A stretch of DNA of 64,000 nt from Alphaproteobacteria bacterium. GTDB lineage: Bacteria; Pseudomonadota; Alphaproteobacteria; Micropepsales; Micropepsaceae. Shown one piece after another: positions 1 through 64,000 of the stretch. The notes under the pieces are model-generated. The model was not told the DNA's origin, ran no database searches, and saw only the letters and a program-made list of their open reading frames with translations. Position numbers and translations under genes: made by a program. The stretch is from the NCBI GenBank assembly GCA_947473475.1, contig CANJBZ010000001.1, positions 1 through 64,000 on the forward strand. Direction: 5' to 3'. How positions within the stretch are numbered: the stretch's first letter is position 1; each line of letters starts with the position of its first letter.

Positions 1-47
1 CGGGCTGTGACCCGCGCTTCGCTCCGCTACGCGCGCCTCACAGCCCG
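1..47. repeat. Palindromic hairpin at the left edge
   Basis: Ten-base arms CGGGCTGTGA (1-10) and TCACAGCCCG (38-47) are perfect reverse complements, with partly pairing CCGCGC/GCGCG inside. It may be cut by the window edge. It could be a 3' hairpin of an upstream gene or an intergenic palindromic repeat. It sits directly in front of the first ATG of the RTX gene. Confidence 0.6.
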
Positions 48-49
48 CG

Positions 50-3000
50 ATGACACAACACCAACCCGGGGCTTCAAAGCCCTTTTCTCTTAACCAGACT
101 GGTACACAATCACGCCGCCATCCGGCACATTTTGTCTCCGCCATTTACAACAGCCTCGACGCGGCCTCTGTCCACATTGTGGTGGGTGCGGGCCTCGACG
201 ATTCGAGCGCCTTCGACGACATCATCTATGGCGGCGACGGCAACACCGACACGACCGACGGCGCCTTCGGCGACGGCGATACGCTGGAAGCCGGCGACGG
301 CAACAACTGGGTTGACGGCGGTTCGGGTGACGACTCCATCGAGGCGACGGGCACAGGTAACAACGTGCTCCTCGGCGGCGCCGGTCACGACACGGTCGTG
401 GGCAGCCACGGCAACGACGTGATCGATGGTTACGACGGTCCGGACGTTCTGTACGGCGACTCCACCGATGTGAACGACACCACGGGCGGAAACGACACCA
501 TCTATGCCGCGTTCGGCGACGACACGGCGTGGGGCAATGGCGGTAACGACTCGATCCTCGGCGGCAAGAACAGCAACGAACTGCATGGCGGCGCCGGCAA
601 CGACACCGTCTCGGCGCTCGATGGCTCCAACACGATCTTCGGCGATGCGGGTAACGACTCCCTCGACAGCGGCACCGGCCAGTTCGGCAGCAGCTCCGTG
701 GAAGGCGGCCTCGGCGACGACACCATCAACGGCGTTGGTGTGCTTTATGGCGATCTGAGCTCCAACCCTGCGGTTCCGGTTGGCGGCAACGACGTGATCA
801 CCGGCACCGGCACGATGTTTGGCGGTATCGGCAACGACCAGATCACCGGCTCAGGCGCGCTGTTTGGCGAGGCGGGTGACGATACGCTGACCGGTACGTC
901 GGAAGATCCGCTGACGGACGGTCACCTGCAGTTCATCTCCGATGGCAGCGGCAATACGCTGCTGCAGGTTGATGTCGACGGCATCGACGGCCCGGCCGGC
1001 TGGCAGACTGCCCTCATCCTCAACAACATTCTGCCGGGTGCGATTGGCAGCGAGAACTTCACCTATGGCTTCTTCAACCAGTACCCGGTCTATGCGACCG
1101 TTCCGGGCCTCTCGTTCGATGGTCCAGGCGACGACACCTGGACCGGCACCAGCGGCAATGACACGTTCACCGACCACCAAGGCGACAATGCCGAGAACGG
1201 TCTGGACGGAAACGATCTGTTCACGAATGTTGCGATGGGGACGGGGTCGGACGCTTACACCGGCGGTCCTGGCCAGGACGAATACCGCATCTTCTGGCAG
1301 CCCGGCTCGCATGCCGACGTCATCACGGACTTCACCGGCGGCTACTTGCTGGATATCACGCACCACTGGATCTACGGCGACCGGCTTGACCTGCGTAACA
1401 TCATGGTCAACCCGAGCGGTATACATGGCGGCGACGGCAACGACGTCGTTAACGGAACTGGCGACCTCACGGGCGATGCCGGCAACGACACGATCACGGG
1501 CGAAGGCACGCTTGACGGCGGTGACGGCAACGACAGCCTCGTCAGCGGCGTGGGCGACACGACGCTGCTGGGCGGCATCGGCGACGACAATCTGAAAGGC
1601 GGGGCCGGCAACGACTCGCTTGACGGCGGCACCGGCAACAACGTCGCCTACTATGACGGGCCGCGCAGCCACTACACGGTCGCCCTGCTCACCGACAACG
1701 GCGATGCCGATCCGAGCAACGACGTCTATGTCATCGTCGACAATTTCGAGGATGTCGCGGGCGCGGGTCTTGGCAACACCGATCATCTGGTCCGCGTGCA
1801 GCACGCCATCTTCCTTGGCGGCGCGGATACGAATGGCGGCGCGCCGTTCGATCTGCTCCTCACGCCGGCTACGGTCGGCGGCGTCTATGACGCAGGCACC
1901 GCGTCCGACACCTTGATCGGCGACGACTTCGACAACGGCCCGGGCCAGACCATTCCGGACAACCCGGGAACGTTCGAAGGCTTTGGCGGCAACGACTGCA
2001 TTGTCGGTAATGGCGGCAACGACGAACTGCGCGGCGATGGCGGAAACGACACGCTGTATGGCGACTCGACAAATCCTGGCTCGACGATCAGCGGCAATGA
2101 CACGCTGAGCGGCGGCGACGGCATAGACTCTATGACCGGCGGCCGGGGCGATGACCTCTATACCGTCAGCAATACCGGCGACGTGGTGGTCGAAAACCTC
2201 AACGAAGGCCACGATACCGTCTACACGCAGCTCAACAGCTACACGCTGGACGGCAATGTTGAAGATCTCAGCTTCTCCGGCTTCGGCTTCCTTGGCGCGG
2301 GCAACTTCACCGGCCACGGCAACGATCTCGACAACGTCATCACCGGCGGCGACGTCATTGGTGGCGTCGGCGGTAACGACTCGCTGGAAGGCTTCGGCGG
2401 CAACGACACGCTGTATGGCTTGTCGGGTACCGATATTCTCGAAGGCGACTCCGGCTTCGGCAACGACTCGCTCGTTGGCGGCGCCGACAACGACACGCTG
2501 ATCGGCAACGACGGCAACGACACGTTGGACGGCGGCACAGGCGCCGACAGCATGACGGGCGGCAACGGCAACGACGCCTATATCGTCGACGATGCGTCCG
2601 ATATCGTTTCGGAAATCGGCACCGGCCTCGACACCGTTTACACCAGTCTTTCGTCCTATACCCTCGGAAGCAATTTGGAGGACCTGACGGGTGCGGGCGC
2701 CTTCACGGGGCAAGGCAATGGGCTCGACAACCACATTACCGGCGGTTCGGGCAATGATAGCCTGACCGGCCTTGCCGGCAATGACAGCCTGAATGGCGGC
2801 TCCGGTGGCAACGACACGCTGATCGGCGGCGACGACAACGACACGTTGAGCGGCGGCACAGGCGACGACAGCCTTGACGGCGGCGACGGTGTGGACACCG
2901 CGGTGTTCGGCAATGCTTGGGTCAGCTACACCGTCACGGGAACCGGGCCGTTCACGATTTCCGACGGCAGCGGCACCGAGACGGTCAGCAACGTCGAAAA

Positions 3001-4588
3001 CTTCCAGTTCGCGAATGGCACATTCAGCGCGGCCGAAATCCCCAACGACGCCCCGACGGCCATCGCGATTTCAGTCTCCAACGTTGATGAGAATGCCACC
3101 AATGGCACGGTTGTTGGTTCGCTGTCCGACACCGATGCGGACGCTCCGCTGGGCGACACGGCAGCCTACTCTTTGCTCGACGATGCCGGTGGCCGGTTTG
3201 CAATCAGCGGCTCGAATCTTGTGGTCGCCGACGGCAGCCTCCTCGATTACGAGAACACAACCTCACACGACGTCACCGTACGCGTGACGGATGCCCATGG
3301 CGCCACGTTCGACAAGGTGCTGACGATCGCGCTCAATGATTTGAACGACAACGCCCCTATGTTCGACTCCGGCGTTTCGGCGAGCATTGCGGAAAACACG
3401 CCGGCTGCGACGGTCGTGTACGACGCGGATGCCCATGACGATGACGGCACGGCGCCGAACAACACCATCGTGTATTCGCTCTCCAGCGGCGGCGACAACG
3501 ATCTGTTCACGATCGATGCCGCGACCGGCGAAGTGACGTTCCTTGTCTCCCCGGATTACGAAAATCCGAGCGACGCCGGGACCGGCAATGTCTACGACAT
3601 CGTGGTCCACGCAAACGACGGTGTGCATGACGTCACACAGAACGTGGCGGTCAGCGTCACGGATCTGAACGACATCGCGCCGGTGTTCGACTCCGGTATC
3701 TCGGCAAGCATTGCGGAGAACATGCCGGCGACGACCGTCGTGTACGACGCGAATGCCCACGACAATGACGGCATCGCGCTAAACAACACGATCGCGTATT
3801 CGCTCTCTAGCGGTGGCGACAACGATCTGTTCTCGATCGATGCGACGACTGGCGAAGTGGCGTTCCTTGTGTCGCCGGATTACGAAAATCCGAGCGATGC
3901 CGGGACCAACAATGTCTACGACATCGTCGTTCATGCGAATGACGGCGTGCATGACGTCACACAGAACGTGGCGGTCAGCGTCACGGATCTGAACGACATC
4001 GCGCCGGTGTTCGACTCGGGCATTTCGGCAAGCGTCGCGGAAAATATGGCGGCTACGACCGTCGTGTACGACGCGAATGCCCATGACAATGACGGCACCG
4101 CGCCAAACAACACGGTTACGTATTCGCTATCGAGCGGCGGCGACAACGATCTGTTCTCGATCGATGCCACGACTGGCGAAGTGACGTTCCTTGCGTCGCC
4201 GGATTACGAAAACCCGAGCGATGCCGGGACCGACAACGTCTACGACATCGTGGTCCACGCAAACGACGGCGTGCATGACGTCACACAGAACGTGGCGATC
4301 ACCGTTACGGACGTGTCCGAATTGGCGACAGCCGGGCCCGACACGATTGCCGGAGCCGGCGGTAACGACTCCATTGATGGCCTTGCCGGTAGCGATTCAC
4401 TCAGCGGCAATGGCGGCGACGATACGTTGGCCGGCAGTGACGGCAACGACACGCTGGACGGCGGCACTGGCGCCGACAGCATGAGCGGCGGCGATGACAA
4501 CGACGCTTATATCGTCGACGATAGCGGCGACACCGTTTCGGAAACCGGCACGGGTATCGACACAGTATTCGCCGGGCTCAACGCCTAA
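50..4588 (+). CDS. RTX/cadherin-repeat secreted protein, N-terminal part (ends at an in-frame TAA)
   Basis: This is the first 1512 residues of a giant calcium-binding repeat protein. Glycine/aspartate-rich RTX nonapeptides (GGxGNDxL type) fill residues about 55-990 and resume after about 1430. Between them lie four cadherin-like domains (about 997-1427), the last three being near-identical 108-residue tandem copies. There is no Sec signal peptide, as expected for a type I secretion substrate. The frame ends at TAA 4586-4588, inside a motif that reads AYTLGSNLE in sister repeats, and the same frame stays open to 7354. The truncated product lacks the C-terminal secretion signal. The ATG at 50 is uncertain: a terminator-like hairpin (69-82 plus TTTT) lies just inside it. 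No HlyB/HlyD/TolC-type exporter gene is in the window. Likely role, if intact: a surface adhesin or matrix protein. Confidence 0.85.
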   Translation: MTQHQPGASKPFSLNQTGTQSRRHPAHFVSAIYNSLDAASVHIVVGAGLDDSSAFDDIIYGGDGNTDTTDGAFGDGDTLEAGDGNNWVDGGSGDDSIEATGTGNNVLLGGAGHDTVVGSHGNDVIDGYDGPDVLYGDSTDVNDTTGGNDTIYAAFGDDTAWGNGGNDSILGGKNSNELHGGAGNDTVSALDGSNTIFGDAGNDSLDSGTGQFGSSSVEGGLGDDTINGVGVLYGDLSSNPAVPVGGNDVITGTGTMFGGIGNDQITGSGALFGEAGDDTLTGTSEDPLTDGHLQFISDGSGNTLLQVDVDGIDGPAGWQTALILNNILPGAIGSENFTYGFFNQYPVYATVPGLSFDGPGDDTWTGTSGNDTFTDHQGDNAENGLDGNDLFTNVAMGTGSDAYTGGPGQDEYRIFWQPGSHADVITDFTGGYLLDITHHWIYGDRLDLRNIMVNPSGIHGGDGNDVVNGTGDLTGDAGNDTITGEGTLDGGDGNDSLVSGVGDTTLLGGIGDDNLKGGAGNDSLDGGTGNNVAYYDGPRSHYTVALLTDNGDADPSNDVYVIVDNFEDVAGAGLGNTDHLVRVQHAIFLGGADTNGGAPFDLLLTPATVGGVYDAGTASDTLIGDDFDNGPGQTIPDNPGTFEGFGGNDCIVGNGGNDELRGDGGNDTLYGDSTNPGSTISGNDTLSGGDGIDSMTGGRGDDLYTVSNTGDVVVENLNEGHDTVYTQLNSYTLDGNVEDLSFSGFGFLGAGNFTGHGNDLDNVITGGDVIGGVGGNDSLEGFGGNDTLYGLSGTDILEGDSGFGNDSLVGGADNDTLIGNDGNDTLDGGTGADSMTGGNGNDAYIVDDASDIVSEIGTGLDTVYTSLSSYTLGSNLEDLTGAGAFTGQGNGLDNHITGGSGNDSLTGLAGNDSLNGGSGGNDTLIGGDDNDTLSGGTGDDSLDGGDGVDTAVFGNAWVSYTVTGTGPFTISDGSGTETVSNVENFQFANGTFSAAEIPNDAPTAIAISVSNVDENATNGTVVGSLSDTDADAPLGDTAAYSLLDDAGGRFAISGSNLVVADGSLLDYENTTSHDVTVRVTDAHGATFDKVLTIALNDLNDNAPMFDSGVSASIAENTPAATVVYDADAHDDDGTAPNNTIVYSLSSGGDNDLFTIDAATGEVTFLVSPDYENPSDAGTGNVYDIVVHANDGVHDVTQNVAVSVTDLNDIAPVFDSGISASIAENMPATTVVYDANAHDNDGIALNNTIAYSLSSGGDNDLFSIDATTGEVAFLVSPDYENPSDAGTNNVYDIVVHANDGVHDVTQNVAVSVTDLNDIAPVFDSGISASVAENMAATTVVYDANAHDNDGTAPNNTVTYSLSSGGDNDLFSIDATTGEVTFLASPDYENPSDAGTDNVYDIVVHANDGVHDVTQNVAITVTDVSELATAGPDTIAGAGGNDSIDGLAGSDSLSGNGGDDTLAGSDGNDTLDGGTGADSMSGGDDNDAYIVDDSGDTVSETGTGIDTVFAGLNA
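3362..4333 (+). repeat. Three tandem 324-bp cadherin-domain repeats
   Basis: Units start with TTCGACTC at 3362, 3686 and 4010, giving an exact 324-bp period (108 codons). Encoded copies differ at only a few residues (for example GTGNVYD, GTNNVYD and GTDNVYD near the ends). Each carries cadherin-type calcium-binding residues (AEN, DxND-like, DYENP). Such identity suggests recent duplication or gene conversion and could allow copy-number change by recombination. Confidence 0.9.
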
Positions 4589-4612
4589 ACGCTTGGAAGC
4601 AACCTGGAGAAT

Positions 4613-7354
4613 TTGGTCTTCACCGGGGCCGGTGACTTCTCAGGCCAGGGCAATTCGCTCGACAACAGCATCGCTGGTGGAGCGGGCAACGACACCCTCT
4701 TCGGTCTTGCCGGAAACGACACCCTGGACGGCATGGGCGGAACCGACGTCATGATCGGCGGCACGGGCAACGATACCTACATCGTCGACAATGCCGGCGA
4801 CGCGATGTTGGAAGGTACGGGGTTGGGTTCGGGTACCGACACCATCAAGACAACGCTCAACAGCTACTCGCTGGCGGCGCTGATCAACTTCGAAAACCTA
4901 ACCTTCATCGGTGCGGGCAATTTCTCTGGTACCGGCAACGGCGGGAACAACACAATCACCGGCAGTGGCGGCAACGACACGCTTAACGGCGGTACAGGCG
5001 CCGATTCGATGAACGGCGGTCTCGGCAACGACAGTTACATTGTCGACAATGCCGGCGATCAACTCGGCGATGCCGGTGGACGTGATGCCGTCATAACGTC
5101 CCTCACCAGCTACACGCTTGCAGGGGGCTTCGAAGACCTTGCGTATATTGGTGCGGGTAATTTCACCGGCACGGGCAATACGTCCGACAACAGCATCACC
5201 GGCGGTTCCGGCAGGGACAGCCTGACCGGCAACGACGCCAATGACACACTCGATGGCGGTCTCAACCGAGACACCATGATCGGCGGCGATGGCAACGACA
5301 CCTATGTCGTCGACAACGCTTTGGATGTGGTTTCCGAGACTGGCACGGGCATCGATACTGTCATCACCTCCTTGACCGCCTATACGCTCGGTTCCAACCT
5401 CGAGAACCTTACCTACACCGACGGACTCGCATTCAAGGGCGCCGGCAACGCTGCCGATAATGCGATCACCGGCGGGACCGGCAACGATACGTTGGACGGC
5501 TTGGCGGGCGCCGACACCATGACCGGCGGCGATGGCAACGACACCTACATTGTCGACAATGCCGGTGACGTGGTGGTCGAGACGGGCGCCGGTATCGATA
5601 CGGTAAAGGTCTCAACCGACAGTTACAGCATCGCCGGAACACTGGTCGACATTCTGACCTACACCGGGGGCGGCAACTTCGCCGGCACCGGCAACGGGTT
5701 GGCAAACACCATCACCGGCGGCTCAGGCAACGATACCATCGACGGTGGAGCCGGCGTGGACCGTCTCGTCGGTCTGGCGGGTGACGATGTCTATCACGTC
5801 GACGATGCTGGCGACGTCATCGTGGAAGGCGGCGCTGCGGGAACGGACGCCGTGCTTGCAAGCACCAGCTACACGCTGGCTGCCAATGTCGAAAACCTCA
5901 TCTACACGACCGCGGACTACCTGTCCTCGGGCACCGGCAGCTTCGCCGGCACGGGTAACAGCTCGAGCAACATCATTACCGGCGGCTCCGGTGGCAACAC
6001 GTTGTCGGGTCTCACCGGCAGCGACACGCTCGTTAGCGGGATCGGCAACGACTGCTTGGATGGCGGACTGGGCGCCGACTCGATGAGCGGCGGCGCAGGC
6101 GATGACACCTATGTCATCGACAACTCGCTCGACACGTTCCTTGAAGCGTCCGGAATCGGTAGCGGAGACGATCAGGTGCGGACGTCGCTCTCCGCCTACA
6201 CACTGGCAGCCAATGTCGAAGATCTCGTCTACACCGGTGCGGGCAACTTCGGCGGCACCGGCAACGACGCGGACAACGACATCACCGGCGGCTCGGGCGC
6301 CGATACGCTGGACGGCGGCATCGGTGCGGACACGATGACCGGCGGCGATGGCAACGACACCTATGTCGTCGACAACTTTGGCGACAACGTGGTCGAGGCC
6401 GGTAGCGGTATCGATACGGTCAAGACGACTCTTGGCGCCTACACGCTGGGTGGCAATCTCGAGATCCTGACCTACACCGATGGGGGCGACTTCACCGGTC
6501 AGGGCAACGATGTCGACAACACCATCACTGGAGGCATCGGCAACGACTCGCTGGACGGCGGCATCGGCAACGACCGCCTGAGTGCAGGCGCGGGCACCGA
6601 CGTTCTGAGCGGCGGTACCGGAGCCGATACTCTGTTGGGTGGCACCGGCGCAGACACCTATTATGCCGACAGTTCCGATTCGATCACGGAGTCGGGTGCC
6701 GATATTGATGTGGTGCATACGTCGGGTAACTTTACTCTCGGCTCTAGCCTGGAAGTGCTGATTTACGATGGCGGTTCCAACTTCAACGGCACCGGCAATC
6801 TCAGCAACAACAGCCTCTATGGCGGCGGGTTTAACGACGTGCTGGATGGTGCCGGTGGCAATGACGAGGTTTATGCCGGCGCCGGCGCTGATACGGTGAT
6901 TGGCGGCTTCGGAGCGGATAAGCTCTATGGTGAAGGCGGTGCCGACTCGCTCGACGGTGGGTCGGGCAACGACAGCATCGACGGCGGCGCGGGCTTCGAC
7001 TTCATGCGCGGCGGTGCCGGCGGGGACAAGTTCATCTTCACCGCATCCGACGGCTTGTCCGGTGGCGCGATGATCGGCGAGATCATGGACTTTAGCCATG
7101 CTCAGAGCGACAAGATCGATCTCTCTGCCATCGACGCGACTGGCGCTCCGGGGTCGGCCTTCACCTTCCCAGGCGGTGTGCCGGGTGGTGCCTTCACGGG
7201 TACGGCGGGTACTCCGGTGCCGGGTCAGGTCCACTTCGTGGTCACTGGTACGGGCGTGAACGTCGAAGGCGACATCAATGGCGACGGCGTTGCCGACTTC
7301 GTCATCATGGTCGATGGGGTAGCTTCGCTCGCCACCACCGACTTCATCCTGTAA
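4613..7354 (+). CDS. RTX repeat protein, C-terminal part with type I secretion signal
   Basis: This continues the gene at 50-4588 in the same reading frame; codons 4589-4612 (TLGSNLEN) link the stop to this segment. A possible independent start is TTG 4613, but I see no convincing ribosome-binding site, so separate translation is doubtful. It contains repeated modules of about 90-110 residues (GADTMTGGDGNDTYVVDN, then xYTLxxNLENL, then GNGxxNTITGG). The end is a serralysin/M10-type C-terminus: a DFSHAQSDKIDLSAIDA segment, then a GDINGDGVADFVI stretch ending in DFIL. In this family that end is the uncleaved type I secretion signal. Intact, the whole protein would be about 2433 residues. Read alone this part is 913 residues. 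Confidence 0.75.
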   Translation: MVFTGAGDFSGQGNSLDNSIAGGAGNDTLFGLAGNDTLDGMGGTDVMIGGTGNDTYIVDNAGDAMLEGTGLGSGTDTIKTTLNSYSLAALINFENLTFIGAGNFSGTGNGGNNTITGSGGNDTLNGGTGADSMNGGLGNDSYIVDNAGDQLGDAGGRDAVITSLTSYTLAGGFEDLAYIGAGNFTGTGNTSDNSITGGSGRDSLTGNDANDTLDGGLNRDTMIGGDGNDTYVVDNALDVVSETGTGIDTVITSLTAYTLGSNLENLTYTDGLAFKGAGNAADNAITGGTGNDTLDGLAGADTMTGGDGNDTYIVDNAGDVVVETGAGIDTVKVSTDSYSIAGTLVDILTYTGGGNFAGTGNGLANTITGGSGNDTIDGGAGVDRLVGLAGDDVYHVDDAGDVIVEGGAAGTDAVLASTSYTLAANVENLIYTTADYLSSGTGSFAGTGNSSSNIITGGSGGNTLSGLTGSDTLVSGIGNDCLDGGLGADSMSGGAGDDTYVIDNSLDTFLEASGIGSGDDQVRTSLSAYTLAANVEDLVYTGAGNFGGTGNDADNDITGGSGADTLDGGIGADTMTGGDGNDTYVVDNFGDNVVEAGSGIDTVKTTLGAYTLGGNLEILTYTDGGDFTGQGNDVDNTITGGIGNDSLDGGIGNDRLSAGAGTDVLSGGTGADTLLGGTGADTYYADSSDSITESGADIDVVHTSGNFTLGSSLEVLIYDGGSNFNGTGNLSNNSLYGGGFNDVLDGAGGNDEVYAGAGADTVIGGFGADKLYGEGGADSLDGGSGNDSIDGGAGFDFMRGGAGGDKFIFTASDGLSGGAMIGEIMDFSHAQSDKIDLSAIDATGAPGSAFTFPGGVPGGAFTGTAGTPVPGQVHFVVTGTGVNVEGDINGDGVADFVIMVDGVASLATTDFIL

Positions 7355-7378
7355 ACACACAGGACGAACGACAAAAAA

Positions 7379-7410
7379 CCCCTGCGGCGAGACCCGCCGC
7401 AGGGGTTTTT
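7379..7410. terminator. Bidirectional intrinsic terminator
   Basis: Perfect 11-bp stem CCCCTGCGGCG (7379-7389) and CGCCGCAGGGG (7395-7405) with a five-base loop, followed by TTTTT (7406-7410). An A-run immediately upstream gives a U-tract on the other strand. It lies between the convergent RTX and IclR genes and can serve both. Confidence 0.92.
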
Positions 7411-7430
7411 CTTTTGGGGAAGACCGGCGA

Positions 7431-8288
7431 TCAGCCGATGAGAAGCGGCCGCATCTTCATGGCGGTGTCGCGCAAGGCAGGCAGGAAGCGATCAATCAGC
7501 TGCTTCTTTGGCGTGCGGCTCGCCTGCGCGCTGACGTTCATGGCGCCGATCACACGGCCATCGGCGTTGTGGACCGGAACGGCGATGGACCGCAGATCGA
7601 TTTCCAATTCCTGGTCCACCAGGCAATATCCGTTGCGGCGCACTTTTTCCAAAATCACGCGCAGCTCGCTTTTGCCGGTCACCGTGTAGGCGGTAAAGCT
7701 GTTGAGTGCCGCCGCCGCGAGAAACTTATCGAGCTCGGTTTCCGAGAGCGCGGCGAGAAGGACGCGCCCCATGGATGTACAATGCGCCGGCAAATGCGCG
7801 CCGACGTCGCGGTGCAGAGAACCTATGCGTTTGCGCGTCGAACGCGCGATGTAAATCACTTCGTCGCCATGCAGAATCGAAAGCGAGCAGGATTCGCCAA
7901 GGATCTCGCTGACGTTCTCCAGAAACCCTTGCGCCACGCGCGGAACGGGGCTGGAGGCGAGATAGGCGCGCGCCAGCGTCAAAACCTGCGGCGAAAGACT
8001 GAACAACCGTCCGTTGCTTGTCACATAGCCGAGCGATTCGAGAGTGAGGAGCGCGCGCCTGGCGCTGGCGCGCGGCATGCCGGCAATGCGCGCAACGTCG
8101 GACAGCGTAAGCTGCGCATGCTGCTCGTCGAACGCTTTCATCACGGACAGCCCGCGCGCCAGGGCCGTTACATAGGCGCGGCTGTCTCCTTCCGGCGGAT
8201 TTTCGGGCGTTCTCAAAGCGTTTGCGTCCGGCTTCTTTGTTCGCTGTGCGAACAAAGAAGCGGAAAAATGGACGCAGGTCAACGCCAT
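7431..8288 (-). CDS. IclR-family transcriptional regulator (PcaR/PobR-like)
   Basis: This is a DNA-binding regulator that probably controls the divergent Rieske oxygenase gene. An N-terminal winged helix-turn-helix spans about residues 39-100 (YVTALARGLSVMKAF, then LSDVARIAGMPRASARRAL). The IclR effector-binding domain follows to the C-terminus (GSLHRDVGAHLPAHCTSMGR and LRSIAVPVHNADGRVIGAMN). These motifs match the PcaR/PobR/PcaU branch, whose known effectors are aromatic ring-cleavage acids; the ligand here is unknown. The ATG at 8288 has no Shine-Dalgarno site. A perfect 14-bp dyad (8231-8261) lies inside the first 20 codons, so the true start may be further in, for example TTG at 8216. Confidence is high for family and low for the exact start. 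Confidence 0.9.
   Translation of the reverse strand: MALTCVHFSASLFAQRTKKPDANALRTPENPPEGDSRAYVTALARGLSVMKAFDEQHAQLTLSDVARIAGMPRASARRALLTLESLGYVTSNGRLFSLSPQVLTLARAYLASSPVPRVAQGFLENVSEILGESCSLSILHGDEVIYIARSTRKRIGSLHRDVGAHLPAHCTSMGRVLLAALSETELDKFLAAAALNSFTAYTVTGKSELRVILEKVRRNGYCLVDQELEIDLRSIAVPVHNADGRVIGAMNVSAQASRTPKKQLIDRFLPALRDTAMKMRPLLIG
8231..8261. promoter_or_regulatory. 31-bp dyad, candidate IclR operator at the regulator gene
   Basis: Arms GCTTCTTTGTTCGC (8231-8244) and GCGAACAAAGAAGC (8248-8261) are perfect over 14 bp around a TGT centre. The core GTTCG-CTGTG-CGAAC (8239-8253) resembles the known PcaR operator pattern GTTCG-N5-CGCAC. This would suit autoregulation. Confidence 0.6.
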
Positions 8289-8340
8289 CGGGTTGAATGC
8301 GTTGAATTGCCGGAGTAGCGTGGACGAGAATTAAACAAAG

Positions 8341-8357
8341 TGTGCGCTATACGCACA
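8341..8357. promoter_or_regulatory. Candidate IclR operator upstream of the Rieske oxygenase
   Basis: Perfect palindrome TGTGCG-CTATA-CGCACA ends 13 bp before the oxygenase ATG. Its core GTGCG-N5-CGCAC matches the PcaR-type operator architecture and pairs with the second dyad 103 bp away at the regulator gene. A weak promoter, TTGCCG (8307-8312) with N17 and ATTAAA (8330-8335), would place transcription start at the operator. Confidence 0.6.
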
Positions 8358-8370
8358 AGAGGGTGTTACG

Positions 8371-9657
8371 ATGCTTGTCGCCGAACAGAACGAATATGTG
8401 ACGCGGACCGGTCCCGGCACGCCGATGGGTCAGCTCTTTCGCAGCTATTGGATTCCGGCGCTGCTGGCCAGCGAACTTGCCGAACCGGATTGTCCGCCCG
8501 TGCGCGTGCATCTGCTGTCGGAAAAATTGATCGCCTTCCGCGACACGCAAGGCTGCCTCGGCCTGATCGACGAATTCTGCGCCCACCGCCGCATATCCTT
8601 GTGGTTCGGCCGCAACGAAGACAATGGGCTCCGCTGCCCGTATCACGGCTGGAAATTCGATGTGACGGGGCAATGCACGGAAATTCCGTCGGAAGCGGCG
8701 GGAAGCACACACTGCCAGCGCATCCGCATGACGAATTATCCGCTGGTCGAGAAGGGCGGCATCTTGTGGACCTATATGGGGCCGCCGGATCGCCAGCCGC
8801 CGCTGCCGGAATGGGACTTTACCAGCGTCCCGCCCGAGCATCGTTTCATCTCCAAGCGGTGGCAGGAATGCAATTGGCTGCAGGCGCTGGAAGGTGGCAT
8901 CGACTCCAGCCACGTGTCGTTCCTGCATCGCGGCGATCTGGAAGAAGATCCTGTTTTCAAAGGCGCCAAGGGCAATAAGTACAATATGGGCGATTTGATG
9001 CCGGTGTTCGACGTGGTCGAAAGCCCGGGCGGTCTTTACATCGGCGCGCGGCGCAACGCGGAAAACGGCAATTTCTATTGGCGCATCACGCAATGGGTGA
9101 TGCCGAGCTTCACCATGATTCCGCCGCGCGGCGATCATCCCGTCCATGGCCATTTCTGGATTCCGATGGACGATGAAAACTGCACGGCGTGGAGCTTCGA
9201 TTATCGCATCAAGACGCCGCTGGAGCCCGAACTGGTCGAGGCTATGAAAAACGGTGCGGGCATTCACGCGGTCGTCGATCCCAGAACCTTCAAGCCGCTG
9301 GCGAACAGGGCCAACGACTATCTGATGGATCGCGACGCGCAGAAGCGCGGCCGCACCTATGGCGGTATTTCCGGTTTCGCGATGCAGGACGCATCGATTC
9401 AGGAAAGCATGGGGCCCATCGTCGACCGCTCGAAGGAAAATCTGGTCGGCACCGATAAGGGTATCGTGATGGCGCGGCGGCGTTTGATGCGGTCGGCGAA
9501 AGCGTTGGTCGAGTCGGGCACTGTGCCGGCGGGTGTCGATCCGGCGCATCAGCGCGTGCGTTCGGCCGCTGTGTTGCTGCCGCCGGACAAGCCGTTTGCC
9601 GAAGCGGTCGGCGATGCGCTAGCGGGCAAACCCGGCGCGGAGCACGTCTCGGTTTAG
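8371..9657 (+). CDS. Rieske [2Fe-2S] aromatic ring-hydroxylating oxygenase, alpha subunit (phthalate-dioxygenase type)
   Basis: Terminal oxygenase that would hydroxylate or O-demethylate an aromatic acid with electrons from a reductase. Rieske cluster ligands are C70-x-H72 and C89-x2-H92. The mononuclear iron site is D178-x2-H181-x4-H186 inside ALEGGIDSSHVSFLH, a motif typical of the phthalate 4,5-dioxygenase branch. Its 428 residues fit that family. The AAGAGGG site at 8357-8363 supports the ATG at 8371. No flavin/ferredoxin reductase gene lies nearby, so the electron donor must be elsewhere. It is divergent from the IclR gene, with a palindromic operator just upstream, and convergent with the acyl-CoA ligase. 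The substrate is unknown; an aromatic carboxylate is my inference from the neighbours. Confidence 0.92.
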   Translation: MLVAEQNEYVTRTGPGTPMGQLFRSYWIPALLASELAEPDCPPVRVHLLSEKLIAFRDTQGCLGLIDEFCAHRRISLWFGRNEDNGLRCPYHGWKFDVTGQCTEIPSEAAGSTHCQRIRMTNYPLVEKGGILWTYMGPPDRQPPLPEWDFTSVPPEHRFISKRWQECNWLQALEGGIDSSHVSFLHRGDLEEDPVFKGAKGNKYNMGDLMPVFDVVESPGGLYIGARRNAENGNFYWRITQWVMPSFTMIPPRGDHPVHGHFWIPMDDENCTAWSFDYRIKTPLEPELVEAMKNGAGIHAVVDPRTFKPLANRANDYLMDRDAQKRGRTYGGISGFAMQDASIQESMGPIVDRSKENLVGTDKGIVMARRRLMRSAKALVESGTVPAGVDPAHQRVRSAAVLLPPDKPFAEAVGDALAGKPGAEHVSV

Positions 9658-11186
9658 GAAGGCCCTCCCCCTAGCCCCCTCCCGCGAGGGGGGGGGGGGA
9701 TTCTTAGGCGCGCTTCTGCGTCGCGTTTCAGCGCGGTTCGGTCAACTTTGTTCGTGGAGGAGAGCGGCATCTTCTCCACGAACCATACGAAGCGGGGATG
9801 CTGATAGGCCGGCGCGTGCTTTAGCGCATACTGCTTTACTGCGTCTTCGTTTAAGGGCGCGCCTTCCTTGGCGATCACGAACGCAACAGGCTTCTGCCCT
9901 TTGATGTCGTCTTCGATCGGCACCACTGTGGCCTGCACGATATCCGGGTGCCGCTCCAACATGCGCTCGACATCGCTCGGATAAATATTTTCGCCGCCGG
10001 AGACGAACATGTCGTCCACCCGGCCCACGAAAAAATGGAAGCCGTTATCGTCGCGCCGGAACACATCGCCGGTGCGATAAAATCCGTCGGCGGTAATGGG
10101 TGTCAGTATGTCGGGGCGGTTGTGGTAGCCGTTCATTACGGCGGGGCTTTTCATCTGCAGCGCGCCGTAATCGCCCTCGCGTCCGTCGCTATCGACAAGC
10201 CGCGTCTGCACGTCCGGGTGCGGATAGCCGACGGACAGTTCCGGCTGCCGCAAGCCCTTCGGATGCGGCCCGAAGACGACGGGCCCGCCTTCGGTCGTGC
10301 CGTAGGCATTGGTGATTGCCGCGCGCGGGATCGCCCCTTTCAACGACGCCATCAGGCTCTCGCTGACAGGGGCTGAGCCCATGCGCACGAAGTCAACGCT
10401 GGAAAGATCGGCATTGGCCATACGGTCCGCTTCGCGCAGCATCATGGCAATCATGGGCGGTACGGCGGTCAGCCATGTGCAGCGGTAACGCTCGGCTGCA
10501 TCGATATAAGATGCCGCGGTAAACTGCGGCAGCAATACCAAGGTCGCGTGTCCGGCGCAGACGAGCTGCGACACGGCCAATCCATTCATATGATAGAGCG
10601 GCGCCGCCACCAGGAAGCGATGGCGCGAAATATCCTGCGTCAGCCGCGCCTCGATGACCCACAAATGGCTCTGATGTGACAGCACAACGCCCTTGGGAAT
10701 TCCGGTCGAGCCCGACGTGTAAAGAAACATCGCCGGCTCGCGCGGCGCCGGTTGTACCGTGTCGAATGGGCCCGCATCCAAGAACGCGTCGAATTCTTCG
10801 CTGAAGGTAATCGCGGTGACGCCATTGGGCACATCGGCGCGGCGGACGGCATCGCAGAATACAAAATTCGCATCCGAATCCTTGATGATGAAATCGATAG
10901 TCTCGCGCGGGAATTTGAAATTCACCGGCACGGCAACCAAACCGGCGCGCATGATGCCGCAGACGGCCGCGAGATATTCGGCGCGATTGGCCGAGTGAAT
11001 CGCAACCCGGTCTCCCCGGGTAAGTCCGCGCTTCAGCAGAGCGCGCGCAACGCCGCGCGCCATGTCGTCGATCTGGCGATAGGTGAACGCGCGCGCGCCC
11101 GCTTCGCCGCCGAGATCGATAATCGCAACCTTATCGAGGTCGCGTTCGCGCGGGATCAGATCGCCGAGATTGATGAAGTCCGTCAT
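9654..11186 (-). CDS. AMP-dependent acyl-CoA synthetase/ligase
   Basis: Activates a carboxylic acid to its CoA thioester via an acyl-adenylate. The ANL-superfamily motifs are present: the phosphate loop TSGSTGIPKGVV, AYGTTEGGP, YRTGDVF, GRVDDMFVSGGENIYPSDVE, and the C-terminal lysine in SSTNKVDR. About 510 residues, normal for the family. I chose the ATG at 11186 (MTDFINLGDLIPR); the longer frame would start at a TTG. It is last in a minus-strand operon after the MDR dehydrogenase and thioesterase. The last dozen residues (PPPPRGRGLGGG) come from a palindromic element with a 12-base homopolymer, so the C-terminus is unlikely to be functional and may vary. Aryl- or short-chain acid specificity cannot be decided. 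Confidence 0.92.
   Translation of the reverse strand: MTDFINLGDLIPRERDLDKVAIIDLGGEAGARAFTYRQIDDMARGVARALLKRGLTRGDRVAIHSANRAEYLAAVCGIMRAGLVAVPVNFKFPRETIDFIIKDSDANFVFCDAVRRADVPNGVTAITFSEEFDAFLDAGPFDTVQPAPREPAMFLYTSGSTGIPKGVVLSHQSHLWVIEARLTQDISRHRFLVAAPLYHMNGLAVSQLVCAGHATLVLLPQFTAASYIDAAERYRCTWLTAVPPMIAMMLREADRMANADLSSVDFVRMGSAPVSESLMASLKGAIPRAAITNAYGTTEGGPVVFGPHPKGLRQPELSVGYPHPDVQTRLVDSDGREGDYGALQMKSPAVMNGYHNRPDILTPITADGFYRTGDVFRRDDNGFHFFVGRVDDMFVSGGENIYPSDVERMLERHPDIVQATVVPIEDDIKGQKPVAFVIAKEGAPLNEDAVKQYALKHAPAYQHPRFVWFVEKMPLSSTNKVDRTALKRDAEARLRIPPPPRGRGLGGGPS
9661..9700. repeat. GC-rich palindromic element (CCCTCCCGCGAGGG type) with a 12-G run
   Basis: CCCCCTCCCGCGAGGGGGGG-type palindrome lying over the 3' end of the acyl-CoA ligase gene and supplying its last codons. 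It contains a run of 12 G (9688-9699). Related copies are at 21810-21931 and, inside a gene, at 58139-58180. Confidence 0.75.
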
Positions 11187-11218
11187 TGGTTCATCCAACA
11201 GCTGAAGCGGATGGACCG

Positions 11219-11276
11219 CGCCCCCTCCGCCCGATTTTGCCGGGCGCCTCCCCGTAACAACGGGGGAGGAAACTAG
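11219..11276. repeat. GC-rich palindromic element (CCTCCCCCGTTGTTACGGGGGAGG type)
   Basis: The core CTCCCCGTAACAACGGGGGAG and flanking CCCCCTCC/GCCGGGCG segments match the family at 43640-43702, 44921-44981 and 45711-45800. It sits between the ligase and thioesterase genes and overlaps the thioesterase stop region. Confidence 0.75.
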
Positions 11277-11701
11277 CTTTTCGGCGGCGGAGGCGGAGCG
11301 GTGAAATAGGTGCCGCGGCCGCTGGCCAGCAGCTTGCCGCTTTCATCGTACACATACGCTTCGGCGGTTGAGAATTGCCCCCCGCCGCGCACAACGCGCC
11401 CCTTCACGATCAAATTCCCCGGCATTGCCGCGGCGTGATAATCCACGCGCATGTCGATGGTGGGAACGCCGCGCCCGGTGCGCTTCACCAGCGCCCAATC
11501 CGCCGCCAAATCCACCAGCGCCGCCAGGATGCCGCCATGGGTATAGCGGCGCTCCACATTGACCACCCATTCTTCGCGCCACGTGGCTTTCAGTTCGATG
11601 CCGTCATCGCTGACCGCAAGCACCTGCAGGCCCAGCCACTGATGAAACGGCGCGCGCGTGATAAGCGCCTGAACTTTTTCGACGGTGATGTCTTCGCTCA
11701 C
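11273..11701 (-). CDS. PaaI-type hotdog-fold thioesterase
   Basis: A small acyl-CoA thioesterase of the PaaI/4HBT superfamily, 142 residues. The signature THGGILAALVDLAADWAL (HGGxxxxLxD) marks the active-site helix; RVDYHAAAMPG and a C-terminal strand follow. It starts at GTG 11701, overlapping the stop of the upstream dehydrogenase by four bases (GTGA), so translation is probably coupled. Its role next to an acyl-CoA ligase is likely release or proofreading of an aromatic CoA ester; that is inference. The C-terminal PPPPPKS is low complexity and abuts a palindromic repeat. Confidence 0.88.
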   Translation of the reverse strand: MSEDITVEKVQALITRAPFHQWLGLQVLAVSDDGIELKATWREEWVVNVERRYTHGGILAALVDLAADWALVKRTGRGVPTIDMRVDYHAAAMPGNLIVKGRVVRGGGQFSTAEAYVYDESGKLLASGRGTYFTAPPPPPKS

Positions 11702-12702
11702 GGCGTCACCACGACTTTGCCGATGACTTTGCGATCCTGGATCAAACGCAGGCCTTCCGCCGCGCCTTCCAGGGGCACGACTTTGTCGATTGCCACCTTC
11801 ATTGTGCCTTCTTCGATCATCTGCATCAGTGCGATCAGGTTCTCGTCATAGAAGCTGTTCGAGCCGATGACCTGCAGCTCGAAGCTCCAGATATAACGCA
11901 GATCTTCCTTCGGATCGTAACCCGCGGTCGCGCCGCACACCAGCAGCTTGCCGCCACGCTTCAAACAGCGCAGCGAGGGCACCCAGGTGTCGCCGCCGGT
12001 GAAATTGATGACGACATCCACGCCGCCATCATAGGTGCGCCGCTGCGGCTTGCCGTATTTCTCTACGGCCCATTTGGACCAATCGGTCGTGCTGTAATCG
12101 ATGGTTTCGTCCGCGCCCATTTCTCGCAAGCGGGACATTTTCTCCTCGCTGGAGGCGCAAGCGATCACATGCGCGCCGAGCTGCTTGCACAGCGCCACGC
12201 AGCCCGTTCCGACACCGCCCGATGCGCCCAGCACGATCACTTTGTCACCGGCCTTGACCGTATTGTGCGTAATCAGCATGCGATGCGCCGTGCCATAGGC
12301 GACGGGCAGGGATGCCGCTTCCTCAAACGTCACGCGGTCCGGCATTTGGATGAGCTGATCGGCGGCGACCAGGCAGTATTCCTGCATGCCGCCATCCATC
12401 ATTTCGCCCATCAGGCCCTTTTTCTTGTGCAGCGGGTTGACGAGCACACGCTCGCCCACCTTCCAGCCATGGACGCCTGGGCCGAGCTCGTCGATTTCCC
12501 CCGCCATATCCAAGCCGATCACCACGGGCAGGGGCACCTTGATGCCCGGCATGCCCTTAACCGTAAACACGTCGTGGTAATTGAACGAGGATGCTCTGAC
12601 GCGGATCACCACGTGGCCTTCTATGGCCACCGGCTTGGGATGATCTTCGACGAGTTCCAGATTTTCGAGACCGCCGTGCTGGCGGAGGAGAAGGGCTCTC
12701 AT
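11698..12702 (-). CDS. MDR-family NAD(P)-dependent alcohol dehydrogenase / quinone oxidoreductase
   Basis: Medium-chain dehydrogenase/reductase with an N-terminal GroES-like domain (about residues 25-125) and a Rossmann domain with the nucleotide motif ASGGVGTGCVALCKQLGA. The usual catalytic zinc cysteine position reads SSFNYHD, and no four-cysteine structural zinc lobe is visible, so a zinc-free quinone-oxidoreductase-like enzyme is as likely as an alcohol dehydrogenase. It is first in a three-gene operon with thioesterase and ligase. I chose the ATG at 12702, preceded by GTGAGG; a GTG three codons upstream is possible. It is divergent from the UbiD gene at 12828 with about 125 bp between. 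Confidence 0.9.
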   Translation of the reverse strand: MRALLLRQHGGLENLELVEDHPKPVAIEGHVVIRVRASSFNYHDVFTVKGMPGIKVPLPVVIGLDMAGEIDELGPGVHGWKVGERVLVNPLHKKKGLMGEMMDGGMQEYCLVAADQLIQMPDRVTFEEAASLPVAYGTAHRMLITHNTVKAGDKVIVLGASGGVGTGCVALCKQLGAHVIACASSEEKMSRLREMGADETIDYSTTDWSKWAVEKYGKPQRRTYDGGVDVVINFTGGDTWVPSLRCLKRGGKLLVCGATAGYDPKEDLRYIWSFELQVIGSNSFYDENLIALMQMIEEGTMKVAIDKVVPLEGAAEGLRLIQDRKVIGKVVVTP

Positions 12703-12827
12703 GTGCCTCACTTGAAGTTTGTGCTGGAAACCTATCTAGCCCGGCAGCTTCGGATTGGCTAGGAAAAGACCGGATTTTGTATGTGGAATATGAGCGTGCC
12801 TCGTGGCGCGCCAGGGCGGAGAGAAAA

Positions 12828-14423
12828 ATGCAGGAAAATTTCAGGCAGTTCCTTGGACGGCTGCGGGACGTGGGCGAGTTGATCGACCTGCACCAGCCCG
12901 TGGATATCCGCCATATCGCGACCTTGGTCGATCAATCGGACAAGGCGCTGCTGTTCCACAATGTCATCGGCTACGACATGCCCGTGGTGTCGGGCATCAT
13001 CCGCTCGCGTGACCGCGCCATCATGTCCATGGGCGTGAAGACCTATGGCGAGATCGAAACCCTGCTGAAAAAGGGCATCGACAAACCAATCCCGCCGATC
13101 ATGGTGAACACCTCGCCCACGCGTGAGGTGACGATGGTGGGTGATGATGTGGACCTGTTCAAACTGCCCATTCCCATGTCGTCCATCTATGACGGCGGCC
13201 CGATGATTACCGCGGGCGTGGTGATCGCGCGCGATCCCGAGCTTGGGATGAACAGCGGCATCTACCGCTTCATCGTCAAGGAAAAGGGGCTGACCGGCAT
13301 CGATATCGTGACCCCGAACAACATGCGCATGTTCGCGGATCGTGCTTTCAAGGCCGGCCGGCCGCTGCCGATTTCCATCAGCATCGGCACGCATCCTCTG
13401 GAGATCATGGCGTCCGGCTATCGCGCCCCGCTGGGCGTGGATGAAATGCACATCGCCGGCGGTTTGCGCGGGGCGCCCATTGAGCTTGCGCCGTGTCAGA
13501 CGATCGACGTGCCGTATATCGCGGATGCGGAGATTGTGATCGAAGCGGAAATTCTCCCCACCGGCTGGACGTGGCCCGAAGGGCGCTTCGGCGAATTCAC
13601 CCGGTTGATGGGCGGGCTGCACTGGAACCCGCTGGTGAAGGTGAAGGCGATCTCGCATCGCAAGGACGCGATTTATTACTCGCTGCACATGCCCTGGGAA
13701 AACACCTGGCTTGCCGCGCCGACGCGTTATGCCGCCATTCGTCAGGCGCTGCGCACGGCGGGTGTGGCGGTGAAGGACATCAATGTCACGCTGGGCGGCT
13801 GCGCCTTCTGGCACGCGGTAATTTCGATCAAGAAACAGGCCGGCGAAGGCAAGAACGCGATTCTCGCGGCGTTGTCCGTGATGGATTTGAAGCATGTCGT
13901 GGTCGTGGACGACGACATCGATGTGTTCAATCCGATGGATGTGGAATGGGCCATCGCCACGCGCGTACAGGGCGACCGCGATATTCTCATCGTCACCAAT
14001 GCGCGCGGCAAGCCGCTCGATCCGAGCCTGCCGCCGACGCCGCCCGGCCAAGTGCCGACGACGGCAAAGGTCGGCATTGACGCGACAATCGGCGAAGGCA
14101 TTCCGAAGGAACGCTATGAGCGCATCGCCTATGCCTATGCGGACACGGCGAAGATCGCCGATTACGTGAAGGGCAAGACCGACACGTCGGGCAAAGCCGG
14201 CGGCGAGAGCACCGTGGATGCGCTGGCGGAGGAAATCTTCACCGCCATTCGCGAGAAGCCGATGTATTACACGGAAATCGCCGAGCGCTTTTCACGTTAC
14301 GATTTCCAGACCGTGGCGCGCGCGCTCGGCCATCTGCACACAACGGAACGCCTATGGCAGGACCCCGAAGGTCGCATGTGCGAACGCGGCTCCAAATTCG
14401 CCGCCAAACCACCGGGGAAATGA
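12828..14423 (+). CDS. UbiD-family decarboxylase (prenyl-FMN dependent)
   Basis: Non-oxidative (de)carboxylase of unsaturated or aromatic acids; the family uses prenylated FMN made by UbiX. About 531 residues from the ATG at 12828, preceded by GGAGAG; an upstream ATG at 12777 lacks such a site. Family features include MVNTSPTREVTMVGDDVDLFKLP near the N-terminus (shown in part), YRFIVKEKGLTGI, and the acidic catalytic-region motif WPEGRFGEFTR at about residue 250. The C-terminal part after about residue 430 is a longer tail than in classical UbiD. No UbiX homologue is in the window. Divergent neighbours (dehydrogenase, thioesterase, CoA ligase) suggest a dedicated aromatic or heteroaromatic acid pathway rather than ubiquinone synthesis. 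Confidence 0.92.
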   Translation: MQENFRQFLGRLRDVGELIDLHQPVDIRHIATLVDQSDKALLFHNVIGYDMPVVSGIIRSRDRAIMSMGVKTYGEIETLLKKGIDKPIPPIMVNTSPTREVTMVGDDVDLFKLPIPMSSIYDGGPMITAGVVIARDPELGMNSGIYRFIVKEKGLTGIDIVTPNNMRMFADRAFKAGRPLPISISIGTHPLEIMASGYRAPLGVDEMHIAGGLRGAPIELAPCQTIDVPYIADAEIVIEAEILPTGWTWPEGRFGEFTRLMGGLHWNPLVKVKAISHRKDAIYYSLHMPWENTWLAAPTRYAAIRQALRTAGVAVKDINVTLGGCAFWHAVISIKKQAGEGKNAILAALSVMDLKHVVVVDDDIDVFNPMDVEWAIATRVQGDRDILIVTNARGKPLDPSLPPTPPGQVPTTAKVGIDATIGEGIPKERYERIAYAYADTAKIADYVKGKTDTSGKAGGESTVDALAEEIFTAIREKPMYYTEIAERFSRYDFQTVARALGHLHTTERLWQDPEGRMCERGSKFAAKPPGK

Positions 14424-14427
14424 TTTT

Positions 14428-14591
14428 ACCCTCCCCTTGAGGGTCGTAGGGCGAAAAGAAAAAGGTCCAGTGGACCTTTTTCCGCCCGAAGCCCGAAATT
14501 GCGAGAGCAATTTCGGGGAGGGGATTGCCTCGGACGCGTATCCCCTCCCCGAAGCAGCTAGCGCCGCTTCGACCCTCAAGGGGAGGGTAGG
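14428..14591. repeat. Composite palindromic intergenic element (CCTCCCCTTGAGGG type)
   Basis: Outer arms ACCCTCCCCTTGAGGGTCG (from about 14429) and CGACCCTCAAGGGGAGGGT (to about 14589) are near-perfect reverse complements. Inside are GAAATTGCGAGAGCAATTTC and a CCAGTGG-centred hairpin. The same architecture recurs at 47456-47593 and 51457-51590. Confidence 0.88.
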
Positions 14592-14639
14592 AATCGCAAC
14601 TGATGAGGTTGTAGCTCGTTAAGGTAGCGAGGTATTCCA

Positions 14640-15074
14640 ATGACCGCCGCACGCCACATCGTTTGCCCTAACTGCGCCGCCACCAACCGCATTCCCGCGG
14701 AGAAGAACGCGTCGGCGGCGAAATGCGGAAAGTGCCACAAGCCGTTGTTCAGCGGTCATCCGGCCGCCGCCACCATCGCGACGTTCTCGAAGCAAATTCA
14801 GATCAACGACATTCCCGTGGTGGTCGACTTTTGGGCCGCATGGTGCGGGCCGTGCAAGGTGATGGCGCCGATCTTCGAGAAAGCCGCAGCCGAGTTCGAA
14901 CCGAACATGCGCTTCCTGAAAGTCGACTCCGACGCGGAACAATCCATCTCCGCGCAATTCGGGATCAGCAGCATCCCGACACTGATGATCTTCCGCAAAG
15001 GCACAATCGTCGCCCAACGCGCCGGCGCGATGGACTTAACGTCGCTCCGCAACTGGTTGCGCCACTACGTGTAG
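14640..15074 (+). CDS. trxC: Thioredoxin 2 (TrxC)
   Basis: Cytosolic disulfide reductase. An N-terminal zinc-ribbon with C9-x2-C12 and C29-x2-C32 distinguishes TrxC from TrxA; the thioredoxin domain follows with active site W68-C69-G-P-C72 and the cis-proline segment SSIPTLMIF. Its 144 residues equal the family norm. In other bacteria TrxC is linked to oxidative stress. It stands alone between two palindromic repeat blocks. Confidence 0.97.
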   Translation: MTAARHIVCPNCAATNRIPAEKNASAAKCGKCHKPLFSGHPAAATIATFSKQIQINDIPVVVDFWAAWCGPCKVMAPIFEKAAAEFEPNMRFLKVDSDAEQSISAQFGISSIPTLMIFRKGTIVAQRAGAMDLTSLRNWLRHYV

Positions 15075-15090
15075 AGCACGTTGCATGGTC

Positions 15091-15262
15091 CGTGCGTGCT
15101 TCGAGGCGTTGCTTCGCAACACACCTCAGCATGACGAGATTTTATGAGCGTCAGGGAAGGGGTTCCGGTTCTTCGCCCTTCGTGAAGTTTTCCATTCCCT
15201 CGTCATGCTGAGGAGCTCCCCTGGCCTTTAGCCAGGGGAGCCTCGAAGCACGCACCACGAGT
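15091..15262. repeat. Nested palindromic repeat (GTGCTTCGAGG / CCTCAGCATGACG type)
   Basis: Outer arms GTGCGTGCTTCGAGGC (15092-15107) and GCCTCGAAGCACGCAC (15240-15255) are perfect. Inner arms CCTCAGCATGACGAG (15124-15138) and CTCGTCATGCTGAGG (15199-15213) are also perfect, and a small CTCCCCTGGC/GCCAGGGGAG hairpin lies near the right end. A shorter copy is at 60690-60735. It lies between the convergent trxC and MBL-fold genes. Confidence 0.9.
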
Positions 15263-15269
15263 GCAGCTC

Positions 15270-16373
15270 TTATTTCGCGTAAGTCTTCGTGAAGCCGTTG
15301 CGCTGGTTGGTTACCGTGAAGCTGCCATCTTGTTTCGCCGATACTTTGAACCAGAAGGCCGGGCCGTTGTGTTGCGGCGGCTGCGGCGCGCCAGGTCCCG
15401 GCGCGGCGATCGGCTGAATAGGCAGCGTCGGCGTCGGATCGTCGAAGTTGTTGGCGATGAACATGCCGGGGCGCGTGTATTCCTGGCCCGACAGCAGCGA
15501 GAAATGCATCTGCCAAAGGTCTTCCAGACCCGGCGACGACGCCAGAACACGCATCGCGTCGGGCTGGCCGCCTTTGCGCGTACCGTTGTTCAGGATGGCG
15601 ACGCGCGGATGCATCGCATGTACCAGCACCGGCGAATTGGAAATGGGCTGGCCATGGTGCGAGACGATGAACAGATCGACCGTGCCGATACGATTGACGG
15701 GGCACTGCAGGTCGAATTCCTTGTTCCAGGTCAGATCGCCCAGATGCGCGACGCGGAATTTGCCGAATGTCACCACGCTGCTGACGGATTGCGCGTTCTC
15801 GGTGGGATCGGGATCTTGCGGCTTGAAGTCCGCGCAATACGAATTCTTCTGGCCCGCACCCGGCAAGGATGTCTTCTGCAACTGCCCGGCCGCGGCAACG
15901 ATACGCCAATCGAGGCCTGCGACCTGCAGCTTGTCGCCCGGCTTGGCGACGGTGTGCTTGCCCTTCCCGTAAAGCCCTGGATACGTCTTCGTTATGAAGT
16001 CGTCGACGACCGGTGTCGGCTGAACATTCGCCCCGTGGTCGATGAATTCCTTGATTGGAATTTGCGCCGCGACTTCGGCCATGCCCCCAAAGTGATCGCC
16101 GTGCCAATGCGTGGTGATCAGATGATCGATCTGTTTGACGCCGGCATCCCTAATGGCGGCCATGATACGTGCGGCATCACGTTTGGCGGCATCGGGCGCG
16201 ACATTGCCCGTATCCATCAGCACCGTCTCGCCGGACGGCGGTACGAACAGCGTCGCGTTCCCGCCTTCCACGTCGATGACATAAATATCCAGCGTTGTGC
16301 GCTGCTGTGCGACCGCCGGTATCGTAGCCGCGCCCAAAAGCGCCGCACTCAAAATCAATGCCGTCCGTTTCAT
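15270..16373 (-). CDS. Exported metallo-beta-lactamase-fold hydrolase
   Basis: A 367-residue ComEC/Rec2-like MBL-fold hydrolase. The start at ATG 16373 is supported by GGGAGG six bases upstream; it opens with a Sec signal peptide (MKRTALILSAALLGAATIPAVA, cut near AVAQ). The metal-binding motif is H89-W-H91-G-D93-H94 in TTHWHGDHFGG, and further ligand-type residues occur in AHLGDLTWN and IVSHHGQP. It is probably periplasmic. It is last in a minus-strand series running from 20872. The substrate is unknown; a phosphodiesterase or lactonase activity is possible. Confidence 0.88.
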   Translation of the reverse strand: MKRTALILSAALLGAATIPAVAQQRTTLDIYVIDVEGGNATLFVPPSGETVLMDTGNVAPDAAKRDAARIMAAIRDAGVKQIDHLITTHWHGDHFGGMAEVAAQIPIKEFIDHGANVQPTPVVDDFITKTYPGLYGKGKHTVAKPGDKLQVAGLDWRIVAAAGQLQKTSLPGAGQKNSYCADFKPQDPDPTENAQSVSSVVTFGKFRVAHLGDLTWNKEFDLQCPVNRIGTVDLFIVSHHGQPISNSPVLVHAMHPRVAILNNGTRKGGQPDAMRVLASSPGLEDLWQMHFSLLSGQEYTRPGMFIANNFDDPTPTLPIQPIAAPGPGAPQPPQHNGPAFWFKVSAKQDGSFTVTNQRNGFTKTYAK

Positions 16374-16452
16374 ATGTGCCCTCCCAATGCTGTTTCGGTA
16401 CTGGCGATAGTGCGTCAGTACACGCTCCCGTGAAAACGACGTTCGCGTGAAA

Positions 16453-18264
16453 CTATCGTCCCGCCGCATAACCCTGCATGCCGCGCGGGTTGGCGGCAGC
16501 TTTGCGGCGGATGCCTTCTTGCGACGCGGCCGTCAGGCGGCCCTCGGACCAGAGCGGGCCGACTTCCACGATGTGGCCCCGGCGGCGCAATTCCTTCACC
16601 GTCGCGTCGGGCATGCGTCCTTCGACGACGAGAACCCCGGGGCGCGCCGTGCGCGGCCAGAACGAAATCGGGAAGTGCTCGCTGTGCCAGGCCGGCGCGT
16701 CGATGGCCTGCTGCAGATTGTGCCCCGCGTGAATGTGCCGGAGCAGGAATTGGCAAATCCATTGGTCCTGCTGATCTCCGCCCGGCGATCCCCAGGAGAG
16801 ATACGGCGTGCCATCGCGCAACGCGATGGTCGGCGACAGCGTGGTGCGCGGCCGTTTGCCGGGCATAAGAGCGGCGGGGTGCGCCTCATCCAGCCAGCAC
16901 ATCTGCGCGCGTGTGCCCAGGCAGAAGCCCAGCTCCGGTATGAGGGGCGAAGACTGCAGCCAGCCGCCGGAGGGCGTTGAGGAAACCATGTTGCCCCAAC
17001 GGTCGATAATATCGAAATGCACCGTGTCGCCGCGCGCGCCGCCCAGAGGGCTGGTGACCGGTTCAGCCGAACCGATGCGCCCGGTCGTCGGTTCACCCGC
17101 ACCGGCAACTGTGCCGCTGGGCTCACCGATGTGCACCTTGCCGCCGAAGCCCGGAATCGTTCCGGGACGCTGTTCGAGGCTGGCCGTTTCACCAACCAGT
17201 TTACGCCGCGCGTTGTTGTACGCATCGCTCAACAGCACGTCGCTGGGAATGCGCACGAAATTTGGATCGCCGTAGAACGCATCGCGGTCGGCCATGGCCA
17301 GCTTGGCGCATTCGACTTGCAAATGGACGAAATCCGGGCCCGCCGGATCGAGCCCGTCCAGCTTGAATCCTTTCAGCAGCGCGAGCTGTTGCAGCAGCGA
17401 CGGCCCCTGACTCCACCATCCCGCCTTGCATACGGTGTAGCCGTGATAGTCATAGGTGGCGGGGGCTTCGAGATGCGGCAGCCAGGACGCAATATCCTCG
17501 CCCGTCAGCAACCCGCCATGCGGTGTACCGCTGGTGTCCATCGCTTCCGTCGTACGGCAGAAATTGTCGATCGCTTCGGCGACAAAGCCGTGCGTCCAGG
17601 TTTGGCGGGCGCGGTCGATTTGGCGAACGCGGTCGCCGCCTGCGCTTTCGGCCTCGGACAAAATCCGTTCATACGTTTTCGCGAGCACGGGATTTTTCAA
17701 CAGCGTGCCGCGCTCCGGCACTTTTCCGTCCGGCATGTAAACGGCGGCCGATGTCTTCCAGTGGTCGCGGAACAGGCTTTCGACCGTGGCAATGGTTTCC
17801 ACTTCACGGTCGACCAGGGGATGGCCTTCGCGCGCGTAAAAAATCGCCGGCTCCAGCACGTCGCGCGGGCGCATCGTGCCGAAATCGCGCAACAGCATCA
17901 TCCAGGTTTCAAACGTGCCCGGCACGCAAGCGGCCAGCAGTCCAGAGCCCGGCACCATGTCGAGGCCCAGCCCGCGGAAGCGTGCAATGGTAGCCGCTTT
18001 CGGCGTCACGCCCTGGCCGCAAATAACGACCGGCTTTTGCGAGCGCGCGTCCCACAGGATGACCGGCACATCGCCGCCCGGTCCGTTCAGGTGCGGCTCG
18101 ACCATTTGCAAGGTGAACGCCGCCGCGACGCCCGCATCGAAGGCATTGCCGCCGCGTTCGAGGATGCCCATGGCGACCGCGGTGGCGATCCAATGAGTCG
18201 AGGCAACAACGCCGAACAGCCCCTCAATTTCGGGGCGGGTGGTGAAGGGAATGGGAGGTAGCAT
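16453..18264 (-). CDS. Gamma-glutamyltransferase-family Ntn hydrolase
   Basis: Belongs to the GGT family, which self-cleaves at a threonine and transfers or hydrolyses gamma-glutamyl groups. The likely nucleophile is the Thr of GGARGDTVHFDIID, and the STPSGGWL segment follows as in GGT. N-terminal ASTHWIATAVAMGILERGGNAFDAGVAAA is the family signature (shown in part). About 603 residues from ATG 18264; upstream extension to 18351 would overlap the preceding gene. No signal peptide is visible, unlike classical periplasmic GGT, so a cytosolic amidase or cephalosporin-acylase-like role is possible. It lies 35 bp after the glyoxalase-like gene in the same operon. Confidence 0.88.
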   Translation of the reverse strand: MLPPIPFTTRPEIEGLFGVVASTHWIATAVAMGILERGGNAFDAGVAAAFTLQMVEPHLNGPGGDVPVILWDARSQKPVVICGQGVTPKAATIARFRGLGLDMVPGSGLLAACVPGTFETWMMLLRDFGTMRPRDVLEPAIFYAREGHPLVDREVETIATVESLFRDHWKTSAAVYMPDGKVPERGTLLKNPVLAKTYERILSEAESAGGDRVRQIDRARQTWTHGFVAEAIDNFCRTTEAMDTSGTPHGGLLTGEDIASWLPHLEAPATYDYHGYTVCKAGWWSQGPSLLQQLALLKGFKLDGLDPAGPDFVHLQVECAKLAMADRDAFYGDPNFVRIPSDVLLSDAYNNARRKLVGETASLEQRPGTIPGFGGKVHIGEPSGTVAGAGEPTTGRIGSAEPVTSPLGGARGDTVHFDIIDRWGNMVSSTPSGGWLQSSPLIPELGFCLGTRAQMCWLDEAHPAALMPGKRPRTTLSPTIALRDGTPYLSWGSPGGDQQDQWICQFLLRHIHAGHNLQQAIDAPAWHSEHFPISFWPRTARPGVLVVEGRMPDATVKELRRRGHIVEVGPLWSEGRLTAASQEGIRRKAAANPRGMQGYAAGR

Positions 18265-18299
18265 GGAGCCGTCTTGGGGTGATGATGACGGCGCAACAT

Positions 18300-19217
18300 T
18301 CACGACTTCGCTCGCCACGGCAAGTCGGCCAATTGCTCCACAAAAATCCATGTGCCTTGGCCGAGCGCGGGCGGGAAAGGTACGAACAGCATGCGATCGC
18401 GCTGTTCAAAACGCACGCCCCGGCCCCGCAGCACATTGGCGGTCCGGGTCAGTGAATCGGTGCGCAAGGCATAGGCGCCGATGAAGGGAAGGCTCGGCAC
18501 GGCCACCGACGGCACTACCCGCGCGAATGTCAGGGCATCGACAATCTGCACTCCGCCGCGGTCGAGCAAGAAGCTCTCGCCCAATGCCGTGGTAACGGGC
18601 TGCCGGTTCAGAAAGCGGCGATACCGGGCAGCGGCTTCGGCCACATCCGGGACCACCGCTACCGCATCGATAAGCTGCTTGGCGCCGTTTTCATGGGTCA
18701 GCCAGCGCTTCTGCCAGACGGCATCCTCGGTGTGATGCGTCAGCATTTGGATGCGGCCTTCGGCCATCTCGCCGGGAACAACCCGCGCGACGGTAAAGGC
18801 GGCTTCCGCCGTGCCGGTCTCCGTGCCGACCGGACGGCGCAACGCCACCAACGGCGCTGTCTTGAAGCCCGCCTTGGCCAGCCGCTCGGACTGCGCGCGC
18901 GCATCGGCGACGGCAAATGCCAACAAGTGCACGCCCGCATAGCGCGCCAGCCCCGCATCGAATTCGCGCGTCAGGGGCGTTTCGGACGTCTTGAACAGCA
19001 CTTCGATATAGCCGCCCGGCAGCATGGCGGTGATGTTGCCCGTGCCGGCGGGGACACTCGTGCCATCAGGACCTGGATTGGTTTGGATCGACACCGGCGA
19101 CGGCGCGAAGCCGGCTTGCTTCATCGCTTCCGTGGCGGCGGCCGAATCCGCCACCCAATGCGCGATGTGGTCGAGAAATATCTCCTCGCCAATCGGAAGC
19201 TGCCGGCCCGCTTCCAT
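18300..19217 (-). CDS. Glyoxalase-like (VOC) domain protein
   Basis: A 305-residue protein with vicinal-oxygen-chelate type repeats, resembling the Glyoxalase_3 family. The N-terminal half has IFLDHIAHWVADSAAA and GGYIEVLF; a related second half starts near residue 185 and ends FVEQLADLPWR. It follows nadX after one base, so it is surely co-transcribed. The function is not established; VOC proteins include lyases, dioxygenases and binding proteins. Confidence 0.8.
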   Translation of the reverse strand: MEAGRQLPIGEEIFLDHIAHWVADSAAATEAMKQAGFAPSPVSIQTNPGPDGTSVPAGTGNITAMLPGGYIEVLFKTSETPLTREFDAGLARYAGVHLLAFAVADARAQSERLAKAGFKTAPLVALRRPVGTETGTAEAAFTVARVVPGEMAEGRIQMLTHHTEDAVWQKRWLTHENGAKQLIDAVAVVPDVAEAAARYRRFLNRQPVTTALGESFLLDRGGVQIVDALTFARVVPSVAVPSLPFIGAYALRTDSLTRTANVLRGRGVRFEQRDRMLFVPFPPALGQGTWIFVEQLADLPWRAKS

Positions 19218-19218
19218 C

Positions 19219-20019
19219 TTACGTTCCCACGCGCAAAGGCGCGGTCATTTTGCGCAGGGCCGCCACGGCGGATAAAGCGGTAATGCGCCCCGTCTTCGGG
19301 TTTTCACTGGGAACGTTTTCGATGGACATTTCAAAGCGCGCGGAGTCGGCCTCCACTACCACGCGGTGCATATTGCGCGTGACGTTGGGGTCCGCCCAAA
19401 TCTCAATGGTCGTGCGATCCGGTCCGATGCCCGCCAGCGAGAGCGCCGCGGCGACATTGACGTTTTCCGGAAATCCCGCGGCGGCCGCGCGGGCGGTGCC
19501 CTGAAAGACGCGCTTGGGTTCGGTGATGCCGTCGATGCTGATGTTGTTGGCGACGAGATAGGGCGCGCCCATCAGCCCCTTCACGGGCTTGCGCGTGATC
19601 ATGGTGACGGATTGAATTTCACCTTCGGCGGCGGCGGACACCGCGTCAAAGCCGATCAGTGCGCCAGTCGGCACGATGATCTGGCCGCCCTTTTCTTTCG
19701 CCAGCGCCACCAGTTCGGGATGCTTCAACAATTGCCCCGCGCTGAGCGCCATCAGCATTTTCCCCGCCAACAAGACCGGCGTTGCGATGTCCACCATCAC
19801 GGCAGCGGGCGCACATTCAAGGATAAGATCCGATTTGGCGATCAATTCGGATAGCGAAAGAACTGGCGCGTCGCTGCCGATTTCATCCAGGAACGCACGC
19901 GCTTTCGCGGCATCGCGCACCGTGACGCCGGCAAGCTCCACCTTCGGCAACGCGCCGCCCACGATTTTGCGCGCCACCGACCGGCCGATGGCGCCAAGCC
20001 CTGCTATGCCCACCCTCAT
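19219..20019 (-). CDS. nadX: L-aspartate dehydrogenase-like oxidoreductase (NadX)
   Basis: NAD(P)-dependent L-aspartate dehydrogenase family, 266 residues. N-terminal Rossmann motif GIAGLGAIGRSVA; the C-terminal catalytic domain includes GFPENVNVAAALSLAGIG and the family histidine segment NVTRNMHRVVVEAD. In the family it makes iminoaspartate for NAD synthesis, but nadA and nadC are absent here and the neighbours are catabolic, so a related amino-acid or imine dehydrogenase role is possible. It starts 10 bp after the aldo/keto reductase stop. Confidence 0.88.
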   Translation of the reverse strand: MRVGIAGLGAIGRSVARKIVGGALPKVELAGVTVRDAAKARAFLDEIGSDAPVLSLSELIAKSDLILECAPAAVMVDIATPVLLAGKMLMALSAGQLLKHPELVALAKEKGGQIIVPTGALIGFDAVSAAAEGEIQSVTMITRKPVKGLMGAPYLVANNISIDGITEPKRVFQGTARAAAAGFPENVNVAAALSLAGIGPDRTTIEIWADPNVTRNMHRVVVEADSARFEMSIENVPSENPKTGRITALSAVAALRKMTAPLRVGT

Positions 20020-20029
20020 GTGTTTTTCC

Positions 20030-20872
20030 CTATGTCGATTCCAAAGGCTTCTTGCGTGCCGGCGGCGGAAAGGCGCGGTTCAGCACCGCCAAATCCTTGT
20101 CATCCAGTTTGATCGACAACGCCGCGTAGTTGTCGCGCACATGCGCTTCGCTGCCCGCTTTGGGAATGACCATGGTCTGCTTCTGCAGCAGACACCAGGC
20201 AAGCGCCACTTGGGCAGAGGTCGCACTGTGCTTGGTGGCGACCTGCGCGATCTCTGGCGAGCGCAGCAGGCGTCCCTGGTCGAGCGGCGAATAGGCCATC
20301 AGCGTAATACGCCGCTGGGTGCACCACGGGATCAGATCGTATTCGATGCCGCGCCGTCTGAGATTGTACATGACTTGATTGGTTGCGCAGGCATCGCCGC
20401 CGGGCACGGCAATCAGTTCTTCCATTTCGTCGACATCGAAATTGCTGACGCCCCAATGGCGGATTTTTCCGGCGCGCTTCAGCGTTGTGAACGCTTCCAC
20501 GGTTTCCGCGATCGGCACATTGGCGGGCCAATGCAGCAGATACAGATCGATTGCGTCGACCTTCAGCCGCTTTAGACTTTTTTCGCAGGCCGCAATCGTG
20601 CCGCGCCGCGATGCGTTGGCCGGCATGACCTTGCTGACGATGAAGACCTCGCCGCGCCGTCCGGCGATGGCTTCGCCCACGATTTCTTCCGCGCCACCGC
20701 TGGCATACATTTCGGCGGTATCGATCAGCGTCATGCCGAGATCGAGTCCCAGCTTTAAAGCGGTCACCTCATCTTTGCGGCGGCGGGAGGAATCCCCCAT
20801 CATCCAGGTGCCCTGGCCAAGGGCCGCCACGGTTTCACCGGTCGGAAGCGTCACAGTCGGCATGGTGCTCAT
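20030..20872 (-). CDS. Aldo/keto reductase
   Basis: NADPH-dependent carbonyl reductase with a TIM barrel of 280 residues. The catalytic tetrad is visible: D51, Y56, K81 and H114 (IDTAEMY, IVSKV, LYLLHWP). The cofactor region reads VIPKAGSEAHVRDN. I chose ATG 20872 (MSTMPTVTLPTG) rather than the longer frame to 21079, which would run into the divergent hydrolase gene. It is first in the minus-strand operon that continues with nadX, the VOC protein and GGT. Confidence 0.92.
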   Translation of the reverse strand: MSTMPTVTLPTGETVAALGQGTWMMGDSSRRRKDEVTALKLGLDLGMTLIDTAEMYASGGAEEIVGEAIAGRRGEVFIVSKVMPANASRRGTIAACEKSLKRLKVDAIDLYLLHWPANVPIAETVEAFTTLKRAGKIRHWGVSNFDVDEMEELIAVPGGDACATNQVMYNLRRRGIEYDLIPWCTQRRITLMAYSPLDQGRLLRSPEIAQVATKHSATSAQVALAWCLLQKQTMVIPKAGSEAHVRDNYAALSIKLDDKDLAVLNRAFPPPARKKPLEST

Positions 20873-20934
20873 GGGCAAAGGATAGCCGCCCCACGCGGTT
20901 TGGGAAATCGCCGAATAGCAGTTAAAACGCGACC

Positions 20935-21777
20935 ATGGGGCTGCTGAAATTCCTGACCGCTTTGCTGGGCTTTTTCGCGCCCGGCAGCTCGCCCGCAATG
21001 CTGCTGAATGTGACGGTTCCGCGGTCGACCTACCGCGTGCAGCGCGACATCGCGTATGGCGGCGGGCCTCGGAACACATTCGATGTGTATCTGCCTCAAT
21101 CGTTCACACCGCCCGCGCCGGTGGTGCTGTTCTTTTACGGCGGTGCGTTCCGCTCGGGGCGCAAGGAAGAATACCGCATCGTCGGCGAGGCCCTGGCGAG
21201 CAAGGGTATCGTTACCGTCGTCGCGGATTACCGTATTTATCCCGAAGCACGTTTTCCGGACTTCTTAGAGGATGGCGCGCGCGCCTTTGCCGCCGTTCAC
21301 GCCCGTGCGGCGGAATTCGGCGGCGATCCTTCGCGCATTTTCATCTGCGGTCACTCGGCCGGGGCTTATATCACCGCGATGCTGGGGTCGAACCCGGCCT
21401 ATTTGCAGGCGGTCGGTTTGGATTTGTCTGCAATCCGCGGCGTGATCCCAATTGCGGGCCGCTTCCACGAATTGGCGCTGGGCGATGCCATTGCGCACGA
21501 GATCTTCCGTGGTCCCGCCCGGCCGGAAACGCGGCCCAGTACCTACATCGACGGCAAGCGCCCGCCTTTTCTGCTGCTTGCCGGGGCGAACGATCACCGC
21601 GACGTCCTAGAGAATCATCGTCTGCTTGCCGCCCATCTGCGCGAGCACGCCAGCGAAGTGGAAGAACGGACTTACCCCAGCGTCGGGCACATGGGCATCA
21701 TGGTCGCGTTAGCGCCGGGCTTCCGTGGCAGAGCCCCGTTGCGCGACGACATCGTGCGGTTTGTAAACGCGGAATGA
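20935..21777 (+). CDS. Alpha/beta-hydrolase (HSL/esterase type)
   Basis: A 280-residue carboxylesterase/lipase-type hydrolase. The nucleophile elbow is GHSAG with S141; the acid and histidine are probably in LLAGANDHRDVL and SVGHMGI. The oxyanion region reads FFYGGAF instead of the usual HGGG. An N-terminal hydrophobic stretch (residues 3-16) could be a membrane anchor or weak signal. It is divergent from the aldo/keto reductase with only 62 bp between them. Confidence 0.88.
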   Translation: MGLLKFLTALLGFFAPGSSPAMLLNVTVPRSTYRVQRDIAYGGGPRNTFDVYLPQSFTPPAPVVLFFYGGAFRSGRKEEYRIVGEALASKGIVTVVADYRIYPEARFPDFLEDGARAFAAVHARAAEFGGDPSRIFICGHSAGAYITAMLGSNPAYLQAVGLDLSAIRGVIPIAGRFHELALGDAIAHEIFRGPARPETRPSTYIDGKRPPFLLLAGANDHRDVLENHRLLAAHLREHASEVEERTYPSVGHMGIMVALAPGFRGRAPLRDDIVRFVNAE

Positions 21778-21809
21778 ATGCAGCAACGGTCGGCTCACAG
21801 TGGTGAGAC

Positions 21810-21931
21810 CGCCCCCTCACCCTAGCCCTCTCCCCGAAATGGGGAGAGGGAATCTCAGCCCGGCGGGATGAAACACGATTGATCCGTCTCCCTCTCCCCC
21901 AGCGGGGGAGAGGGTCGGGGTGAGGGGGAGA
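21810..21931. repeat. Palindromic intergenic element (CCCCCTCACCC type)
   Basis: Outer CCCCCTCACCCTAGCCCTC near 21811 pairs with GAGGGTCGGGGTGAGGGGG near 21929, with CTCTCCCC-aaat-GGGGAGAG and CTCCCCCAGCGGGGGAG hairpins inside. It lies between convergent genes. CAAGCCTGTGG just right of it (21945-21955) also occurs in the dyad at 42161-42188. Confidence 0.85.
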
Positions 21932-21995
21932 TATCCCAACCGCACAAGCCTGTGGCTATCGAATGCAGCCGCCAAATTCCTGTTCGTGACTTGGG

Positions 21996-23159
21996 CTAAT
22001 TCCACAACTTCTTGCTGGCGAGGCGGGCGCCTTCGGCGAGGGATTCCAGCTTGGCCCACATGATTGACGGGTGCACGCGGCGGTGGAACGGACCTTGCGC
22101 GAAACCGCAATCGGTACCGGCGATGACGTTCTCACGGCCGAGCGATTTGGCGTACCGCACAATGCGCTGCGCGATCAGCTCGGGATGTTCAACGATATTC
22201 GTGGCGTGGCTGACGACGCCGGGAATAAGGATTTTACCGTCCGGAAGCTTCACGCTTTCCCACACTTCCCATTCGTGTTCGTGGCGTGGATTGGCGCCTT
22301 CGATCAGGAACGCGCCTACATTAGCCTTCGTAATAATGTCGACAATATCCTTCAGTGGCACGTCGGTGGTGTGCGGTCCCGGCCAGCTTCCCCAGCAGAC
22401 GTGATAGCGGATGCGTTCGGGCGGGATACCTTCGAGAGCGTGGTTCAGTACCTCGATCTGGCGCTCCAACCATTTGCGGTAATCGCCAAAGCTGGCAGGC
22501 GGGACCATCCGGTCGAACGTCACCGCGGCGCGCGCATCGTCGAGTTGCAGCAGCAGTCCGGAGTCCGCGATCGTGCGGTATTCCTCGCGCATCGCGGTGG
22601 CCAGCGCCTGGAACATCTCCTCATCGTCTTTGTAGTAGGCATTGCGGCGATCCGGAATAACGCTCGCCGGGGCCGCGACCGGTAGAAACGCCTCCGACAC
22701 ATTAACGCCCTGCAATGCGGTCTTGATGTCTTCGATGTCGCGCAGCAGCGCCGCCTTGCCGGTGTAGGCGATCGGCCCGACGCAGACCGATTCCCAATCG
22801 GAGGACGGCGGCGTCGCCGCATCCATCTCGGCATAGAATTCCTGAAATCGCGCACGGTCGGCCCCGGCGACGAACGGGTTCTTCTCCAGGGACACCGGCC
22901 GGCGCTCGAACCCGGAAAGCCGCTCCAGCGCATATTGCGACCAGGAAATGTTCTTGCCGAATTCACCATCGTCCACGACGTCGAGCCCGGCTTCGGCCTG
23001 GCGGCGGACCACCCAGGCGACGCTGTCCTTCAGGCACGCCTCATAGGCGGCATCGTTGCCCTGGCCCGATTGCTGGGCACGCAGCAGGTCCTGCAGTTCC
23101 TTCGGCCGGATCAGGCTGCCCACATGGGTCGTGAGGATGCGGTCCGTGCTGCGTTTCAT
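21996..23159 (-). CDS. Cobalamin-independent methionine synthase II-like (MetE C-terminal/UROD fold) protein
   Basis: A 387-residue stand-alone homologue of the C-terminal catalytic barrel of MetE. It opens RILTTHVGSLIRP and has QAEAGLDVVDDGE and, near the end, the zinc-ligand type cysteine in GTDCGFAQG. The N-terminal half of true MetE is missing. Stand-alone members are often found in catabolic clusters and may be methyltransferases or lyases rather than methionine synthases. GGGAGC precedes the ATG at 23159. Confidence 0.85.
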   Translation of the reverse strand: MKRSTDRILTTHVGSLIRPKELQDLLRAQQSGQGNDAAYEACLKDSVAWVVRRQAEAGLDVVDDGEFGKNISWSQYALERLSGFERRPVSLEKNPFVAGADRARFQEFYAEMDAATPPSSDWESVCVGPIAYTGKAALLRDIEDIKTALQGVNVSEAFLPVAAPASVIPDRRNAYYKDDEEMFQALATAMREEYRTIADSGLLLQLDDARAAVTFDRMVPPASFGDYRKWLERQIEVLNHALEGIPPERIRYHVCWGSWPGPHTTDVPLKDIVDIITKANVGAFLIEGANPRHEHEWEVWESVKLPDGKILIPGVVSHATNIVEHPELIAQRIVRYAKSLGRENVIAGTDCGFAQGPFHRRVHPSIMWAKLESLAEGARLASKKLWN

Positions 23160-23324
23160 GGCAAGCTCCCAATGGTGTTCTCCGCTTAGGGTTAAAAGAA
23201 ATCATCAGCCGCCACAACGGCGGGAAAGTGTTTGGTCCCGGCTTCCCCTTCGGCCGATTGGGCTCTAAAAACGCCGCGAGCTATGCGGAAGCTGTATCCC
23301 GCACCCGCCAAATAAGGACTCGAT

Positions 23325-24227
23325 ATGACCGCTGAACCCGCTGTACTGCATTCGCTTCTGGGCAATCACCCCAATACCAAAGCGCAGAAGAGCGGGCAGG
23401 CGTCCTCCCCGCTCGTCACCTTTGATTATTTCGAAGTGAAAGTCGCCAATACGCAGTTCAAGGCGATGGTGCGTGACCAGAAATATGATTTCGGCGAGCT
23501 GGCGATGGTCACGTTCCTGCAGGCCAAGCATTACGGCAAGCCCTATGTGCTGTTGCCCGCGACCATCGTCGGCCGCAATCAGCATCACACGATTTTTTAC
23601 AATGCCGATCGTGGTCCGCTAACGGCTCGGGATTTGAACGGCAAGCGCATCGGCGTGCGTGCTTACACGCAGACGACGGGATGCTGGGTGCGCGGCTTCT
23701 TGTCGGAAGATTATGGCGTCGATCTGTCGACGCTGCGCATCGTCACCTTTGAAGATCCGCATCTGGCGGAATATCGCGATCCACCGAACGTCGAGCGCGC
23801 GCCGGAGGGCAAGGTGCTGAAGCAAATGCTGATCGATGGCGAGATCGATGCGGCGATCCTGGGCGATGTCGCGGAAGAAGGGCCGATCAAGCATCTGATC
23901 CCCGATCACGAAGCGGCCGGTAAGGATTGGGCGCGCCGTCACGGCGGCGTGCCGATCAACCATCTGGCCGTGATGCGCGAGTCCATCGTCAAAGCGCGGC
24001 CGGATGTGGTGCGCGAGGTCTATCGCGTGATGAAGGAAAGCCGTGCGGCTGCAACGGGTATCCCAACGGGGGCGGACGATCCGCTACGTTTCGGCATCGG
24101 CGCGGTGCGGCAGTCGCTCGAACAGATCAACAAATACGCGGCCGAACAGAAGCTGATCCCGCGGCCCTTTTCCGTCGATGAACTGTTCGCCGACGCCATC
24201 CGCATTCTCGGCGCGGACGCCGCTTAG
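23325..24227 (+). CDS. Binding-protein-fold enzyme, 4,5-dihydroxyphthalate decarboxylase-like
   Basis: A 300-residue protein with the type 2 periplasmic-binding fold but no signal peptide, so it acts in the cytosol. Segments such as FDYFEVKVANTQFKAMV, GKRIGVRAYTQTTGCWVRG and DGEIDAAILGD match the family holding Pht5 (4,5-dihydroxyphthalate decarboxylase) and ABC-binding homologues. A decarboxylase of a dihydroxy aromatic acid fits the phthalate-type Rieske enzyme upstream, but this is inference. AAGGA precedes the ATG. It is convergent with the NCS2 permease. Confidence 0.75.
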   Translation: MTAEPAVLHSLLGNHPNTKAQKSGQASSPLVTFDYFEVKVANTQFKAMVRDQKYDFGELAMVTFLQAKHYGKPYVLLPATIVGRNQHHTIFYNADRGPLTARDLNGKRIGVRAYTQTTGCWVRGFLSEDYGVDLSTLRIVTFEDPHLAEYRDPPNVERAPEGKVLKQMLIDGEIDAAILGDVAEEGPIKHLIPDHEAAGKDWARRHGGVPINHLAVMRESIVKARPDVVREVYRVMKESRAAATGIPTGADDPLRFGIGAVRQSLEQINKYAAEQKLIPRPFSVDELFADAIRILGADAA

Positions 24228-24229
24228 AA

Positions 24230-24252
24230 ACACCCTCCCTCAAGGGGAGGGT
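24230..24252. repeat. Short remnant of the CCTCCCTCAAGGGGAGG palindrome family
   Basis: ACCCTCCCTCAAGGGGAGGGT lies between two convergent stop codons and may act as a transcription stop. It is the core of the larger elements at 47456 and 51457. Confidence 0.7.
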
Positions 24253-24254
24253 GT

Positions 24255-25610
24255 TCACGCCTTTGCGTGGCTGGCCGCGATCTTGTCGCGGTTGAGGATC
24301 GCATGCAGCGCGATCAGCGGAACGCCCCCGACGACGACGGCCTGTTTCAGCAGGATGCGCACGACCAGCGGCATGGCCTGATACGCCTCACCCGCGACAA
24401 ACAATCCGCCCATGCCCATAAGCAGCGCGAACCCCGCGATGATCAAATTGCGGTCGTCCCATTCCACATGGGACAGATGCTGGATCGCATGCATCATGAC
24501 GATGCCGAACAACAGCGTCGCAATGGCTGCCAGAACGGGCGTCGGCACCAGAACCAGCATCATGTCGAACTTCACACAAGACCCCAGCACCATCAGCAGC
24601 ACGCCGCAGGTCAGCGTGGCGTAGCGCGACCCGACCCGCGTGTAACGCAACAGGCCGACATTGTCGGGGTAGATATAGGTCGAGTAGGTGCCGAGAACCG
24701 AAGCCAGCATTCCGCCGACAGCAACGCTCATCAGTCCGCCCGACATCCGTGCGGGCGAAAGCTTCTCATGCCCCCAATTCCCGACCACGGTGTAGAGCGC
24801 CATCGAAGCGATGCTGGCAGGCACCAGCACCAGCAGGAATAGAATGACGATATCGGGGCGGACACTGAACCCGTAAGGAAAGAATTGCGGCGTCACCAGC
24901 CAAGGCGACGCGATCACCCGCCCCAAGGAAATCGGTATGAACAGCGAATAGACGATGGTTCCGAGAATAAGACCCACAAGCATCGCCACGCGCCGCATCT
25001 GCTTGCCAGCCCATAGCGTGAAGGCAACCAAAGTTGCCACGGCAACGGCGCCGGCAAGCAAATTGATGCCGGGAAAACCTGGACTTGCGCGTTCGCCGAT
25101 CCAGTTGGGGAGGGATGTATTGGCGATCTGCACCATCGACAGCATCACCATCATGCCTGCGATCATGGGATCATGCAGATAGCGGGCGAACATCGCCGCG
25201 AAACTCCAGCCGCGTATCGGTACGGTCAGCAGAAACCAGATGATGCAGGCGACAAAGGCCGAACCGAACGCTAATCCAAGTCCGGCATCGGGAAGTTGCC
25301 CGAGCGCCATCAGCGCGGTGAAGCTGCCGACATAGGGTCCGTGGACGATGGGGAGCTTTAATATCAACAGCGCCTGACAGGCCGTGACGAAGCCGGAGAC
25401 CAGAAAGGTCATCCCGTAAAGATGCGCGGTCTGTTCCGGTGATAGATGCAGCACCTGCCCGGTAATGCCGGGAAACACGAACATTCCGATCATGCCGAAA
25501 ATGTTCTGGAAGCCGAGCATTAGGGCTTGGCCCACCGGCAAGGGATCGTGAATGCCGACGTCAAAAACGGTCTCACGCGCTGCGTCAGTGGATGCCGTCG
25601 TCGTAGCCAT
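24255..25610 (-). CDS. NCS2-family nucleobase/xanthine-uracil permease
   Basis: Membrane carrier of 451 residues with about 12-14 hydrophobic segments. NCS2 hallmarks are GQALMLGFQNIFGMIGMFVFPG at TM1 (shown in part) and the half-helix regions YTRVGSRYATLTCGV and LVPTPVLAAIATLLFGIVM. Known members import uracil, xanthine, urate or ascorbate by cation symport. Here it neighbours a UbiD enzyme and a xanthine-dehydrogenase-type subunit, so a heterocyclic acid is a reasonable guess. GGAGAC precedes the ATG at 25610. Confidence 0.9.
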   Translation of the reverse strand: MATTTASTDAARETVFDVGIHDPLPVGQALMLGFQNIFGMIGMFVFPGITGQVLHLSPEQTAHLYGMTFLVSGFVTACQALLILKLPIVHGPYVGSFTALMALGQLPDAGLGLAFGSAFVACIIWFLLTVPIRGWSFAAMFARYLHDPMIAGMMVMLSMVQIANTSLPNWIGERASPGFPGINLLAGAVAVATLVAFTLWAGKQMRRVAMLVGLILGTIVYSLFIPISLGRVIASPWLVTPQFFPYGFSVRPDIVILFLLVLVPASIASMALYTVVGNWGHEKLSPARMSGGLMSVAVGGMLASVLGTYSTYIYPDNVGLLRYTRVGSRYATLTCGVLLMVLGSCVKFDMMLVLVPTPVLAAIATLLFGIVMMHAIQHLSHVEWDDRNLIIAGFALLMGMGGLFVAGEAYQAMPLVVRILLKQAVVVGGVPLIALHAILNRDKIAASHAKA

Positions 25611-25639
25611 TTTGTCTCCGTCAATGGCGGCAGTTGCCG

Positions 25640-27319
25640 TTACGTTGGTTTGTCCGTCTTCTCAACCGACTTGACCGGCGTTTCGGGTTTCAACCCTTTG
25701 CGTTGCCGGGCCAGCGTCTCTTTCCCCGATGCTTCCCAATCGCCGCCCGTTGCGCGCGCGGCGAAGACATCCCAGGTGTCGTTCCAATCGCCCAGCGTGT
25801 AGCCGTGCCAGGGCGAACTCACCGATAGAGTTGGCAGCTTCAGTTCATCCCACAACGCGCGCGCATGTTCCATGTACTCGCGCGCCGGGAGCGCCAGCGG
25901 CGGCAGCGGCTTCTTCTGCGTGGCATCGATCAGCATGGTGGAATCGCCTTTGCCGCCGCCATATTGCGAGCCCTGTACGCCGCTGCGATAGGGCGCGATA
26001 TGCACATCCTCGATCGGGTTGGAGCGATAGGCGAGGGACCACAGCACGGCATCGACGCTGGAAGGATCGATGTCCTCGCTTACGGCGACCACGATCTTGC
26101 CGCAGCCAGTCTGGAAATTCGCGCAGGAATGCAATCCGCGCCACACTTCCGTTTGCGGCGCTCCGGCGGCGAATTGCAGAAAGATCACGGGCCGCAAATT
26201 CGTCAGCCGCTCGTGCATGACCACGCGTTTGATGCCTTTGATGCCCAAATGGTCACGCAAATGCGCCAGGAAGAACGGCTCGTAGGCGACCTTCTTGATG
26301 ACGCTGGATTCCGATGGTGTCACCTGGCTGATGATGGCGGCGAACACCGGCGCCTTCTTCATGGTGATCGCCGTCACCTGCATCTTCATGTTGAAGGCTT
26401 CGAGCGCCACGTAGCCGTTGCTTTCGCCAAAGGGCGCTTCGGGCTCCAGCCATTCCGGATCGATCAAGCCTTCGATGACGATCTCGGAATCGGCGGGCAC
26501 TTGCAGATCGACGCTGACGCATTTGACCATACGGATCGGCTCACCCGCGAGGGCTCCGGCCACACCCATTTCATCCATGTCGATGGCGAGCTTTTGCGGC
26601 GCGGTGAAGCACACCACCGGAGCGGCGCCGAGGACGATGGCGATGGGCATCGGCTCTTTGCGTGCGTTGTACTTCTGCCAGTGCACATAGCCGCCCGCGC
26701 CCCCCGCCGGACGTGCCACCATCCGTACCCCCAACCGGTCGGTGGCCTTTAGCGCCGCGCGGTACATGCCCATGTTCTGGATGCCGCTGTCGGGATCGCG
26801 CGTGATGCAAAGGGTTGCCGTCAGATACGGCGCGGAGTCGAATCCTGGGGTGGAAACGGGCACCGGTAGCCGCGCCAGACCACTGCCGGCCTGGGTCAGT
26901 TCGTCACCTCGCCACACCACCTCCTGACACGGCGCGGCCTCTACCAGAATTGGCGGAATGGGATGCGCGATGGCGCGGTCCCAGGCAGGGCCGATGTCCT
27001 CCACCTTTTGTCCCATGCCGAGCGCATAGATGCGGGGCGACGCTGCAAGCGCGCCGACGACAACCGGCATGTCGTAATGCCGTCCCTTGGCATCCACGAC
27101 GTTGGTGAACAGGAAGGCGCGGCGCTCATCCTCCGGCACACCGCCGAGAAACTGCCACCGCACCAGGGGGTGCAGCTCGGTGTCCTTGTTGATGGGGCGG
27201 TCGACGCGGACCAGCAGCCCCTCGCGTTCGAGGTCTGCCAGATGCGACTGGAAGTCCAGCCGTGGACCGGCCCCGCTTGCGGCAGCCGGGCGGCCGAAGC
27301 TCTCGGTAGAAGCGGTCAT
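25640..27319 (-). CDS. UbiD-family decarboxylase, second copy
   Basis: About 559 residues from ATG 27319, with GGGGG upstream; the longer frame to 27391 would reach into the divergent promoter. UbiD features include VHWQKYNARKEPMPIAIVLG, CVSVDLQVPADSEIVIEG and the catalytic-region motif EPEAPFGESNGYV. It differs clearly from the UbiD at 12828, so different substrates are likely. It lies between the NCS2 permease (same strand, 29 bp downstream) and the divergent Mo hydroxylase gene. Confidence 0.92.
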   Translation of the reverse strand: MTASTESFGRPAAASGAGPRLDFQSHLADLEREGLLVRVDRPINKDTELHPLVRWQFLGGVPEDERRAFLFTNVVDAKGRHYDMPVVVGALAASPRIYALGMGQKVEDIGPAWDRAIAHPIPPILVEAAPCQEVVWRGDELTQAGSGLARLPVPVSTPGFDSAPYLTATLCITRDPDSGIQNMGMYRAALKATDRLGVRMVARPAGGAGGYVHWQKYNARKEPMPIAIVLGAAPVVCFTAPQKLAIDMDEMGVAGALAGEPIRMVKCVSVDLQVPADSEIVIEGLIDPEWLEPEAPFGESNGYVALEAFNMKMQVTAITMKKAPVFAAIISQVTPSESSVIKKVAYEPFFLAHLRDHLGIKGIKRVVMHERLTNLRPVIFLQFAAGAPQTEVWRGLHSCANFQTGCGKIVVAVSEDIDPSSVDAVLWSLAYRSNPIEDVHIAPYRSGVQGSQYGGGKGDSTMLIDATQKKPLPPLALPAREYMEHARALWDELKLPTLSVSSPWHGYTLGDWNDTWDVFAARATGGDWEASGKETLARQRKGLKPETPVKSVEKTDKPT

Positions 27320-27376
27320 AGGCAGCCCCCAAACACGCGGAAAATCGCGGCAAATCGGGCCGTACAATGGGCCGAT

Positions 27377-27398
27377 CCGCCGTCTTTGCAAAGGGCGG
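27377..27398. promoter_or_regulatory. Dyad in the UbiD / Mo-hydroxylase divergent promoter
   Basis: CTTTGCAAAG (27384-27393) is a perfect 10-bp palindrome flanked by CCGCC and GGCGG. It lies about 58 bp upstream of one ATG and 70 bp upstream of the other, and is a plausible shared operator. Confidence 0.35.
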
Positions 27399-27467
27399 AG
27401 GATGCGCTTATTGCCTTAAGCTACAGGCGCAAACATCGCTGAGCGGCACGCCGCCGGGGAGGCTTCG

Positions 27468-29828
27468 ATGGCCAGCAAACAGGACGATTCCACCGGCGCG
27501 CAACGGCACAATCGTCCGCGCTATTTCGGTGCGGCCGTCAAGCGCACGGAAGATCCCGCGCTCGTCACGGGCCGTGGCCATTTCGTCGACGACATTCGTT
27601 TGCCCGGTACCTTGCATGCCTGTTTCGTCCGCAGCGCGCATGCCCATGCGCGAATCCGCGGCATCGACAAGTCAGCGGCCCTTGCGCTTCCCGGCGTACA
27701 TGCGGTGCTGACTTACGCGGATTTGCCTGAACCTGCGCAGAAACCGCTGACGCTGCTCGTTCCAAACCCCGCCATTACGCAACTCTTCACGCCAATGGTG
27801 CTGGTGAACAAGGAAGCGTGTTACGTCGGTGAACCCATCGCAATGGTGGTCGCGGACACGCGCTACATCGCCGAAGATGCCGCCGCGCTGGTGGACGTGG
27901 ATTACGAAATTCTTCCCGCGGTTTCGGATTGTGCCGGCGCGCTAGCACCTGACGCGCCGCGCGCGCATGAGGGCACGCCGTCCAATATCTCCGCACGCAT
28001 TCCGTTCAGCCATGGCGACAACGATGCCGCCTTCGCGAAGGCCGCGCATATTTTCCAGGAAAGCCTGCATACGCATCGCGGCGGGCCGTTCTTTATGGAA
28101 TGCCGGGGACTTATTGCCGCTTACGACGGTATCTCCGAATCCTACACGGTTTACATCTCCTCCCAGGGCGCGCACCGCATCAAACGCTGTTTCCTCGATG
28201 CGCTGGACCTGAACGACAACGAGATGCGTGTCATCACGCCGGATGTCGGCGGAGGATTCGGACCGAAGGGCGCGCTGTATCCGGAATATCCCTGCGTCGC
28301 GGTTGCTGCGAAATTGCTTGGGCGCCCGGTCAAATGGATCGAGGACCGGCGCGAGAATTTCGTGGCGACGCATCAGGAGCGCGATGAATATTGGGACATG
28401 GAAATCGCCATCGATGCGGACGGTAAAATCCAAGGCCTGCGCGGCCGCATGCTGCATGACGGCGGCGCTTACCTTCCCTGGGGCTTAACCGTGCCGTGGA
28501 TCGCCGCGACGACAGTGCCCGGTCCGTATGTGATTCCGAGCTTCAAGATGGAAGTGATCTCCGTCTTCACGAACAAGATCTCCACCACGCCCGTGCGCGG
28601 CGCGGGGCGTCCGGCGGGTGTGTTCGTGATGGAACGGTTGATGGATCGCGTTGCGCGCGAACTGAACCTCGATCGCGCCGAAGTGCGCCGGCGGAATTTC
28701 GTTCAGCCCGAGCAGATGCCCTACAAAGTCGGCATTATTTTCCGCGACGGACGGCCTGTTGTCTATGACAGTGGCGACTATCCCACTTGCCAGGCGACCG
28801 CGCTGCGTGCGGCTGATTATGATGGCTTCGCCGTGCGTCAGAAGGATGCGCGCGCCAAGGGCCGTTACATCGGCATCGGAATTGGCAACGCCGTGGAAGC
28901 GACGGGGCTCGGCCCTTATGAAGGCGTCACGGTGCGCATTTCGACCACCGGCAAAATCAGCATGTACACGGGGGCCACACCGCACGGCCAATCGCACAAG
29001 ACGATTCTGGCGCAGATCGCGGCCGATGAATTGGGTGCCGACTACGAAGACATTGCGGTCGTCACCGGCGATACGGCCGGCATATCGCTTGGCACGGGCA
29101 CGTTTGCGGCACGTACCGCCGTGAACGCGGGATCGTCGGCGTATATGGCGGCGGTTGAAGTGGCCAAAAAGCTGAAATTGATTGCAGCCGATCTGCTGCA
29201 ATGCGCGCCCGGCGATATCGAATTGAACAACGGTTTTGCCATGATGCGCGATGCGCCCGAGAGACGGAAGCACTTCCGCGAATTGGCGTTCAAGGCGGCC
29301 GGTATGCCGGGCGTTTCGATGGCAGGCGGATTAACGCCGGGCATCGAGCACACCGCCTATTTCACGCCCGATCAGTCGACGTATTCCAACGGCACGCATG
29401 TGGCGGAAGTAGAAGTCGACGTCGAAACCGGCGGCGTCGAAATTCTGCGCTACGTCGTGATGCACGATTGCGGCAGGGTCATCAATCCGATGGTGGTGGC
29501 GGGACAGGTGCAAGGCGGCGTCGCGCACGGCGTAGGCAACGCGCTGTTCGAGCGGATGCTGTATGACGCCAATGCCCAGCCGGTAAACGCCAATTTCGGC
29601 GAATATCTGCTGCCCGGCTCGACCGATGTGCCGACCGTCGAGCTGCACCACATGGAAACGCCGTCGCCGCTCAATCCCATCGGCGTCAAAGGGGCGGGCG
29701 AGGGCGGCACGATCCCGGCCATAGCCGCGATCATCGCTGCGGTGGAAAACGCGCTTCAGCCCTTCGACGTGAAAATCACGGAATCGCCGATTTCACCGGG
29801 CCGGCTGATGCAGTTGATCCGTTCTTGA
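27468..29828 (+). CDS. Xanthine-dehydrogenase-family molybdopterin-binding (CoxL-like) subunit
   Basis: Large catalytic subunit of a molybdenum hydroxylase, 786 residues. Domain a/b hammerhead is about residues 20-130; the Mo-binding domain follows. Motifs are DVGGGFGPKG, TTPVRGAGRPAGVFVMERLMD and the catalytic-glutamate segment GVKGAGEGG near residue 745. The CO-dehydrogenase active loop AYxCSFR is absent, so this is not form I CODH. The FAD (CoxM) and 2Fe-2S (CoxS) subunits are not adjacent. GGGGAGG precedes the ATG. It is divergent from UbiD and may hydroxylate the same (hetero)aromatic substrate. Confidence 0.92.
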   Translation: MASKQDDSTGAQRHNRPRYFGAAVKRTEDPALVTGRGHFVDDIRLPGTLHACFVRSAHAHARIRGIDKSAALALPGVHAVLTYADLPEPAQKPLTLLVPNPAITQLFTPMVLVNKEACYVGEPIAMVVADTRYIAEDAAALVDVDYEILPAVSDCAGALAPDAPRAHEGTPSNISARIPFSHGDNDAAFAKAAHIFQESLHTHRGGPFFMECRGLIAAYDGISESYTVYISSQGAHRIKRCFLDALDLNDNEMRVITPDVGGGFGPKGALYPEYPCVAVAAKLLGRPVKWIEDRRENFVATHQERDEYWDMEIAIDADGKIQGLRGRMLHDGGAYLPWGLTVPWIAATTVPGPYVIPSFKMEVISVFTNKISTTPVRGAGRPAGVFVMERLMDRVARELNLDRAEVRRRNFVQPEQMPYKVGIIFRDGRPVVYDSGDYPTCQATALRAADYDGFAVRQKDARAKGRYIGIGIGNAVEATGLGPYEGVTVRISTTGKISMYTGATPHGQSHKTILAQIAADELGADYEDIAVVTGDTAGISLGTGTFAARTAVNAGSSAYMAAVEVAKKLKLIAADLLQCAPGDIELNNGFAMMRDAPERRKHFRELAFKAAGMPGVSMAGGLTPGIEHTAYFTPDQSTYSNGTHVAEVEVDVETGGVEILRYVVMHDCGRVINPMVVAGQVQGGVAHGVGNALFERMLYDANAQPVNANFGEYLLPGSTDVPTVELHHMETPSPLNPIGVKGAGEGGTIPAIAAIIAAVENALQPFDVKITESPISPGRLMQLIRS

Positions 29829-29918
29829 ATAGTGTCACCGGAAGGTTTCTCGCATTCCATGCGTCACGCCTGTGAAGAAGATAGCGTTACGATCCTTTTA
29901 GAGGAACCGGCGGCCTCG

Positions 29919-30317
29919 CTAAATCCAACTCTCCACGCGCAATCCCGGCACCCGATCGAATTCGCGCCGGTTGTACGTCACGACAATCAGGCCTTCGCTG
30001 CGCGCATGGGCAGCGATCATCATGTCATGGAGGCCAATAGGCGTTCCTGACGATTCAAGGTCTGCTCTTATTTCGCCGTAGTGCATTGCTGCTTTTTCGG
30101 CAAATGGCAGCACTTCAAGCCGGGCTGCAAAATGCGCGATGGCCTCTAGATTTTGTAAGCGCCGTGCAGATTTCTGCGCGCCAAATTGCAATTCGGCGAG
30201 CGTAATGCTCGATATGCTGATCGCATTTACCGACCTCTCGAATTTTCCCCGCAGTGGTTCTGGACGAGCTTTGATCACGTGAATGCAAATGTCCGTGTCC
30301 AGCATGTACTGCAGCAT
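29919..30317 (-). CDS. vapC: PIN-domain toxin VapC
   Basis: Type II toxin RNase of about 132 residues. PIN acidic residues are seen in MLDTDICIHVIK (D7, D9), the E of TLAELQFGA, and the C-terminal DMMIAAHARS and VVTYNRREFDRV. The start ATG 30317 overlaps the vapB stop by one base (TGATG), showing translational coupling. An in-frame ATG four codons later is also possible. Confidence 0.92.
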   Translation of the reverse strand: MLQYMLDTDICIHVIKARPEPLRGKFERSVNAISISSITLAELQFGAQKSARRLQNLEAIAHFAARLEVLPFAEKAAMHYGEIRADLESSGTPIGLHDMMIAAHARSEGLIVVTYNRREFDRVPGLRVESWI

Positions 30318-30556
30318 CAGAGCGATTCGCGTTCCTGCGGAGGCGGATCGACGCGCTCCGCCATGAAATCGTCGCTTACCTGTGGCCCGTCGCAGAAGAA
30401 GGTATCCCATCGTTTGCCGATGGGTATGATGATCCGGCTGATGCCGACTTTGATAATTTCCACTTCGTGGACGCCCTCCGGAAACGCGACGCCTTTGGGT
30501 AGCCGCACGGCTTGACTGCGATTGGACTTGAAAAGGGTTGTGCGCGTCATACTCAT
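30317..30556 (-). CDS. vapB: VapB-type AbrB/SpoVT antitoxin
   Basis: About 79 residues with the swapped-hairpin antitoxin motif TTLFKSNRSQAVRLPKG at the N-terminus and a C-terminal arm to bind VapC. It precedes vapC in the usual antitoxin-first order. ATG 30556 or 30550 are both possible; neither has a strong ribosome-binding site. Confidence 0.9.
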   Translation of the reverse strand: MSMTRTTLFKSNRSQAVRLPKGVAFPEGVHEVEIIKVGISRIIIPIGKRWDTFFCDGPQVSDDFMAERVDPPPQERESL

Positions 30557-30609
30557 CGCCAAGGTATATCCCAACTGGATTTACGCTGTAATCTGCACGA
30601 ATTCAATGT

Positions 30610-31995
30610 TTACGGCGAAATTTCTTCCAGCACGCGGCCCTTGGTTTCGATGGCGAAGAGGCCAACGATGATTGATGCCCCAAGCGCGACCAAGCCGAAG
30701 GTCAGAAACACCGTCTGCAACCCGCCATCCGCCACCAGCATGCCCACGATGTTCGGCCCGATGATGGAGGCAAGCCGCAGCCAAGCCGTGGCGGCGCCGA
30801 CCGCAAGCGCGCGGCTGCGGGTGGGATAAAGTTCGGGCGTGTACAGATAAACCGCGAGCGACATGGTGCCGGTGAACATATTGCTCACCGTTCCCAGCAG
30901 CAGCACGCGAAACGGCGTTGTCGGCCCAATGTACCAAAGCGCGATCAGCGCCAGGGCCGAACCGGCAAAGGCCGCAACAAACCAGGCACGCCGCCCGGTC
31001 AGATCGATCAGCATGGCGCAGGCGAAACTGGCAAACAGCGTCAGCACGTTGGTGAGCAATTGGTATTGCAGCGCGACGTTCAGCGGCAGATGAAACACGG
31101 TACTATACAAAGTCGGCATCCAGGTCGCGAGCCCATAGTTGACGAAATACGTCGCGAACCACATCACCCAAACGACAAGCGTGCGGCGCAGATAATGCGG
31201 CCCAAAGACGTCACGCCACGTGCTGTGTTTGAGCGGCGCTGAAATCGAAAGGGCGGGCATCGGCAGCGGCCGTCCCAAAGCCTTTTCGGTGCCTTCTTCG
31301 ACAGTCCGCAAAGCAGCTTCCGCCTCCACGTAACGGCCGCGGGATGCGAGCCAGCGTGGCGATTCCGGTAGCAGGCGCTGCAGAAACAGCACCAGCAGAG
31401 ACGGCAACGCACCGACCAGGAACATGGATTGCCAGCCGAAATGCGGCACCAGCCACAAGCCAACCACCGAAGCCGCCAAAATCCCGGTGGGAAAGACCAG
31501 CTCGAACAGCAGCACGAAGCGGCCGCGTGCTTTGGCCTTGGCAAGCTCGCCGATATAGGTGGCGGCCACGGGCACTTCGCCGCCCAGGCCAAATCCTTGC
31601 AACGTGCGCAGAACCAGTAGCGACGTGTAATCCCATGAAAATGCGCAGGCCATGCTGAGCACGCTGAACGTCGCAATGGCGCCAAGCAATGCCGGCATGC
31701 GCCCATAGCGCTGGGCCACCCAGCCGAAGAACAGCGCGCCAAACAACTGGCCGAAGAAACCCGCGGATATCAACAACCCGATTTCCGGCGGCGTCAGTTT
31801 CCACAGCGGCACAATCACCGGAAGAATGTAGGCAATGGCCAGCGCATCGAAGGCGTCGAAGAAGGTCGCGGTGCCGATAATGATACGGGCGCGGATTTGC
31901 CACGCCGTGATGGGCAGCCGCTCGATGCGCGCTGCCACCTCGCCCGCATAGGCGGCGCGCCGTTCGTCCTCGGTGTCGCTCGGAACCGCTGCCAT
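30610..31995 (-). CDS. MFS transporter (SV2 / aromatic-acid or sugar-porter type)
   Basis: Twelve-helix major facilitator, 461 residues. Signatures are FDAFDALAIAYILP in TM1, the loop 2-3 motif GWVAQRYGRMPALL, LPESPRWL at the end of TM6, and YTPELYPTRSRALAVG. The TM1 acidic pattern suggests proton-coupled uptake of an organic or aromatic acid. It lies just downstream of the HyuA/HyuB genes and on the same strand, so it may carry their substrate. Confidence 0.9.
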   Translation of the reverse strand: MAAVPSDTEDERRAAYAGEVAARIERLPITAWQIRARIIIGTATFFDAFDALAIAYILPVIVPLWKLTPPEIGLLISAGFFGQLFGALFFGWVAQRYGRMPALLGAIATFSVLSMACAFSWDYTSLLVLRTLQGFGLGGEVPVAATYIGELAKAKARGRFVLLFELVFPTGILAASVVGLWLVPHFGWQSMFLVGALPSLLVLFLQRLLPESPRWLASRGRYVEAEAALRTVEEGTEKALGRPLPMPALSISAPLKHSTWRDVFGPHYLRRTLVVWVMWFATYFVNYGLATWMPTLYSTVFHLPLNVALQYQLLTNVLTLFASFACAMLIDLTGRRAWFVAAFAGSALALIALWYIGPTTPFRVLLLGTVSNMFTGTMSLAVYLYTPELYPTRSRALAVGAATAWLRLASIIGPNIVGMLVADGGLQTVFLTFGLVALGASIIVGLFAIETKGRVLEEISP

Positions 31996-32013
31996 CTCCC
32001 GATCCCCTCCCGG

Positions 32014-33915
32014 TCAGGCGGAAAGGTCATCCTCCTCCAGAAAGGAAAAGGATGCCATGCCGCAACAGGAAATCCGCAAACATGGAATGGGCGGATGCTC
32101 GGCGCGCTTGGCCGCAAGTTCGGTCGCCGTAAGCCCCTTCATGGGGGCCTTTTGACTCGCGACGCGGCGCTTATGGGTTTCTGCCAGGGCGGTGCGTTCC
32201 GTGGTCGTCGCCGCTACATCGACCGCGAACGTCACCGGATCGAGCACCACGCCATAATAATCGCGCGCGGCAGCGAGTGAGACATACCCTTGGCGCACAT
32301 CGGCTGCCACACGCTCCGGCGGCCGTTCCAGCGGCGAGCCGAAACCGCCGCCGCCGCCTGAACGCAGCGCATACGCATCGCCCGGCTTCAATGGCGCGGT
32401 CAAAACCTTCGCGTTGACGCGCTCCTTATCCCATTCGCCATTGCGCCGCAGCAGCACTTGATTGCCGGTGCCCTCCAGTCCGCCATCGAGCCCCCATGGT
32501 AAACAATGCGCGCGGTCGATGCTGGCGTTCAGCGTGACATCGCTCAGCGCGCGCACGACGGTTTCGCATCCCAAGCCGCCGCGGTATTTGCCTGGACCGC
32601 CGGAATCGGGGATCAGCGCATAGCGTTCGATCAATAGGGGGTATTTGGTTTCAAGCTGCTCGCGCGGCGAATTGTGCGTGTCGCCGTCATTGATGCAAAC
32701 GGTCGCGGATTCGCCGTCGCTGTTGTATTTGGCGCCCCAGCCGCCGCCGAGCGGCCCCATATGCGCCAGGAAAAACTTTCCGTCTTTCGGATCGATGCCA
32801 TGCACCAGCGAGACGCACAGATCGGCATGATGGCCGGCGATTACTTTGTCGGAAATCGCGTCCGCCATCGCCTTGAACACCGTGTCGATCACGGTCATGG
32901 GAAAGGTCATCCACCAGCGCATTGGCGCGGGGCGCGTCGCGGAGATCACCCTGCCGGGCGGAATGATGACTTTCAAATTGCGGAACGAGCCGTCATTGAT
33001 CGGATAGTCGGTGGGCGAGGTCAGGCATTTGAACGCCACCTGCGCGCAAGCCGTACCTGTCGTGATGCCGGAATTGTAGAATCCGCGCACCTGCTTGGAG
33101 ACATCCGAAAGGTCGATGGTGATTTCATCGCCTTTGACTTCCACGCGGACTTTGATCGGGATGGGAACGCCGATGACGACGCCATCATCGTCCATGAAGG
33201 ATTCGGCTTCATAAATGCCATCGGGAATGGCGCGTGTGCGGGCGCGGGCTGCTTTTTCGGATTGATCCATGAGGATGGCGATAGCGCCCTGGACTTCTTT
33301 GCGGCCATAACGGTTGACCAGTTCCAGAAAGCGCCGTTCGCCGGTTTTGACCGCCGTGATCTGGGCGCGCAGATCGCCCATGGCGCGTTCGGGAATGCGG
33401 ACATTCATACGGATGATGTCGATCAGGTCCTGATTGATGACGCCGCGGCGCGCATATTTGACGATCGGAATCTGGATGCCTTCGGAGAAAATATCCGTGG
33501 TCACGCCGCCAAGCTGGCCGCCGACATCCTGCCAATGCGCCATGCAGCAGGAAAAGCCGATCAGATCGCCCTCGTGGAAAATGGGAATGCTGAAGGTGAA
33601 ATGGTTGAGGTGGCTTCCCGTGATATACGCATCATTGGTGACAAGAATATCGCCGGGCTCGATGCCTTCGCGGCCGAAATGTTTGAGTTTGGCTTTTATG
33701 GTTTCAGCCATGCCGCGAATGAAAGTCGGCAGGCCCAGGCTGATCGAGACGGTTTCGCCCTCGGCCGTAAAAAGACCGACCGTAAAATCCAGCGCCTCGT
33801 AGATGATCATGTTGTAGGCGGTGCGCATGAGATTGGTCTTCATCTCTTCCGTCACGGCAATGACGCCGTTGCGCACGATCTCGACAAGCACGGGGGTGAC
33901 GCGGAACTCGCTCAT
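32014..33915 (-). CDS. hyuB: Hydantoinase B / oxoprolinase / acetone carboxylase alpha family (HyuB)
   Basis: A 633-residue partner of HyuA in ATP-dependent amidohydrolases or carboxylases. Motifs include FIRGMAETIK, GDILVTNDAYITGSHLNHFTFSIP (shown in part), and RAHCLPWGLDGGLEGTGNQV. The start overlaps the hyuA stop by four bases (ATGA). The last 40 residues, with CLRISCC, are an unusual cysteine-rich tail. The reaction is ring opening of a hydantoin/oxoproline-like lactam or carboxylation of a ketone; the sequence does not decide. Confidence 0.92.
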   Translation of the reverse strand: MSEFRVTPVLVEIVRNGVIAVTEEMKTNLMRTAYNMIIYEALDFTVGLFTAEGETVSISLGLPTFIRGMAETIKAKLKHFGREGIEPGDILVTNDAYITGSHLNHFTFSIPIFHEGDLIGFSCCMAHWQDVGGQLGGVTTDIFSEGIQIPIVKYARRGVINQDLIDIIRMNVRIPERAMGDLRAQITAVKTGERRFLELVNRYGRKEVQGAIAILMDQSEKAARARTRAIPDGIYEAESFMDDDGVVIGVPIPIKVRVEVKGDEITIDLSDVSKQVRGFYNSGITTGTACAQVAFKCLTSPTDYPINDGSFRNLKVIIPPGRVISATRPAPMRWWMTFPMTVIDTVFKAMADAISDKVIAGHHADLCVSLVHGIDPKDGKFFLAHMGPLGGGWGAKYNSDGESATVCINDGDTHNSPREQLETKYPLLIERYALIPDSGGPGKYRGGLGCETVVRALSDVTLNASIDRAHCLPWGLDGGLEGTGNQVLLRRNGEWDKERVNAKVLTAPLKPGDAYALRSGGGGGFGSPLERPPERVAADVRQGYVSLAAARDYYGVVLDPVTFAVDVAATTTERTALAETHKRRVASQKAPMKGLTATELAAKRAEHPPIPCLRISCCGMASFSFLEEDDLSA

Positions 33916-35978
33916 GCTGCGTCTCCGATTGCGATCAGGAGATTTCCCAGCGCGTCCACAGTGAGCACGTCGCCGGGCATCAATATGGTGGTGGAGGCGT
34001 GTTCTTCGACGACGGCCGGACCCGAAATGCGATTGCCTGCAAGGAGCTTCTCACGGGCAAAAACAGTCGTCCCGACGAACGCCCCGGAGAAATAGGTCTG
34101 GCGTGTACCGCGCTGAGCGTCAGGTAACGGCGATAGGCCGCCGCTCGCGATGCTCTCGAATTTTGGCTTCTCCAAAATACCTGTGACGGCCGTTCGTAAG
34201 CTGGCGATTTCGGCGGCTTCCGCCGGTGCCGATGTGCCGTAGCGCCGCTCATGCTCGGAATCGAACAAGCGTTTGATGGCCGCGCGATCCTGACCAGAAA
34301 AATGTTCTGCCGGGATGTCGATCGACACCAGATGCTCCTGGCCGACATAGCGCATGTCCAGGGAGCGCGCGATATACGTTTCGCGCACGGGAACGCGGGC
34401 CTCACGGATTTTTCGGCTGCCTTCGGCTTCAAGTTCGACGAAGATATTTTCGAACGCGGAAAAATCCAGTTCGGAGAGTTTGGTGAACCGGGTGCGCACA
34501 AAATCGTACCGCAAATCCGAATGCAGCATCCCCACGGCTGAGAAATGCCCCGGCGCCTGCGGGATCAGAACGCGGGTGATTCCAAGCTCGCGTGCAATCG
34601 CGGTTGCGTGCAGCGGACCCGCGCCGCCATAGGCGGCCAGCGTGAACTTCCCGACATCAAGCCCGCGTTGCGTCGTGACCCCCTTCACGGCGTAGGACAT
34701 CTTTGTCACGGCGATGTCGATGATCCCCGCCGCCGCTTCGACGATGCTCATGCCCAGCGGCTGCGCCACATGTGTGTATAAAGCGCGCTCCGCCGCTTTC
34801 ACATCGAGCAGCATTTCGCCGCCGAGGAAGCGGTCGGGCGAGAGCCGGCCAAGAACCAAATTCGCATCCGTGACGGTGGGCTCGCGTCCGCCAAGACCGT
34901 AACAGGCAGGCCCCGGCTGCGCGCCCGCACTTTCGGGGCCGACGTGAAGGGCGCCGCCTTCGACGACGCGCGCAATAGAGCCGCCGCCCGTGCCGACTTC
35001 GAAAATGTCGATCATGGGAATCTGAATCGGCAGCGCGCTCTCATACCCTCCCACCAGCGCGGTGCCCGTGGTCAGGACTTGGCCGTTCTCGATGACGCCG
35101 GCCTTGGCGGTCGTGCCACCCATGTCGAACGCGATGGCATTGGCGATACCGGTTTCCTGTGCAACGGCGCGCGTCGCCATGACGCCGGATGCCGGCCCGG
35201 ACTCCAGCATGCGCACGCATTGTTCGCGCGCCTGATGCAATTCAAACAAGCCACCGGTGGATTGAACGACCAGAAAGGCGCCGCCAAATCCCGCGCGGGT
35301 GAGATGATCGGAAATCCCGGAAAGATAGCTTGCCACACGCGGGCCGATATAGGCGTTCGCGGCAACGGTCGAGGCGCGCTCGAACTCGCGGTATTCCTGA
35401 GACAGTTCGTGCGATGTGGTGACAAACACGCCCGGAAGGCGCGTTTGTAATATCTGCTTGGCACGCTGCTCGTGATCGGGATTGCGGTAGCAGTGCAGGA
35501 ACAGCACGGCCACCGCTTCGATCCGTTCGCGCTTCAGTGTTTCGGCAAGTGCAACGATCTCGTCTTCATCAAGTGGGTTAAGTACTTCGCCGGTCGCATA
35601 GAGCCGCTCATGGACTTCATAGCGGTGTTCGCGCGGCACCAGCGGCCGGTGCTTGGTGAAAAACAGATTGTAGGCATCGGGGCGGTTGACGCGGCCAATC
35701 TCATAGATGTCGCGGAAGCCTTCCGTAATCAGCAGCGCGGCCTTTGCGCCCGTCCGTTCCAGGATTGTGTTGATGGCGACCGTCGAGCCGTGCAGGAACA
35801 GACCGGTTTCCCGGAAATTCGCGCCCGCTTTCGTTGCGCCTGTCTCGATACCGTCCACCAGAGCACCCGGCGTCGAGAGCACTTTGCCGAGGGTCAAACG
35901 CCCGCTTGCCTCGTCGAATGCGGCAACATCGGTGAAAGTGCCGCCTATGTCTGCGGCGAGGCGCAAGGAAACGGGCAT
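33912..35978 (-). CDS. hyuA: Hydantoinase A / oxoprolinase / acetone carboxylase beta family (HyuA)
   Basis: ATP-binding subunit of about 688 residues from ATG 35978. It starts with the actin-like ATPase motif AADIGGTFTDVAAFD; later IAFDMGGTTAKAGVI and ALAAYGGAGPLHA-type segments (TLAAYGGAGPLHAT) are family hallmarks. It pairs with HyuB by a four-base overlap. The longer frame to 36041 begins with TTG and has no support. No racemase or carbamoylase gene is adjacent. Confidence 0.93.
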   Translation of the reverse strand: MPVSLRLAADIGGTFTDVAAFDEASGRLTLGKVLSTPGALVDGIETGATKAGANFRETGLFLHGSTVAINTILERTGAKAALLITEGFRDIYEIGRVNRPDAYNLFFTKHRPLVPREHRYEVHERLYATGEVLNPLDEDEIVALAETLKRERIEAVAVLFLHCYRNPDHEQRAKQILQTRLPGVFVTTSHELSQEYREFERASTVAANAYIGPRVASYLSGISDHLTRAGFGGAFLVVQSTGGLFELHQAREQCVRMLESGPASGVMATRAVAQETGIANAIAFDMGGTTAKAGVIENGQVLTTGTALVGGYESALPIQIPMIDIFEVGTGGGSIARVVEGGALHVGPESAGAQPGPACYGLGGREPTVTDANLVLGRLSPDRFLGGEMLLDVKAAERALYTHVAQPLGMSIVEAAAGIIDIAVTKMSYAVKGVTTQRGLDVGKFTLAAYGGAGPLHATAIARELGITRVLIPQAPGHFSAVGMLHSDLRYDFVRTRFTKLSELDFSAFENIFVELEAEGSRKIREARVPVRETYIARSLDMRYVGQEHLVSIDIPAEHFSGQDRAAIKRLFDSEHERRYGTSAPAEAAEIASLRTAVTGILEKPKFESIASGGLSPLPDAQRGTRQTYFSGAFVGTTVFAREKLLAGNRISGPAVVEEHASTTILMPGDVLTVDALGNLLIAIGDAA

Positions 35979-36179
35979 GGTTAGCAGAGCCGGTAAAGTT
36001 TGAAGGACAATTTGCCTATCACGGCGCGGCAGGACGGGCAAATCGCGGCTGACGTACTGTAGCTCGTCTGTCCACAGAGTATTTCCTTAAAATGCAAACT
36101 ACGCAAATTACGTTGTCGCAACACGTCTTCCGCTATTGTCGCGCCGTTATCGATCGAAGACATTTCGCGGGGTGGGGTT

Positions 36180-37088
36180 ATGATTGTTGTGGCGGTCGCA
36201 TCCCAAAAAGGTGGCTCCGGCAAGACCACGCTTTCCGGCCATCTGGCGGTGGAAGCCGAGAAGATGGGCGCTGGCCCGGTGACGCTGATCGATACCGATC
36301 CGCAGGGGTCGCTGTCGAAATGGTGGAATTCGCGCGCCGCCCAATCGCCCCAATTTGCCAAAATTGGAGCGTTCGAATTGCAGAGCGCGCTGGCCCAACT
36401 TGCGCGCACGGGGACACGGCTGGCCATTATCGACACGCCGCCGGCGATTTGCGAATCCATCCTGCACGTGATCGCCCATTGCGACCTTGTGATCGTGCCG
36501 ACGCGTCCCTCGCCGCACGATCTTCGTGCCGTCGGTGAAACCGTCGATATGGCCGAGAAGTTTCAAAAGCCGCTGGTCTTTGTCGTCAATGGCGCAACGG
36601 CGCGCGCCCGCATCACGGCTGAGGCGGCGGTGGCGCTCTCACAGCATGGCGTGGTGGCCCCCGTCACGATCCATCACCGCGTGGATTTCGCCGGGAGCAT
36701 GGTTGACGGACGCACTGTTGGCGAAGCGGCGCCAAAATCTCTTTCCGCAAAAGAAATCTCGGATCTCTGGGCGTATCTGCAAGACCGGATAGCCCGGCTT
36801 CCGAAAAGCCCAGACCTTCATCCCGCCCCAATTGCGTATGCGGCGCCGCCACAACAAAGCTATGCACCGGAACAGAGCCATGCGCGAAAATCCGAGCACG
36901 ACAGCGGCATCGTCATTGAAGCGCGCGTGGTCGGCGAGGTGCCGCTGACAGACCGCTTCTTTTATGACGGCCCGGAGCGCCGATCGGGTATGGACCGGAG
37001 GGAAGGGCTGCAACAGGATTTGTTTTTCACCGGCGCCGATTACGCGACAAACACGAACGGTCGTCGCCGCAACCCGCTTGAAGGCTAG
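36180..37088 (+). CDS. ParA-family ATPase with a C-terminal tail
   Basis: Deviant Walker A SQKGGSGKTTLSGHLA (residues 8-23) and a switch region TLIDTDPQGSLSKWW identify a ParA/MinD-type partition ATPase; IIDTPPAI is Walker B. The ATPase ends near residue 205. A proline-rich linker and a tail with FYDGPERRSGMDRREG follow. No ParB, parS cluster or second partition gene is nearby, so cargo positioning (for example of a polar or secretion complex) is as likely as DNA partition. GGGGTGGGG precedes the ATG. Confidence 0.88.
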   Translation: MIVVAVASQKGGSGKTTLSGHLAVEAEKMGAGPVTLIDTDPQGSLSKWWNSRAAQSPQFAKIGAFELQSALAQLARTGTRLAIIDTPPAICESILHVIAHCDLVIVPTRPSPHDLRAVGETVDMAEKFQKPLVFVVNGATARARITAEAAVALSQHGVVAPVTIHHRVDFAGSMVDGRTVGEAAPKSLSAKEISDLWAYLQDRIARLPKSPDLHPAPIAYAAPPQQSYAPEQSHARKSEHDSGIVIEARVVGEVPLTDRFFYDGPERRSGMDRREGLQQDLFFTGADYATNTNGRRRNPLEG

Positions 37089-37130
37089 GCGGCCCAACGA
37101 CCGGATTGACGCCGTGTGGCAACGCGCCGG

Positions 37131-38177
37131 TTAGGACGACTTCTCGGCCTGTGCGGCAAGCTTCACGACGTCGGGCGGCGTGGCATAAATTTCCTTGATC
37201 AGCTTTTCGACTTCGATGCCTGGGACCGGACGCACTTCGAGGTCGAGCCGTTTGGCTTCGGCCAAAAAGGCCGGGTCCTTCATCGTCGCATCGAAGGCGG
37301 TGCGCAAAGCGGCCAAGCGGTCCGCCGGGATGCCCGGTGGCGCCGCGAAGGGGCGTGCAATCGACTGACGCGAAGCAATCAGCTTCAGGGCGGCCTTGTT
37401 TTGTGGTGTCGTCGGCAAATCCATGACCAGCGGCACGTTGGGCAGGTCCTCATGCTTTTCCAGCGCCAGCTGCAGCACGACATTGATCTTCTTGCCGTCG
37501 AGCAGGGGCTTGCTCTGTGACTTCAGGCTCGACCACGACCAGCCGCAGCGGCCTTTCACCTCGCCTCGCTCCATACCGAGATTGATGTCCGCCCCGCCGT
37601 TGGAGAAACCGGTCACCACCTTGGTCGGCAGCTTAAATAGGTTCTTGAGGACGGTCGGGAATATCTCGCTGTCGGCGCCCGCGGCCGACGCGCCAATGGT
37701 CGACGGCTTCCTGGTCAGATCGTCCCAATTGCCGATGCCGCTGTTGAACCAGAAGGCGCAGACGGAGACCTCGTTGGTGACGCTGCCGATCCAACTATAT
37801 TTCACCGCCTCGAACTGCGTTCCTTGCGCGTGCCCAAGAAGCGGTTCGATGACGAGGCCGCGCGCGAACGTCCCCATGACGGTCCCATCCTTGCGAGCGA
37901 CCTTATAAAGATAGTTCATCGCCTTGACGCCGCCCGCGCCGGGCATGTTCTGCGGCACCATGGTGGGGTTGCCGGGGATGTGCTTGCCCATGTAGCGCGC
38001 CAGGGTACGGGCATAGAGGTCGTAGCCGCCTCCAGGGCCAAAGCCGACGATGACTTGGACGGTCTTTCCCTTGTAAAAGTTCGCCACCGCGTTGGCATCC
38101 GCGGCTTCGGCCGCCGGGCCTGTAACCGTGACGGCGCACGCTGCCGCGCAGGCCATAAGCCATTTCAGACAAAGCAT
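37131..38177 (-). CDS. Bug/TctC-type tripartite tricarboxylate transporter binding protein
   Basis: Periplasmic solute receptor, 348 residues, with a signal peptide (MLCLKWLMACAAACAVTVTG, ending near AEAAD). The family motifs TVQVIVGFGPGGGYDLYARTLA and GNPTMVPQNMPGAGG are clear. Such receptors bind carboxylates for a TctA/TctB permease, absent here, so it may share a permease elsewhere. GGAAGG supports the ATG at 38177. A hairpin lies in the upstream region at 38227-38255. Confidence 0.9.
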   Translation of the reverse strand: MLCLKWLMACAAACAVTVTGPAAEAADANAVANFYKGKTVQVIVGFGPGGGYDLYARTLARYMGKHIPGNPTMVPQNMPGAGGVKAMNYLYKVARKDGTVMGTFARGLVIEPLLGHAQGTQFEAVKYSWIGSVTNEVSVCAFWFNSGIGNWDDLTRKPSTIGASAAGADSEIFPTVLKNLFKLPTKVVTGFSNGGADINLGMERGEVKGRCGWSWSSLKSQSKPLLDGKKINVVLQLALEKHEDLPNVPLVMDLPTTPQNKAALKLIASRQSIARPFAAPPGIPADRLAALRTAFDATMKDPAFLAEAKRLDLEVRPVPGIEVEKLIKEIYATPPDVVKLAAQAEKSS

Positions 38178-38226
38178 CGAACGTCCTTCCCGTCCCGTTG
38201 CCCGGGCGCGCATTTCATAGGTAAGC

Positions 38227-38255
38227 AGCAAGCCATAGCATTTCCTATGCTTGCT
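38227..38255. promoter_or_regulatory. Dyad upstream of the Bug receptor gene
   Basis: AGCAAG (38227-38232), one bulged C, CATAG (38234-38238), a six-base loop, then CTATG (38245-38249) and CTTGCT (38250-38255). It lies 50-78 bp upstream of the receptor ATG and could be an operator or a leader hairpin. I saw nothing else in the 240-bp gap to 38419. Confidence 0.4.
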
Positions 38256-38418
38256 CTGAAGGCAAACGCGGGGAAAACGTCGCAAGATAAAGGCCGTTGA
38301 GGCTCTTGCTTCCAGCGACGAAAATACACGCGATTTTGAATACGGTGCGGGCTACGATTGATCCGTAAAGGGAGCGGCAGGAGGCAGGCAAATCCTGCGA
38401 TCACCGCCTGGGGGGCAT

Positions 38419-39225
38419 ATGGGCAGCTATATTTTGCGTGGAAATTTACGGGCTGCGGTATCCGGCGATTGTTCTGAGCCGCTGTCCGGCGTGCGAGTGA
38501 GGCTCTACAGGATGCCGGCCGATCGCAACGCAAGCCATCGCGGCGTGGCGCTGGATGCCGATCTGATTCACGGGAAGCATGCGCGTCTGTTGGGCGAAAG
38601 CCTGACCGATGCAGCCGGCGATTTCGCGGTCATGCTCGAAGCGGACGCTGGCGTGCCGGACGAATTGGAGTTCGACGCCTATTTCGACAGCGTGCCTCAT
38701 CATCGATCAAAGCGGCCACCTGCCACGGCAGTGGCGCAGTTCTCCATGGCGACGGTGCAAGCTGATTGGCAGGGCAAGGATGGAGACCGGGTGGCGTCTT
38801 GGGATTATTGCCTGCCCGTGCATGTGTGGTCTTCCATCCGCGAACGCTTCGATGCGTGGGTTATCTGCGGCCAGGTGAAGTCCTCACATCCGGGAAAGGA
38901 TGTGAATGGGCTCAAGGTGCGGGCGTTCGACCGCGATTGGCTTGAGGACGATGTCTTGGGCCCGGCGACAACGGATGCGCAAGGGCGGTTCCGTATCGAC
39001 TACAGCGCAGCCGATTTCCGCAAAGCCCTAATCGGCGCGGGGGAAGTGGGTGGGCCCGACGTCTATTTCCGCGTTGAGACGGGCGAGGGCGTTGCGTTGC
39101 TCAATGAATCGCCCGAGCGGGGACGCACGGCAGGGCGGGCGGATATCGGCCCATGTTTCTGCGTCGAATTGGAGATCGGCAGCATGCCGGTTGCAGAAGC
39201 CGACCCCGTCGTTGGTCCGATGTAA
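38419..39225 (+). CDS. Hypothetical protein with two transthyretin-like beta-sandwich repeats
   Basis: I do not recognise a named family. The 268-residue protein has two similar halves, each opening with a G-x-V/L...PLxGVxVRxxx pattern and a TDAxGxF turn: LSGVRVRLYR with LTDAAGDFAV, then VNGLKVRAFDRDW with TTDAQGRFRIDYSAADF. This resembles the transthyretin/carboxypeptidase-regulatory fold. There is no signal peptide or transmembrane segment. The ending ADIGPCFCVELEIGSMP is distinctive. CTGGGGGG precedes the ATG. Confidence 0.75.
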   Translation: MGSYILRGNLRAAVSGDCSEPLSGVRVRLYRMPADRNASHRGVALDADLIHGKHARLLGESLTDAAGDFAVMLEADAGVPDELEFDAYFDSVPHHRSKRPPATAVAQFSMATVQADWQGKDGDRVASWDYCLPVHVWSSIRERFDAWVICGQVKSSHPGKDVNGLKVRAFDRDWLEDDVLGPATTDAQGRFRIDYSAADFRKALIGAGEVGGPDVYFRVETGEGVALLNESPERGRTAGRADIGPCFCVELEIGSMPVAEADPVVGPM

Positions 39226-39229
39226 AGTT

Positions 39230-39763
39230 CTACGGACTAACGGTGTACCCGTCCGCCGGCGACACCCAAAGCACCTGCTGATCGGCGGCGGGTGGTGTAG
39301 GCACGCCGTCGATGGTGGCCTTGGCAAGCATCGCTGCGCCTTGATTCGTGTAGGCGGTGCAGATTTCGTGATCGAAAATATTCTGGAAAGCGGTCTGCAA
39401 TTGCGCCCGTATGGGCGCCGCCTGCTGCGCCTCAAACGGCCGCCCGGCCATCGTGAATGTCGCGCTGTCCAAATCCTGACGGCGGATTTTGCCGCACACC
39501 TGCCCCATTTTGATCTCGATCGGTGAAATCGTCTCCATCGTCACGACGGGGCTTTTGGAAAGCAGCACCGTTGTCGCGTTGTCGATCCCCCCCGCCGGAT
39601 TGGCGCGGTAACCCGCGAGCGACGCGCACGTCTTCCGCGCCGTGTCCGGCATGTAACATTGAAGCTGCCCCCGCATGGCCGGGGCAATGGGATCGGGCAA
39701 GTCCGCGGCGAAGGCTGCCGGCGCCGCAAGAGCAAGCGCGACAACGAACAGAAGCGGTTTCAT
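39230..39763 (-). CDS. Hypothetical exported protein
   Basis: About 177 residues starting at ATG 39763 with a clear Sec signal (MKPLLFVVALALAAPAAFA, cut before ADLPDP). The mature part has four cysteines spread as in small periplasmic proteins (QCYMPDTARKTCASL, GQVCGKI, HEICTAY). No known domain is recognised. The stop is five bases from the convergent stop at 39225. It follows the bicupin gene on the same strand. Confidence 0.75.
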   Translation of the reverse strand: MKPLLFVVALALAAPAAFAADLPDPIAPAMRGQLQCYMPDTARKTCASLAGYRANPAGGIDNATTVLLSKSPVVTMETISPIEIKMGQVCGKIRRQDLDSATFTMAGRPFEAQQAAPIRAQLQTAFQNIFDHEICTAYTNQGAAMLAKATIDGVPTPPAADQQVLWVSPADGYTVSP

Positions 39764-39794
39764 AGCGGCCATCTTCAACTTGGATGCGCGAACA

Positions 39795-41024
39795 TCACAT
39801 GACATCGCCCAAGGCCTCCGCCGCAGTGGAATCGGGATCGTAGAACGCAGGCTCCATGCGGTTCTTCAGGCCTTCCTTGGCCAGGGCCTCGGCGAACTCC
39901 TCGCGAATACGCGGATCTTCCATGTGATAGGGAATGGCCGATCCACCCTTCTTGATGTCGATGGCGCCCGAATCGATCATGTCTTCGCCGGGGCGTCCGG
40001 CTTTGCGTGAGCGCTGGTTGTTCGGTCCGTGCCATGCGGACACGCGCAAGCCGTCCGCGCTCGTGCCGAAATGCTGGTGGAACCAATCGCCCGACATGGG
40101 CGCCGCCGAAACGATGCCGCCATATTCGTAATCCTGCCGCAGGATTTTGTCGGCATGCCCGTCTTTCCATGGGGTCATGCCGAGACTCTCCGGCCACGTA
40201 TACGTGTAGCCCTTGCCTTTCACGCAGAGCAGCACCGCCGCCGACATGTGCTTGTGCGCCTTGGAATAGCGCCCCGTCTCGTGCTGACCGATCCAGACAT
40301 AAAAGCGGTTGCCGGCCATGCTGGGCTCGACGCGGCGATAACCGGGCGAGCGCCGGTTATCGAGCGGCAGCTGCGTGTTGATCATGTCGGGAATGAGATT
40401 GGTCCGCCGCATCGCAAGTCCGCGCACGGGGTCCGGCTCCAGATCGTCTTTTGGCTTGAAATAGTCCTCGGCGCCCGAAAAACGGTCGGAAAACTGGTAG
40501 GGGCAGTTGAAGATGAAATCGAAATTGTCGAGCAGGTTCATCATGTTCGGCGCGGTGGTGCCGCAATATAGAAGCGCCGGCTGCGAACCCGCATTGATGA
40601 AACGATGGTTCGTGTTCAGTGGAATTGAGAACAGCGATCCCTTTTGCCACTCAAAGGCGTGGCGCTTGGCATCGCCATCGCGCCAAACCTCTGTAGTGCC
40701 CCGCCCTTCGACGACGAACACGACCTTCTCATACAGATGCTTTTCCGTGTTGAGCGCGCCGGCGCCGGGCAGTTCGACGACGTAGGAGCCCCACAGACCT
40801 TCGGTCCCGTAAAGCTGAATGTAGGAGCCGCGCCCGCCGAGGCGCTTCCAGTCACCCAATGGCAAATCGTGTACCCGGCGCACGCCGATGTTGCGGTAGA
40901 CTGGAATGCCCTCGGATTCGATGAAACGGTCATACGGCATGGGCGGGCGCTTGAACTTGCCGAGGCCCGCATTCTGGCCCGCTTTGGGTTCATGCCAGTG
41001 AGAACGGTCCGTGAGATCGTGCAT
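39795..41024 (-). CDS. Bicupin protein (gentisate-dioxygenase-like superfamily)
   Basis: A 409-residue protein with two cupin domains. The first has EKHLYEKVVFVVEGRGTTEVW (shown here in part) and SIPLNTNHRFINAG; the second has SKAHKHMSAAVLLCVKGKGYTYTWP and DWFHQHFGTS. The second domain HxH...H metal site is the better preserved. Bicupins of this kind are often ring-cleaving dioxygenases in aromatic catabolism, but the exact reaction is not established. It sits next to a cytosolic binding-protein-like gene and an aromatic-acid MFS carrier. Confidence 0.85.
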   Translation of the reverse strand: MHDLTDRSHWHEPKAGQNAGLGKFKRPPMPYDRFIESEGIPVYRNIGVRRVHDLPLGDWKRLGGRGSYIQLYGTEGLWGSYVVELPGAGALNTEKHLYEKVVFVVEGRGTTEVWRDGDAKRHAFEWQKGSLFSIPLNTNHRFINAGSQPALLYCGTTAPNMMNLLDNFDFIFNCPYQFSDRFSGAEDYFKPKDDLEPDPVRGLAMRRTNLIPDMINTQLPLDNRRSPGYRRVEPSMAGNRFYVWIGQHETGRYSKAHKHMSAAVLLCVKGKGYTYTWPESLGMTPWKDGHADKILRQDYEYGGIVSAAPMSGDWFHQHFGTSADGLRVSAWHGPNNQRSRKAGRPGEDMIDSGAIDIKKGGSAIPYHMEDPRIREEFAEALAKEGLKNRMEPAFYDPDSTAAEALGDVM

Positions 41025-41072
41025 GGAAACCTTGCTATCCGATGTGAAAAGGTGTGACCCGAGGCGCCCGGT

Positions 41073-42014
41073 TCAGGCTTGGTATCCCATGGCCGAATGG
41101 GCTTGAGTCTGAACGTGCGTGTTGACCAACTCGGCTGGTGACGCCGTCTGCTCCAGCATCCCCCAGCTTTTCAGCCAGTCATAGGTGCGCTGCATTTCGT
41201 CCATCGGAATGGGCGCGGGATCGCATACCACGATGCGGCTCTCGCGAATGTCCTCCGGCTTCAGCGTCCCGATCTCCGCGTCCTTCTTCGTGTGATAGTC
41301 GATGAAGTAATGGAGATAGGCCTTCTTATCGGCATTGATGCGTTTCACCGCTTCGCGCACCGCCCGGTTGAAGGCGCCATAGGTTTCGGCGTCCACGCGA
41401 TCCGACGCGACTTCGGTGCCGTGATAGAACGCCGAACAGATCGTGCGGCAGCCCTTCTTTTCGGCCAGGGTGATGTAAGGCTCGGTCAGAGTCGTTGCTT
41501 CCAGCTCGCCCCGCATCATGGAATCAAAGCGGAAGCGCGAGCCGTTGGGCGCCTTCACCACCTTGATCATGTCGCGCGGCATAAACCCTTCCAGCAGATG
41601 CAGCGCCAGATAATGGGTGCCGAAATAGAACGGCACGCCCACCGAACGGTTGGCGAGCTGCTGTGCCGTGTAGACCGGTGAATCTGGCCGCACCACGATG
41701 GCGGCATAGGTGACGATGCCGCGGCGGCCGAGTTGGCGCGAACCGACGCCGGTGTCCTGCACGCGGCAGTAATTTCCCCACTCGCAGGCGTTGTACATGT
41801 CGGCCTGACCCAGTTCGAGCAGGCGGCCATGGCTGGCAAACGGGTTTTGCCCCTTCTGGCTGGTGATGGACGTGTCGGTCTTCTTCTCGACGCCTTTTTC
41901 GCGGTCCGCCCACTCGATCTGAAGCCCCTCCTTCTCGAAGAGGCCTTCGTCGAATGCGACCAATTCCGGCAATCCTTGAAAGGGGGCCGTCGTCTCCAGG
42001 ACCAGCTTTTTCAT
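41073..42014 (-). CDS. NMT1/THI5-like binding-protein-fold protein without a signal peptide
   Basis: About 313 residues from ATG 42014 (GGAGC upstream). The type 2 periplasmic-binding fold is indicated by GLPELVAFDEGLFEKEGL, SVGVPFYFGTHYLAL and RGELEATTLTEPYI. No Sec or lipoprotein signal is visible and no ABC permease or ATPase gene is adjacent, so a cytosolic enzyme or sensor role is likely. A cysteine pair sits in NACEWGNYC. It precedes the bicupin gene by about 50 bp, and the two are probably one operon. Confidence 0.8.
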   Translation of the reverse strand: MKKLVLETTAPFQGLPELVAFDEGLFEKEGLQIEWADREKGVEKKTDTSITSQKGQNPFASHGRLLELGQADMYNACEWGNYCRVQDTGVGSRQLGRRGIVTYAAIVVRPDSPVYTAQQLANRSVGVPFYFGTHYLALHLLEGFMPRDMIKVVKAPNGSRFRFDSMMRGELEATTLTEPYITLAEKKGCRTICSAFYHGTEVASDRVDAETYGAFNRAVREAVKRINADKKAYLHYFIDYHTKKDAEIGTLKPEDIRESRIVVCDPAPIPMDEMQRTYDWLKSWGMLEQTASPAELVNTHVQTQAHSAMGYQA

Positions 42015-42160
42015 GCTCAATGCTCCGTTGTTGCGAATCTTAGCGCGGGCCATTCCCTGCGGCCGCCTGGAAGGCGGGCGGTCAACCCAAAATGTCTGTT
42101 CAAAGGAAACTTAGGGGACATCGCCGGGGGGCGTCAAACCGCTCACGCTCACATGACAAG

Positions 42161-42188
42161 CACAGGCTTGGATGTGGCCAAGCCTGTG
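42161..42188. promoter_or_regulatory. Perfect 10-bp inverted repeat upstream of the MFS gene
   Basis: CACAGGCTTG (42161-42170) and CAAGCCTGTG (42179-42188) flank an eight-base spacer, ending 49 bp before the MFS ATG in a divergent promoter region. It could be an operator or an mRNA leader hairpin. It has no T-tract, so it is unlikely to be a terminator. Confidence 0.5.
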
Positions 42189-42237
42189 GTGTAGCGTCCG
42201 CTTCGACCGGGAAAGCCCGGCAGGGCGGAGATGGTAA

Positions 42238-43596
42238 ATGGCGCAGGCAGGTAGAACGGACATTCTGGCGGTTGTGGAGAATCAGGAGCGAAGCTGGTTC
42301 GCCTGGTCCACATTCCTGCTGTGCTGTCTGGTCATGTTGGCGGACGGTTTCGACAACCAGGCGATTAATTACGCCGCGCCGACCATCATCAAGGAATGGG
42401 GCATCGAGCGCGCGCTGATGACGCCGGTGTTCAACATCAGCATCGTCGGCTGGATGACGGGGTCCATCGTGTTCGCCATGCTGGCGGACCGAATCGGACG
42501 GCGTCCGGCCACCTTGCTGGCTGCGTTTCTGTTCGGCGGCTTCACGCTGGCCATTCCGCTGTCCACCAATCTCTACGAGCTGGCCTTCTTGCGCTTCTGC
42601 GCCGCGTTTGGTGTGGGCGGAGCCATGCCAATGGCGATCGCGCTGGTGTCCGATTACGCCAAATCTAAAAGCCGCGGCTTCCGCATTACGCTGATGTATC
42701 TCGGCTATACGGCTGGTTCGTCCGGCGGCGGCCTTCTGGCGGCCGAGATTATTCCGGAATATGGCTGGCGCTCGGTGTTTTATGTCGGCGGCATCGGCGC
42801 GCTGCTGATAGGCCTGTTGCTTGCCGCCGCCTTGCCGGAATCGGTACGCTTTCTGGTTCTGCGCAAACCCGGCGACCGTCGCATTCTCGGCTATGCGCGC
42901 AAATTGCGGCCGAGCGTGGGTTACGCCGACGGCGCCACTTTCGGTATCGAGGAAACGGTTAGGACGGGCGTGCCGGTCTCGCATCTGTTCACCGAGGGAC
43001 GCTCGGCCATGACCATTTTCCTGTGGCTGGCGCTGGGCTTCTCGTTCTTCACGCACTTCTTCCTGTCGCAGTGGCTGACGACGCTGCTGACCGACGAGAT
43101 CGGCTATGCCGATGCCGCGCGTACGCAGGCGTTGTTTCAGGCAGGCGCCGCGTTCGCCTTTATCTTCGGCTATCTGATCGACAAGAAGGGCGTGCCGGTG
43201 ATGACGCTGGCGATGATCCTTGGCGCGCTGCCGGTCGCTGCCATCGGGCTCGTTGCCGGCAGCGGTGTCGGCATCACCCTCATAATGGCGCTGGCCTCGG
43301 GCATTCTGGTGCTGGGCGGCAATATCGGCCTGAACGCGATTTCCAGTATGATCTATCCGACCTTCATCCGCTCCACCGCGACCGGCGCCGCTTTTGCAGT
43401 TGCGCGCATCGGCGCGATTTTGGGTCCGATGATCGCGGGCTATCTGATCTATCTGAAGACACCGCTCGACACGATTTTCATTGTCGGCGGTCTGCCGATG
43501 CTGGCGGCCGGCGCGGCATGCTTCATGCTGGATCGCTCCATCACGCCCGACGCCGCCCGCGAAATGGCGTCCCGCTCCGCCCTGGCCCGGCACTAA
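42238..43596 (+). CDS. MFS transporter, aromatic acid:H+ symporter (AAHS) type
   Basis: Twelve-helix carrier, 452 residues. The TM1 DGFD motif (LADGFDNQAINYAAP) is the hallmark of the AAHS family (PcaK, BenK), where the aspartates are needed for uptake. The loop 2-3 motif is LADRIGRRPATLL, and LPESVRFLVLRKPG follows TM6. Substrate candidates are hydroxybenzoate-like acids. GGCGGAG precedes the ATG. A perfect inverted repeat lies in the leader region. A class II aldolase-like gene follows after a palindromic repeat. Confidence 0.92.
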   Translation: MAQAGRTDILAVVENQERSWFAWSTFLLCCLVMLADGFDNQAINYAAPTIIKEWGIERALMTPVFNISIVGWMTGSIVFAMLADRIGRRPATLLAAFLFGGFTLAIPLSTNLYELAFLRFCAAFGVGGAMPMAIALVSDYAKSKSRGFRITLMYLGYTAGSSGGGLLAAEIIPEYGWRSVFYVGGIGALLIGLLLAAALPESVRFLVLRKPGDRRILGYARKLRPSVGYADGATFGIEETVRTGVPVSHLFTEGRSAMTIFLWLALGFSFFTHFFLSQWLTTLLTDEIGYADAARTQALFQAGAAFAFIFGYLIDKKGVPVMTLAMILGALPVAAIGLVAGSGVGITLIMALASGILVLGGNIGLNAISSMIYPTFIRSTATGAAFAVARIGAILGPMIAGYLIYLKTPLDTIFIVGGLPMLAAGAACFMLDRSITPDAAREMASRSALARH

Positions 43597-43605
43597 ATTT
43601 TTCTC

Positions 43606-43702
43606 CTCCACGAAGCAGTGGAGGGGCGCGACGTATATTTTCCTCCCCCGTTGTTACGGGGGAGGTGGCGCGCGCAGCGCGACGGAGGGGGGCGCGGTCT
43701 AA
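43606..43702. repeat. GC-rich palindromic element (CCCGTTGTTACGGG type)
   Basis: CTCCTCCACGAAGCAGTGGAG hairpin followed by CCTCCCCCGTTGTTACGGGGGAGG-type core (given in part) and a GGCGCGCGCAGCGCGACGGAGG tail. It fills the gap between the MFS and aldolase-like genes and ends only 12 bp before the aldolase ATG, so it probably sits in its leader. Confidence 0.85.
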
Positions 43703-43714
43703 CCGCGCAACAAA

Positions 43715-44401
43715 ATGGACAAATACAGAAAACTGCTCGCCGATGCCGGCCGTGTGCTGGCCCATGAAGGCCAAGGCGATTACGTCGCCGGCCACGTCTC
43801 GCTGCGTCACCCGGACGATCCCAGTCTCTTTCTGATGAAGCCCGCGGGTATCGGCCTCGAAGAGATGACAGATGAAAACATCATCACCGTCGACATCGAA
43901 GGCAACAAGGTCTCGGGCAGCGGTGGACGCCACAACGAAGTGTTCATTCACTCCGAGGTGCTGCGTGCGCGCCCCGAATGCCAAGCCGTGATTCACACCC
44001 ACGCAATTTATGCGGTGGTGTTTTCCTCACTCGGCAAGCAGCTGCAAGCCGTGTCGAACGACGGCGCCTTTTTCGCCAACGGCCTTCCCGTCTTCGATGA
44101 AACGACGGAACTGATCATCGATCAGGCGCGCGGAAAATCCGTTGCGCGCACGCTCGGTGACAAGGGCGCCCTGCTGCTGCGCAATCACGGCATCGTCACA
44201 ACGGCGACGACAATGGAAGAAGCAGTGTGGCTGGCGTTGAAACTCAATCAGTCCTGTCATGCGCAATTGATGGCGGAATGGGCCGGCGGGCCCAAGCTTG
44301 TCGGCGATCCGCAGCAGGCGAAAGTCAAAGGCAGTTACGCGGCGCGTCCCGATATTTTTAGAGGTACGTTTAATTACGTACTGCGCCGCTGCGGCGGCTG
44401 A
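43715..44401 (+). CDS. Class II aldolase/adducin-family protein
   Basis: A 228-residue zinc enzyme of the fuculose-1-phosphate aldolase/adducin fold. Zinc ligands are the two histidines of VIHTHAIYAVV and the histidine of LLRNHGIV; the acidic partner is probably in GRHNEVFIHSEV. Members include sugar-phosphate aldolases and decarboxylases of hydroxy aromatic or keto acids. No ribosome-binding site is obvious next to the ATG; a palindromic repeat lies directly upstream. A terminator follows. Confidence 0.88.
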   Translation: MDKYRKLLADAGRVLAHEGQGDYVAGHVSLRHPDDPSLFLMKPAGIGLEEMTDENIITVDIEGNKVSGSGGRHNEVFIHSEVLRARPECQAVIHTHAIYAVVFSSLGKQLQAVSNDGAFFANGLPVFDETTELIIDQARGKSVARTLGDKGALLLRNHGIVTTATTMEEAVWLALKLNQSCHAQLMAEWAGGPKLVGDPQQAKVKGSYAARPDIFRGTFNYVLRRCGG

Positions 44402-44408
44402 TCGTTGG

Positions 44409-44435
44409 AACATCCGTTCCGTAAACGGATGTTTT
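44409..44435 (+). terminator. Intrinsic terminator after the aldolase-like gene
   Basis: Perfect 10-bp stem AACATCCGTT (44409-44418) and AACGGATGTT (44424-44433) with loop CCGTA, ending in TTTT and followed by another T-run at 44442-44446. Confidence 0.85.
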
Positions 44436-44502
44436 GACGGCATTTTTACGCATCGATAATGTTTCGCAGCATCAAGCGCCGCAATGTGATTGTGCGCGCT
44501 GC

Positions 44503-44516
44503 TTGACCTGCATCAA
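44503..44516 (+). promoter_or_regulatory. Candidate FNR/FixK-type box
   Basis: TTGACCTGCATCAA differs at one position from the FNR/FixK consensus TTGAT-N4-ATCAA. Its centre is 66 bp upstream of the ATG of the small exported protein at 44576, compatible with a class II activator site and a short leader. Confidence 0.5.
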
Positions 44517-44575
44517 AGCCCATTCGGCAGCCTGCATTAGGGTTCTCATCAGCAATGATGCTTTGGAGAATTCAA

Positions 44576-44908
44576 ATGCGCGGTTCAAAGAATTTGGTTT
44601 CCGGCTTGATTCTTGGCCTGAGCCTGATCGGTGTTGCCGCCGCAGCTCCGGCGGCTCCTCCGGCTAAGGCGCCAGCCCCGGCAGCGGAGGTGGATTGTCA
44701 GAAGGCCGGTGGCGATGTCAGCGCCCTGATCGACAAGTCGAAGACGGCGCCGAACTTGGCGCAGGCGCGGGCAGCGTTTCAGGTCGGCATCATGGACTGT
44801 ATGGAAGGCGACGACACGGCGGCCATCAAGCACTACGACGACGCCAAGAAATTGCTGACCAACGAAGCGCCAAAAGCGCCGGCCATCAAAATCCCGTCCG
44901 CAGGCTGA
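44576..44908 (+). CDS. Small exported alanine/proline-rich protein
   Basis: About 110 residues from ATG 44576 (TTTGGAGAA upstream). Sec signal MRGSKNLVSGLILGLSLIGV, then an Ala/Pro linker, then a helical domain with two cysteines (VDCQKAGGDVS and GIMDCMEGDD) that could form a disulfide. I do not recognise a family. It has its own promoter region with an FNR/FixK-like box, suggesting oxygen-responsive control. Confidence 0.75.
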   Translation: MRGSKNLVSGLILGLSLIGVAAAAPAAPPAKAPAPAAEVDCQKAGGDVSALIDKSKTAPNLAQARAAFQVGIMDCMEGDDTAAIKHYDDAKKLLTNEAPKAPAIKIPSAG

Positions 44909-44915
44909 TGAATGC

Positions 44916-46292
44916 CTAGTTTTCCTCCCCCGTTGTTACGGGGGAGGGGGACCGCGAAGCGGTGGAGGGGGCGCGGCCGGGCAAGTTGCTTTGGGCATTC
45001 TCGGCCGCCCAATCCAGCAGTTCCGCAATGTGAACTGTCGGCATGTCGCCTGACAAATGCGTCAGACATCCGATGTTCGCCGACGCAATCATCCCAGCAC
45101 CCGTCGATCGGATCGCCGCTAATTTTCGGGTACGCAACTCATTCGCGATCTCCGGGTGCAGCAAGCTGTAGCTTCCCGCCGAGCCGCAGCAGAGATGCGC
45201 ATCGGGAATCGGCGCGAGCTTAAATCCGGCCTCCTTCAGCAACGCCTCCCCGCGTCCGATCACGCGTTGCCCATGCTGCAGCGAGCAGGGCGGGTGATAC
45301 GCGATCACCGGCGCATCGGCCAGCACCACCGCTGTGGCGGGCCGCGCCACTTCCGTAAAATCTTTCACCTTTGCCACGAACGCTTCCGCGCGCGCTTTCC
45401 ATTCCGGCTCATCGGCAAAGACACGCACATATTCTTTCAGGAATGCCGAGCACCCGCTTGCCGTCATTATGACCCCATCGACACCGCCCTTGGCTTGCTC
45501 GGATTCGAACGCGCGGAGAATCGCGCGCGCGTGCTCTTTGCCTTCTTTGGTTTTGCCCATGTGATAGGCCAGCGCCCCACAGCATCCGGTTTTCGGCAAC
45601 GCCTCAACCCGAAGCCCTTGCCGCGCCAGCACGCGCGCCGCCGCATCGTCCGTCTGCGGAGCAAGGACTCTTTGGACGCATCCAGGGAGCAGTAGAACCC
45701 GCGCCCTACTTTCCTCCCCCGTTGTTACGGGGGAGGGGGACCGCATTCCTCCCCCGCTTGCGGGGGAGGTGTCCGCGAAGCGGACGGAGGGGGCGAGGGT
45801 TGACGGATTCTTGACGACCGCCTTCCGCGCCATCACGCCAAGCTTTCCCGGCAAGCGCGATGCAACCGGTGCAAACACCCGTCCCAAGCCCGCCATAACG
45901 GAAAACAATTTCGGCCGCGTCAGGACAAACAGTATGAAATCCCGAAACAGCCTGTCGCCCAGGGGCCGCCGGAAATTTTCTTCGATATAGCCGCGCGATT
46001 TTTCGATCAGCGCCGAATAATCCACGCCCGACGGACACGCCGTCTTACACCCCAGGCAAGACAAGCACTGATCCAGATGCTTCACCGTTTCCGCCGTGGG
46101 CGGCCCGCCGCTCTCCAGCATGGTCTGCATCAGCACAATGCGCCCGCGCGGACCGTCGCGCTCGTCGCCAAGCACCAGATACGTCGGGCACGTCGCGGTG
46201 CAGAAGCCGCAATGCACGCAGGTCCGCAAAGCCTTTTCCGCTTCTTTCGTGTGCGGATCGGTAAGCTGATGGCTGCGAAAATTCGTGCGCAT
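44916..46292 (-). CDS. glcF: Glycolate oxidase iron-sulfur subunit GlcF, with two palindrome-derived insertions
   Basis: Electron-transfer subunit of glycolate oxidase, 458 residues. Two 4Fe-4S motifs lie near the N-terminus (CVHCGFCTATCPTY and CLSCLGCKTACPSGVD); the C-terminal half has two CCG domains (TGCCGALAYHMG and LCCGSAGSYSLL). The ATG at 46292 overlaps the glcE stop by one base (TGATG). A segment of about 30 residues around DTSPASGGGMRSPSPVTTGEES, just before LLLPGCVQ, is encoded by a GC-rich palindromic repeat. The C-terminus RSPSPVTTGEEN comes from another copy. Known GlcF proteins lack both, so the function is probably kept because the insertion is in a linker. Confidence 0.93.
   Translation of the reverse strand: MRTNFRSHQLTDPHTKEAEKALRTCVHCGFCTATCPTYLVLGDERDGPRGRIVLMQTMLESGGPPTAETVKHLDQCLSCLGCKTACPSGVDYSALIEKSRGYIEENFRRPLGDRLFRDFILFVLTRPKLFSVMAGLGRVFAPVASRLPGKLGVMARKAVVKNPSTLAPSVRFADTSPASGGGMRSPSPVTTGEESRARVLLLPGCVQRVLAPQTDDAAARVLARQGLRVEALPKTGCCGALAYHMGKTKEGKEHARAILRAFESEQAKGGVDGVIMTASGCSAFLKEYVRVFADEPEWKARAEAFVAKVKDFTEVARPATAVVLADAPVIAYHPPCSLQHGQRVIGRGEALLKEAGFKLAPIPDAHLCCGSAGSYSLLHPEIANELRTRKLAAIRSTGAGMIASANIGCLTHLSGDMPTVHIAELLDWAAENAQSNLPGRAPSTASRSPSPVTTGEEN
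44921..44981. repeat. Palindromic element overlapping the 3' end of glcF
   Basis: CCCCCGTTGTTACGGGGGAGG followed by GGACCGCGAAGCGGTGGAGG. It encodes the last residues of GlcF (ending RSPSPVTTGEEN) in the same frame as the internal copy at 45711-45800. Confidence 0.85.
45711..45800. repeat. Palindromic element inserted in-frame in glcF
   Basis: CCTCCCCCGTTGTTACGGGG (start of copy), then CCTCCCCCGCTTGCGGGGGAGG-type hairpin and CCGCGAAGCGGACGGAGG tail. Same family as 43606, 44921 and 11219. It is translated as part of GlcF. Confidence 0.85.
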
Positions 46293-47449
46293 CAAACGTC
46301 CTTGTACATGCGGCCCGGATTCAGCACGCGCTTGGGATCGAATGCCGCCTTGACGCTCCGCGTCAGCGCCGCGCGCACAGGTGATTCCGGCTCGAAGACG
46401 GACAAGCTTTCGCGTGCCGCGCGGCTCGCCCGCACCAGCGTTGCATGTCCGCCAAGCCGTCCGGCGATCCCTCGCAAGCGCGTGGCGGTCTCCACGTTCG
46501 CCGGAAGACGCAGCCACAACAAACCTCCCGCCCAATCCGCGTACCAATCGGCGGCGTCGGCCGCGTTGATCGCCGCGGGCGCATCGGCGGGCGAAACACA
46601 AAGCCGCCAAATGTCGTTGGGTCCGTCTGAAAAAGTGCTGGCATTGCTGACATCGCGAAACAGCGCCGCAGTTTCTTCTACCTCCAGCGTGGCACAGTCT
46701 TGTGCCGTAAACTCGCTTTTCAGAACCGCAAGTTTCTCGGCGACGGCCGCCGGCGAGCCTTCAATGCGGATATAGGCCGTGTTACGCGCCGGCAAATAGG
46801 CAAGCCCCGTGGGATCAATCGGCAATTGATGGGTGCGCCGCAGGAGTGCCAACCCCACATCCGCGCTGCAATTGCCCACCGCTATGGCCTGGACGCGCTC
46901 CGCCAGCGGGCTGACCCGCAACGTGATTTCCGTGAGCACACCCAGCGTGCCGAATGCCCCGCACATCAGTTTGGGTAGATCGAAGCCGGTGACGTTTTTG
47001 ATGACATACCCGCCGGCTCTAACGATCTCTCCCCGGCCGTTGACGAACCGGCAGCCGATCACGGAATCGCGCACCGCGCCCGCTTTCACACGCCGCGAGC
47101 CGCAGGCGTTCGCCGCGACGACACCGCCCAATGTTGCGCGGCCGGCTTCCGCTCCGAACAACGGTCCCCAATCCGCGGGTTCAAACGCCAGCATCTGCCG
47201 CTTCCCGGCAAGCTCCGCCTGAATGTCACCGATGGGCGTGCCCGCGCGCACGGTAAGAACCAATTCCTCCGGTTCATATTTCAGAATGCCGGAAAGCGCG
47301 CTGAGGTCGAGCATCGCATCGGCGTTTACCGGCCGTCCGAATGCGCGCTTGGTGCCGCCGCCCACAACTTCAAACGACGAGCCCTTGTCCGCCGCCGCGC
47401 GCACCGCATCGGCAACATCCGTTTCGCTCATCGGACAAAGGGTGTTCAT
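46292..47449 (-). CDS. glcE: Glycolate oxidase FAD-binding subunit GlcE
   Basis: A 385-residue FAD_binding_4 protein. FAD-site segments are FEVVGGGTKRAFG, ATLGGVVAANACGSRRVKAGAVRDSVIG (in part) and YVIKNVTGFDLPKLMCGAFGTLG. The start is ATG 47449 (MNTLCPMSE); upstream residues in the open frame are repeat-derived and unlike GlcE. The AGGTGG ribosome-binding site lies at the edge of the palindromic element 47456-47593. It is translationally coupled to glcF. Confidence 0.93.
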   Translation of the reverse strand: MNTLCPMSETDVADAVRAAADKGSSFEVVGGGTKRAFGRPVNADAMLDLSALSGILKYEPEELVLTVRAGTPIGDIQAELAGKRQMLAFEPADWGPLFGAEAGRATLGGVVAANACGSRRVKAGAVRDSVIGCRFVNGRGEIVRAGGYVIKNVTGFDLPKLMCGAFGTLGVLTEITLRVSPLAERVQAIAVGNCSADVGLALLRRTHQLPIDPTGLAYLPARNTAYIRIEGSPAAVAEKLAVLKSEFTAQDCATLEVEETAALFRDVSNASTFSDGPNDIWRLCVSPADAPAAINAADAADWYADWAGGLLWLRLPANVETATRLRGIAGRLGGHATLVRASRAARESLSVFEPESPVRAALTRSVKAAFDPKRVLNPGRMYKDV

Positions 47450-47455
47450 CAAATC

Positions 47456-47593
47456 CACCTTCCCCTTGAGGGAGGGTCGAACGCGACGTAGCCCAAAGGG
47501 CGAAGTCGGGTTCGGGGAGGGGACGTTTCGGAAAGATGTCCCCTCCCCGAAGCCGCTTCGCGTCTTGGACCCTCCCTCAAGGGGAGGGTAGGA
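47456..47593. repeat. Composite palindromic element between glcD and glcE
   Basis: Outer ACCTTCCCCTTGAGGGAGGG and CCCTCCCTCAAGGGGAGGGT pair. An inner CGGGGAGGGGAC/GTCCCCTCCCCG pair surrounds a short loop. It could attenuate or process the glcDEF mRNA and supplies the region just before the glcE ribosome-binding site. Confidence 0.88.
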
Positions 47594-47615
47594 GGATGGG
47601 ATTTCGCTTGCATCG

Positions 47616-49103
47616 TCACAGCCGCGGCAAATTCGGAAAGGGGAGGCGGCCGTCGCGCACGTGCATGTGGCCGAGTTCGACGCAGGCGTGCAGGATCGGG
47701 AAGACCTTTCCCGGGTTAAGCAAACCCGCGCCGTCAAACGCGCATTTCAGCTTTTCCTGCTGCGCCAGATCGATGTCGGAAAACATCTCGCCCATGAGCG
47801 CTTTTTTCTCGACACCGACACCGTGCTCGCCGGTCAGAACGCCGCCCATCTCGACGCATAGTTTCAGAATGTCCGCGCCGAAGGCTTCGGCTTTCTCCAG
47901 CGCGCCGTCCTTCATACAGTCGAACACGATCAGCGGATGCAGATTGCCGTCGCCCGCGTGAAACACGTTGCAGCAGACGAGCCCGTAATGATCGGACATC
48001 CCGGATATTCGATCCAGCATTTCCGGCAGGCGTTTGCGTGGGATCGTGCCGTCCATGCACAGCATGTCCGGTTCAAGCCGTCCCATGGCGCCGAACGCGG
48101 CTTTCCGGCCCAGCCACGCCCGGGCGCGTTCGGCTTCATCCTCGCAATTGCGGATTTCGGTGGCGCCGCAGCCGGTGGCAATGTCCGCAATGCGCTGCGC
48201 ATCGTCGGCGACTTCGGCGGGCATGCCGTCAATCTCGGCCAGAAGAATCGCCTCCGCGCCCGCCGGGTAATTGGGGGCGCAAAAGGCTTCCACGGCTTCG
48301 ATGCAGCGCCGGTCCATGAATTCCAGCGCGGCGGGAATGACTCCGGAGGCGATGATGGCGGCGACCGTCTCGCCCGCGGCACGCACGGTGGGAAACGCGA
48401 TCAGCAGCGTGCGGGTCACCGGCGCGCGGGGCAGAATGCGCAAGGTGGCTTCCGTCACTACGCCGAGCAATCCTTCCGAACCGCAGACGACGCTCAGCAA
48501 ATCGAGCCCGCCATCACCCGCATGCTTGCCGCCCAGACGAATGCGTTCGCCGCCCAGCAGCACTAGTTCGACACCCATCAAATTCTGCGTGGTCAAACCA
48601 TATTTGAGGCAGTGAATGCCGCCGGAGTTCTCCGCCACATTGCCGCCGATGGTGCAGGCGATCTGGCTGGACGGATCGGGGGCGTAGTAGAATCCGTTCG
48701 CCTGTACCGCGCGCGTCACCGAAGCGTTGGTGACTCCCGGCTGTACGACCACGCAGCGGTTTTCGTAGTCGATCTCCAATATCCGGGTCATGCGGGACAT
48801 GCCCAGCAGAATCGCATCCGCCAGCGGCAGCGCGCCGCCGGACAGCGAGGTACCCGCCCCGCGCGGGACGATCCGCACATTCTCCCGCGCGGCATAGGCC
48901 ATCACCTGAGAGATCTGCTCGGCCGTCTGCGGCAGCACGCACAGAAGTGGCTTCTGCCGGTAGGCGGTCAGCGCGTCACAGTCGAACGCCGTCAGCGTGG
49001 CATCGTCGCCGATGACGCCGTCCGGCACGATTCGCGTCATCGCGGCGGCAATCTCGGCGCGGCGCGAAAGGGTCTTTGGGTCGGGTGCGGGAAGATCGAT
49101 CAT
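47616..49103 (-). CDS. glcD: Glycolate oxidase catalytic subunit GlcD
   Basis: FAD-dependent oxidation of glycolate to glyoxylate, 495 residues from ATG 49103. The FAD_binding_4 motif is VRIVPRGAGTSLSGGALP, followed by PDPSSQIACTIGGNVAENSGG (in part) and VCGSEGLLGVVTEATLRI. The C-terminal FAD-oxidase domain has NVFHAGDGNLHPLI and TGEHGVGVEKK, containing the active-site histidines. It is first in glcDEF and divergent from the glycolate/lactate permease with 95 bp between, where a GntR-like half-site pair lies. Confidence 0.95.
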   Translation of the reverse strand: MIDLPAPDPKTLSRRAEIAAAMTRIVPDGVIGDDATLTAFDCDALTAYRQKPLLCVLPQTAEQISQVMAYAARENVRIVPRGAGTSLSGGALPLADAILLGMSRMTRILEIDYENRCVVVQPGVTNASVTRAVQANGFYYAPDPSSQIACTIGGNVAENSGGIHCLKYGLTTQNLMGVELVLLGGERIRLGGKHAGDGGLDLLSVVCGSEGLLGVVTEATLRILPRAPVTRTLLIAFPTVRAAGETVAAIIASGVIPAALEFMDRRCIEAVEAFCAPNYPAGAEAILLAEIDGMPAEVADDAQRIADIATGCGATEIRNCEDEAERARAWLGRKAAFGAMGRLEPDMLCMDGTIPRKRLPEMLDRISGMSDHYGLVCCNVFHAGDGNLHPLIVFDCMKDGALEKAEAFGADILKLCVEMGGVLTGEHGVGVEKKALMGEMFSDIDLAQQEKLKCAFDGAGLLNPGKVFPILHACVELGHMHVRDGRLPFPNLPRL

Positions 49104-49109
49104 TGAAGC

Positions 49110-49118
49110 GGTATTACC
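49110..49118. promoter_or_regulatory. Candidate GntR/FadR-type operator between glcD and the permease
   Basis: GGTATTACC fits the FadR-subfamily core GGT-N3-ACC used by GlcC, LldR and PdhR. It is seven bases upstream of the glcD ATG. Flanking symmetry is weak. No GntR gene is in the window. Confidence 0.45.
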
Positions 49119-49198
49119 ACAAATAGGGCCCGTCACCCCCCTTTACGAGGCAGCGCGAAACGCCAACACTCCACAAAAAACGGGGGGCTGGGGCAGTC

Positions 49199-50860
49199 AT
49201 GTGGAATCAAGCGTACGATCCATTGGGAAGCATGGTGCTGTCGACATTCGTCGCAGCTGTGCCGACCATTTTTCTGCTCGCCATTATTGCTTCGGGCAAG
49301 ATGAAAATCCACACGGCGGCAGTCGTGACGGCTGTGCTCGCCGCCCTGATTGCGATTGCGATCTTCGGCATGCCGGCGGGCTTGGCGGTGCGGGCCGTCG
49401 CGTTGGGCGCGCTGGCGGGCTTCTTCCCCATTGGCTGGATCATCGTCAACGTGATTTTCCTTTACCGGCTCCAGGTGGAGAAGGGCGCCTTCGCCATCAT
49501 TCAGCAATCGGTCGGCGCGGTGACCAAGGACCGCCGCTTGCAGCTTCTGCTTATTGCATTTGCCGTGGGCGCGTTTTTTGAAGGCTCGTCCGGCTTCGGC
49601 ACGCCCGTGGCCATGACTGGATCGATCCTGATGAGCCTGGGTTTTTCGCCGCTGGCGGCGTCCGGCCTTTCTCTCATCGCCAACACCGCGCCGGTGGCGT
49701 TCGGTGCGCTGGGCGCCCCCATCACCGGCCTGCAGCAGGCGACTCAACTCGATTACAACGCGCTTGGCGCCATGGTCGGCCGCCAGCTTCCGCCCTTTTC
49801 CGTTATCGTCCCGTTCTGGCTGATTTGGGCCTTCGCGGGATTCCGGGGCGCGCTCGAAATCTGGCCGGCGGCCGTGGTTTGCGGCCTGACCTTCGGCGTT
49901 TCGCAGTTTGCGATCTCCAATTATATCAGCCCTTCGCTGGCGGCGATCGGTGCGGCGTTGATCTGTCTCTTCTGCCTGCGGGCCTTCTTATACGTCTGGC
50001 ACCCGAAGACCATCTGGACATCCGCGGCGCTGAGGACGGCCGACAATTCGCATTCCTCCATGCCCGTGCCGCCGCCTTTGACCCTGAAACCGACCTCTGT
50101 GGAAGTTTGGCAGGCGTGGCTGCCGCTGGTCCTGCTCTGCGTCATCCTGGTGACCTGGGGCATGCCGCCGGTGAAGGCGTTCCTGGACAGCATCTTCTCG
50201 CCGCGCTTCGACGTCGCCGGGCTGCACAATGTGGTGCAGCGCATGCCGCCTGTCGCGGCGATGCCGACGCCCGAGCCGGCGTTCTTTCGCTTTTTCTTTC
50301 TGTCCTACAGCGGGACGGCGATTTTGCTGACGGCCATCCTATCGGGCTTTGTCATGGGCTTCTCGCCCGCGCGTATGCTGAAGATCTACATCGGCACGTT
50401 CAGCGTCACGAAATATTCGACGATCACCATTTCGGCGATGGTGGCGTTGGCGACCTTGACTCGTTTTGCGGGCGTGGACGCGACGCTGGGCCTCGCGTTC
50501 GCGGCCAGCGGCGTGCTGTACCCCTTCTTTGGAACGCTGCTGGGTTGGGTCGGTGTTGCAACGACCGGCTCCGACACGGCGTCCAATCTCTTGTTCGGCA
50601 ACCTGCAGCGCATTACGTCGGAGCAGCTTGGCCTCTCGCCCATCCTGATGGCGGCGGCCAATTCATCCGGCGGCGTCATGGGCAAGATGATCGATGCGCA
50701 GTCCATCGTGGTGGCCTCCACCGCGACGGGCTGGGTGGGACACGAAAGCTCCATCCTGCGCTTCGTCTTCTTCCACTCGATCGTGTTGGCGGTGCTCGTC
50801 GGAATTTTGGTGACGCTGCAAGCTTACGTCTATCCGTTCACCGAGATGGTGGTGAGGTAA
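49199..50860 (+). CDS. glcA: Glycolate / L-lactate permease (GlcA/LldP family)
   Basis: Inner-membrane LctP-family symporter, 553 residues with about 12-14 hydrophobic helices. Family motifs include FFEGSSGFGTPVAMTGSIL, ANTAPVAFGALGAPITGL and, near the end, TGSDTASNLLFGNLQ and NSSGGVMGKMIDAQSIVVA. It is divergent from glcDEF, so glycolate is the most likely substrate. The cytochrome P460 gene follows after four bases, implying co-transcription. Confidence 0.94.
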   Translation: MWNQAYDPLGSMVLSTFVAAVPTIFLLAIIASGKMKIHTAAVVTAVLAALIAIAIFGMPAGLAVRAVALGALAGFFPIGWIIVNVIFLYRLQVEKGAFAIIQQSVGAVTKDRRLQLLLIAFAVGAFFEGSSGFGTPVAMTGSILMSLGFSPLAASGLSLIANTAPVAFGALGAPITGLQQATQLDYNALGAMVGRQLPPFSVIVPFWLIWAFAGFRGALEIWPAAVVCGLTFGVSQFAISNYISPSLAAIGAALICLFCLRAFLYVWHPKTIWTSAALRTADNSHSSMPVPPPLTLKPTSVEVWQAWLPLVLLCVILVTWGMPPVKAFLDSIFSPRFDVAGLHNVVQRMPPVAAMPTPEPAFFRFFFLSYSGTAILLTAILSGFVMGFSPARMLKIYIGTFSVTKYSTITISAMVALATLTRFAGVDATLGLAFAASGVLYPFFGTLLGWVGVATTGSDTASNLLFGNLQRITSEQLGLSPILMAAANSSGGVMGKMIDAQSIVVASTATGWVGHESSILRFVFFHSIVLAVLVGILVTLQAYVYPFTEMVVR

Positions 50861-50864
50861 AGCC

Positions 50865-51452
50865 ATGCACCGGGCGGTCCTCGCGGTTGTCGCTATCGCC
50901 ATTGCTTCGGCGGCGACCGTCATTGCGCCGCGTGCGCAAACATCCGATGGTCCGGCCTATACGGCGGACGGGCGTTTGAATTTTCCTGCGGGCTATCGGA
51001 CGTGGGTGTTTCTCTCGTCCGGCCTCGACATGTCGTATTCGCCGTTCGCCCTGCCCGGACGGCATTCCTTCACCAACGTCTTCGTCAATCCGGGTGCGTA
51101 TGAGTCGTTTCAGAAGACCGGCACATGGCCCGACAAAACGACGCTCATTCTGGAAGTGCGGCGCGGGGAGACGAGCGGCTCCATCAACAAGAACGGCCAG
51201 TTTCAGACCGATATCGTGCAGACCGAAGTGCATCTGAAAGACGAGGCGCGCGGCGGCTGGGCGTTCTACGGTTTTCGCGATCAGACAACGCCCGCCACGA
51301 TGACCGCGCGCACCGCCGATTGCTATGCGTGCCATCAGGCTAACGGCGCCGTGGATACGACGTTCGTACAATTCTATCCGACGCTGCTGCCCCTCGCGCG
51401 CGAGAAGAAGACGTTAAGTACGGGTTATCTAGCCGGAGAGGCGAAGAAATGA
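50865..51452 (+). CDS. Cytochrome P460-family protein
   Basis: Exported c-type heme protein, 195 residues, with a signal peptide (residues 1-24). One heme site CYACHQANGAVDTTFVQFYP is typical of cytochrome P460, where a lysine also cross-links the heme; the N-terminal half has GYRTWVFLSSG and VFVNPGAYESFQKTG. Family members oxidise hydroxylamine or bind NO. Why it is coupled to a glycolate permease (four-base gap) is unclear; it could accept electrons or detoxify in the periplasm. Confidence 0.9.
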   Translation: MHRAVLAVVAIAIASAATVIAPRAQTSDGPAYTADGRLNFPAGYRTWVFLSSGLDMSYSPFALPGRHSFTNVFVNPGAYESFQKTGTWPDKTTLILEVRRGETSGSINKNGQFQTDIVQTEVHLKDEARGGWAFYGFRDQTTPATMTARTADCYACHQANGAVDTTFVQFYPTLLPLAREKKTLSTGYLAGEAKK

Positions 51453-51456
51453 CTTC

Positions 51457-51590
51457 ACCCTCCCCTTGAGGGAGGGTCGAATTTTGGAGCGGAGCGAGAA
51501 AATTCGGGGAGGGGACTGCGTCCTCGCCGATATCCCCTCCCCGAAATTGCTGGCGCAATTTCGACCCTCCCTCAAGGGGAGGGTGGGGGA
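51457..51590. repeat. Composite palindromic element (CCTCCCCTTGAGGG type)
   Basis: Outer ACCCTCCCCTTGAGGGAGGG and CCCTCCCTCAAGGGGAGGGT. Inside are GGGGAGGGGAC/ATCCCCTCCCCG and AAATTGCTGGCGCAATTT. It lies between the convergent P460 and small exported protein genes. Confidence 0.88.
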
Positions 51591-52001
51591 TTAGCGTTTG
51601 CTGTTGAAGCGCGGCGCATATTCCCCGTTTGGTCCAAAGGTCGGATCGGCCAATGCGCCATTCGTCGGAAAATCCGAGAACGCGGGGTTGCCGGTCTGGA
51701 AAGCCGGATTGGCAAAGGGGAAAGACGGGTTGGTGAAGGGCGTACCGGGATCGGACTGCATAGGGAAGCGTGGCTGACCGACGCTCACACTGGCGGAGCC
51801 GCCAAAGCCAAACGCACCGCCATTATAGGTGCCAAAGCTCTGGGCCGTTCCCGAAACCCGCTTTTGCGGCTTGTTCGCGGGATCGGCGAAACCCGTCGTG
51901 CCTCTGTTGCTGGGCATCGTGGTGCTGGACATAGCCCAACCCGGCGCTGTGCCGAGAACGACCATCGCCAGTGCAATCGAGAGTGTCAGCCTACCGGTCA
52001 T
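51591..52001 (-). CDS. Small exported Phe/Asn/Pro-rich repeat protein
   Basis: A 136-residue protein with a signal peptide ending near GWAMSS. The C-terminal half has short degenerate repeats (PFTNPSFPFANPAFQTGNPAF). GGAGACC precedes the ATG. No family recognised; possibly a surface or matrix protein. It lies downstream of the PEP-CTERM gene on the same strand, but a terminator separates them. Confidence 0.75.
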   Translation of the reverse strand: MTGRLTLSIALAMVVLGTAPGWAMSSTTMPSNRGTTGFADPANKPQKRVSGTAQSFGTYNGGAFGFGGSASVSVGQPRFPMQSDPGTPFTNPSFPFANPAFQTGNPAFSDFPTNGALADPTFGPNGEYAPRFNSKR

Positions 52002-52095
52002 AATGGTCTCCGCTTATGGGCAGCAGCCATCAGGCGCTATTCTCCGGAATGGCGCAAGCAAATACGACCAATTCCGATTGCCGGGCCGGGGTGCG

Positions 52096-52126
52096 CAAAA
52101 AGAAACGGCGGCCGGAGCCGCCGTTT
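52096..52126 (-). terminator. Intrinsic terminator of the PEP-CTERM gene
   Basis: Reading the minus strand: stem AAACGGCGGC, loop TCCG, GCCGCCGTTT, then CTTTTTG. Ten perfect base pairs (52103-52112 with 52117-52126). It lies 23 bp after the stop at 52149. Confidence 0.9.
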
Positions 52127-52148
52127 GTAACGCATGTTTCGGATCGGC

Positions 52149-52847
52149 TTATTTGCGGGCTTTGCGCCGGCGCGCTGCACCCAGTCCCACCAATCCTCCG
52201 CCCAACAGGGCCAGAGTGGAAGGCTCCGGTACGGCTGTCGCGTTGAACTCGGTGACCAACGCACCACTTTGGTTTCCGAAGCAACCGGAATTGGTCAAGC
52301 AGTATGCCCGAGATGTTACGGCGCCGTTGTAATCGGCCTGATTGTAGCCATTGCCATTCCCATTCGGGGCATCGGCCTGGTTGTTCACGACGACTTCAAG
52401 CAGCAAATCGCCGACCAAAGGGTCATAGAAGAACGGCGTACCACTGATCGTGAACGACGGGTTCATATTGCCGCCGCCGCTGATGGACGCGAACAAGGTC
52501 TGCGCCCCTGACACGTTCGAAGACAGCGTGTCGCTCAAGCTGCCAACACCGTTGGCGGCGTAAGACAGATACACATCGTAAGTGCCGCTGAGAACCGTCG
52601 AATTCCCGATAAAGCCCGTATAGAGGGAGAACGTCAGCGAGTTGATCGTTATCGCGCCCGGAAAGGCGGAAGCCTTGTACGCTTGCTGATAGTCAACGCT
52701 TAAGCCGCTATTCGTTCCGCTGTCATTGCAGAGAAACGGATAGCAGTTACCGGCGTCGTTCGATCCAACGATAATCCCAGCCGAAGCCGGGGATGCAGCC
52801 AAAAACATGGCGCCGGCACCCAGCGCCGCCATCAGAATTTTTTTCAT
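52149..52847 (-). CDS. PEP-CTERM sorting-domain protein
   Basis: Exported protein of about 232 residues for exosortase-dependent sorting. Signal peptide MKKILMAALGAGAMFLAASP with ASA cleavage site; the C-terminus has the full tripartite PEP-CTERM signal VPEPSTLALLGGGLVGLGAA followed by RRRKARK. The middle is a Ser/Thr/Asn-rich beta domain with paired cysteines (NCYPFLCND and YCLTNSGCFGN). Family knowledge links these proteins to exopolysaccharide and flocs. AAGGAAAA sits seven bases before ATG 52847, and a sigma-54 type promoter lies just upstream. No exosortase gene (XrtA or similar) is in the window. Confidence 0.95.
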   Translation of the reverse strand: MKKILMAALGAGAMFLAASPASAGIIVGSNDAGNCYPFLCNDSGTNSGLSVDYQQAYKASAFPGAITINSLTFSLYTGFIGNSTVLSGTYDVYLSYAANGVGSLSDTLSSNVSGAQTLFASISGGGNMNPSFTISGTPFFYDPLVGDLLLEVVVNNQADAPNGNGNGYNQADYNGAVTSRAYCLTNSGCFGNQSGALVTEFNATAVPEPSTLALLGGGLVGLGAARRRKARK

Positions 52848-52882
52848 TGAGATATTTTCCTTGCCCACTCAAACGAGCAAAA

Positions 52883-52898
52883 TGCAAGATACATGCCG
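52883..52898 (-). promoter_or_regulatory. Sigma-54 (RpoN) promoter of the PEP-CTERM gene
   Basis: Minus-strand CGGCATG-tatc-TTGCA matches the RpoN consensus TGGCACG-N4-TTGCW at all but two positions, with the required ten bases between GG and GC. Transcription would start near 52872, giving a leader of about 25 bases that contains the AAGGAAAA site. Confidence 0.75.
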
Positions 52899-52922
52899 AT
52901 TTAAAAATATGAATGATATCAA

Positions 52923-52935
52923 TGGGTAAAACCCA
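52923..52935. promoter_or_regulatory. TGGGT-AAA-ACCCA dyad upstream of the sigma-54 promoter
   Basis: Perfect 5-bp arms around AAA, about 50-65 bp upstream of the predicted start site. It is a possible activator-binding half of the regulatory region. Confidence 0.4.
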
Positions 52936-52949
52936 GATCACCCACGGGT

Positions 52950-52967
52950 TGTAAAGTCTAGCTTACA
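52950..52967. promoter_or_regulatory. TGTAA/TTACA dyad, candidate enhancer site
   Basis: TGTAAAGTCTAGCTTACA has TGTAA and TTACA arms and lies about 78-95 bp upstream of the predicted start, the usual place for a sigma-54 activator site (PrsR-like). It is also near the 3' end of the MFS gene region. Confidence 0.45.
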
Positions 52968-53023
52968 CCGAGCCTAGGCGCGAGGTGTGCTGGGCTCCTG
53001 CGAACCTCCGATATGGGTGGTGC

Positions 53024-54307
53024 TTACTCCGCAGGAGCCGGACGCGCCGCCGCGCCGGTTGGGAGTTCTTCCGTGAACTGCTTTTCCGGGTGCATCAGGA
53101 ACGAACTGAGCGCACCCACCATCAGCACACCCATGGCCAGCATGAACGGAAGCTGCTTGTCGCCGGAAAGATCGGTGGCATAGCCTGCGACCACGGGCGA
53201 GAGAATCGCCGCCAGGGCCGAACCCGCATTCATCAGCCCCGACGCCGTGCCGGAAAATTTCGGTGCGATGTCCATGGGGATGGCCCACATCGGTCCGATC
53301 ACGCATTCGGCGAAGAAGAAGCCGCCCGCGAGGCAAACCGCCACAACCGTCATATCGCGTACATACAAGACGGGGATCAGCCACAGAACCGCCGCGGTAA
53401 ATCCGATCACCGTGACGCAGATCCGGGCGAAGCGGACATTGCCGGTCTTGTGCAGAAGCTTGTCCGACACAATGCCGCCGGTCGTATTGCCGATGGCGCC
53501 GATAAAATACACCATCGTGGAGAACAACGCGGCGTCCTGGTTGCTCAGCGAGAAGGTGTCTTTGAAGAAGGACGGCAGGTAGGAGAGGTACAGCCACAGA
53601 CACCAGCCGTAACAGAAATAGGTCAGCGTCACCGGCCACATGCGGGAAATCAGCGGCCCCCATGGCACTTTCGGGCGAGGCCCCTTCGGTGCGTGCGGCA
53701 GCAGCGCCAATTCTTCCTTCGTGCAGGAAGGGTGCTCCTTCGGATCGTCCCGGAAATACCAGAACCATACGGCGGCCCAGACAAAGCCGATCAAGCCGGT
53801 GACCACGAACGCGCCGCGCCACGTGAAGGCGGCCATCAGCGCGACCGTCATCACCGGCGTCAACGCATTGCCCAGACGCGACAGGGCGTGCGTGACGCCT
53901 TGCGCAAATCCCCGCTTACGCGGCTCGACCCAGTACTGCATGGCGCGCGTCGCGGTGGGCAGCGTGGCGCCCACGCCGAAGCCCATGAGAATGCGCCACA
54001 TGATCAGCGACAGAAATCCCGTGGAAAGGCCCGTGAGTACGGTCGCTCCGGCCCAAACCAGGCCGCTATAGAACAGCGTTTTGCGTGGACCGAATTTGTC
54101 GGCGGTCATGCCGCCGATGATTTGGAACAGCAGATACGGGTAGCCGAACACCGAAAAGATAAAGAGCGACTGCGTGTTCGAAAGGCCGAATTCCGGGCGG
54201 ATATCGAGCATCGCCGTGCTGACGCTCTGCCGCACGATGTACGAGATGAAGTACATCGCGCACAGGAGGATGAGCACCACATTGGTGGCTTTGAACATGC
54301 GCTGCAT
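53024..54307 (-). CDS. MFS transporter, ACS/OPA type
   Basis: Twelve-helix carrier, 427 residues. Motifs are MYFISYIVRQSVSTAMLDI in TM1, the loop 2-3 motif GGMTADKFGPRKTL, and ILMGFGVGATLPTATRAMQYWVEP in TM4-5 (in part), as in anion:cation symporters and phosphate antiporters. Likely substrates are organic acids. GGGAGGA supports ATG 54307. It lies 49 bp after the aminotransferase gene on the same strand, so it may carry a substrate of glyoxylate metabolism. Confidence 0.9.
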   Translation of the reverse strand: MQRMFKATNVVLILLCAMYFISYIVRQSVSTAMLDIRPEFGLSNTQSLFIFSVFGYPYLLFQIIGGMTADKFGPRKTLFYSGLVWAGATVLTGLSTGFLSLIMWRILMGFGVGATLPTATRAMQYWVEPRKRGFAQGVTHALSRLGNALTPVMTVALMAAFTWRGAFVVTGLIGFVWAAVWFWYFRDDPKEHPSCTKEELALLPHAPKGPRPKVPWGPLISRMWPVTLTYFCYGWCLWLYLSYLPSFFKDTFSLSNQDAALFSTMVYFIGAIGNTTGGIVSDKLLHKTGNVRFARICVTVIGFTAAVLWLIPVLYVRDMTVVAVCLAGGFFFAECVIGPMWAIPMDIAPKFSGTASGLMNAGSALAAILSPVVAGYATDLSGDKQLPFMLAMGVLMVGALSSFLMHPEKQFTEELPTGAAARPAPAE

Positions 54308-54356
54308 CGATTCCTCCCGGCGTTCTTTTTATGCGAATCGATTATTCGGCGAACGT

Positions 54357-55550
54357 TTACATCGGCGCCTTGGCGGTTTCGGCGAGATAGTCCATCGCTG
54401 CTTGAGCGCCGCCCTTGGTGTGCGGCACGCCGGCAAGCTGAAGCCCCATTTCGACGCCGGAAATCGCGCCCAGCATGGTCAGATCGTTCGTGTCGCCCAA
54501 ATGGCCGATGCGGAACACCTTGCCCGAAACCTTGGACAGTCCCTGGCCCAGCGACATGTCGAAATTTTCCAGCACGATTTTGCGGAAGGCATCCGCATCG
54601 TGTCCGGCCGGCATCATGATGGCGGTCAGCACAGGCGAATAGCATTTCGGATCGCGGCAGAGGATTTCCAGGTTCCACCCCCGCACCGCACGGCGCGTCG
54701 CCTCGGCATGGCGCTTGTGGCGGGCGAACACGCGGTCCAGCCCTTCCTCATGCAGCATGTCGATAGCTTCGGCGAGGCCGTACAGCAGGTTGGTCGCGGG
54801 CGTGTAGGGGAAGAAGCCGGAGGCGTTCGGGCCCACCATATCTTCCCAGGAGAAGAAGGCCTTGGGCAGCTTCCCCAGCTTGGACGCCTTAAGCGCTTTT
54901 TCGCTGACAGCGGTGAAACCGAGGCCGGGCGGTAGCATCAGGCCCTTCTGGGAACCCGCAACGGTGACATCCGCGCCCCATTCATCGTGGCAATAATCGA
55001 CCGAGGCCAGCGAGGAAATCGTGTCGACCAGCAGCAGTGCCGGATGGCCCGCCGCGTCGATGGCCTTGCGCACGGCGGCGATGTCGGAGGTCGCGCCCGT
55101 CGACGTTTCGTTGTGGACAACGCAGACCGCCTTGATCTCGCGGCCCGTATCGGTGCGGAGCCGTTCTTCGATCTTGTTGGCGTCGACGCCGCCGCGCCAG
55201 TCCGATTCGATGAACTCCGGCTTGATGCCGAGTTTCAGCGCCATGGTCTTCCACAGCGTGGCAAAATGGCCCGTCTCATACATCAGGACCGTATCGCCGG
55301 GGGACAGCAGATTGGTCAGCGAAGCTTCCCAGGCGCCGGTACCGGAGGACGGATAGATGAATGCCGCGCCCTTGGTCTTGAAAATCGTCTTGATCCCGGA
55401 CAGAACGCGCTGCCCAAGCTGCTGAAATTCAGGACCACGGTGATCGATTGTGGGCCGGTCCATGGCGCGCAAAATGCGGTCTGGAACGGGCGTCGGGCCG
55501 GGAATCTGAAGGAAGTGACGGCCAGCGGTACGGGGGGTGTTTGTTGCCAT
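54357..55550 (-). CDS. Alanine/serine-glyoxylate aminotransferase family
   Basis: PLP-dependent class V aminotransferase, 397 residues, that would turn glyoxylate into glycine with serine or alanine as donor. The PLP lysine is K202 in VAGSQKGLMLPPG; other motifs are PGPTPVPDRILRAM, PSSGTGAWEASL and LLLVDTISSLASVD. The start is ATG 55550. It is divergent from the FAD/Fe-S dehydrogenase over a perfect 24-bp palindrome, and lies 5 kb from glcDEF, so the genes could run glycolate to glycine. Confidence 0.94.
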   Translation of the reverse strand: MATNTPRTAGRHFLQIPGPTPVPDRILRAMDRPTIDHRGPEFQQLGQRVLSGIKTIFKTKGAAFIYPSSGTGAWEASLTNLLSPGDTVLMYETGHFATLWKTMALKLGIKPEFIESDWRGGVDANKIEERLRTDTGREIKAVCVVHNETSTGATSDIAAVRKAIDAAGHPALLLVDTISSLASVDYCHDEWGADVTVAGSQKGLMLPPGLGFTAVSEKALKASKLGKLPKAFFSWEDMVGPNASGFFPYTPATNLLYGLAEAIDMLHEEGLDRVFARHKRHAEATRRAVRGWNLEILCRDPKCYSPVLTAIMMPAGHDADAFRKIVLENFDMSLGQGLSKVSGKVFRIGHLGDTNDLTMLGAISGVEMGLQLAGVPHTKGGAQAAMDYLAETAKAPM

Positions 55551-55596
55551 GATAGCTCGGGAGTTTGGGCGTAAGTCGCGGCTTTTCTTCACATGT

Positions 55597-55620
55597 CCTG
55601 CCCTTGTACACAAGGGCAGG
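55597..55620. promoter_or_regulatory. 24-bp palindrome, candidate operator in the divergent promoter
   Basis: Arms CCTGCCCTTGT (55597-55607) and ACAAGGGCAGG (55610-55620) are perfect around AC. It is 46 bp upstream of the aminotransferase ATG and 20 bp upstream of the dehydrogenase ATG. The core TTGTACACAA resembles GntR-type sites. Confidence 0.65.
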
Positions 55621-55640
55621 CACACTCCATAAGGGTTCCC

Positions 55641-58600
55641 ATGACCGTCATCGCGAGCCCCGGCCTGGAAAGGCGCTTAAAGTCCGAAGCGGCAGGCGAA
55701 GTCCTGTTCGACCGCTTTACCCGCGGCCGTTACGCTACGGACGCTTCCTCCTATCAAATGATGCCCATGGGCGTCGTGGTGCCCCGCACCCAAGCCGAAG
55801 CCGAAAAGGCGCTGGCGATTGCACGTAGCGAAGGCATCAGCGTCACGCCGCGCGGCGGCGGCACGTCGCAATGCGGCCAGACGATTAACCATTCGCTGAT
55901 CGTCGACTGCGCGAAATATCTGAACAACATCGTCTCGCTGGATGTCGCGGCGCAGCGCTGCGTGGTGCAGCCGGGTATCGTTCTCGACGATTTGAACCGT
56001 CAGCTGAAGAAGCATGGCCTGTGGTTCCCGGTCGATCCCTCCACGGCCTCGCGCGCCACACTCGGCGGTATGACCGGCAACAATTCCTGCGGCACGCGTT
56101 CGCTGCGCTACGGCACGACGCGGGACAATATCGTTGCCATCAATGCGGTGCTGCCGAATGGCGCGCCGGCCTATTTCGGCGAGGTGTCGCGCGATCTTGC
56201 CGAACTGGCGGCCGATTCGGCGCTACGGCCCATCGCCCGGGCGCTGCTCGATCTGGGCGAGCGCGAGGCGCTGGAAATCGAAGAACGCTTCCCCAAGGTG
56301 CAGCGCCGCGTCGGCGGTTACAATCTTGACGCGCTGGTGCCGAAGAACACAAAGACCAACCTCGCGCATATTCTCGTGGGCTCTGAAGGCACGCTCGCTT
56401 TTTCGACGGCCATTGAACTGAAGCTGGCGCCGCTGCTGGGCAGGCGCGTGATGGGCGTCTGCCATTTCGGCCAGTTCTACGAAGCGATGAATGCCGCCCA
56501 GCATCTGGTTACGCTCGGCCCGATTGCGGTCGAAGCGATCGACAAGACCATGCTCGATCTCGCCCGCGCGATTCCGCTGTTCCGCGACATCATTCCAAAA
56601 TTCACCCGCGAAGATCCCGAAGCCCTGCTGATGGTGGAATTCGACGAGGGCGATGAGGAGAACGAACGCCGGCTGAAACGCCTGAACGAAATGATGGGCG
56701 ATCTCGGCTTTTCCTGGGACAAGATCGGCGCGAAATGGGGCGGCGTCGTCGAAGTGCGCGACGCGGGGCTGCAGACCGCCATCGCGGAAGTGCGCGCCTC
56801 CGGCCTCAACATCATGATGAGCATGAAGGACGAGCGTAAGCCCGTCTCCTTCATCGAAGATTGCGCGGTGCCGTTGGTGCATCTGGCCGAATACACCGAC
56901 CGCCTGACGCAGGTGTTCGAGAAATACGGCACCAAAGGCACCTGGTACGCGCACGCCTCCGTTGGCTGTCTGCATGTGCGCCCGGTGCTGAATCTAAAGC
57001 TCGAAAAAGATCTGAAAGCGATGCGCGCCATCGCCGAGGAAGCCTTCGAGCTGGTGAAGAAGTTCAAAGGCTCGCATTCGGGCGAGCATGGCGATGGAAT
57101 CGTGCGCAGCGAATTCCACGAGATGATGTTCGGCGAACGTCTCGTGCGCGATTTCGGCGAAGTCAAAGCGCTGTTCGATCCGAACAAATTCTTCAATCCG
57201 GGCAAGATCGTCGGCGCGCCCAAATTCGACGACCGCGATTATCTGCGTTACAGCCCGCGCTACGAAATTTCAGATTTTACGCCCGCTCTGGATTGGACGG
57301 ATTATCCCGGTGGCGCCCATGGTTTTCAGGGCGCGGCCGAGATGTGCAACAACAATGGCGCCTGCCGCAAATCCGAAGGCGGCGCGATGTGTCCGTCCTA
57401 TCGCGCGACGCGCAACGAACGCGACGTCACGCGCGGCCGTGCCAATACGCTGCGTCTGGCGCTGTCGGGTCAGCTTGGCGAGGGCGCGCTGACGTCGGAT
57501 GCCATGCTCGAAACGCTGAAGCTGTGCGTGTCGTGCAAGGCCTGCCGCCGCGAATGCCCGACCGGCGTCGACATGGCCAAAATGAAAATCGAAGTGCTGG
57601 CCGCGCGCGCCAACAAATACGGCATCTCCTTGCGCGACCGTCTGATCGGCTATCTGCCGCGTTACGCGCGGCTGGCTTCCGCTTTGGCGCCGCTGGTAAA
57701 CCTGCGCGACCGCGTGCCCTTCCTCGCGATGCTTAGCGAAAAAGTCGCCGGCTTCTCCGCCAAGCGCCGCCTGCCGCAATTCCGCATGCGCTACTTCAAT
57801 CCGAAGGAAGATGCTGTCGGTCCAGATGGTGGTCCCGAAGTCGTCCTTTTCGCCGATACCTTCAATCGCTACCACGAACGCGAAAATCTCGACGCGGCCG
57901 TCGCCGTTCTGACCGGCGCCGGCTACCGCGTACACTTGCCCAAACCCGTGAATGGCTCGTCGCGCCCGCTGTGCTGCGGCCGCACCTTCCTGACGGCCGG
58001 TCTTGTCGATGAAGCCCGCGCCGAACTGGAACGCACCTTCGCCGCGTTCCTTCCCTTCGCGCAACGCGGCATCCCCATTGTCGGCCTGGAACCCTCCTGC
58101 CTGTTCACCTTCCGCGACGAAGCGATCTCGCTCTCCGCTCCCCCCCTCCCCTCGCGGGAGGGGGCAGGGGGAGGGGGCCTCTCCGCGTCCGGCTCCATCC
58201 TCACACGCGCCAACGCCGAACTCCTCGCCAAATCGACTTTGCTGTTCGAGGAATTCCTGGCAAAGGAAATCGACGCCGGCCGCTTCACGCCAAACCTTGC
58301 GCCCATTGGCTCAACCGCGATGCTGCATGGCCATTGCCATCAGAAATCCTTCAACGTGATGGGACCGGTGCAGAAGGTGCTGTCTAAGGTGCCGGGCCTG
58401 AAGGTGAACCTCATCGAATCCTCCTGCTGCGGCATGGCGGGCGCGTTCGGTTATCAGGCCGAAACCATCGACGTGTCGCTGAAAATGGCTGAGCTGTCTC
58501 TACTGCCCGCCGTGCGCGGCGCCGACAAAGACGCCATCATTGTCGCGGACGGCACCTCCTGCCGCCACCAAATCAAAGACGGCACAGAGCGCCATGCCCT

Positions 58601-58652
58601 CCACGTCGCCGCGGTATTGGCGAAAAGCATGGAAGCTGCGCGGAACTCTTGA
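55641..58652 (+). CDS. FAD-linked oxidase / Fe-S fusion, D-2-hydroxyacid dehydrogenase type
   Basis: A 1003-residue fusion that oxidises a D-2-hydroxyacid (D-2-hydroxyglutarate or D-lactate type). The FAD_binding_4 domain has GISVTPRGGGTSQCGQTINH; then PSTASRATLGGMTGNNSCGTRS (in part); the FAD-oxidase C-terminal domain ends near FKGSHSGEHGDGIVRSEF. The ferredoxin-like region has CNNNGACRKSEGGAMCPSY and CVSCKACRRECPTGVD; the CCG region has PLCCGRTFLTAG and ESSCCGMAGAFGY. AAGGG precedes ATG 55641. At about residues 833-848 a palindrome-derived segment (PPLPSREGAGGGGLSASGS) interrupts the CCG region. The gene end overlaps the promoter of the toxin-antitoxin pair. Confidence 0.93.
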   Translation: MTVIASPGLERRLKSEAAGEVLFDRFTRGRYATDASSYQMMPMGVVVPRTQAEAEKALAIARSEGISVTPRGGGTSQCGQTINHSLIVDCAKYLNNIVSLDVAAQRCVVQPGIVLDDLNRQLKKHGLWFPVDPSTASRATLGGMTGNNSCGTRSLRYGTTRDNIVAINAVLPNGAPAYFGEVSRDLAELAADSALRPIARALLDLGEREALEIEERFPKVQRRVGGYNLDALVPKNTKTNLAHILVGSEGTLAFSTAIELKLAPLLGRRVMGVCHFGQFYEAMNAAQHLVTLGPIAVEAIDKTMLDLARAIPLFRDIIPKFTREDPEALLMVEFDEGDEENERRLKRLNEMMGDLGFSWDKIGAKWGGVVEVRDAGLQTAIAEVRASGLNIMMSMKDERKPVSFIEDCAVPLVHLAEYTDRLTQVFEKYGTKGTWYAHASVGCLHVRPVLNLKLEKDLKAMRAIAEEAFELVKKFKGSHSGEHGDGIVRSEFHEMMFGERLVRDFGEVKALFDPNKFFNPGKIVGAPKFDDRDYLRYSPRYEISDFTPALDWTDYPGGAHGFQGAAEMCNNNGACRKSEGGAMCPSYRATRNERDVTRGRANTLRLALSGQLGEGALTSDAMLETLKLCVSCKACRRECPTGVDMAKMKIEVLAARANKYGISLRDRLIGYLPRYARLASALAPLVNLRDRVPFLAMLSEKVAGFSAKRRLPQFRMRYFNPKEDAVGPDGGPEVVLFADTFNRYHERENLDAAVAVLTGAGYRVHLPKPVNGSSRPLCCGRTFLTAGLVDEARAELERTFAAFLPFAQRGIPIVGLEPSCLFTFRDEAISLSAPPLPSREGAGGGGLSASGSILTRANAELLAKSTLLFEEFLAKEIDAGRFTPNLAPIGSTAMLHGHCHQKSFNVMGPVQKVLSKVPGLKVNLIESSCCGMAGAFGYQAETIDVSLKMAELSLLPAVRGADKDAIIVADGTSCRHQIKDGTERHALHVAAVLAKSMEAARNS
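58139..58180. repeat. Palindromic element inserted in-frame in the dehydrogenase gene
   Basis: CCCCTCCCCTCGCGGGAGGG followed by GGCAGGGGGAGGGGG, the same family as 9661-9700. It is translated as SAPPLPSREGAGGGGLS and keeps the frame open. Confidence 0.85.
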
Positions 58653-58680
58653 CTTATATGGCAAATTTGACATATAAGTC
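58650..58680 (+). promoter_or_regulatory. Promoter and operator of the toxin-antitoxin pair
   Basis: Near-consensus sigma-70 elements TTGACT (58650-58655) and TATAAG (58673-58678) are exactly 17 bp apart. They lie within a perfect inverted repeat, GACTTATATG (58651-58660) and CATATAAGTC (58671-58680) with a ten-base spacer. Binding there would block the polymerase, as in autoregulated toxin-antitoxin operons. The start site would fall at or next to the toxin ATG (58684). Confidence 0.8.
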
Positions 58681-58683
58681 CGC

Positions 58684-59046
58684 ATGGCAAATCCGGAGCG
58701 GCCACTCATCTGGATAGGAAGTTGCAGGGCCGACATTTCGGCCATGCCAAAAGTGGTTAAAGCGTCGTTCGGTTATCGTTTGCGCCGGATCCAGAACGGA
58801 TTGGCGGTCACGGATGCTAAAGCACTTTCGCAGTTTGGCTCCGGAGTTTTGGAGCTGCGTGAAGCATACGATACGAACGCTTATCGCGTGATCTACGTGG
58901 TGCGGCTTAAGAATGCCGTCTACGTGCTCCACGCTTTTATGAAGAAATCAAAGTCCGGCATTGGGTTGCCAAAGGCCGACGCCAACCTCATTCGCGTGCG
59001 CTTGTTGCGGGCGCAAGCGGAAGATGCGGAGAATAATGATGCGTAA
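58684..59046 (+). CDS. Gp49/HigB-like (RelE-superfamily) toxin
   Basis: A 120-residue phage-derived Gp49-like toxin, expected to be a ribosome-dependent RNase. It opens MANPERPLIWIGSCRADISAM, matching the family W-x-G-S start, then FGYRLRRIQNGL, and YRVIYVVRLKNAVYVLHAFMKKS with the catalytic basic residues (in part). The toxin is first and the antitoxin second, the HigBA order. There is no room for a Shine-Dalgarno leader between promoter and ATG. Confidence 0.88.
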   Translation: MANPERPLIWIGSCRADISAMPKVVKASFGYRLRRIQNGLAVTDAKALSQFGSGVLELREAYDTNAYRVIYVVRLKNAVYVLHAFMKKSKSGIGLPKADANLIRVRLLRAQAEDAENNDA

Positions 59047-59368
59047 GATTTCTGCACGCCGCGGCAGCGAGAACGTGTTTGCCGATCTAGGATTTTTGCC
59101 CGCCGAAGCTGCCGAAATGGAGACAAAGAGCGCTCTTATCGATGCTATTGGTGAAACCATCGCCCGGCGTAAATTGTCTCAAGTCGAGGCCGCCAAATTA
59201 TGTGGGACGGATCAGCCGACGCTTTCCAAGCTCCTGCGAGGCCGGATGGAAAGTGTAACGATCGACAGGTTAGCCTCATGGCTAACCGCGCTCGGGCGTA
59301 CTGTTGAAATTCACGTCCGTCCCTATGACGCTCGTGCAAAGTTGGGCCAGCTTATTGCTGTGCTGTAA
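59039..59368 (+). CDS. HigA-like XRE-family antitoxin
   Basis: About 109 residues with a helix-turn-helix: LSQVEAAKLCGTDQPTLSKLLRG, shown by its core LSQVEAAKLCGTDQPTLSKL, followed by ESVTIDRLASWLTALGRTVEIHV. It likely binds the 58651-58680 inverted repeat and neutralises the toxin. The start ATG 59039 (or 59036) overlaps the toxin 3' end, with GGAG at 59028-59031. Confidence 0.88.
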   Translation: MRKISARRGSENVFADLGFLPAEAAEMETKSALIDAIGETIARRKLSQVEAAKLCGTDQPTLSKLLRGRMESVTIDRLASWLTALGRTVEIHVRPYDARAKLGQLIAVL

Positions 59369-59507
59369 TGCGCCGCTGACAAAGCCCCGAATTTGCGTGG
59401 CGATGATAGGGGAGCGGGCGGCACGCGCATAGCGTGCGCGTCACAGGTTTGCCTCCGTCCAACCGTGCTATTATTGGCCGGATTGGAATGAAAGCTGGGA
59501 CGGAACG

Positions 59508-60227
59508 ATGCGGAAAATACTAGCCTTTGCGGGTGGACTGCTGTGTGTGGCGGCCGGCTCCTTCGCCGCGCTCGCGCAAGCGCCCACGCACCCGATGTCG
59601 TTTTTTGTCAGCAGCGAAAGCCTTCCCGGTGGCGCCAATTTCGGCAATATCGCGAATGCCGATGCGCATTGTCAGGCGCTGGCAGCGGCTGCGGGTGCAG
59701 GTGGCCATGTGTGGCACGCGTATCTTTCGGTGCAGGAACGCCCCGGTCAGCCAGCCATTAACGCACGCGACCGCATCGGCAAGGGGCCTTGGTACAATGC
59801 CAAGGGCGTGCTGATTGCCAAAGACGTGGACGAGCTGCACGCCATGAAAAGCTTCGCACCGGGTGCGGCAATGAACGAGAAGGGCGTGCCCAATCCGGGC
59901 CGTGGCGCGTCCGAAGATCCGGCCGACAAAACCTGGCCCTATATGCAGGCCCACCCGGAATCGATGCGTCACGAGATTTTGACCGGCTCCACGCCTGAGG
60001 GCCGCGCCTTCACCGATGGCCGCGATCACACCTGCAACAACTGGACAAGCTCGGCCGACGGCAACTCGCCCCAGCGCGCGAGAACCAACACCGGCCCGGG
60101 CGCGGAGATCGGCAAATCCGACGATTCCGGCCCGTGGAATTCGCAAGGTATCAGCGGCGGCTGCGATCACGTCGCCCTCGCCCGCAGCCATGGCGCGGGC
60201 TTGTTCTACTGCTTCGCTGCGGAGTAA
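59508..60227 (+). CDS. Exported lectin-like / C-type-fold hypothetical protein
   Basis: A 239-residue exported protein with a signal peptide ending near ALAQAPTH. The body MSFFVSSESLPGGANFGNIANADAHCQALA (in part), HVWHAYLSV, ARDRIGKGPWYNAKG and CNNWTSSADG matches a family of bacterial secreted proteins with a collagenase-NC10/lectin-like fold. Cysteine pairs CQ, CNNW, GCDH and FYCF probably form disulfides. TATTAT at 59469-59474 is a possible -10 box, and GCACGC/GCGTGC hairpin arms lie at 59421-59437. Function unknown. Confidence 0.82.
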   Translation: MRKILAFAGGLLCVAAGSFAALAQAPTHPMSFFVSSESLPGGANFGNIANADAHCQALAAAAGAGGHVWHAYLSVQERPGQPAINARDRIGKGPWYNAKGVLIAKDVDELHAMKSFAPGAAMNEKGVPNPGRGASEDPADKTWPYMQAHPESMRHEILTGSTPEGRAFTDGRDHTCNNWTSSADGNSPQRARTNTGPGAEIGKSDDSGPWNSQGISGGCDHVALARSHGAGLFYCFAAE

Positions 60228-60250
60228 CTGGCCCAAAAAATCGACAGGCA

Positions 60251-60466
60251 CTACCGATCGGAGCGATCCCGGTAGTTCGATGGATTTGCATCAGGGATCG
60301 AGCCTGCAAGCTCCTCGAGCGTCGGTATTGGGATGAGAAGCACGCCTCTGCCCTTTGGGACGAAGGCTAACTCCTGTCCCGCGTTCCAGCCCATCGCGTC
60401 GCGAATTGTCGCTGGGATGGAAATATGAAACGTCGATGTAAGACGAGCCGTAGCTTTACCGATCAT
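60251..60466 (-). CDS. Orphan AbrB/MazE-like antitoxin
   Basis: A 71-residue SpoVT/AbrB-fold protein: ARLTSTFHISIPATIRDAMG, WNAGQELAFVPKGRG, and a C-terminal arm. No toxin gene follows; the next gene is convergent and starts 23 bp on. It may be a solitary regulator or the remains of a toxin-antitoxin pair. No clear ribosome-binding site is seen. Confidence 0.75.
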   Translation of the reverse strand: MIGKATARLTSTFHISIPATIRDAMGWNAGQELAFVPKGRGVLLIPIPTLEELAGSIPDANPSNYRDRSDR

Positions 60467-60489
60467 AGCGTTGGGTGCCCATACCGGAC

Positions 60490-60675
60490 TCAGAACCGTC
60501 CGCCATAACCCACGCCATTGCCCCAGCGGCCGACTTGCGGCGGGGGTTTGCGGAAAACATCGGGTGTGCGCGGTTGCGGAAGATTGGCAGCCGCCGCGTC
60601 GGCGGCGGGGCCTGCATTCATCGTGGTGCAGCCGGACAGCAGTAGGACTGCTGCTAGGATCATAGAATTTCGCAC
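60490..60675 (-). CDS. Small lipoprotein
   Basis: A 61-residue protein from GTG 60675, with GGGAG six bases upstream. The lipoprotein signal MRNSMILAAVLLLSGC has lipobox LLSGC; C16 would be lipidated. The mature part is Pro/Gly-rich and ends GRWGNGVGYGGRF. Envelope-located; function unknown. Confidence 0.75.
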   Translation of the reverse strand: MRNSMILAAVLLLSGCTTMNAGPAADAAAANLPQPRTPDVFRKPPPQVGRWGNGVGYGGRF

Positions 60676-60689
60676 GTGGTTTCTCCCTG

Positions 60690-60735
60690 CGTGCTTCGAG
60701 GCTCGCTAACACGAGCACCTCAGCATGACGCAAAA
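60690..60735. repeat. Short copy of the GTGCTTCGAGG / CCTCAGCATGACG repeat
   Basis: CGTGCTTCGAGGCTCGC followed by GCACCTCAGCATGACGC, matching the larger element at 15091-15262. It lies in the gap before the amidohydrolase gene. Confidence 0.8.
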
Positions 60736-60854
60736 TCATACAACAGATTGCACGGGAGCGCAGGCGGCTAGGCCGGGCTACTGCAAATCTCAGCTTGTCG
60801 AACCGGCCTCACGCGGCCGATGATCCCGTCAACAAACGCGCCGGGAGAAGTCGC

Positions 60855-62054
60855 ATGAAGAATTCCACCGATCATCCAAGCCATTGCGGGTGCGGCGCGC
60901 ATCCGTCGCGGCGCGCGCTGTTGCAAGCGGGGCTTGTGTCGGCCACGGGTTTGGCTCTGGCGCCGACTGCCGCTCCGGCCCAAATCACCGGCGTCGGGGT
61001 GGCGGAAGGCACGCTGCCCGGACGCACCGCGCCGCACACGATGGAAGGATTGTCGGCATCGGCGACGCCGCGCGCGCGGCTCGGTATCGACATCCACGCA
61101 CATTACTACCCCGAAGAATATTTACAGGTGATGGCGGGGTCGAAGCCCTTCGGCGGCGATTACCAGGACACGCCGCAGGGCTACATGCTGAAAGCGCCGG
61201 GATTTTCCGGTGGCCCGTTCCCGGCCAAATTCACCGATCTGAAGCTCAGGCTCGCCGATATGGATGCACAGGGTGTGCAGATGCACGCGCTGTCGCTGAC
61301 GCGGCCCATGCCCTATTTCGGACCGCCCGATTTCGCGTTGAAGCTTGCCCGCGCGTACAACGACGGCACGGCGCGCGCTGCTCGTCTGTACCCGGATCGT
61401 TTCGTCGGGCTGATGGCGCTGCCGATGAATTCCGCCGAGCGTACGATGGATGAATTGGATCGCGCCTCGAAACTCCCGGGCATGAAGGGCGTGTATCTCG
61501 GCTGCAACATCGAGGGGCGCGATTTCTCCGAACCGGAGTTCCTCCCCATCTTCCAGAAGATCGAGGCGCTGAATCTGCCGGTCTTCCTGCACCCCAACGG
61601 CGCGGTGGGCGGCAAACGGTTCGATCCGTTCTATCTTGCCAACATCCTCGGCAATCCCTTCGATACGACCATTGCCGCGTGCCATTTGATCTATGGCGGC
61701 GTGCTCGATAAATGCCCGAACCTGCAGATCAACCTGCCGCATGCGGGCGGCGCGATTCCATTCCTGATCGGGCGGATGGATCATGGCTACGCGGTGCGGC
61801 GCGATGTGCCGGCGTTGCCGCGCCCCCCGTCAGAATATATGCGCCGGTTTACCTACGACACGATCGGCCACAACCCGAATGTGGTGAAGTTCCTGATCTC
61901 CGAAGTCGGCGCGGACCGCGTGATGCTGGGCAGCGACTATTGCCTGGATATGGGCTATCTGAAGCCGGTGCAGGATTTGGACGTTCTCGGGCTGAACACG
62001 CGCGACCGCGACCTGATCCTTAGAGGCAATGCGCAACGCATTTTGAAGCTGTAG
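60855..62054 (+). CDS. Tat-exported amidohydrolase, ACMSD-like
   Basis: A metal-dependent amidohydrolase of 399 residues. The start at ATG 60855 (GGGAGAAG upstream) gives a twin-arginine leader SRRALLQAGLVSATGLALAP. Metal ligands are the H-x-H of GIDIHAHYYPEE, HPNG, and D of MLGSDYCLDMG. The fold and motifs resemble 2-amino-3-carboxymuconate semialdehyde decarboxylase and related aromatic decarboxylases or hydrolases. Those are normally cytosolic, so export is unusual. It is followed after nine bases by the VOC gene. Confidence 0.9.
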   Translation: MKNSTDHPSHCGCGAHPSRRALLQAGLVSATGLALAPTAAPAQITGVGVAEGTLPGRTAPHTMEGLSASATPRARLGIDIHAHYYPEEYLQVMAGSKPFGGDYQDTPQGYMLKAPGFSGGPFPAKFTDLKLRLADMDAQGVQMHALSLTRPMPYFGPPDFALKLARAYNDGTARAARLYPDRFVGLMALPMNSAERTMDELDRASKLPGMKGVYLGCNIEGRDFSEPEFLPIFQKIEALNLPVFLHPNGAVGGKRFDPFYLANILGNPFDTTIAACHLIYGGVLDKCPNLQINLPHAGGAIPFLIGRMDHGYAVRRDVPALPRPPSEYMRRFTYDTIGHNPNVVKFLISEVGADRVMLGSDYCLDMGYLKPVQDLDVLGLNTRDRDLILRGNAQRILKL

Positions 62055-62062
62055 GAGCCGTC

Positions 62063-62698
62063 ATGGCGTTCGATCCCGAAGTCATCCGCAATATGAAGCC
62101 CGGCGAAGGGCTGCCGTTCGAGATCACCAAGCTCGGTCATGTCGTGCTGAACTGCTCGGACATGGAACGCTCGGTGCGCTTTTACACGCAAGTGTTGGGC
62201 TTCCGGATTTCCGACGTTTATCCCGATGGCATGGTGCCGGGCGGCATGGTGTTCATGCGCTTCAACGAAGACCACCACGGCGTTGCGCTCGTCGGCTCGA
62301 TGGACAAGCCGTCGCCGAATTTTGAGATAAACCACATAGCGTTCGAAGTGGACACGCTGGACGAGGTGGTGCGCGCCCGCAATCATCTGCGCAAACATGG
62401 CGTCAAAGTCGATTTCGAAGGCCGCCGCCGCGCGGGCGTGCAGATCGCGGTTGAATTCCGCGACCCCGATGGCCACCGGCTGGAAATTTATTGGGGATTG
62501 GATATCGTCAAAGAGGACGGTTACATCCGCCCGGCATCGGAGTGGAAGCTTGCGCTCAGCCTGAAGCAGGCCGTGGAAGACCCCGTTGTGGGCCAGGACA
62601 CGACGCTGAAAGACCCTGCCGCTCTGGAAGAAGCCGGGCAAACCGCCGACCAGTGGCAAGCAGGCGGTACCTCACGCTGGCCGCAACCCGGAACGTAA
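62063..62698 (+). CDS. VOC-family (glyoxalase/extradiol dioxygenase-like) protein
   Basis: A 211-residue protein with one VOC domain: KLGHVVLNCSDMERSVRFYT, NHIAFEVDTLDEV and the metal segment EFRDPDGHRLEIYWG. H and E residues in the last motif fit a metal-binding extradiol dioxygenase or lyase. TAGGAG precedes the ATG. It is translated right after the amidohydrolase, so both probably act in one aromatic pathway. Confidence 0.9.
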   Translation: MAFDPEVIRNMKPGEGLPFEITKLGHVVLNCSDMERSVRFYTQVLGFRISDVYPDGMVPGGMVFMRFNEDHHGVALVGSMDKPSPNFEINHIAFEVDTLDEVVRARNHLRKHGVKVDFEGRRRAGVQIAVEFRDPDGHRLEIYWGLDIVKEDGYIRPASEWKLALSLKQAVEDPVVGQDTTLKDPAALEEAGQTADQWQAGGTSRWPQPGT

Positions 62699-62737
62699 GC
62701 GGGAACAAACGGGGCCGCGAACACCGGCCCCGTTGCT

Positions 62738-63652
62738 TCACGCGATCCGGTTGGTGAGCGTGCCGAGACCGTCGATCTCCAACTTCACCACATCGCCTGC
62801 TTTCAAAAATTCGCTGCGGCCCTGACCGACGCCGGCGGGCGTGCCGGTGAGAATGAGGTCGCCCGGATAGAGCGTCATGCTGATCGAAAGCTGGGCGATC
62901 TGTTCGGCCAGCGTGAAGATCATCTCGGCCGTGTTGGAATCCTGCTTGATGACGTCGTTCACCCAAAGCTTCATCGCCAGGTTCTGCGGATCGGGAATGT
63001 CGTCGGCCGGAACGATCCACGGGCCCACCGGGCAAGCGCCGTCGAAGCTCTTCTGCATGGTCCAATCGAACGAGAAGGGCGAGCCCGCGGCGGCTTCCGC
63101 GCGGCGTCCCAATTCACGGGCCGAAAGATCGTTGGCGATCGTGTAGCCCGCGACATGCTTGAGCGCGTCTTCCGCGCGGATGTTTTTGCCCGGCGTTCCG
63201 ATGATCGCTGCAAGCTCCACTTCCCAGTCGAGATTCTTACAGTAATGCGTGGCCGCAACCGTCGCGCCCGGATCGGTGACGCTGCGCGAGGCTTTAAGGA
63301 AAAACCACGGCTTGCCGCCATTGAGCTTGGGATCGGGGTCGAGCGGCCGATTGAGGCGCTTGGCCATTTCCATGGCATGGTCGCGGTAATTGGCGCCGGC
63401 GCAGTAGATGGCGGGCGGATACAAAACCGGCGCACGCAAATGCGTTTCGGAAAGTTTCCAGCCCGCGCCGGTCTTTTGCGCCGCTGCTGCCAGCATGTCC
63501 TTAGCGCGCGTCCAATCTTCCAGGATCCGCAGCACGCTGCTGTAGGTGGGCTGATCCGTCAGCGTAGCGGCATCGAAAACCGTGTCGCCGACGATGATCC
63601 CGGCGCGCGGCCCATTGTCCGATTCATAGGTCGCCAGTTTGTATTTGGTCAT
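62738..63652 (-). CDS. Fumarylacetoacetate hydrolase-family protein
   Basis: A 304-residue FAH-family hydrolase that cleaves or hydrates the products of aromatic ring opening. Motifs are YCAGANYRDHAMEM, FLKASRSVTDPG, NLDWEVELAAIIG (metal E residues), NDLSARELG and GDLILTGTPAGVG. AAGGAGC precedes the ATG; the Mo hydroxylase stop is one base upstream, so they form an operon. Confidence 0.94.
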   Translation of the reverse strand: MTKYKLATYESDNGPRAGIIVGDTVFDAATLTDQPTYSSVLRILEDWTRAKDMLAAAAQKTGAGWKLSETHLRAPVLYPPAIYCAGANYRDHAMEMAKRLNRPLDPDPKLNGGKPWFFLKASRSVTDPGATVAATHYCKNLDWEVELAAIIGTPGKNIRAEDALKHVAGYTIANDLSARELGRRAEAAAGSPFSFDWTMQKSFDGACPVGPWIVPADDIPDPQNLAMKLWVNDVIKQDSNTAEMIFTLAEQIAQLSISMTLYPGDLILTGTPAGVGQGRSEFLKAGDVVKLEIDGLGTLTNRIA

Positions 63653-63653
63653 T

Positions 63654-64000
63654 TCAAGCTCCTTGCGCCCGCGCGGCGGTGATTAATTCCAGCACTCTGT
63701 ACGGAAACAGTGGCACCTGTGTAATGCGTACGCCGAATGGTTCAAGCGCATTCTCGACCGCCGAAATGATGGCCGCGGCGGAGGGAATTACCCCGGCTTC
63801 GCCCGCCCCTTTGACGCCCAGCGGATTCAGTGGCGAGGGCGCGCTCGTATAGAAGCTCTCAATGGTGGGCACTTCGGTCGAACTGGGCAGCAGGTAATCG
63901 GCAAAGGTCGTGGTGGTCGGCTGGCCGCCTTTGTCATAGCCCATATATTCGTAGAGCGCGTTGCCGATGCCATGGGCGATGCCGCCGCGCGTTTGCCCGT
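63654..64000 (-). CDS. Xanthine-dehydrogenase-family molybdopterin-binding subunit, C-terminal part (runs off the window)
   Basis: The 3' end of a second Mo hydroxylase large subunit; the 5' part lies beyond the right edge. Visible residues run from GQTRGGIAHGIGNALYEYMG to the stop at 63654 and include the catalytic glutamate motif GVKGAGEAG. It is closely similar to the end of the subunit at 27468-29828. It is coupled to the FAH gene. The 5' region may hold small and medium subunits. Confidence 0.92.
   Translation of the reverse strand, partial: GQTRGGIAHGIGNALYEYMGYDKGGQPTTTTFADYLLPSSTEVPTIESFYTSAPSPLNPLGVKGAGEAGVIPSAAAIISAVENALEPFGVRITQVPLFPYRVLELITAARAQGA

Follow-up and report, generated by a model that had tools for sequence, protein, structure and literature searches.

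The CGTC and GTAG REPs are short hairpins that lie mostly between genes, often as inverted pairs (Di Nocera, De Gregorio and Rocco 2013, PMC3733652). Some REPs are intragenic and in frame, including copies in DnaE2 and tRNA synthetases, where they encode about 20-30 residues; DnaE2 and repair genes are recurrent hosts (PMC3733652). The CGTC type predominates in Alphaproteobacteria, has no known transposase, and carries an unpaired CGTC tag (TGTC, CCTC) at one foot of an 8-9 bp stem that starts with A-T pairs, together with a CCA tail (PMC3733652). In Rickettsia, the palindromic repeats RPE-1 to RPE-7, which are 100-150 bp long, are found in genes with the frame kept, and different RPE groups can share identical or nearby sites in orthologues (PMC3767692). 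Enterobacterial RU-1/2/3 repeats have likewise been found within genes (PMC2759123) and, with the Wolbachia palindromic repeats, provide cases in which small repeats become parts of proteins.

The best-known palindromic repeats that are read in frame are those of Rickettsia and Wolbachia. We describe a different, GC-rich family that does likewise in core enzymes, including a tRNA synthetase subunit, of an uncultured alphaproteobacterium with a 3.9-Mb genome. We refer to it as family 1. Our starting point was a window, that is, the whole stretch of 64,000 nt that was analysed, in which the gene for GlcF, the iron-sulphur subunit of glycolate oxidase, carries translated copies of the repeat.

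Repeat-encoded segments of GlcF

The gene is identified as glcF by the NCBIfam equivalog NF008434, which it matches with 414 bits against a cut-off of 333, by the presence of Pfam CCG and Fer4 domains, and by a start position that is conserved with homologues. The preliminary description of this DNA had proposed that a palindromic repeat is translated inside GlcF, just before the first CCG domain, and that a second copy forms the C-terminus of the protein, and both proposals hold (Table 1). The internal insert, translated in the glcF frame as LAPSVRFADTSPASGGGMRSPSPVTTGEE, lies in the linker that leads from the Fer4/helical part to the first CCG domain, which begins at residue 199, and consists of two fused family-1 copies, one truncated and one complete. 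At the end of the gene, a separate complete copy encodes ...RAPSTASRSPSPVTTGEEN and ends in TTGEEN, with the TAG stop supplied by the flank. The copies had also been said to share the peptide core RSPSPVTTGEE in the same frame. This is true of the truncated copy, whose minus strand encodes that peptide, and of the C-terminal copy, but the complete internal copy uses another frame of the minus strand, which gives TSPASGGGM.

Table 1. Coordinates of the features discussed, counted from the first nucleotide of the window.
Feature	Position	Strand	Basis or remark
glcF, glycolate oxidase iron-sulphur subunit, 458 aa, repeat-carrying	44919-46292	minus	NCBIfam, Pfam, conserved start
In-frame insert in GlcF, residues 166-194 (29 extra)	45711-45797	minus	Absent from homologues; pLDDT
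Truncated family-1 copy in glcF	45709-45745	+	First hairpin and left arm of second; ends ...GGGGGACCGC
Complete family-1 copy in glcF, joined directly to the truncated one	45744-45795	+	Covariance model, 58 bits
Complete family-1 copy forming the GlcF C-terminus	44920-44973	+	Covariance model, 73.9 bits; translation
Family-1 copy just upstream of aldolase-like ORF (43715-44401)	43638-43694	+	Covariance model, 75.3 bits
Family-1 copy, apparently outside any gene	11219-11273	minus	Covariance model, 55.5 bits
Second-family copies	47456-47592 and 51446-51587		Pattern matches

GlcF relatives were collected with a profile search of genome contigs, a single-sequence GlcF query having given none. Of the 110 GlcF proteins in the alignment, 107 have a linker, measured from MARKA to the first CCG strand, of no more than 34 residues. 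The three long linkers are those of our protein (45 residues), of the congener G005 (65) and of a Methylobacterium protein (45), in which we did not recognise the additional stretch as any of these repeats. The segment is lacking in about 110 other GlcF proteins, two relatives have different repeats there, and no homologue in the alignment has the same segment without the palindrome. Since about 16 residues of our linker are not repeat-derived, compared with 26-30 in most relatives, the native linker may have been partly deleted. The C-terminal tail, 35 residues from ELLDWA on, falls within the homologue range of 12-44, and its repeat may have been gained when an earlier stop was lost, with no insertion into coding sequence. 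The nearest GlcF shares only about 64% identity, and for this reason neither a target-site duplication nor a precise empty site at the DNA level was obtained for the insert. The nearest named GlcF relatives come from MAGs of uncultured Alphaproteobacteria, and the isolate names of these point to lake water as the habitat.

GlcF seems to tolerate the insertion, given that its homologues do without the segment, that alignment with them shows the invariant cysteines and the other invariant positions to be unchanged, and that the modelled core is well folded. AlphaFold2, run on a 60-sequence alignment, gave a mean pLDDT of 88.1 and a pTM of 0.88, with pLDDT below 50 only at residues 163-181 and 454-458, which lie within or beside the repeat-encoded segments; low confidence there is partly expected, as the alignment did not contain the inserts. 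The model fits repeats that occupy an interdomain linker and the tail of an otherwise well-folded protein. A sequence search at E 1e-5 found no solved structure related to GlcF. Elsewhere in the window, at about 480-7040, GGxGxD-type repeats in long arrays probably belong to an RTX-like calcium-binding protein.

A two-hairpin repeat family and its copies in genes

The family-1 element is about 50-65 nt long and forms two hairpins, TTTCCTCCCCCGTTGTTACGGGGGAGG followed by a variable second hairpin and GGAGGGGGCG. The first stem is nearly invariant (CCTCCCCCGT/ACGGGGGAGG). Among 72 parsed copies, the second hairpin has 35 different sequences, nearly all self-complementary (for example, ACCGC-GAA-GCGGT, ACCATGC-GAA-GCATGGT and ACCGCC-GCA-GGCGGT), so that the hairpin has been kept while its sequence changed. 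A pattern for the first hairpin has 76 strand-matches in the 3.87-Mb genome and its reversed control none, which places the repeat far beyond chance. In the window and 63 other stretches of the same genome (513 kb), a covariance model found 115 matches with E up to 0.01; in the whole genome it found at least 124-134, with 150 candidates scored. All seven genomes of the genus carry family 1, as do 29 of the 37 searched genomes of the bacterial family, and it is thus common enough for a quantitative census. The copies in GlcF belong to a genome-wide structured family and are not random low-complexity coding. Even with the threshold relaxed to E 1, Rfam gave no match to the copies in 43000-52000.

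Most copies that lie close together form inverted pairs (20 arranged '+-' and 3 '-+'). At one locus (L120, about 3000-3130, minus strand), a complete copy sits inside the second-hairpin loop of another copy, with both halves of the host flanking it, which indicates that family 1 inserts as a unit. The fusions of a truncated and a complete copy in GlcF and in Maf have an identical junction and, we infer, may be remnants of such nesting. The left end of the element is flanked by T-rich and the right end by G/C-rich sequence, and no target-site duplication was seen in the flanks.

The preliminary description had taken the family to be otherwise intergenic, which proved incorrect. A coding scan around every fetched copy, followed by Pfam and NCBIfam searches and alignment with relatives, revealed in-frame copies in at least five further homology-supported proteins. 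In GlyS, the beta subunit of glycyl-tRNA synthetase, the insert is a clean 20 residues, the frame is open and full-length, and the segment has no counterpart in 12 of the 13 aligned orthologues (identity up to 81%). Maf contains about 30 residues from family 1 and about 42 that come from a second palindrome family, present as an inverted pair; DnaE2 has an inverted family-1 pair with a second-family hairpin closer to the N-terminus. In a MidA-like methyltransferase, a variable loop shows a net gain from a family-1 copy; the insert is clear in a membrane protein that resembles spermidine synthase, as it is in Maf and DnaE2. In all, six genes with homology support and one gene end hold about nine copies, a lower bound, as it covers the genome stretches with matches. 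Long ORFs over the copies at L104, L116, L126 and L141 were considered as coding insertions and left uncounted, having no Pfam match, as was the long ORF at L118, which resembles an opposite-strand open frame.

The shared reading frame, to which weight had been given, also says little. Stop codons are missing from five or all six frames in 95 of the 111 family-1 copies. Genic copies are read in at least four frames, divided between the two strands: one strand gives SSPVVTGEV and FPPPxxGGG, the other SPSPVTTGEE and TSPASGGGM. Since most copies are open in nearly all frames, agreement between two GlcF copies is weak evidence, and we rejected the shared frame as a sign of protein-level selection. 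The constraint on genic copies is length modulo three.

The second palindromic family (ACCCTCCCCTTGAGGGAGGGT) gives 61 strand-matches genome-wide, often paired in inverted orientation, and is likewise found in frame in Maf, DnaE2 and a ThiD-like kinase (L303). Its copies at 51455-51586 and 47455-47524 resemble whalefall-1 RNA with 29 and 27.8 bits against an Rfam gathering score of 37, which no tested second-family copy attained. These matches suggest that whalefall-1 may be a related REP-like repeat.

Palindromes recur at the same protein sites in relatives. The GlcF linker of the congener G005 (L032) contains an inverted pair of about 140 nt that is read in frame, with feet GTCATCCCC...GGGGACC and GTCATTCCCGG...GGAATCCA; on inspection, the pair resembles CGTC-type REPs. 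In G035, a member of another genus of the family, the same first linker (L334/L335) holds an inverted family-1 pair. Its first copy is oriented opposite to the insert in our genome, so that the insertion was probably a separate event. The linker between the CCG domains of this protein, whose gene is split across two contig ends, holds a second-family hairpin (FNPPLEGGWGK). In DnaE2 of G009, a palindrome (CTTCCCCCTCAAGGGGGGAAG) lies at the site that is occupied in our genome.

Origin and retention of the insertions

We believe that family 1 is very probably a selfish, REP-like element, of which the rare insertions that stay in frame survive in loops, linkers and termini. Its copies are scattered singly and as inverted pairs, mostly between genes. 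Such an element would seldom move and would be purged from most genes; genic copies would persist only if their length preserves the reading frame and they lie in a loop, in a linker between domains or at a terminus. As the element is GC-rich and nearly stop-free in all frames, almost any insertion of compatible length would be translated and would add roughly 10-40 residues. In GlcF, a fused pair was taken up by the disordered linker that precedes the first CCG domain, and the tail arose from a separate copy at the gene end; the protein would be made with the insert, which would be neutral. Movement could depend on a trans-acting enzyme or occur during replication of folded DNA, for which folded single strands at replication would be a plausible substrate.

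The recurrence of palindromes at the same sites invites another reading, in which insertion favours the GlcF linker and the DnaE2 loop, or the repeats there are selectively retained, for example as adjustable interdomain spacers. Three lineages have palindromes in the same GlcF linker, of differing families or orientations, two genera have them at the same DnaE2 site, and DnaE2 and repair genes are hosts to which REPs return (PMC3733652). However, tolerance also predicts repeats recurring in a long disordered linker, nearly all other GlcF homologues have 26-34 repeat-free linker residues, so that the repeat is not required, and GlcF was examined because it had already been hit, so that the recurrence is not an unbiased count. 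We consider this reading unlikely, and give no better chance to a convergent hot spot in the GlcF linker and the one DnaE2 loop at which unrelated palindromes are captured in frame again and again and retained for tuning linker length or expression. Were the hot spot real, free-living Alphaproteobacteria would repeatedly obtain protein linkers from selfish repeats.

That the insert inactivates GlcF, leaving the gene a decaying pseudogene that is still open, we regard as very improbable. As RNA, the inserts form strong hairpins (-53.6 kcal/mol over 96 nt) that could hinder expression, but the full 458-aa frame is open and keeps its invariant cysteines and residues, the adjoining glcD- and glcE-like frames are intact in the ORF list, the modelled core is confident, and a like insert is present in an open, full-length GlyS, which is normally essential. 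Least credible of all is a reading in which no repeat was inserted and the segment is just an assembly artefact or a low-complexity linker of the ordinary lineage-specific sort. Linker sequence does vary across all GlcF homologues, but the same sequence family, with compensated hairpins, is found at more than 100 places in this genome and in 29 of 37 genomes of the bacterial family, and both flanks of the insert belong to one GlcF frame, so that a misjoin is unlikely; this reading is already contradicted by the present data. Hits on one linker by different families, and in opposite orientations, provide a natural experiment that bears on the sites at which proteins can take up additional segments.

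Comparison with REPs and RPEs

In the broad sense family 1 is REP-like, being a short hairpin element with many scattered copies, mostly outside genes. It shares with the CGTC and GTAG REPs its short length, its mostly intergenic position, its pairing and its occasional in-frame presence in DnaE2 and tRNA synthetase genes. Unlike them, it has two adjacent hairpins with a near-invariant first stem, and neither tag is general: on the minus strand, the sequence before the second hairpin is mostly CCACC and, in a minority of copies, CCGTC, and no conserved GTAG tag was found in the family-1 alignment and flanks. The GTAG type has its tag at the foot of the hairpin and goes with a RAYT, a Y1 transposase, encoded in the genome. 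A search of our genome (99% completeness) for Y1_Tnp (PF01797) gave no match, and Y1_Tnp occurs in two of the seven genomes of the genus (L320 in G002 and L321 in G005), though all seven carry family 1. RAYT-driven mobility is unsupported in this genome, and the presence of family 1 where Y1_Tnp is absent is in line with the reported want of a dedicated transposase for CGTC REPs.

The likeness to RPEs that had been noted at the outset stands for behaviour, without implying membership or kinship. Like RPEs, family 1 inserts into genes with the frame kept (GlcF, GlyS, Maf, DnaE2, the MidA-like protein and the spermidine-synthase-like protein), and different repeats occupy one site in orthologues, as in GlcF. 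Compared by description, family 1 differs from RPEs in being GC-rich and shorter and in using several reading frames. The RU-1/2/3 and Wolbachia repeats belong to other taxa and have other sequences. Because it fits neither the CGTC nor the GTAG definition, we call family 1 a new repeat family of a known kind, one that extends the intragenic, in-frame insertion already described for REPs and RPEs.
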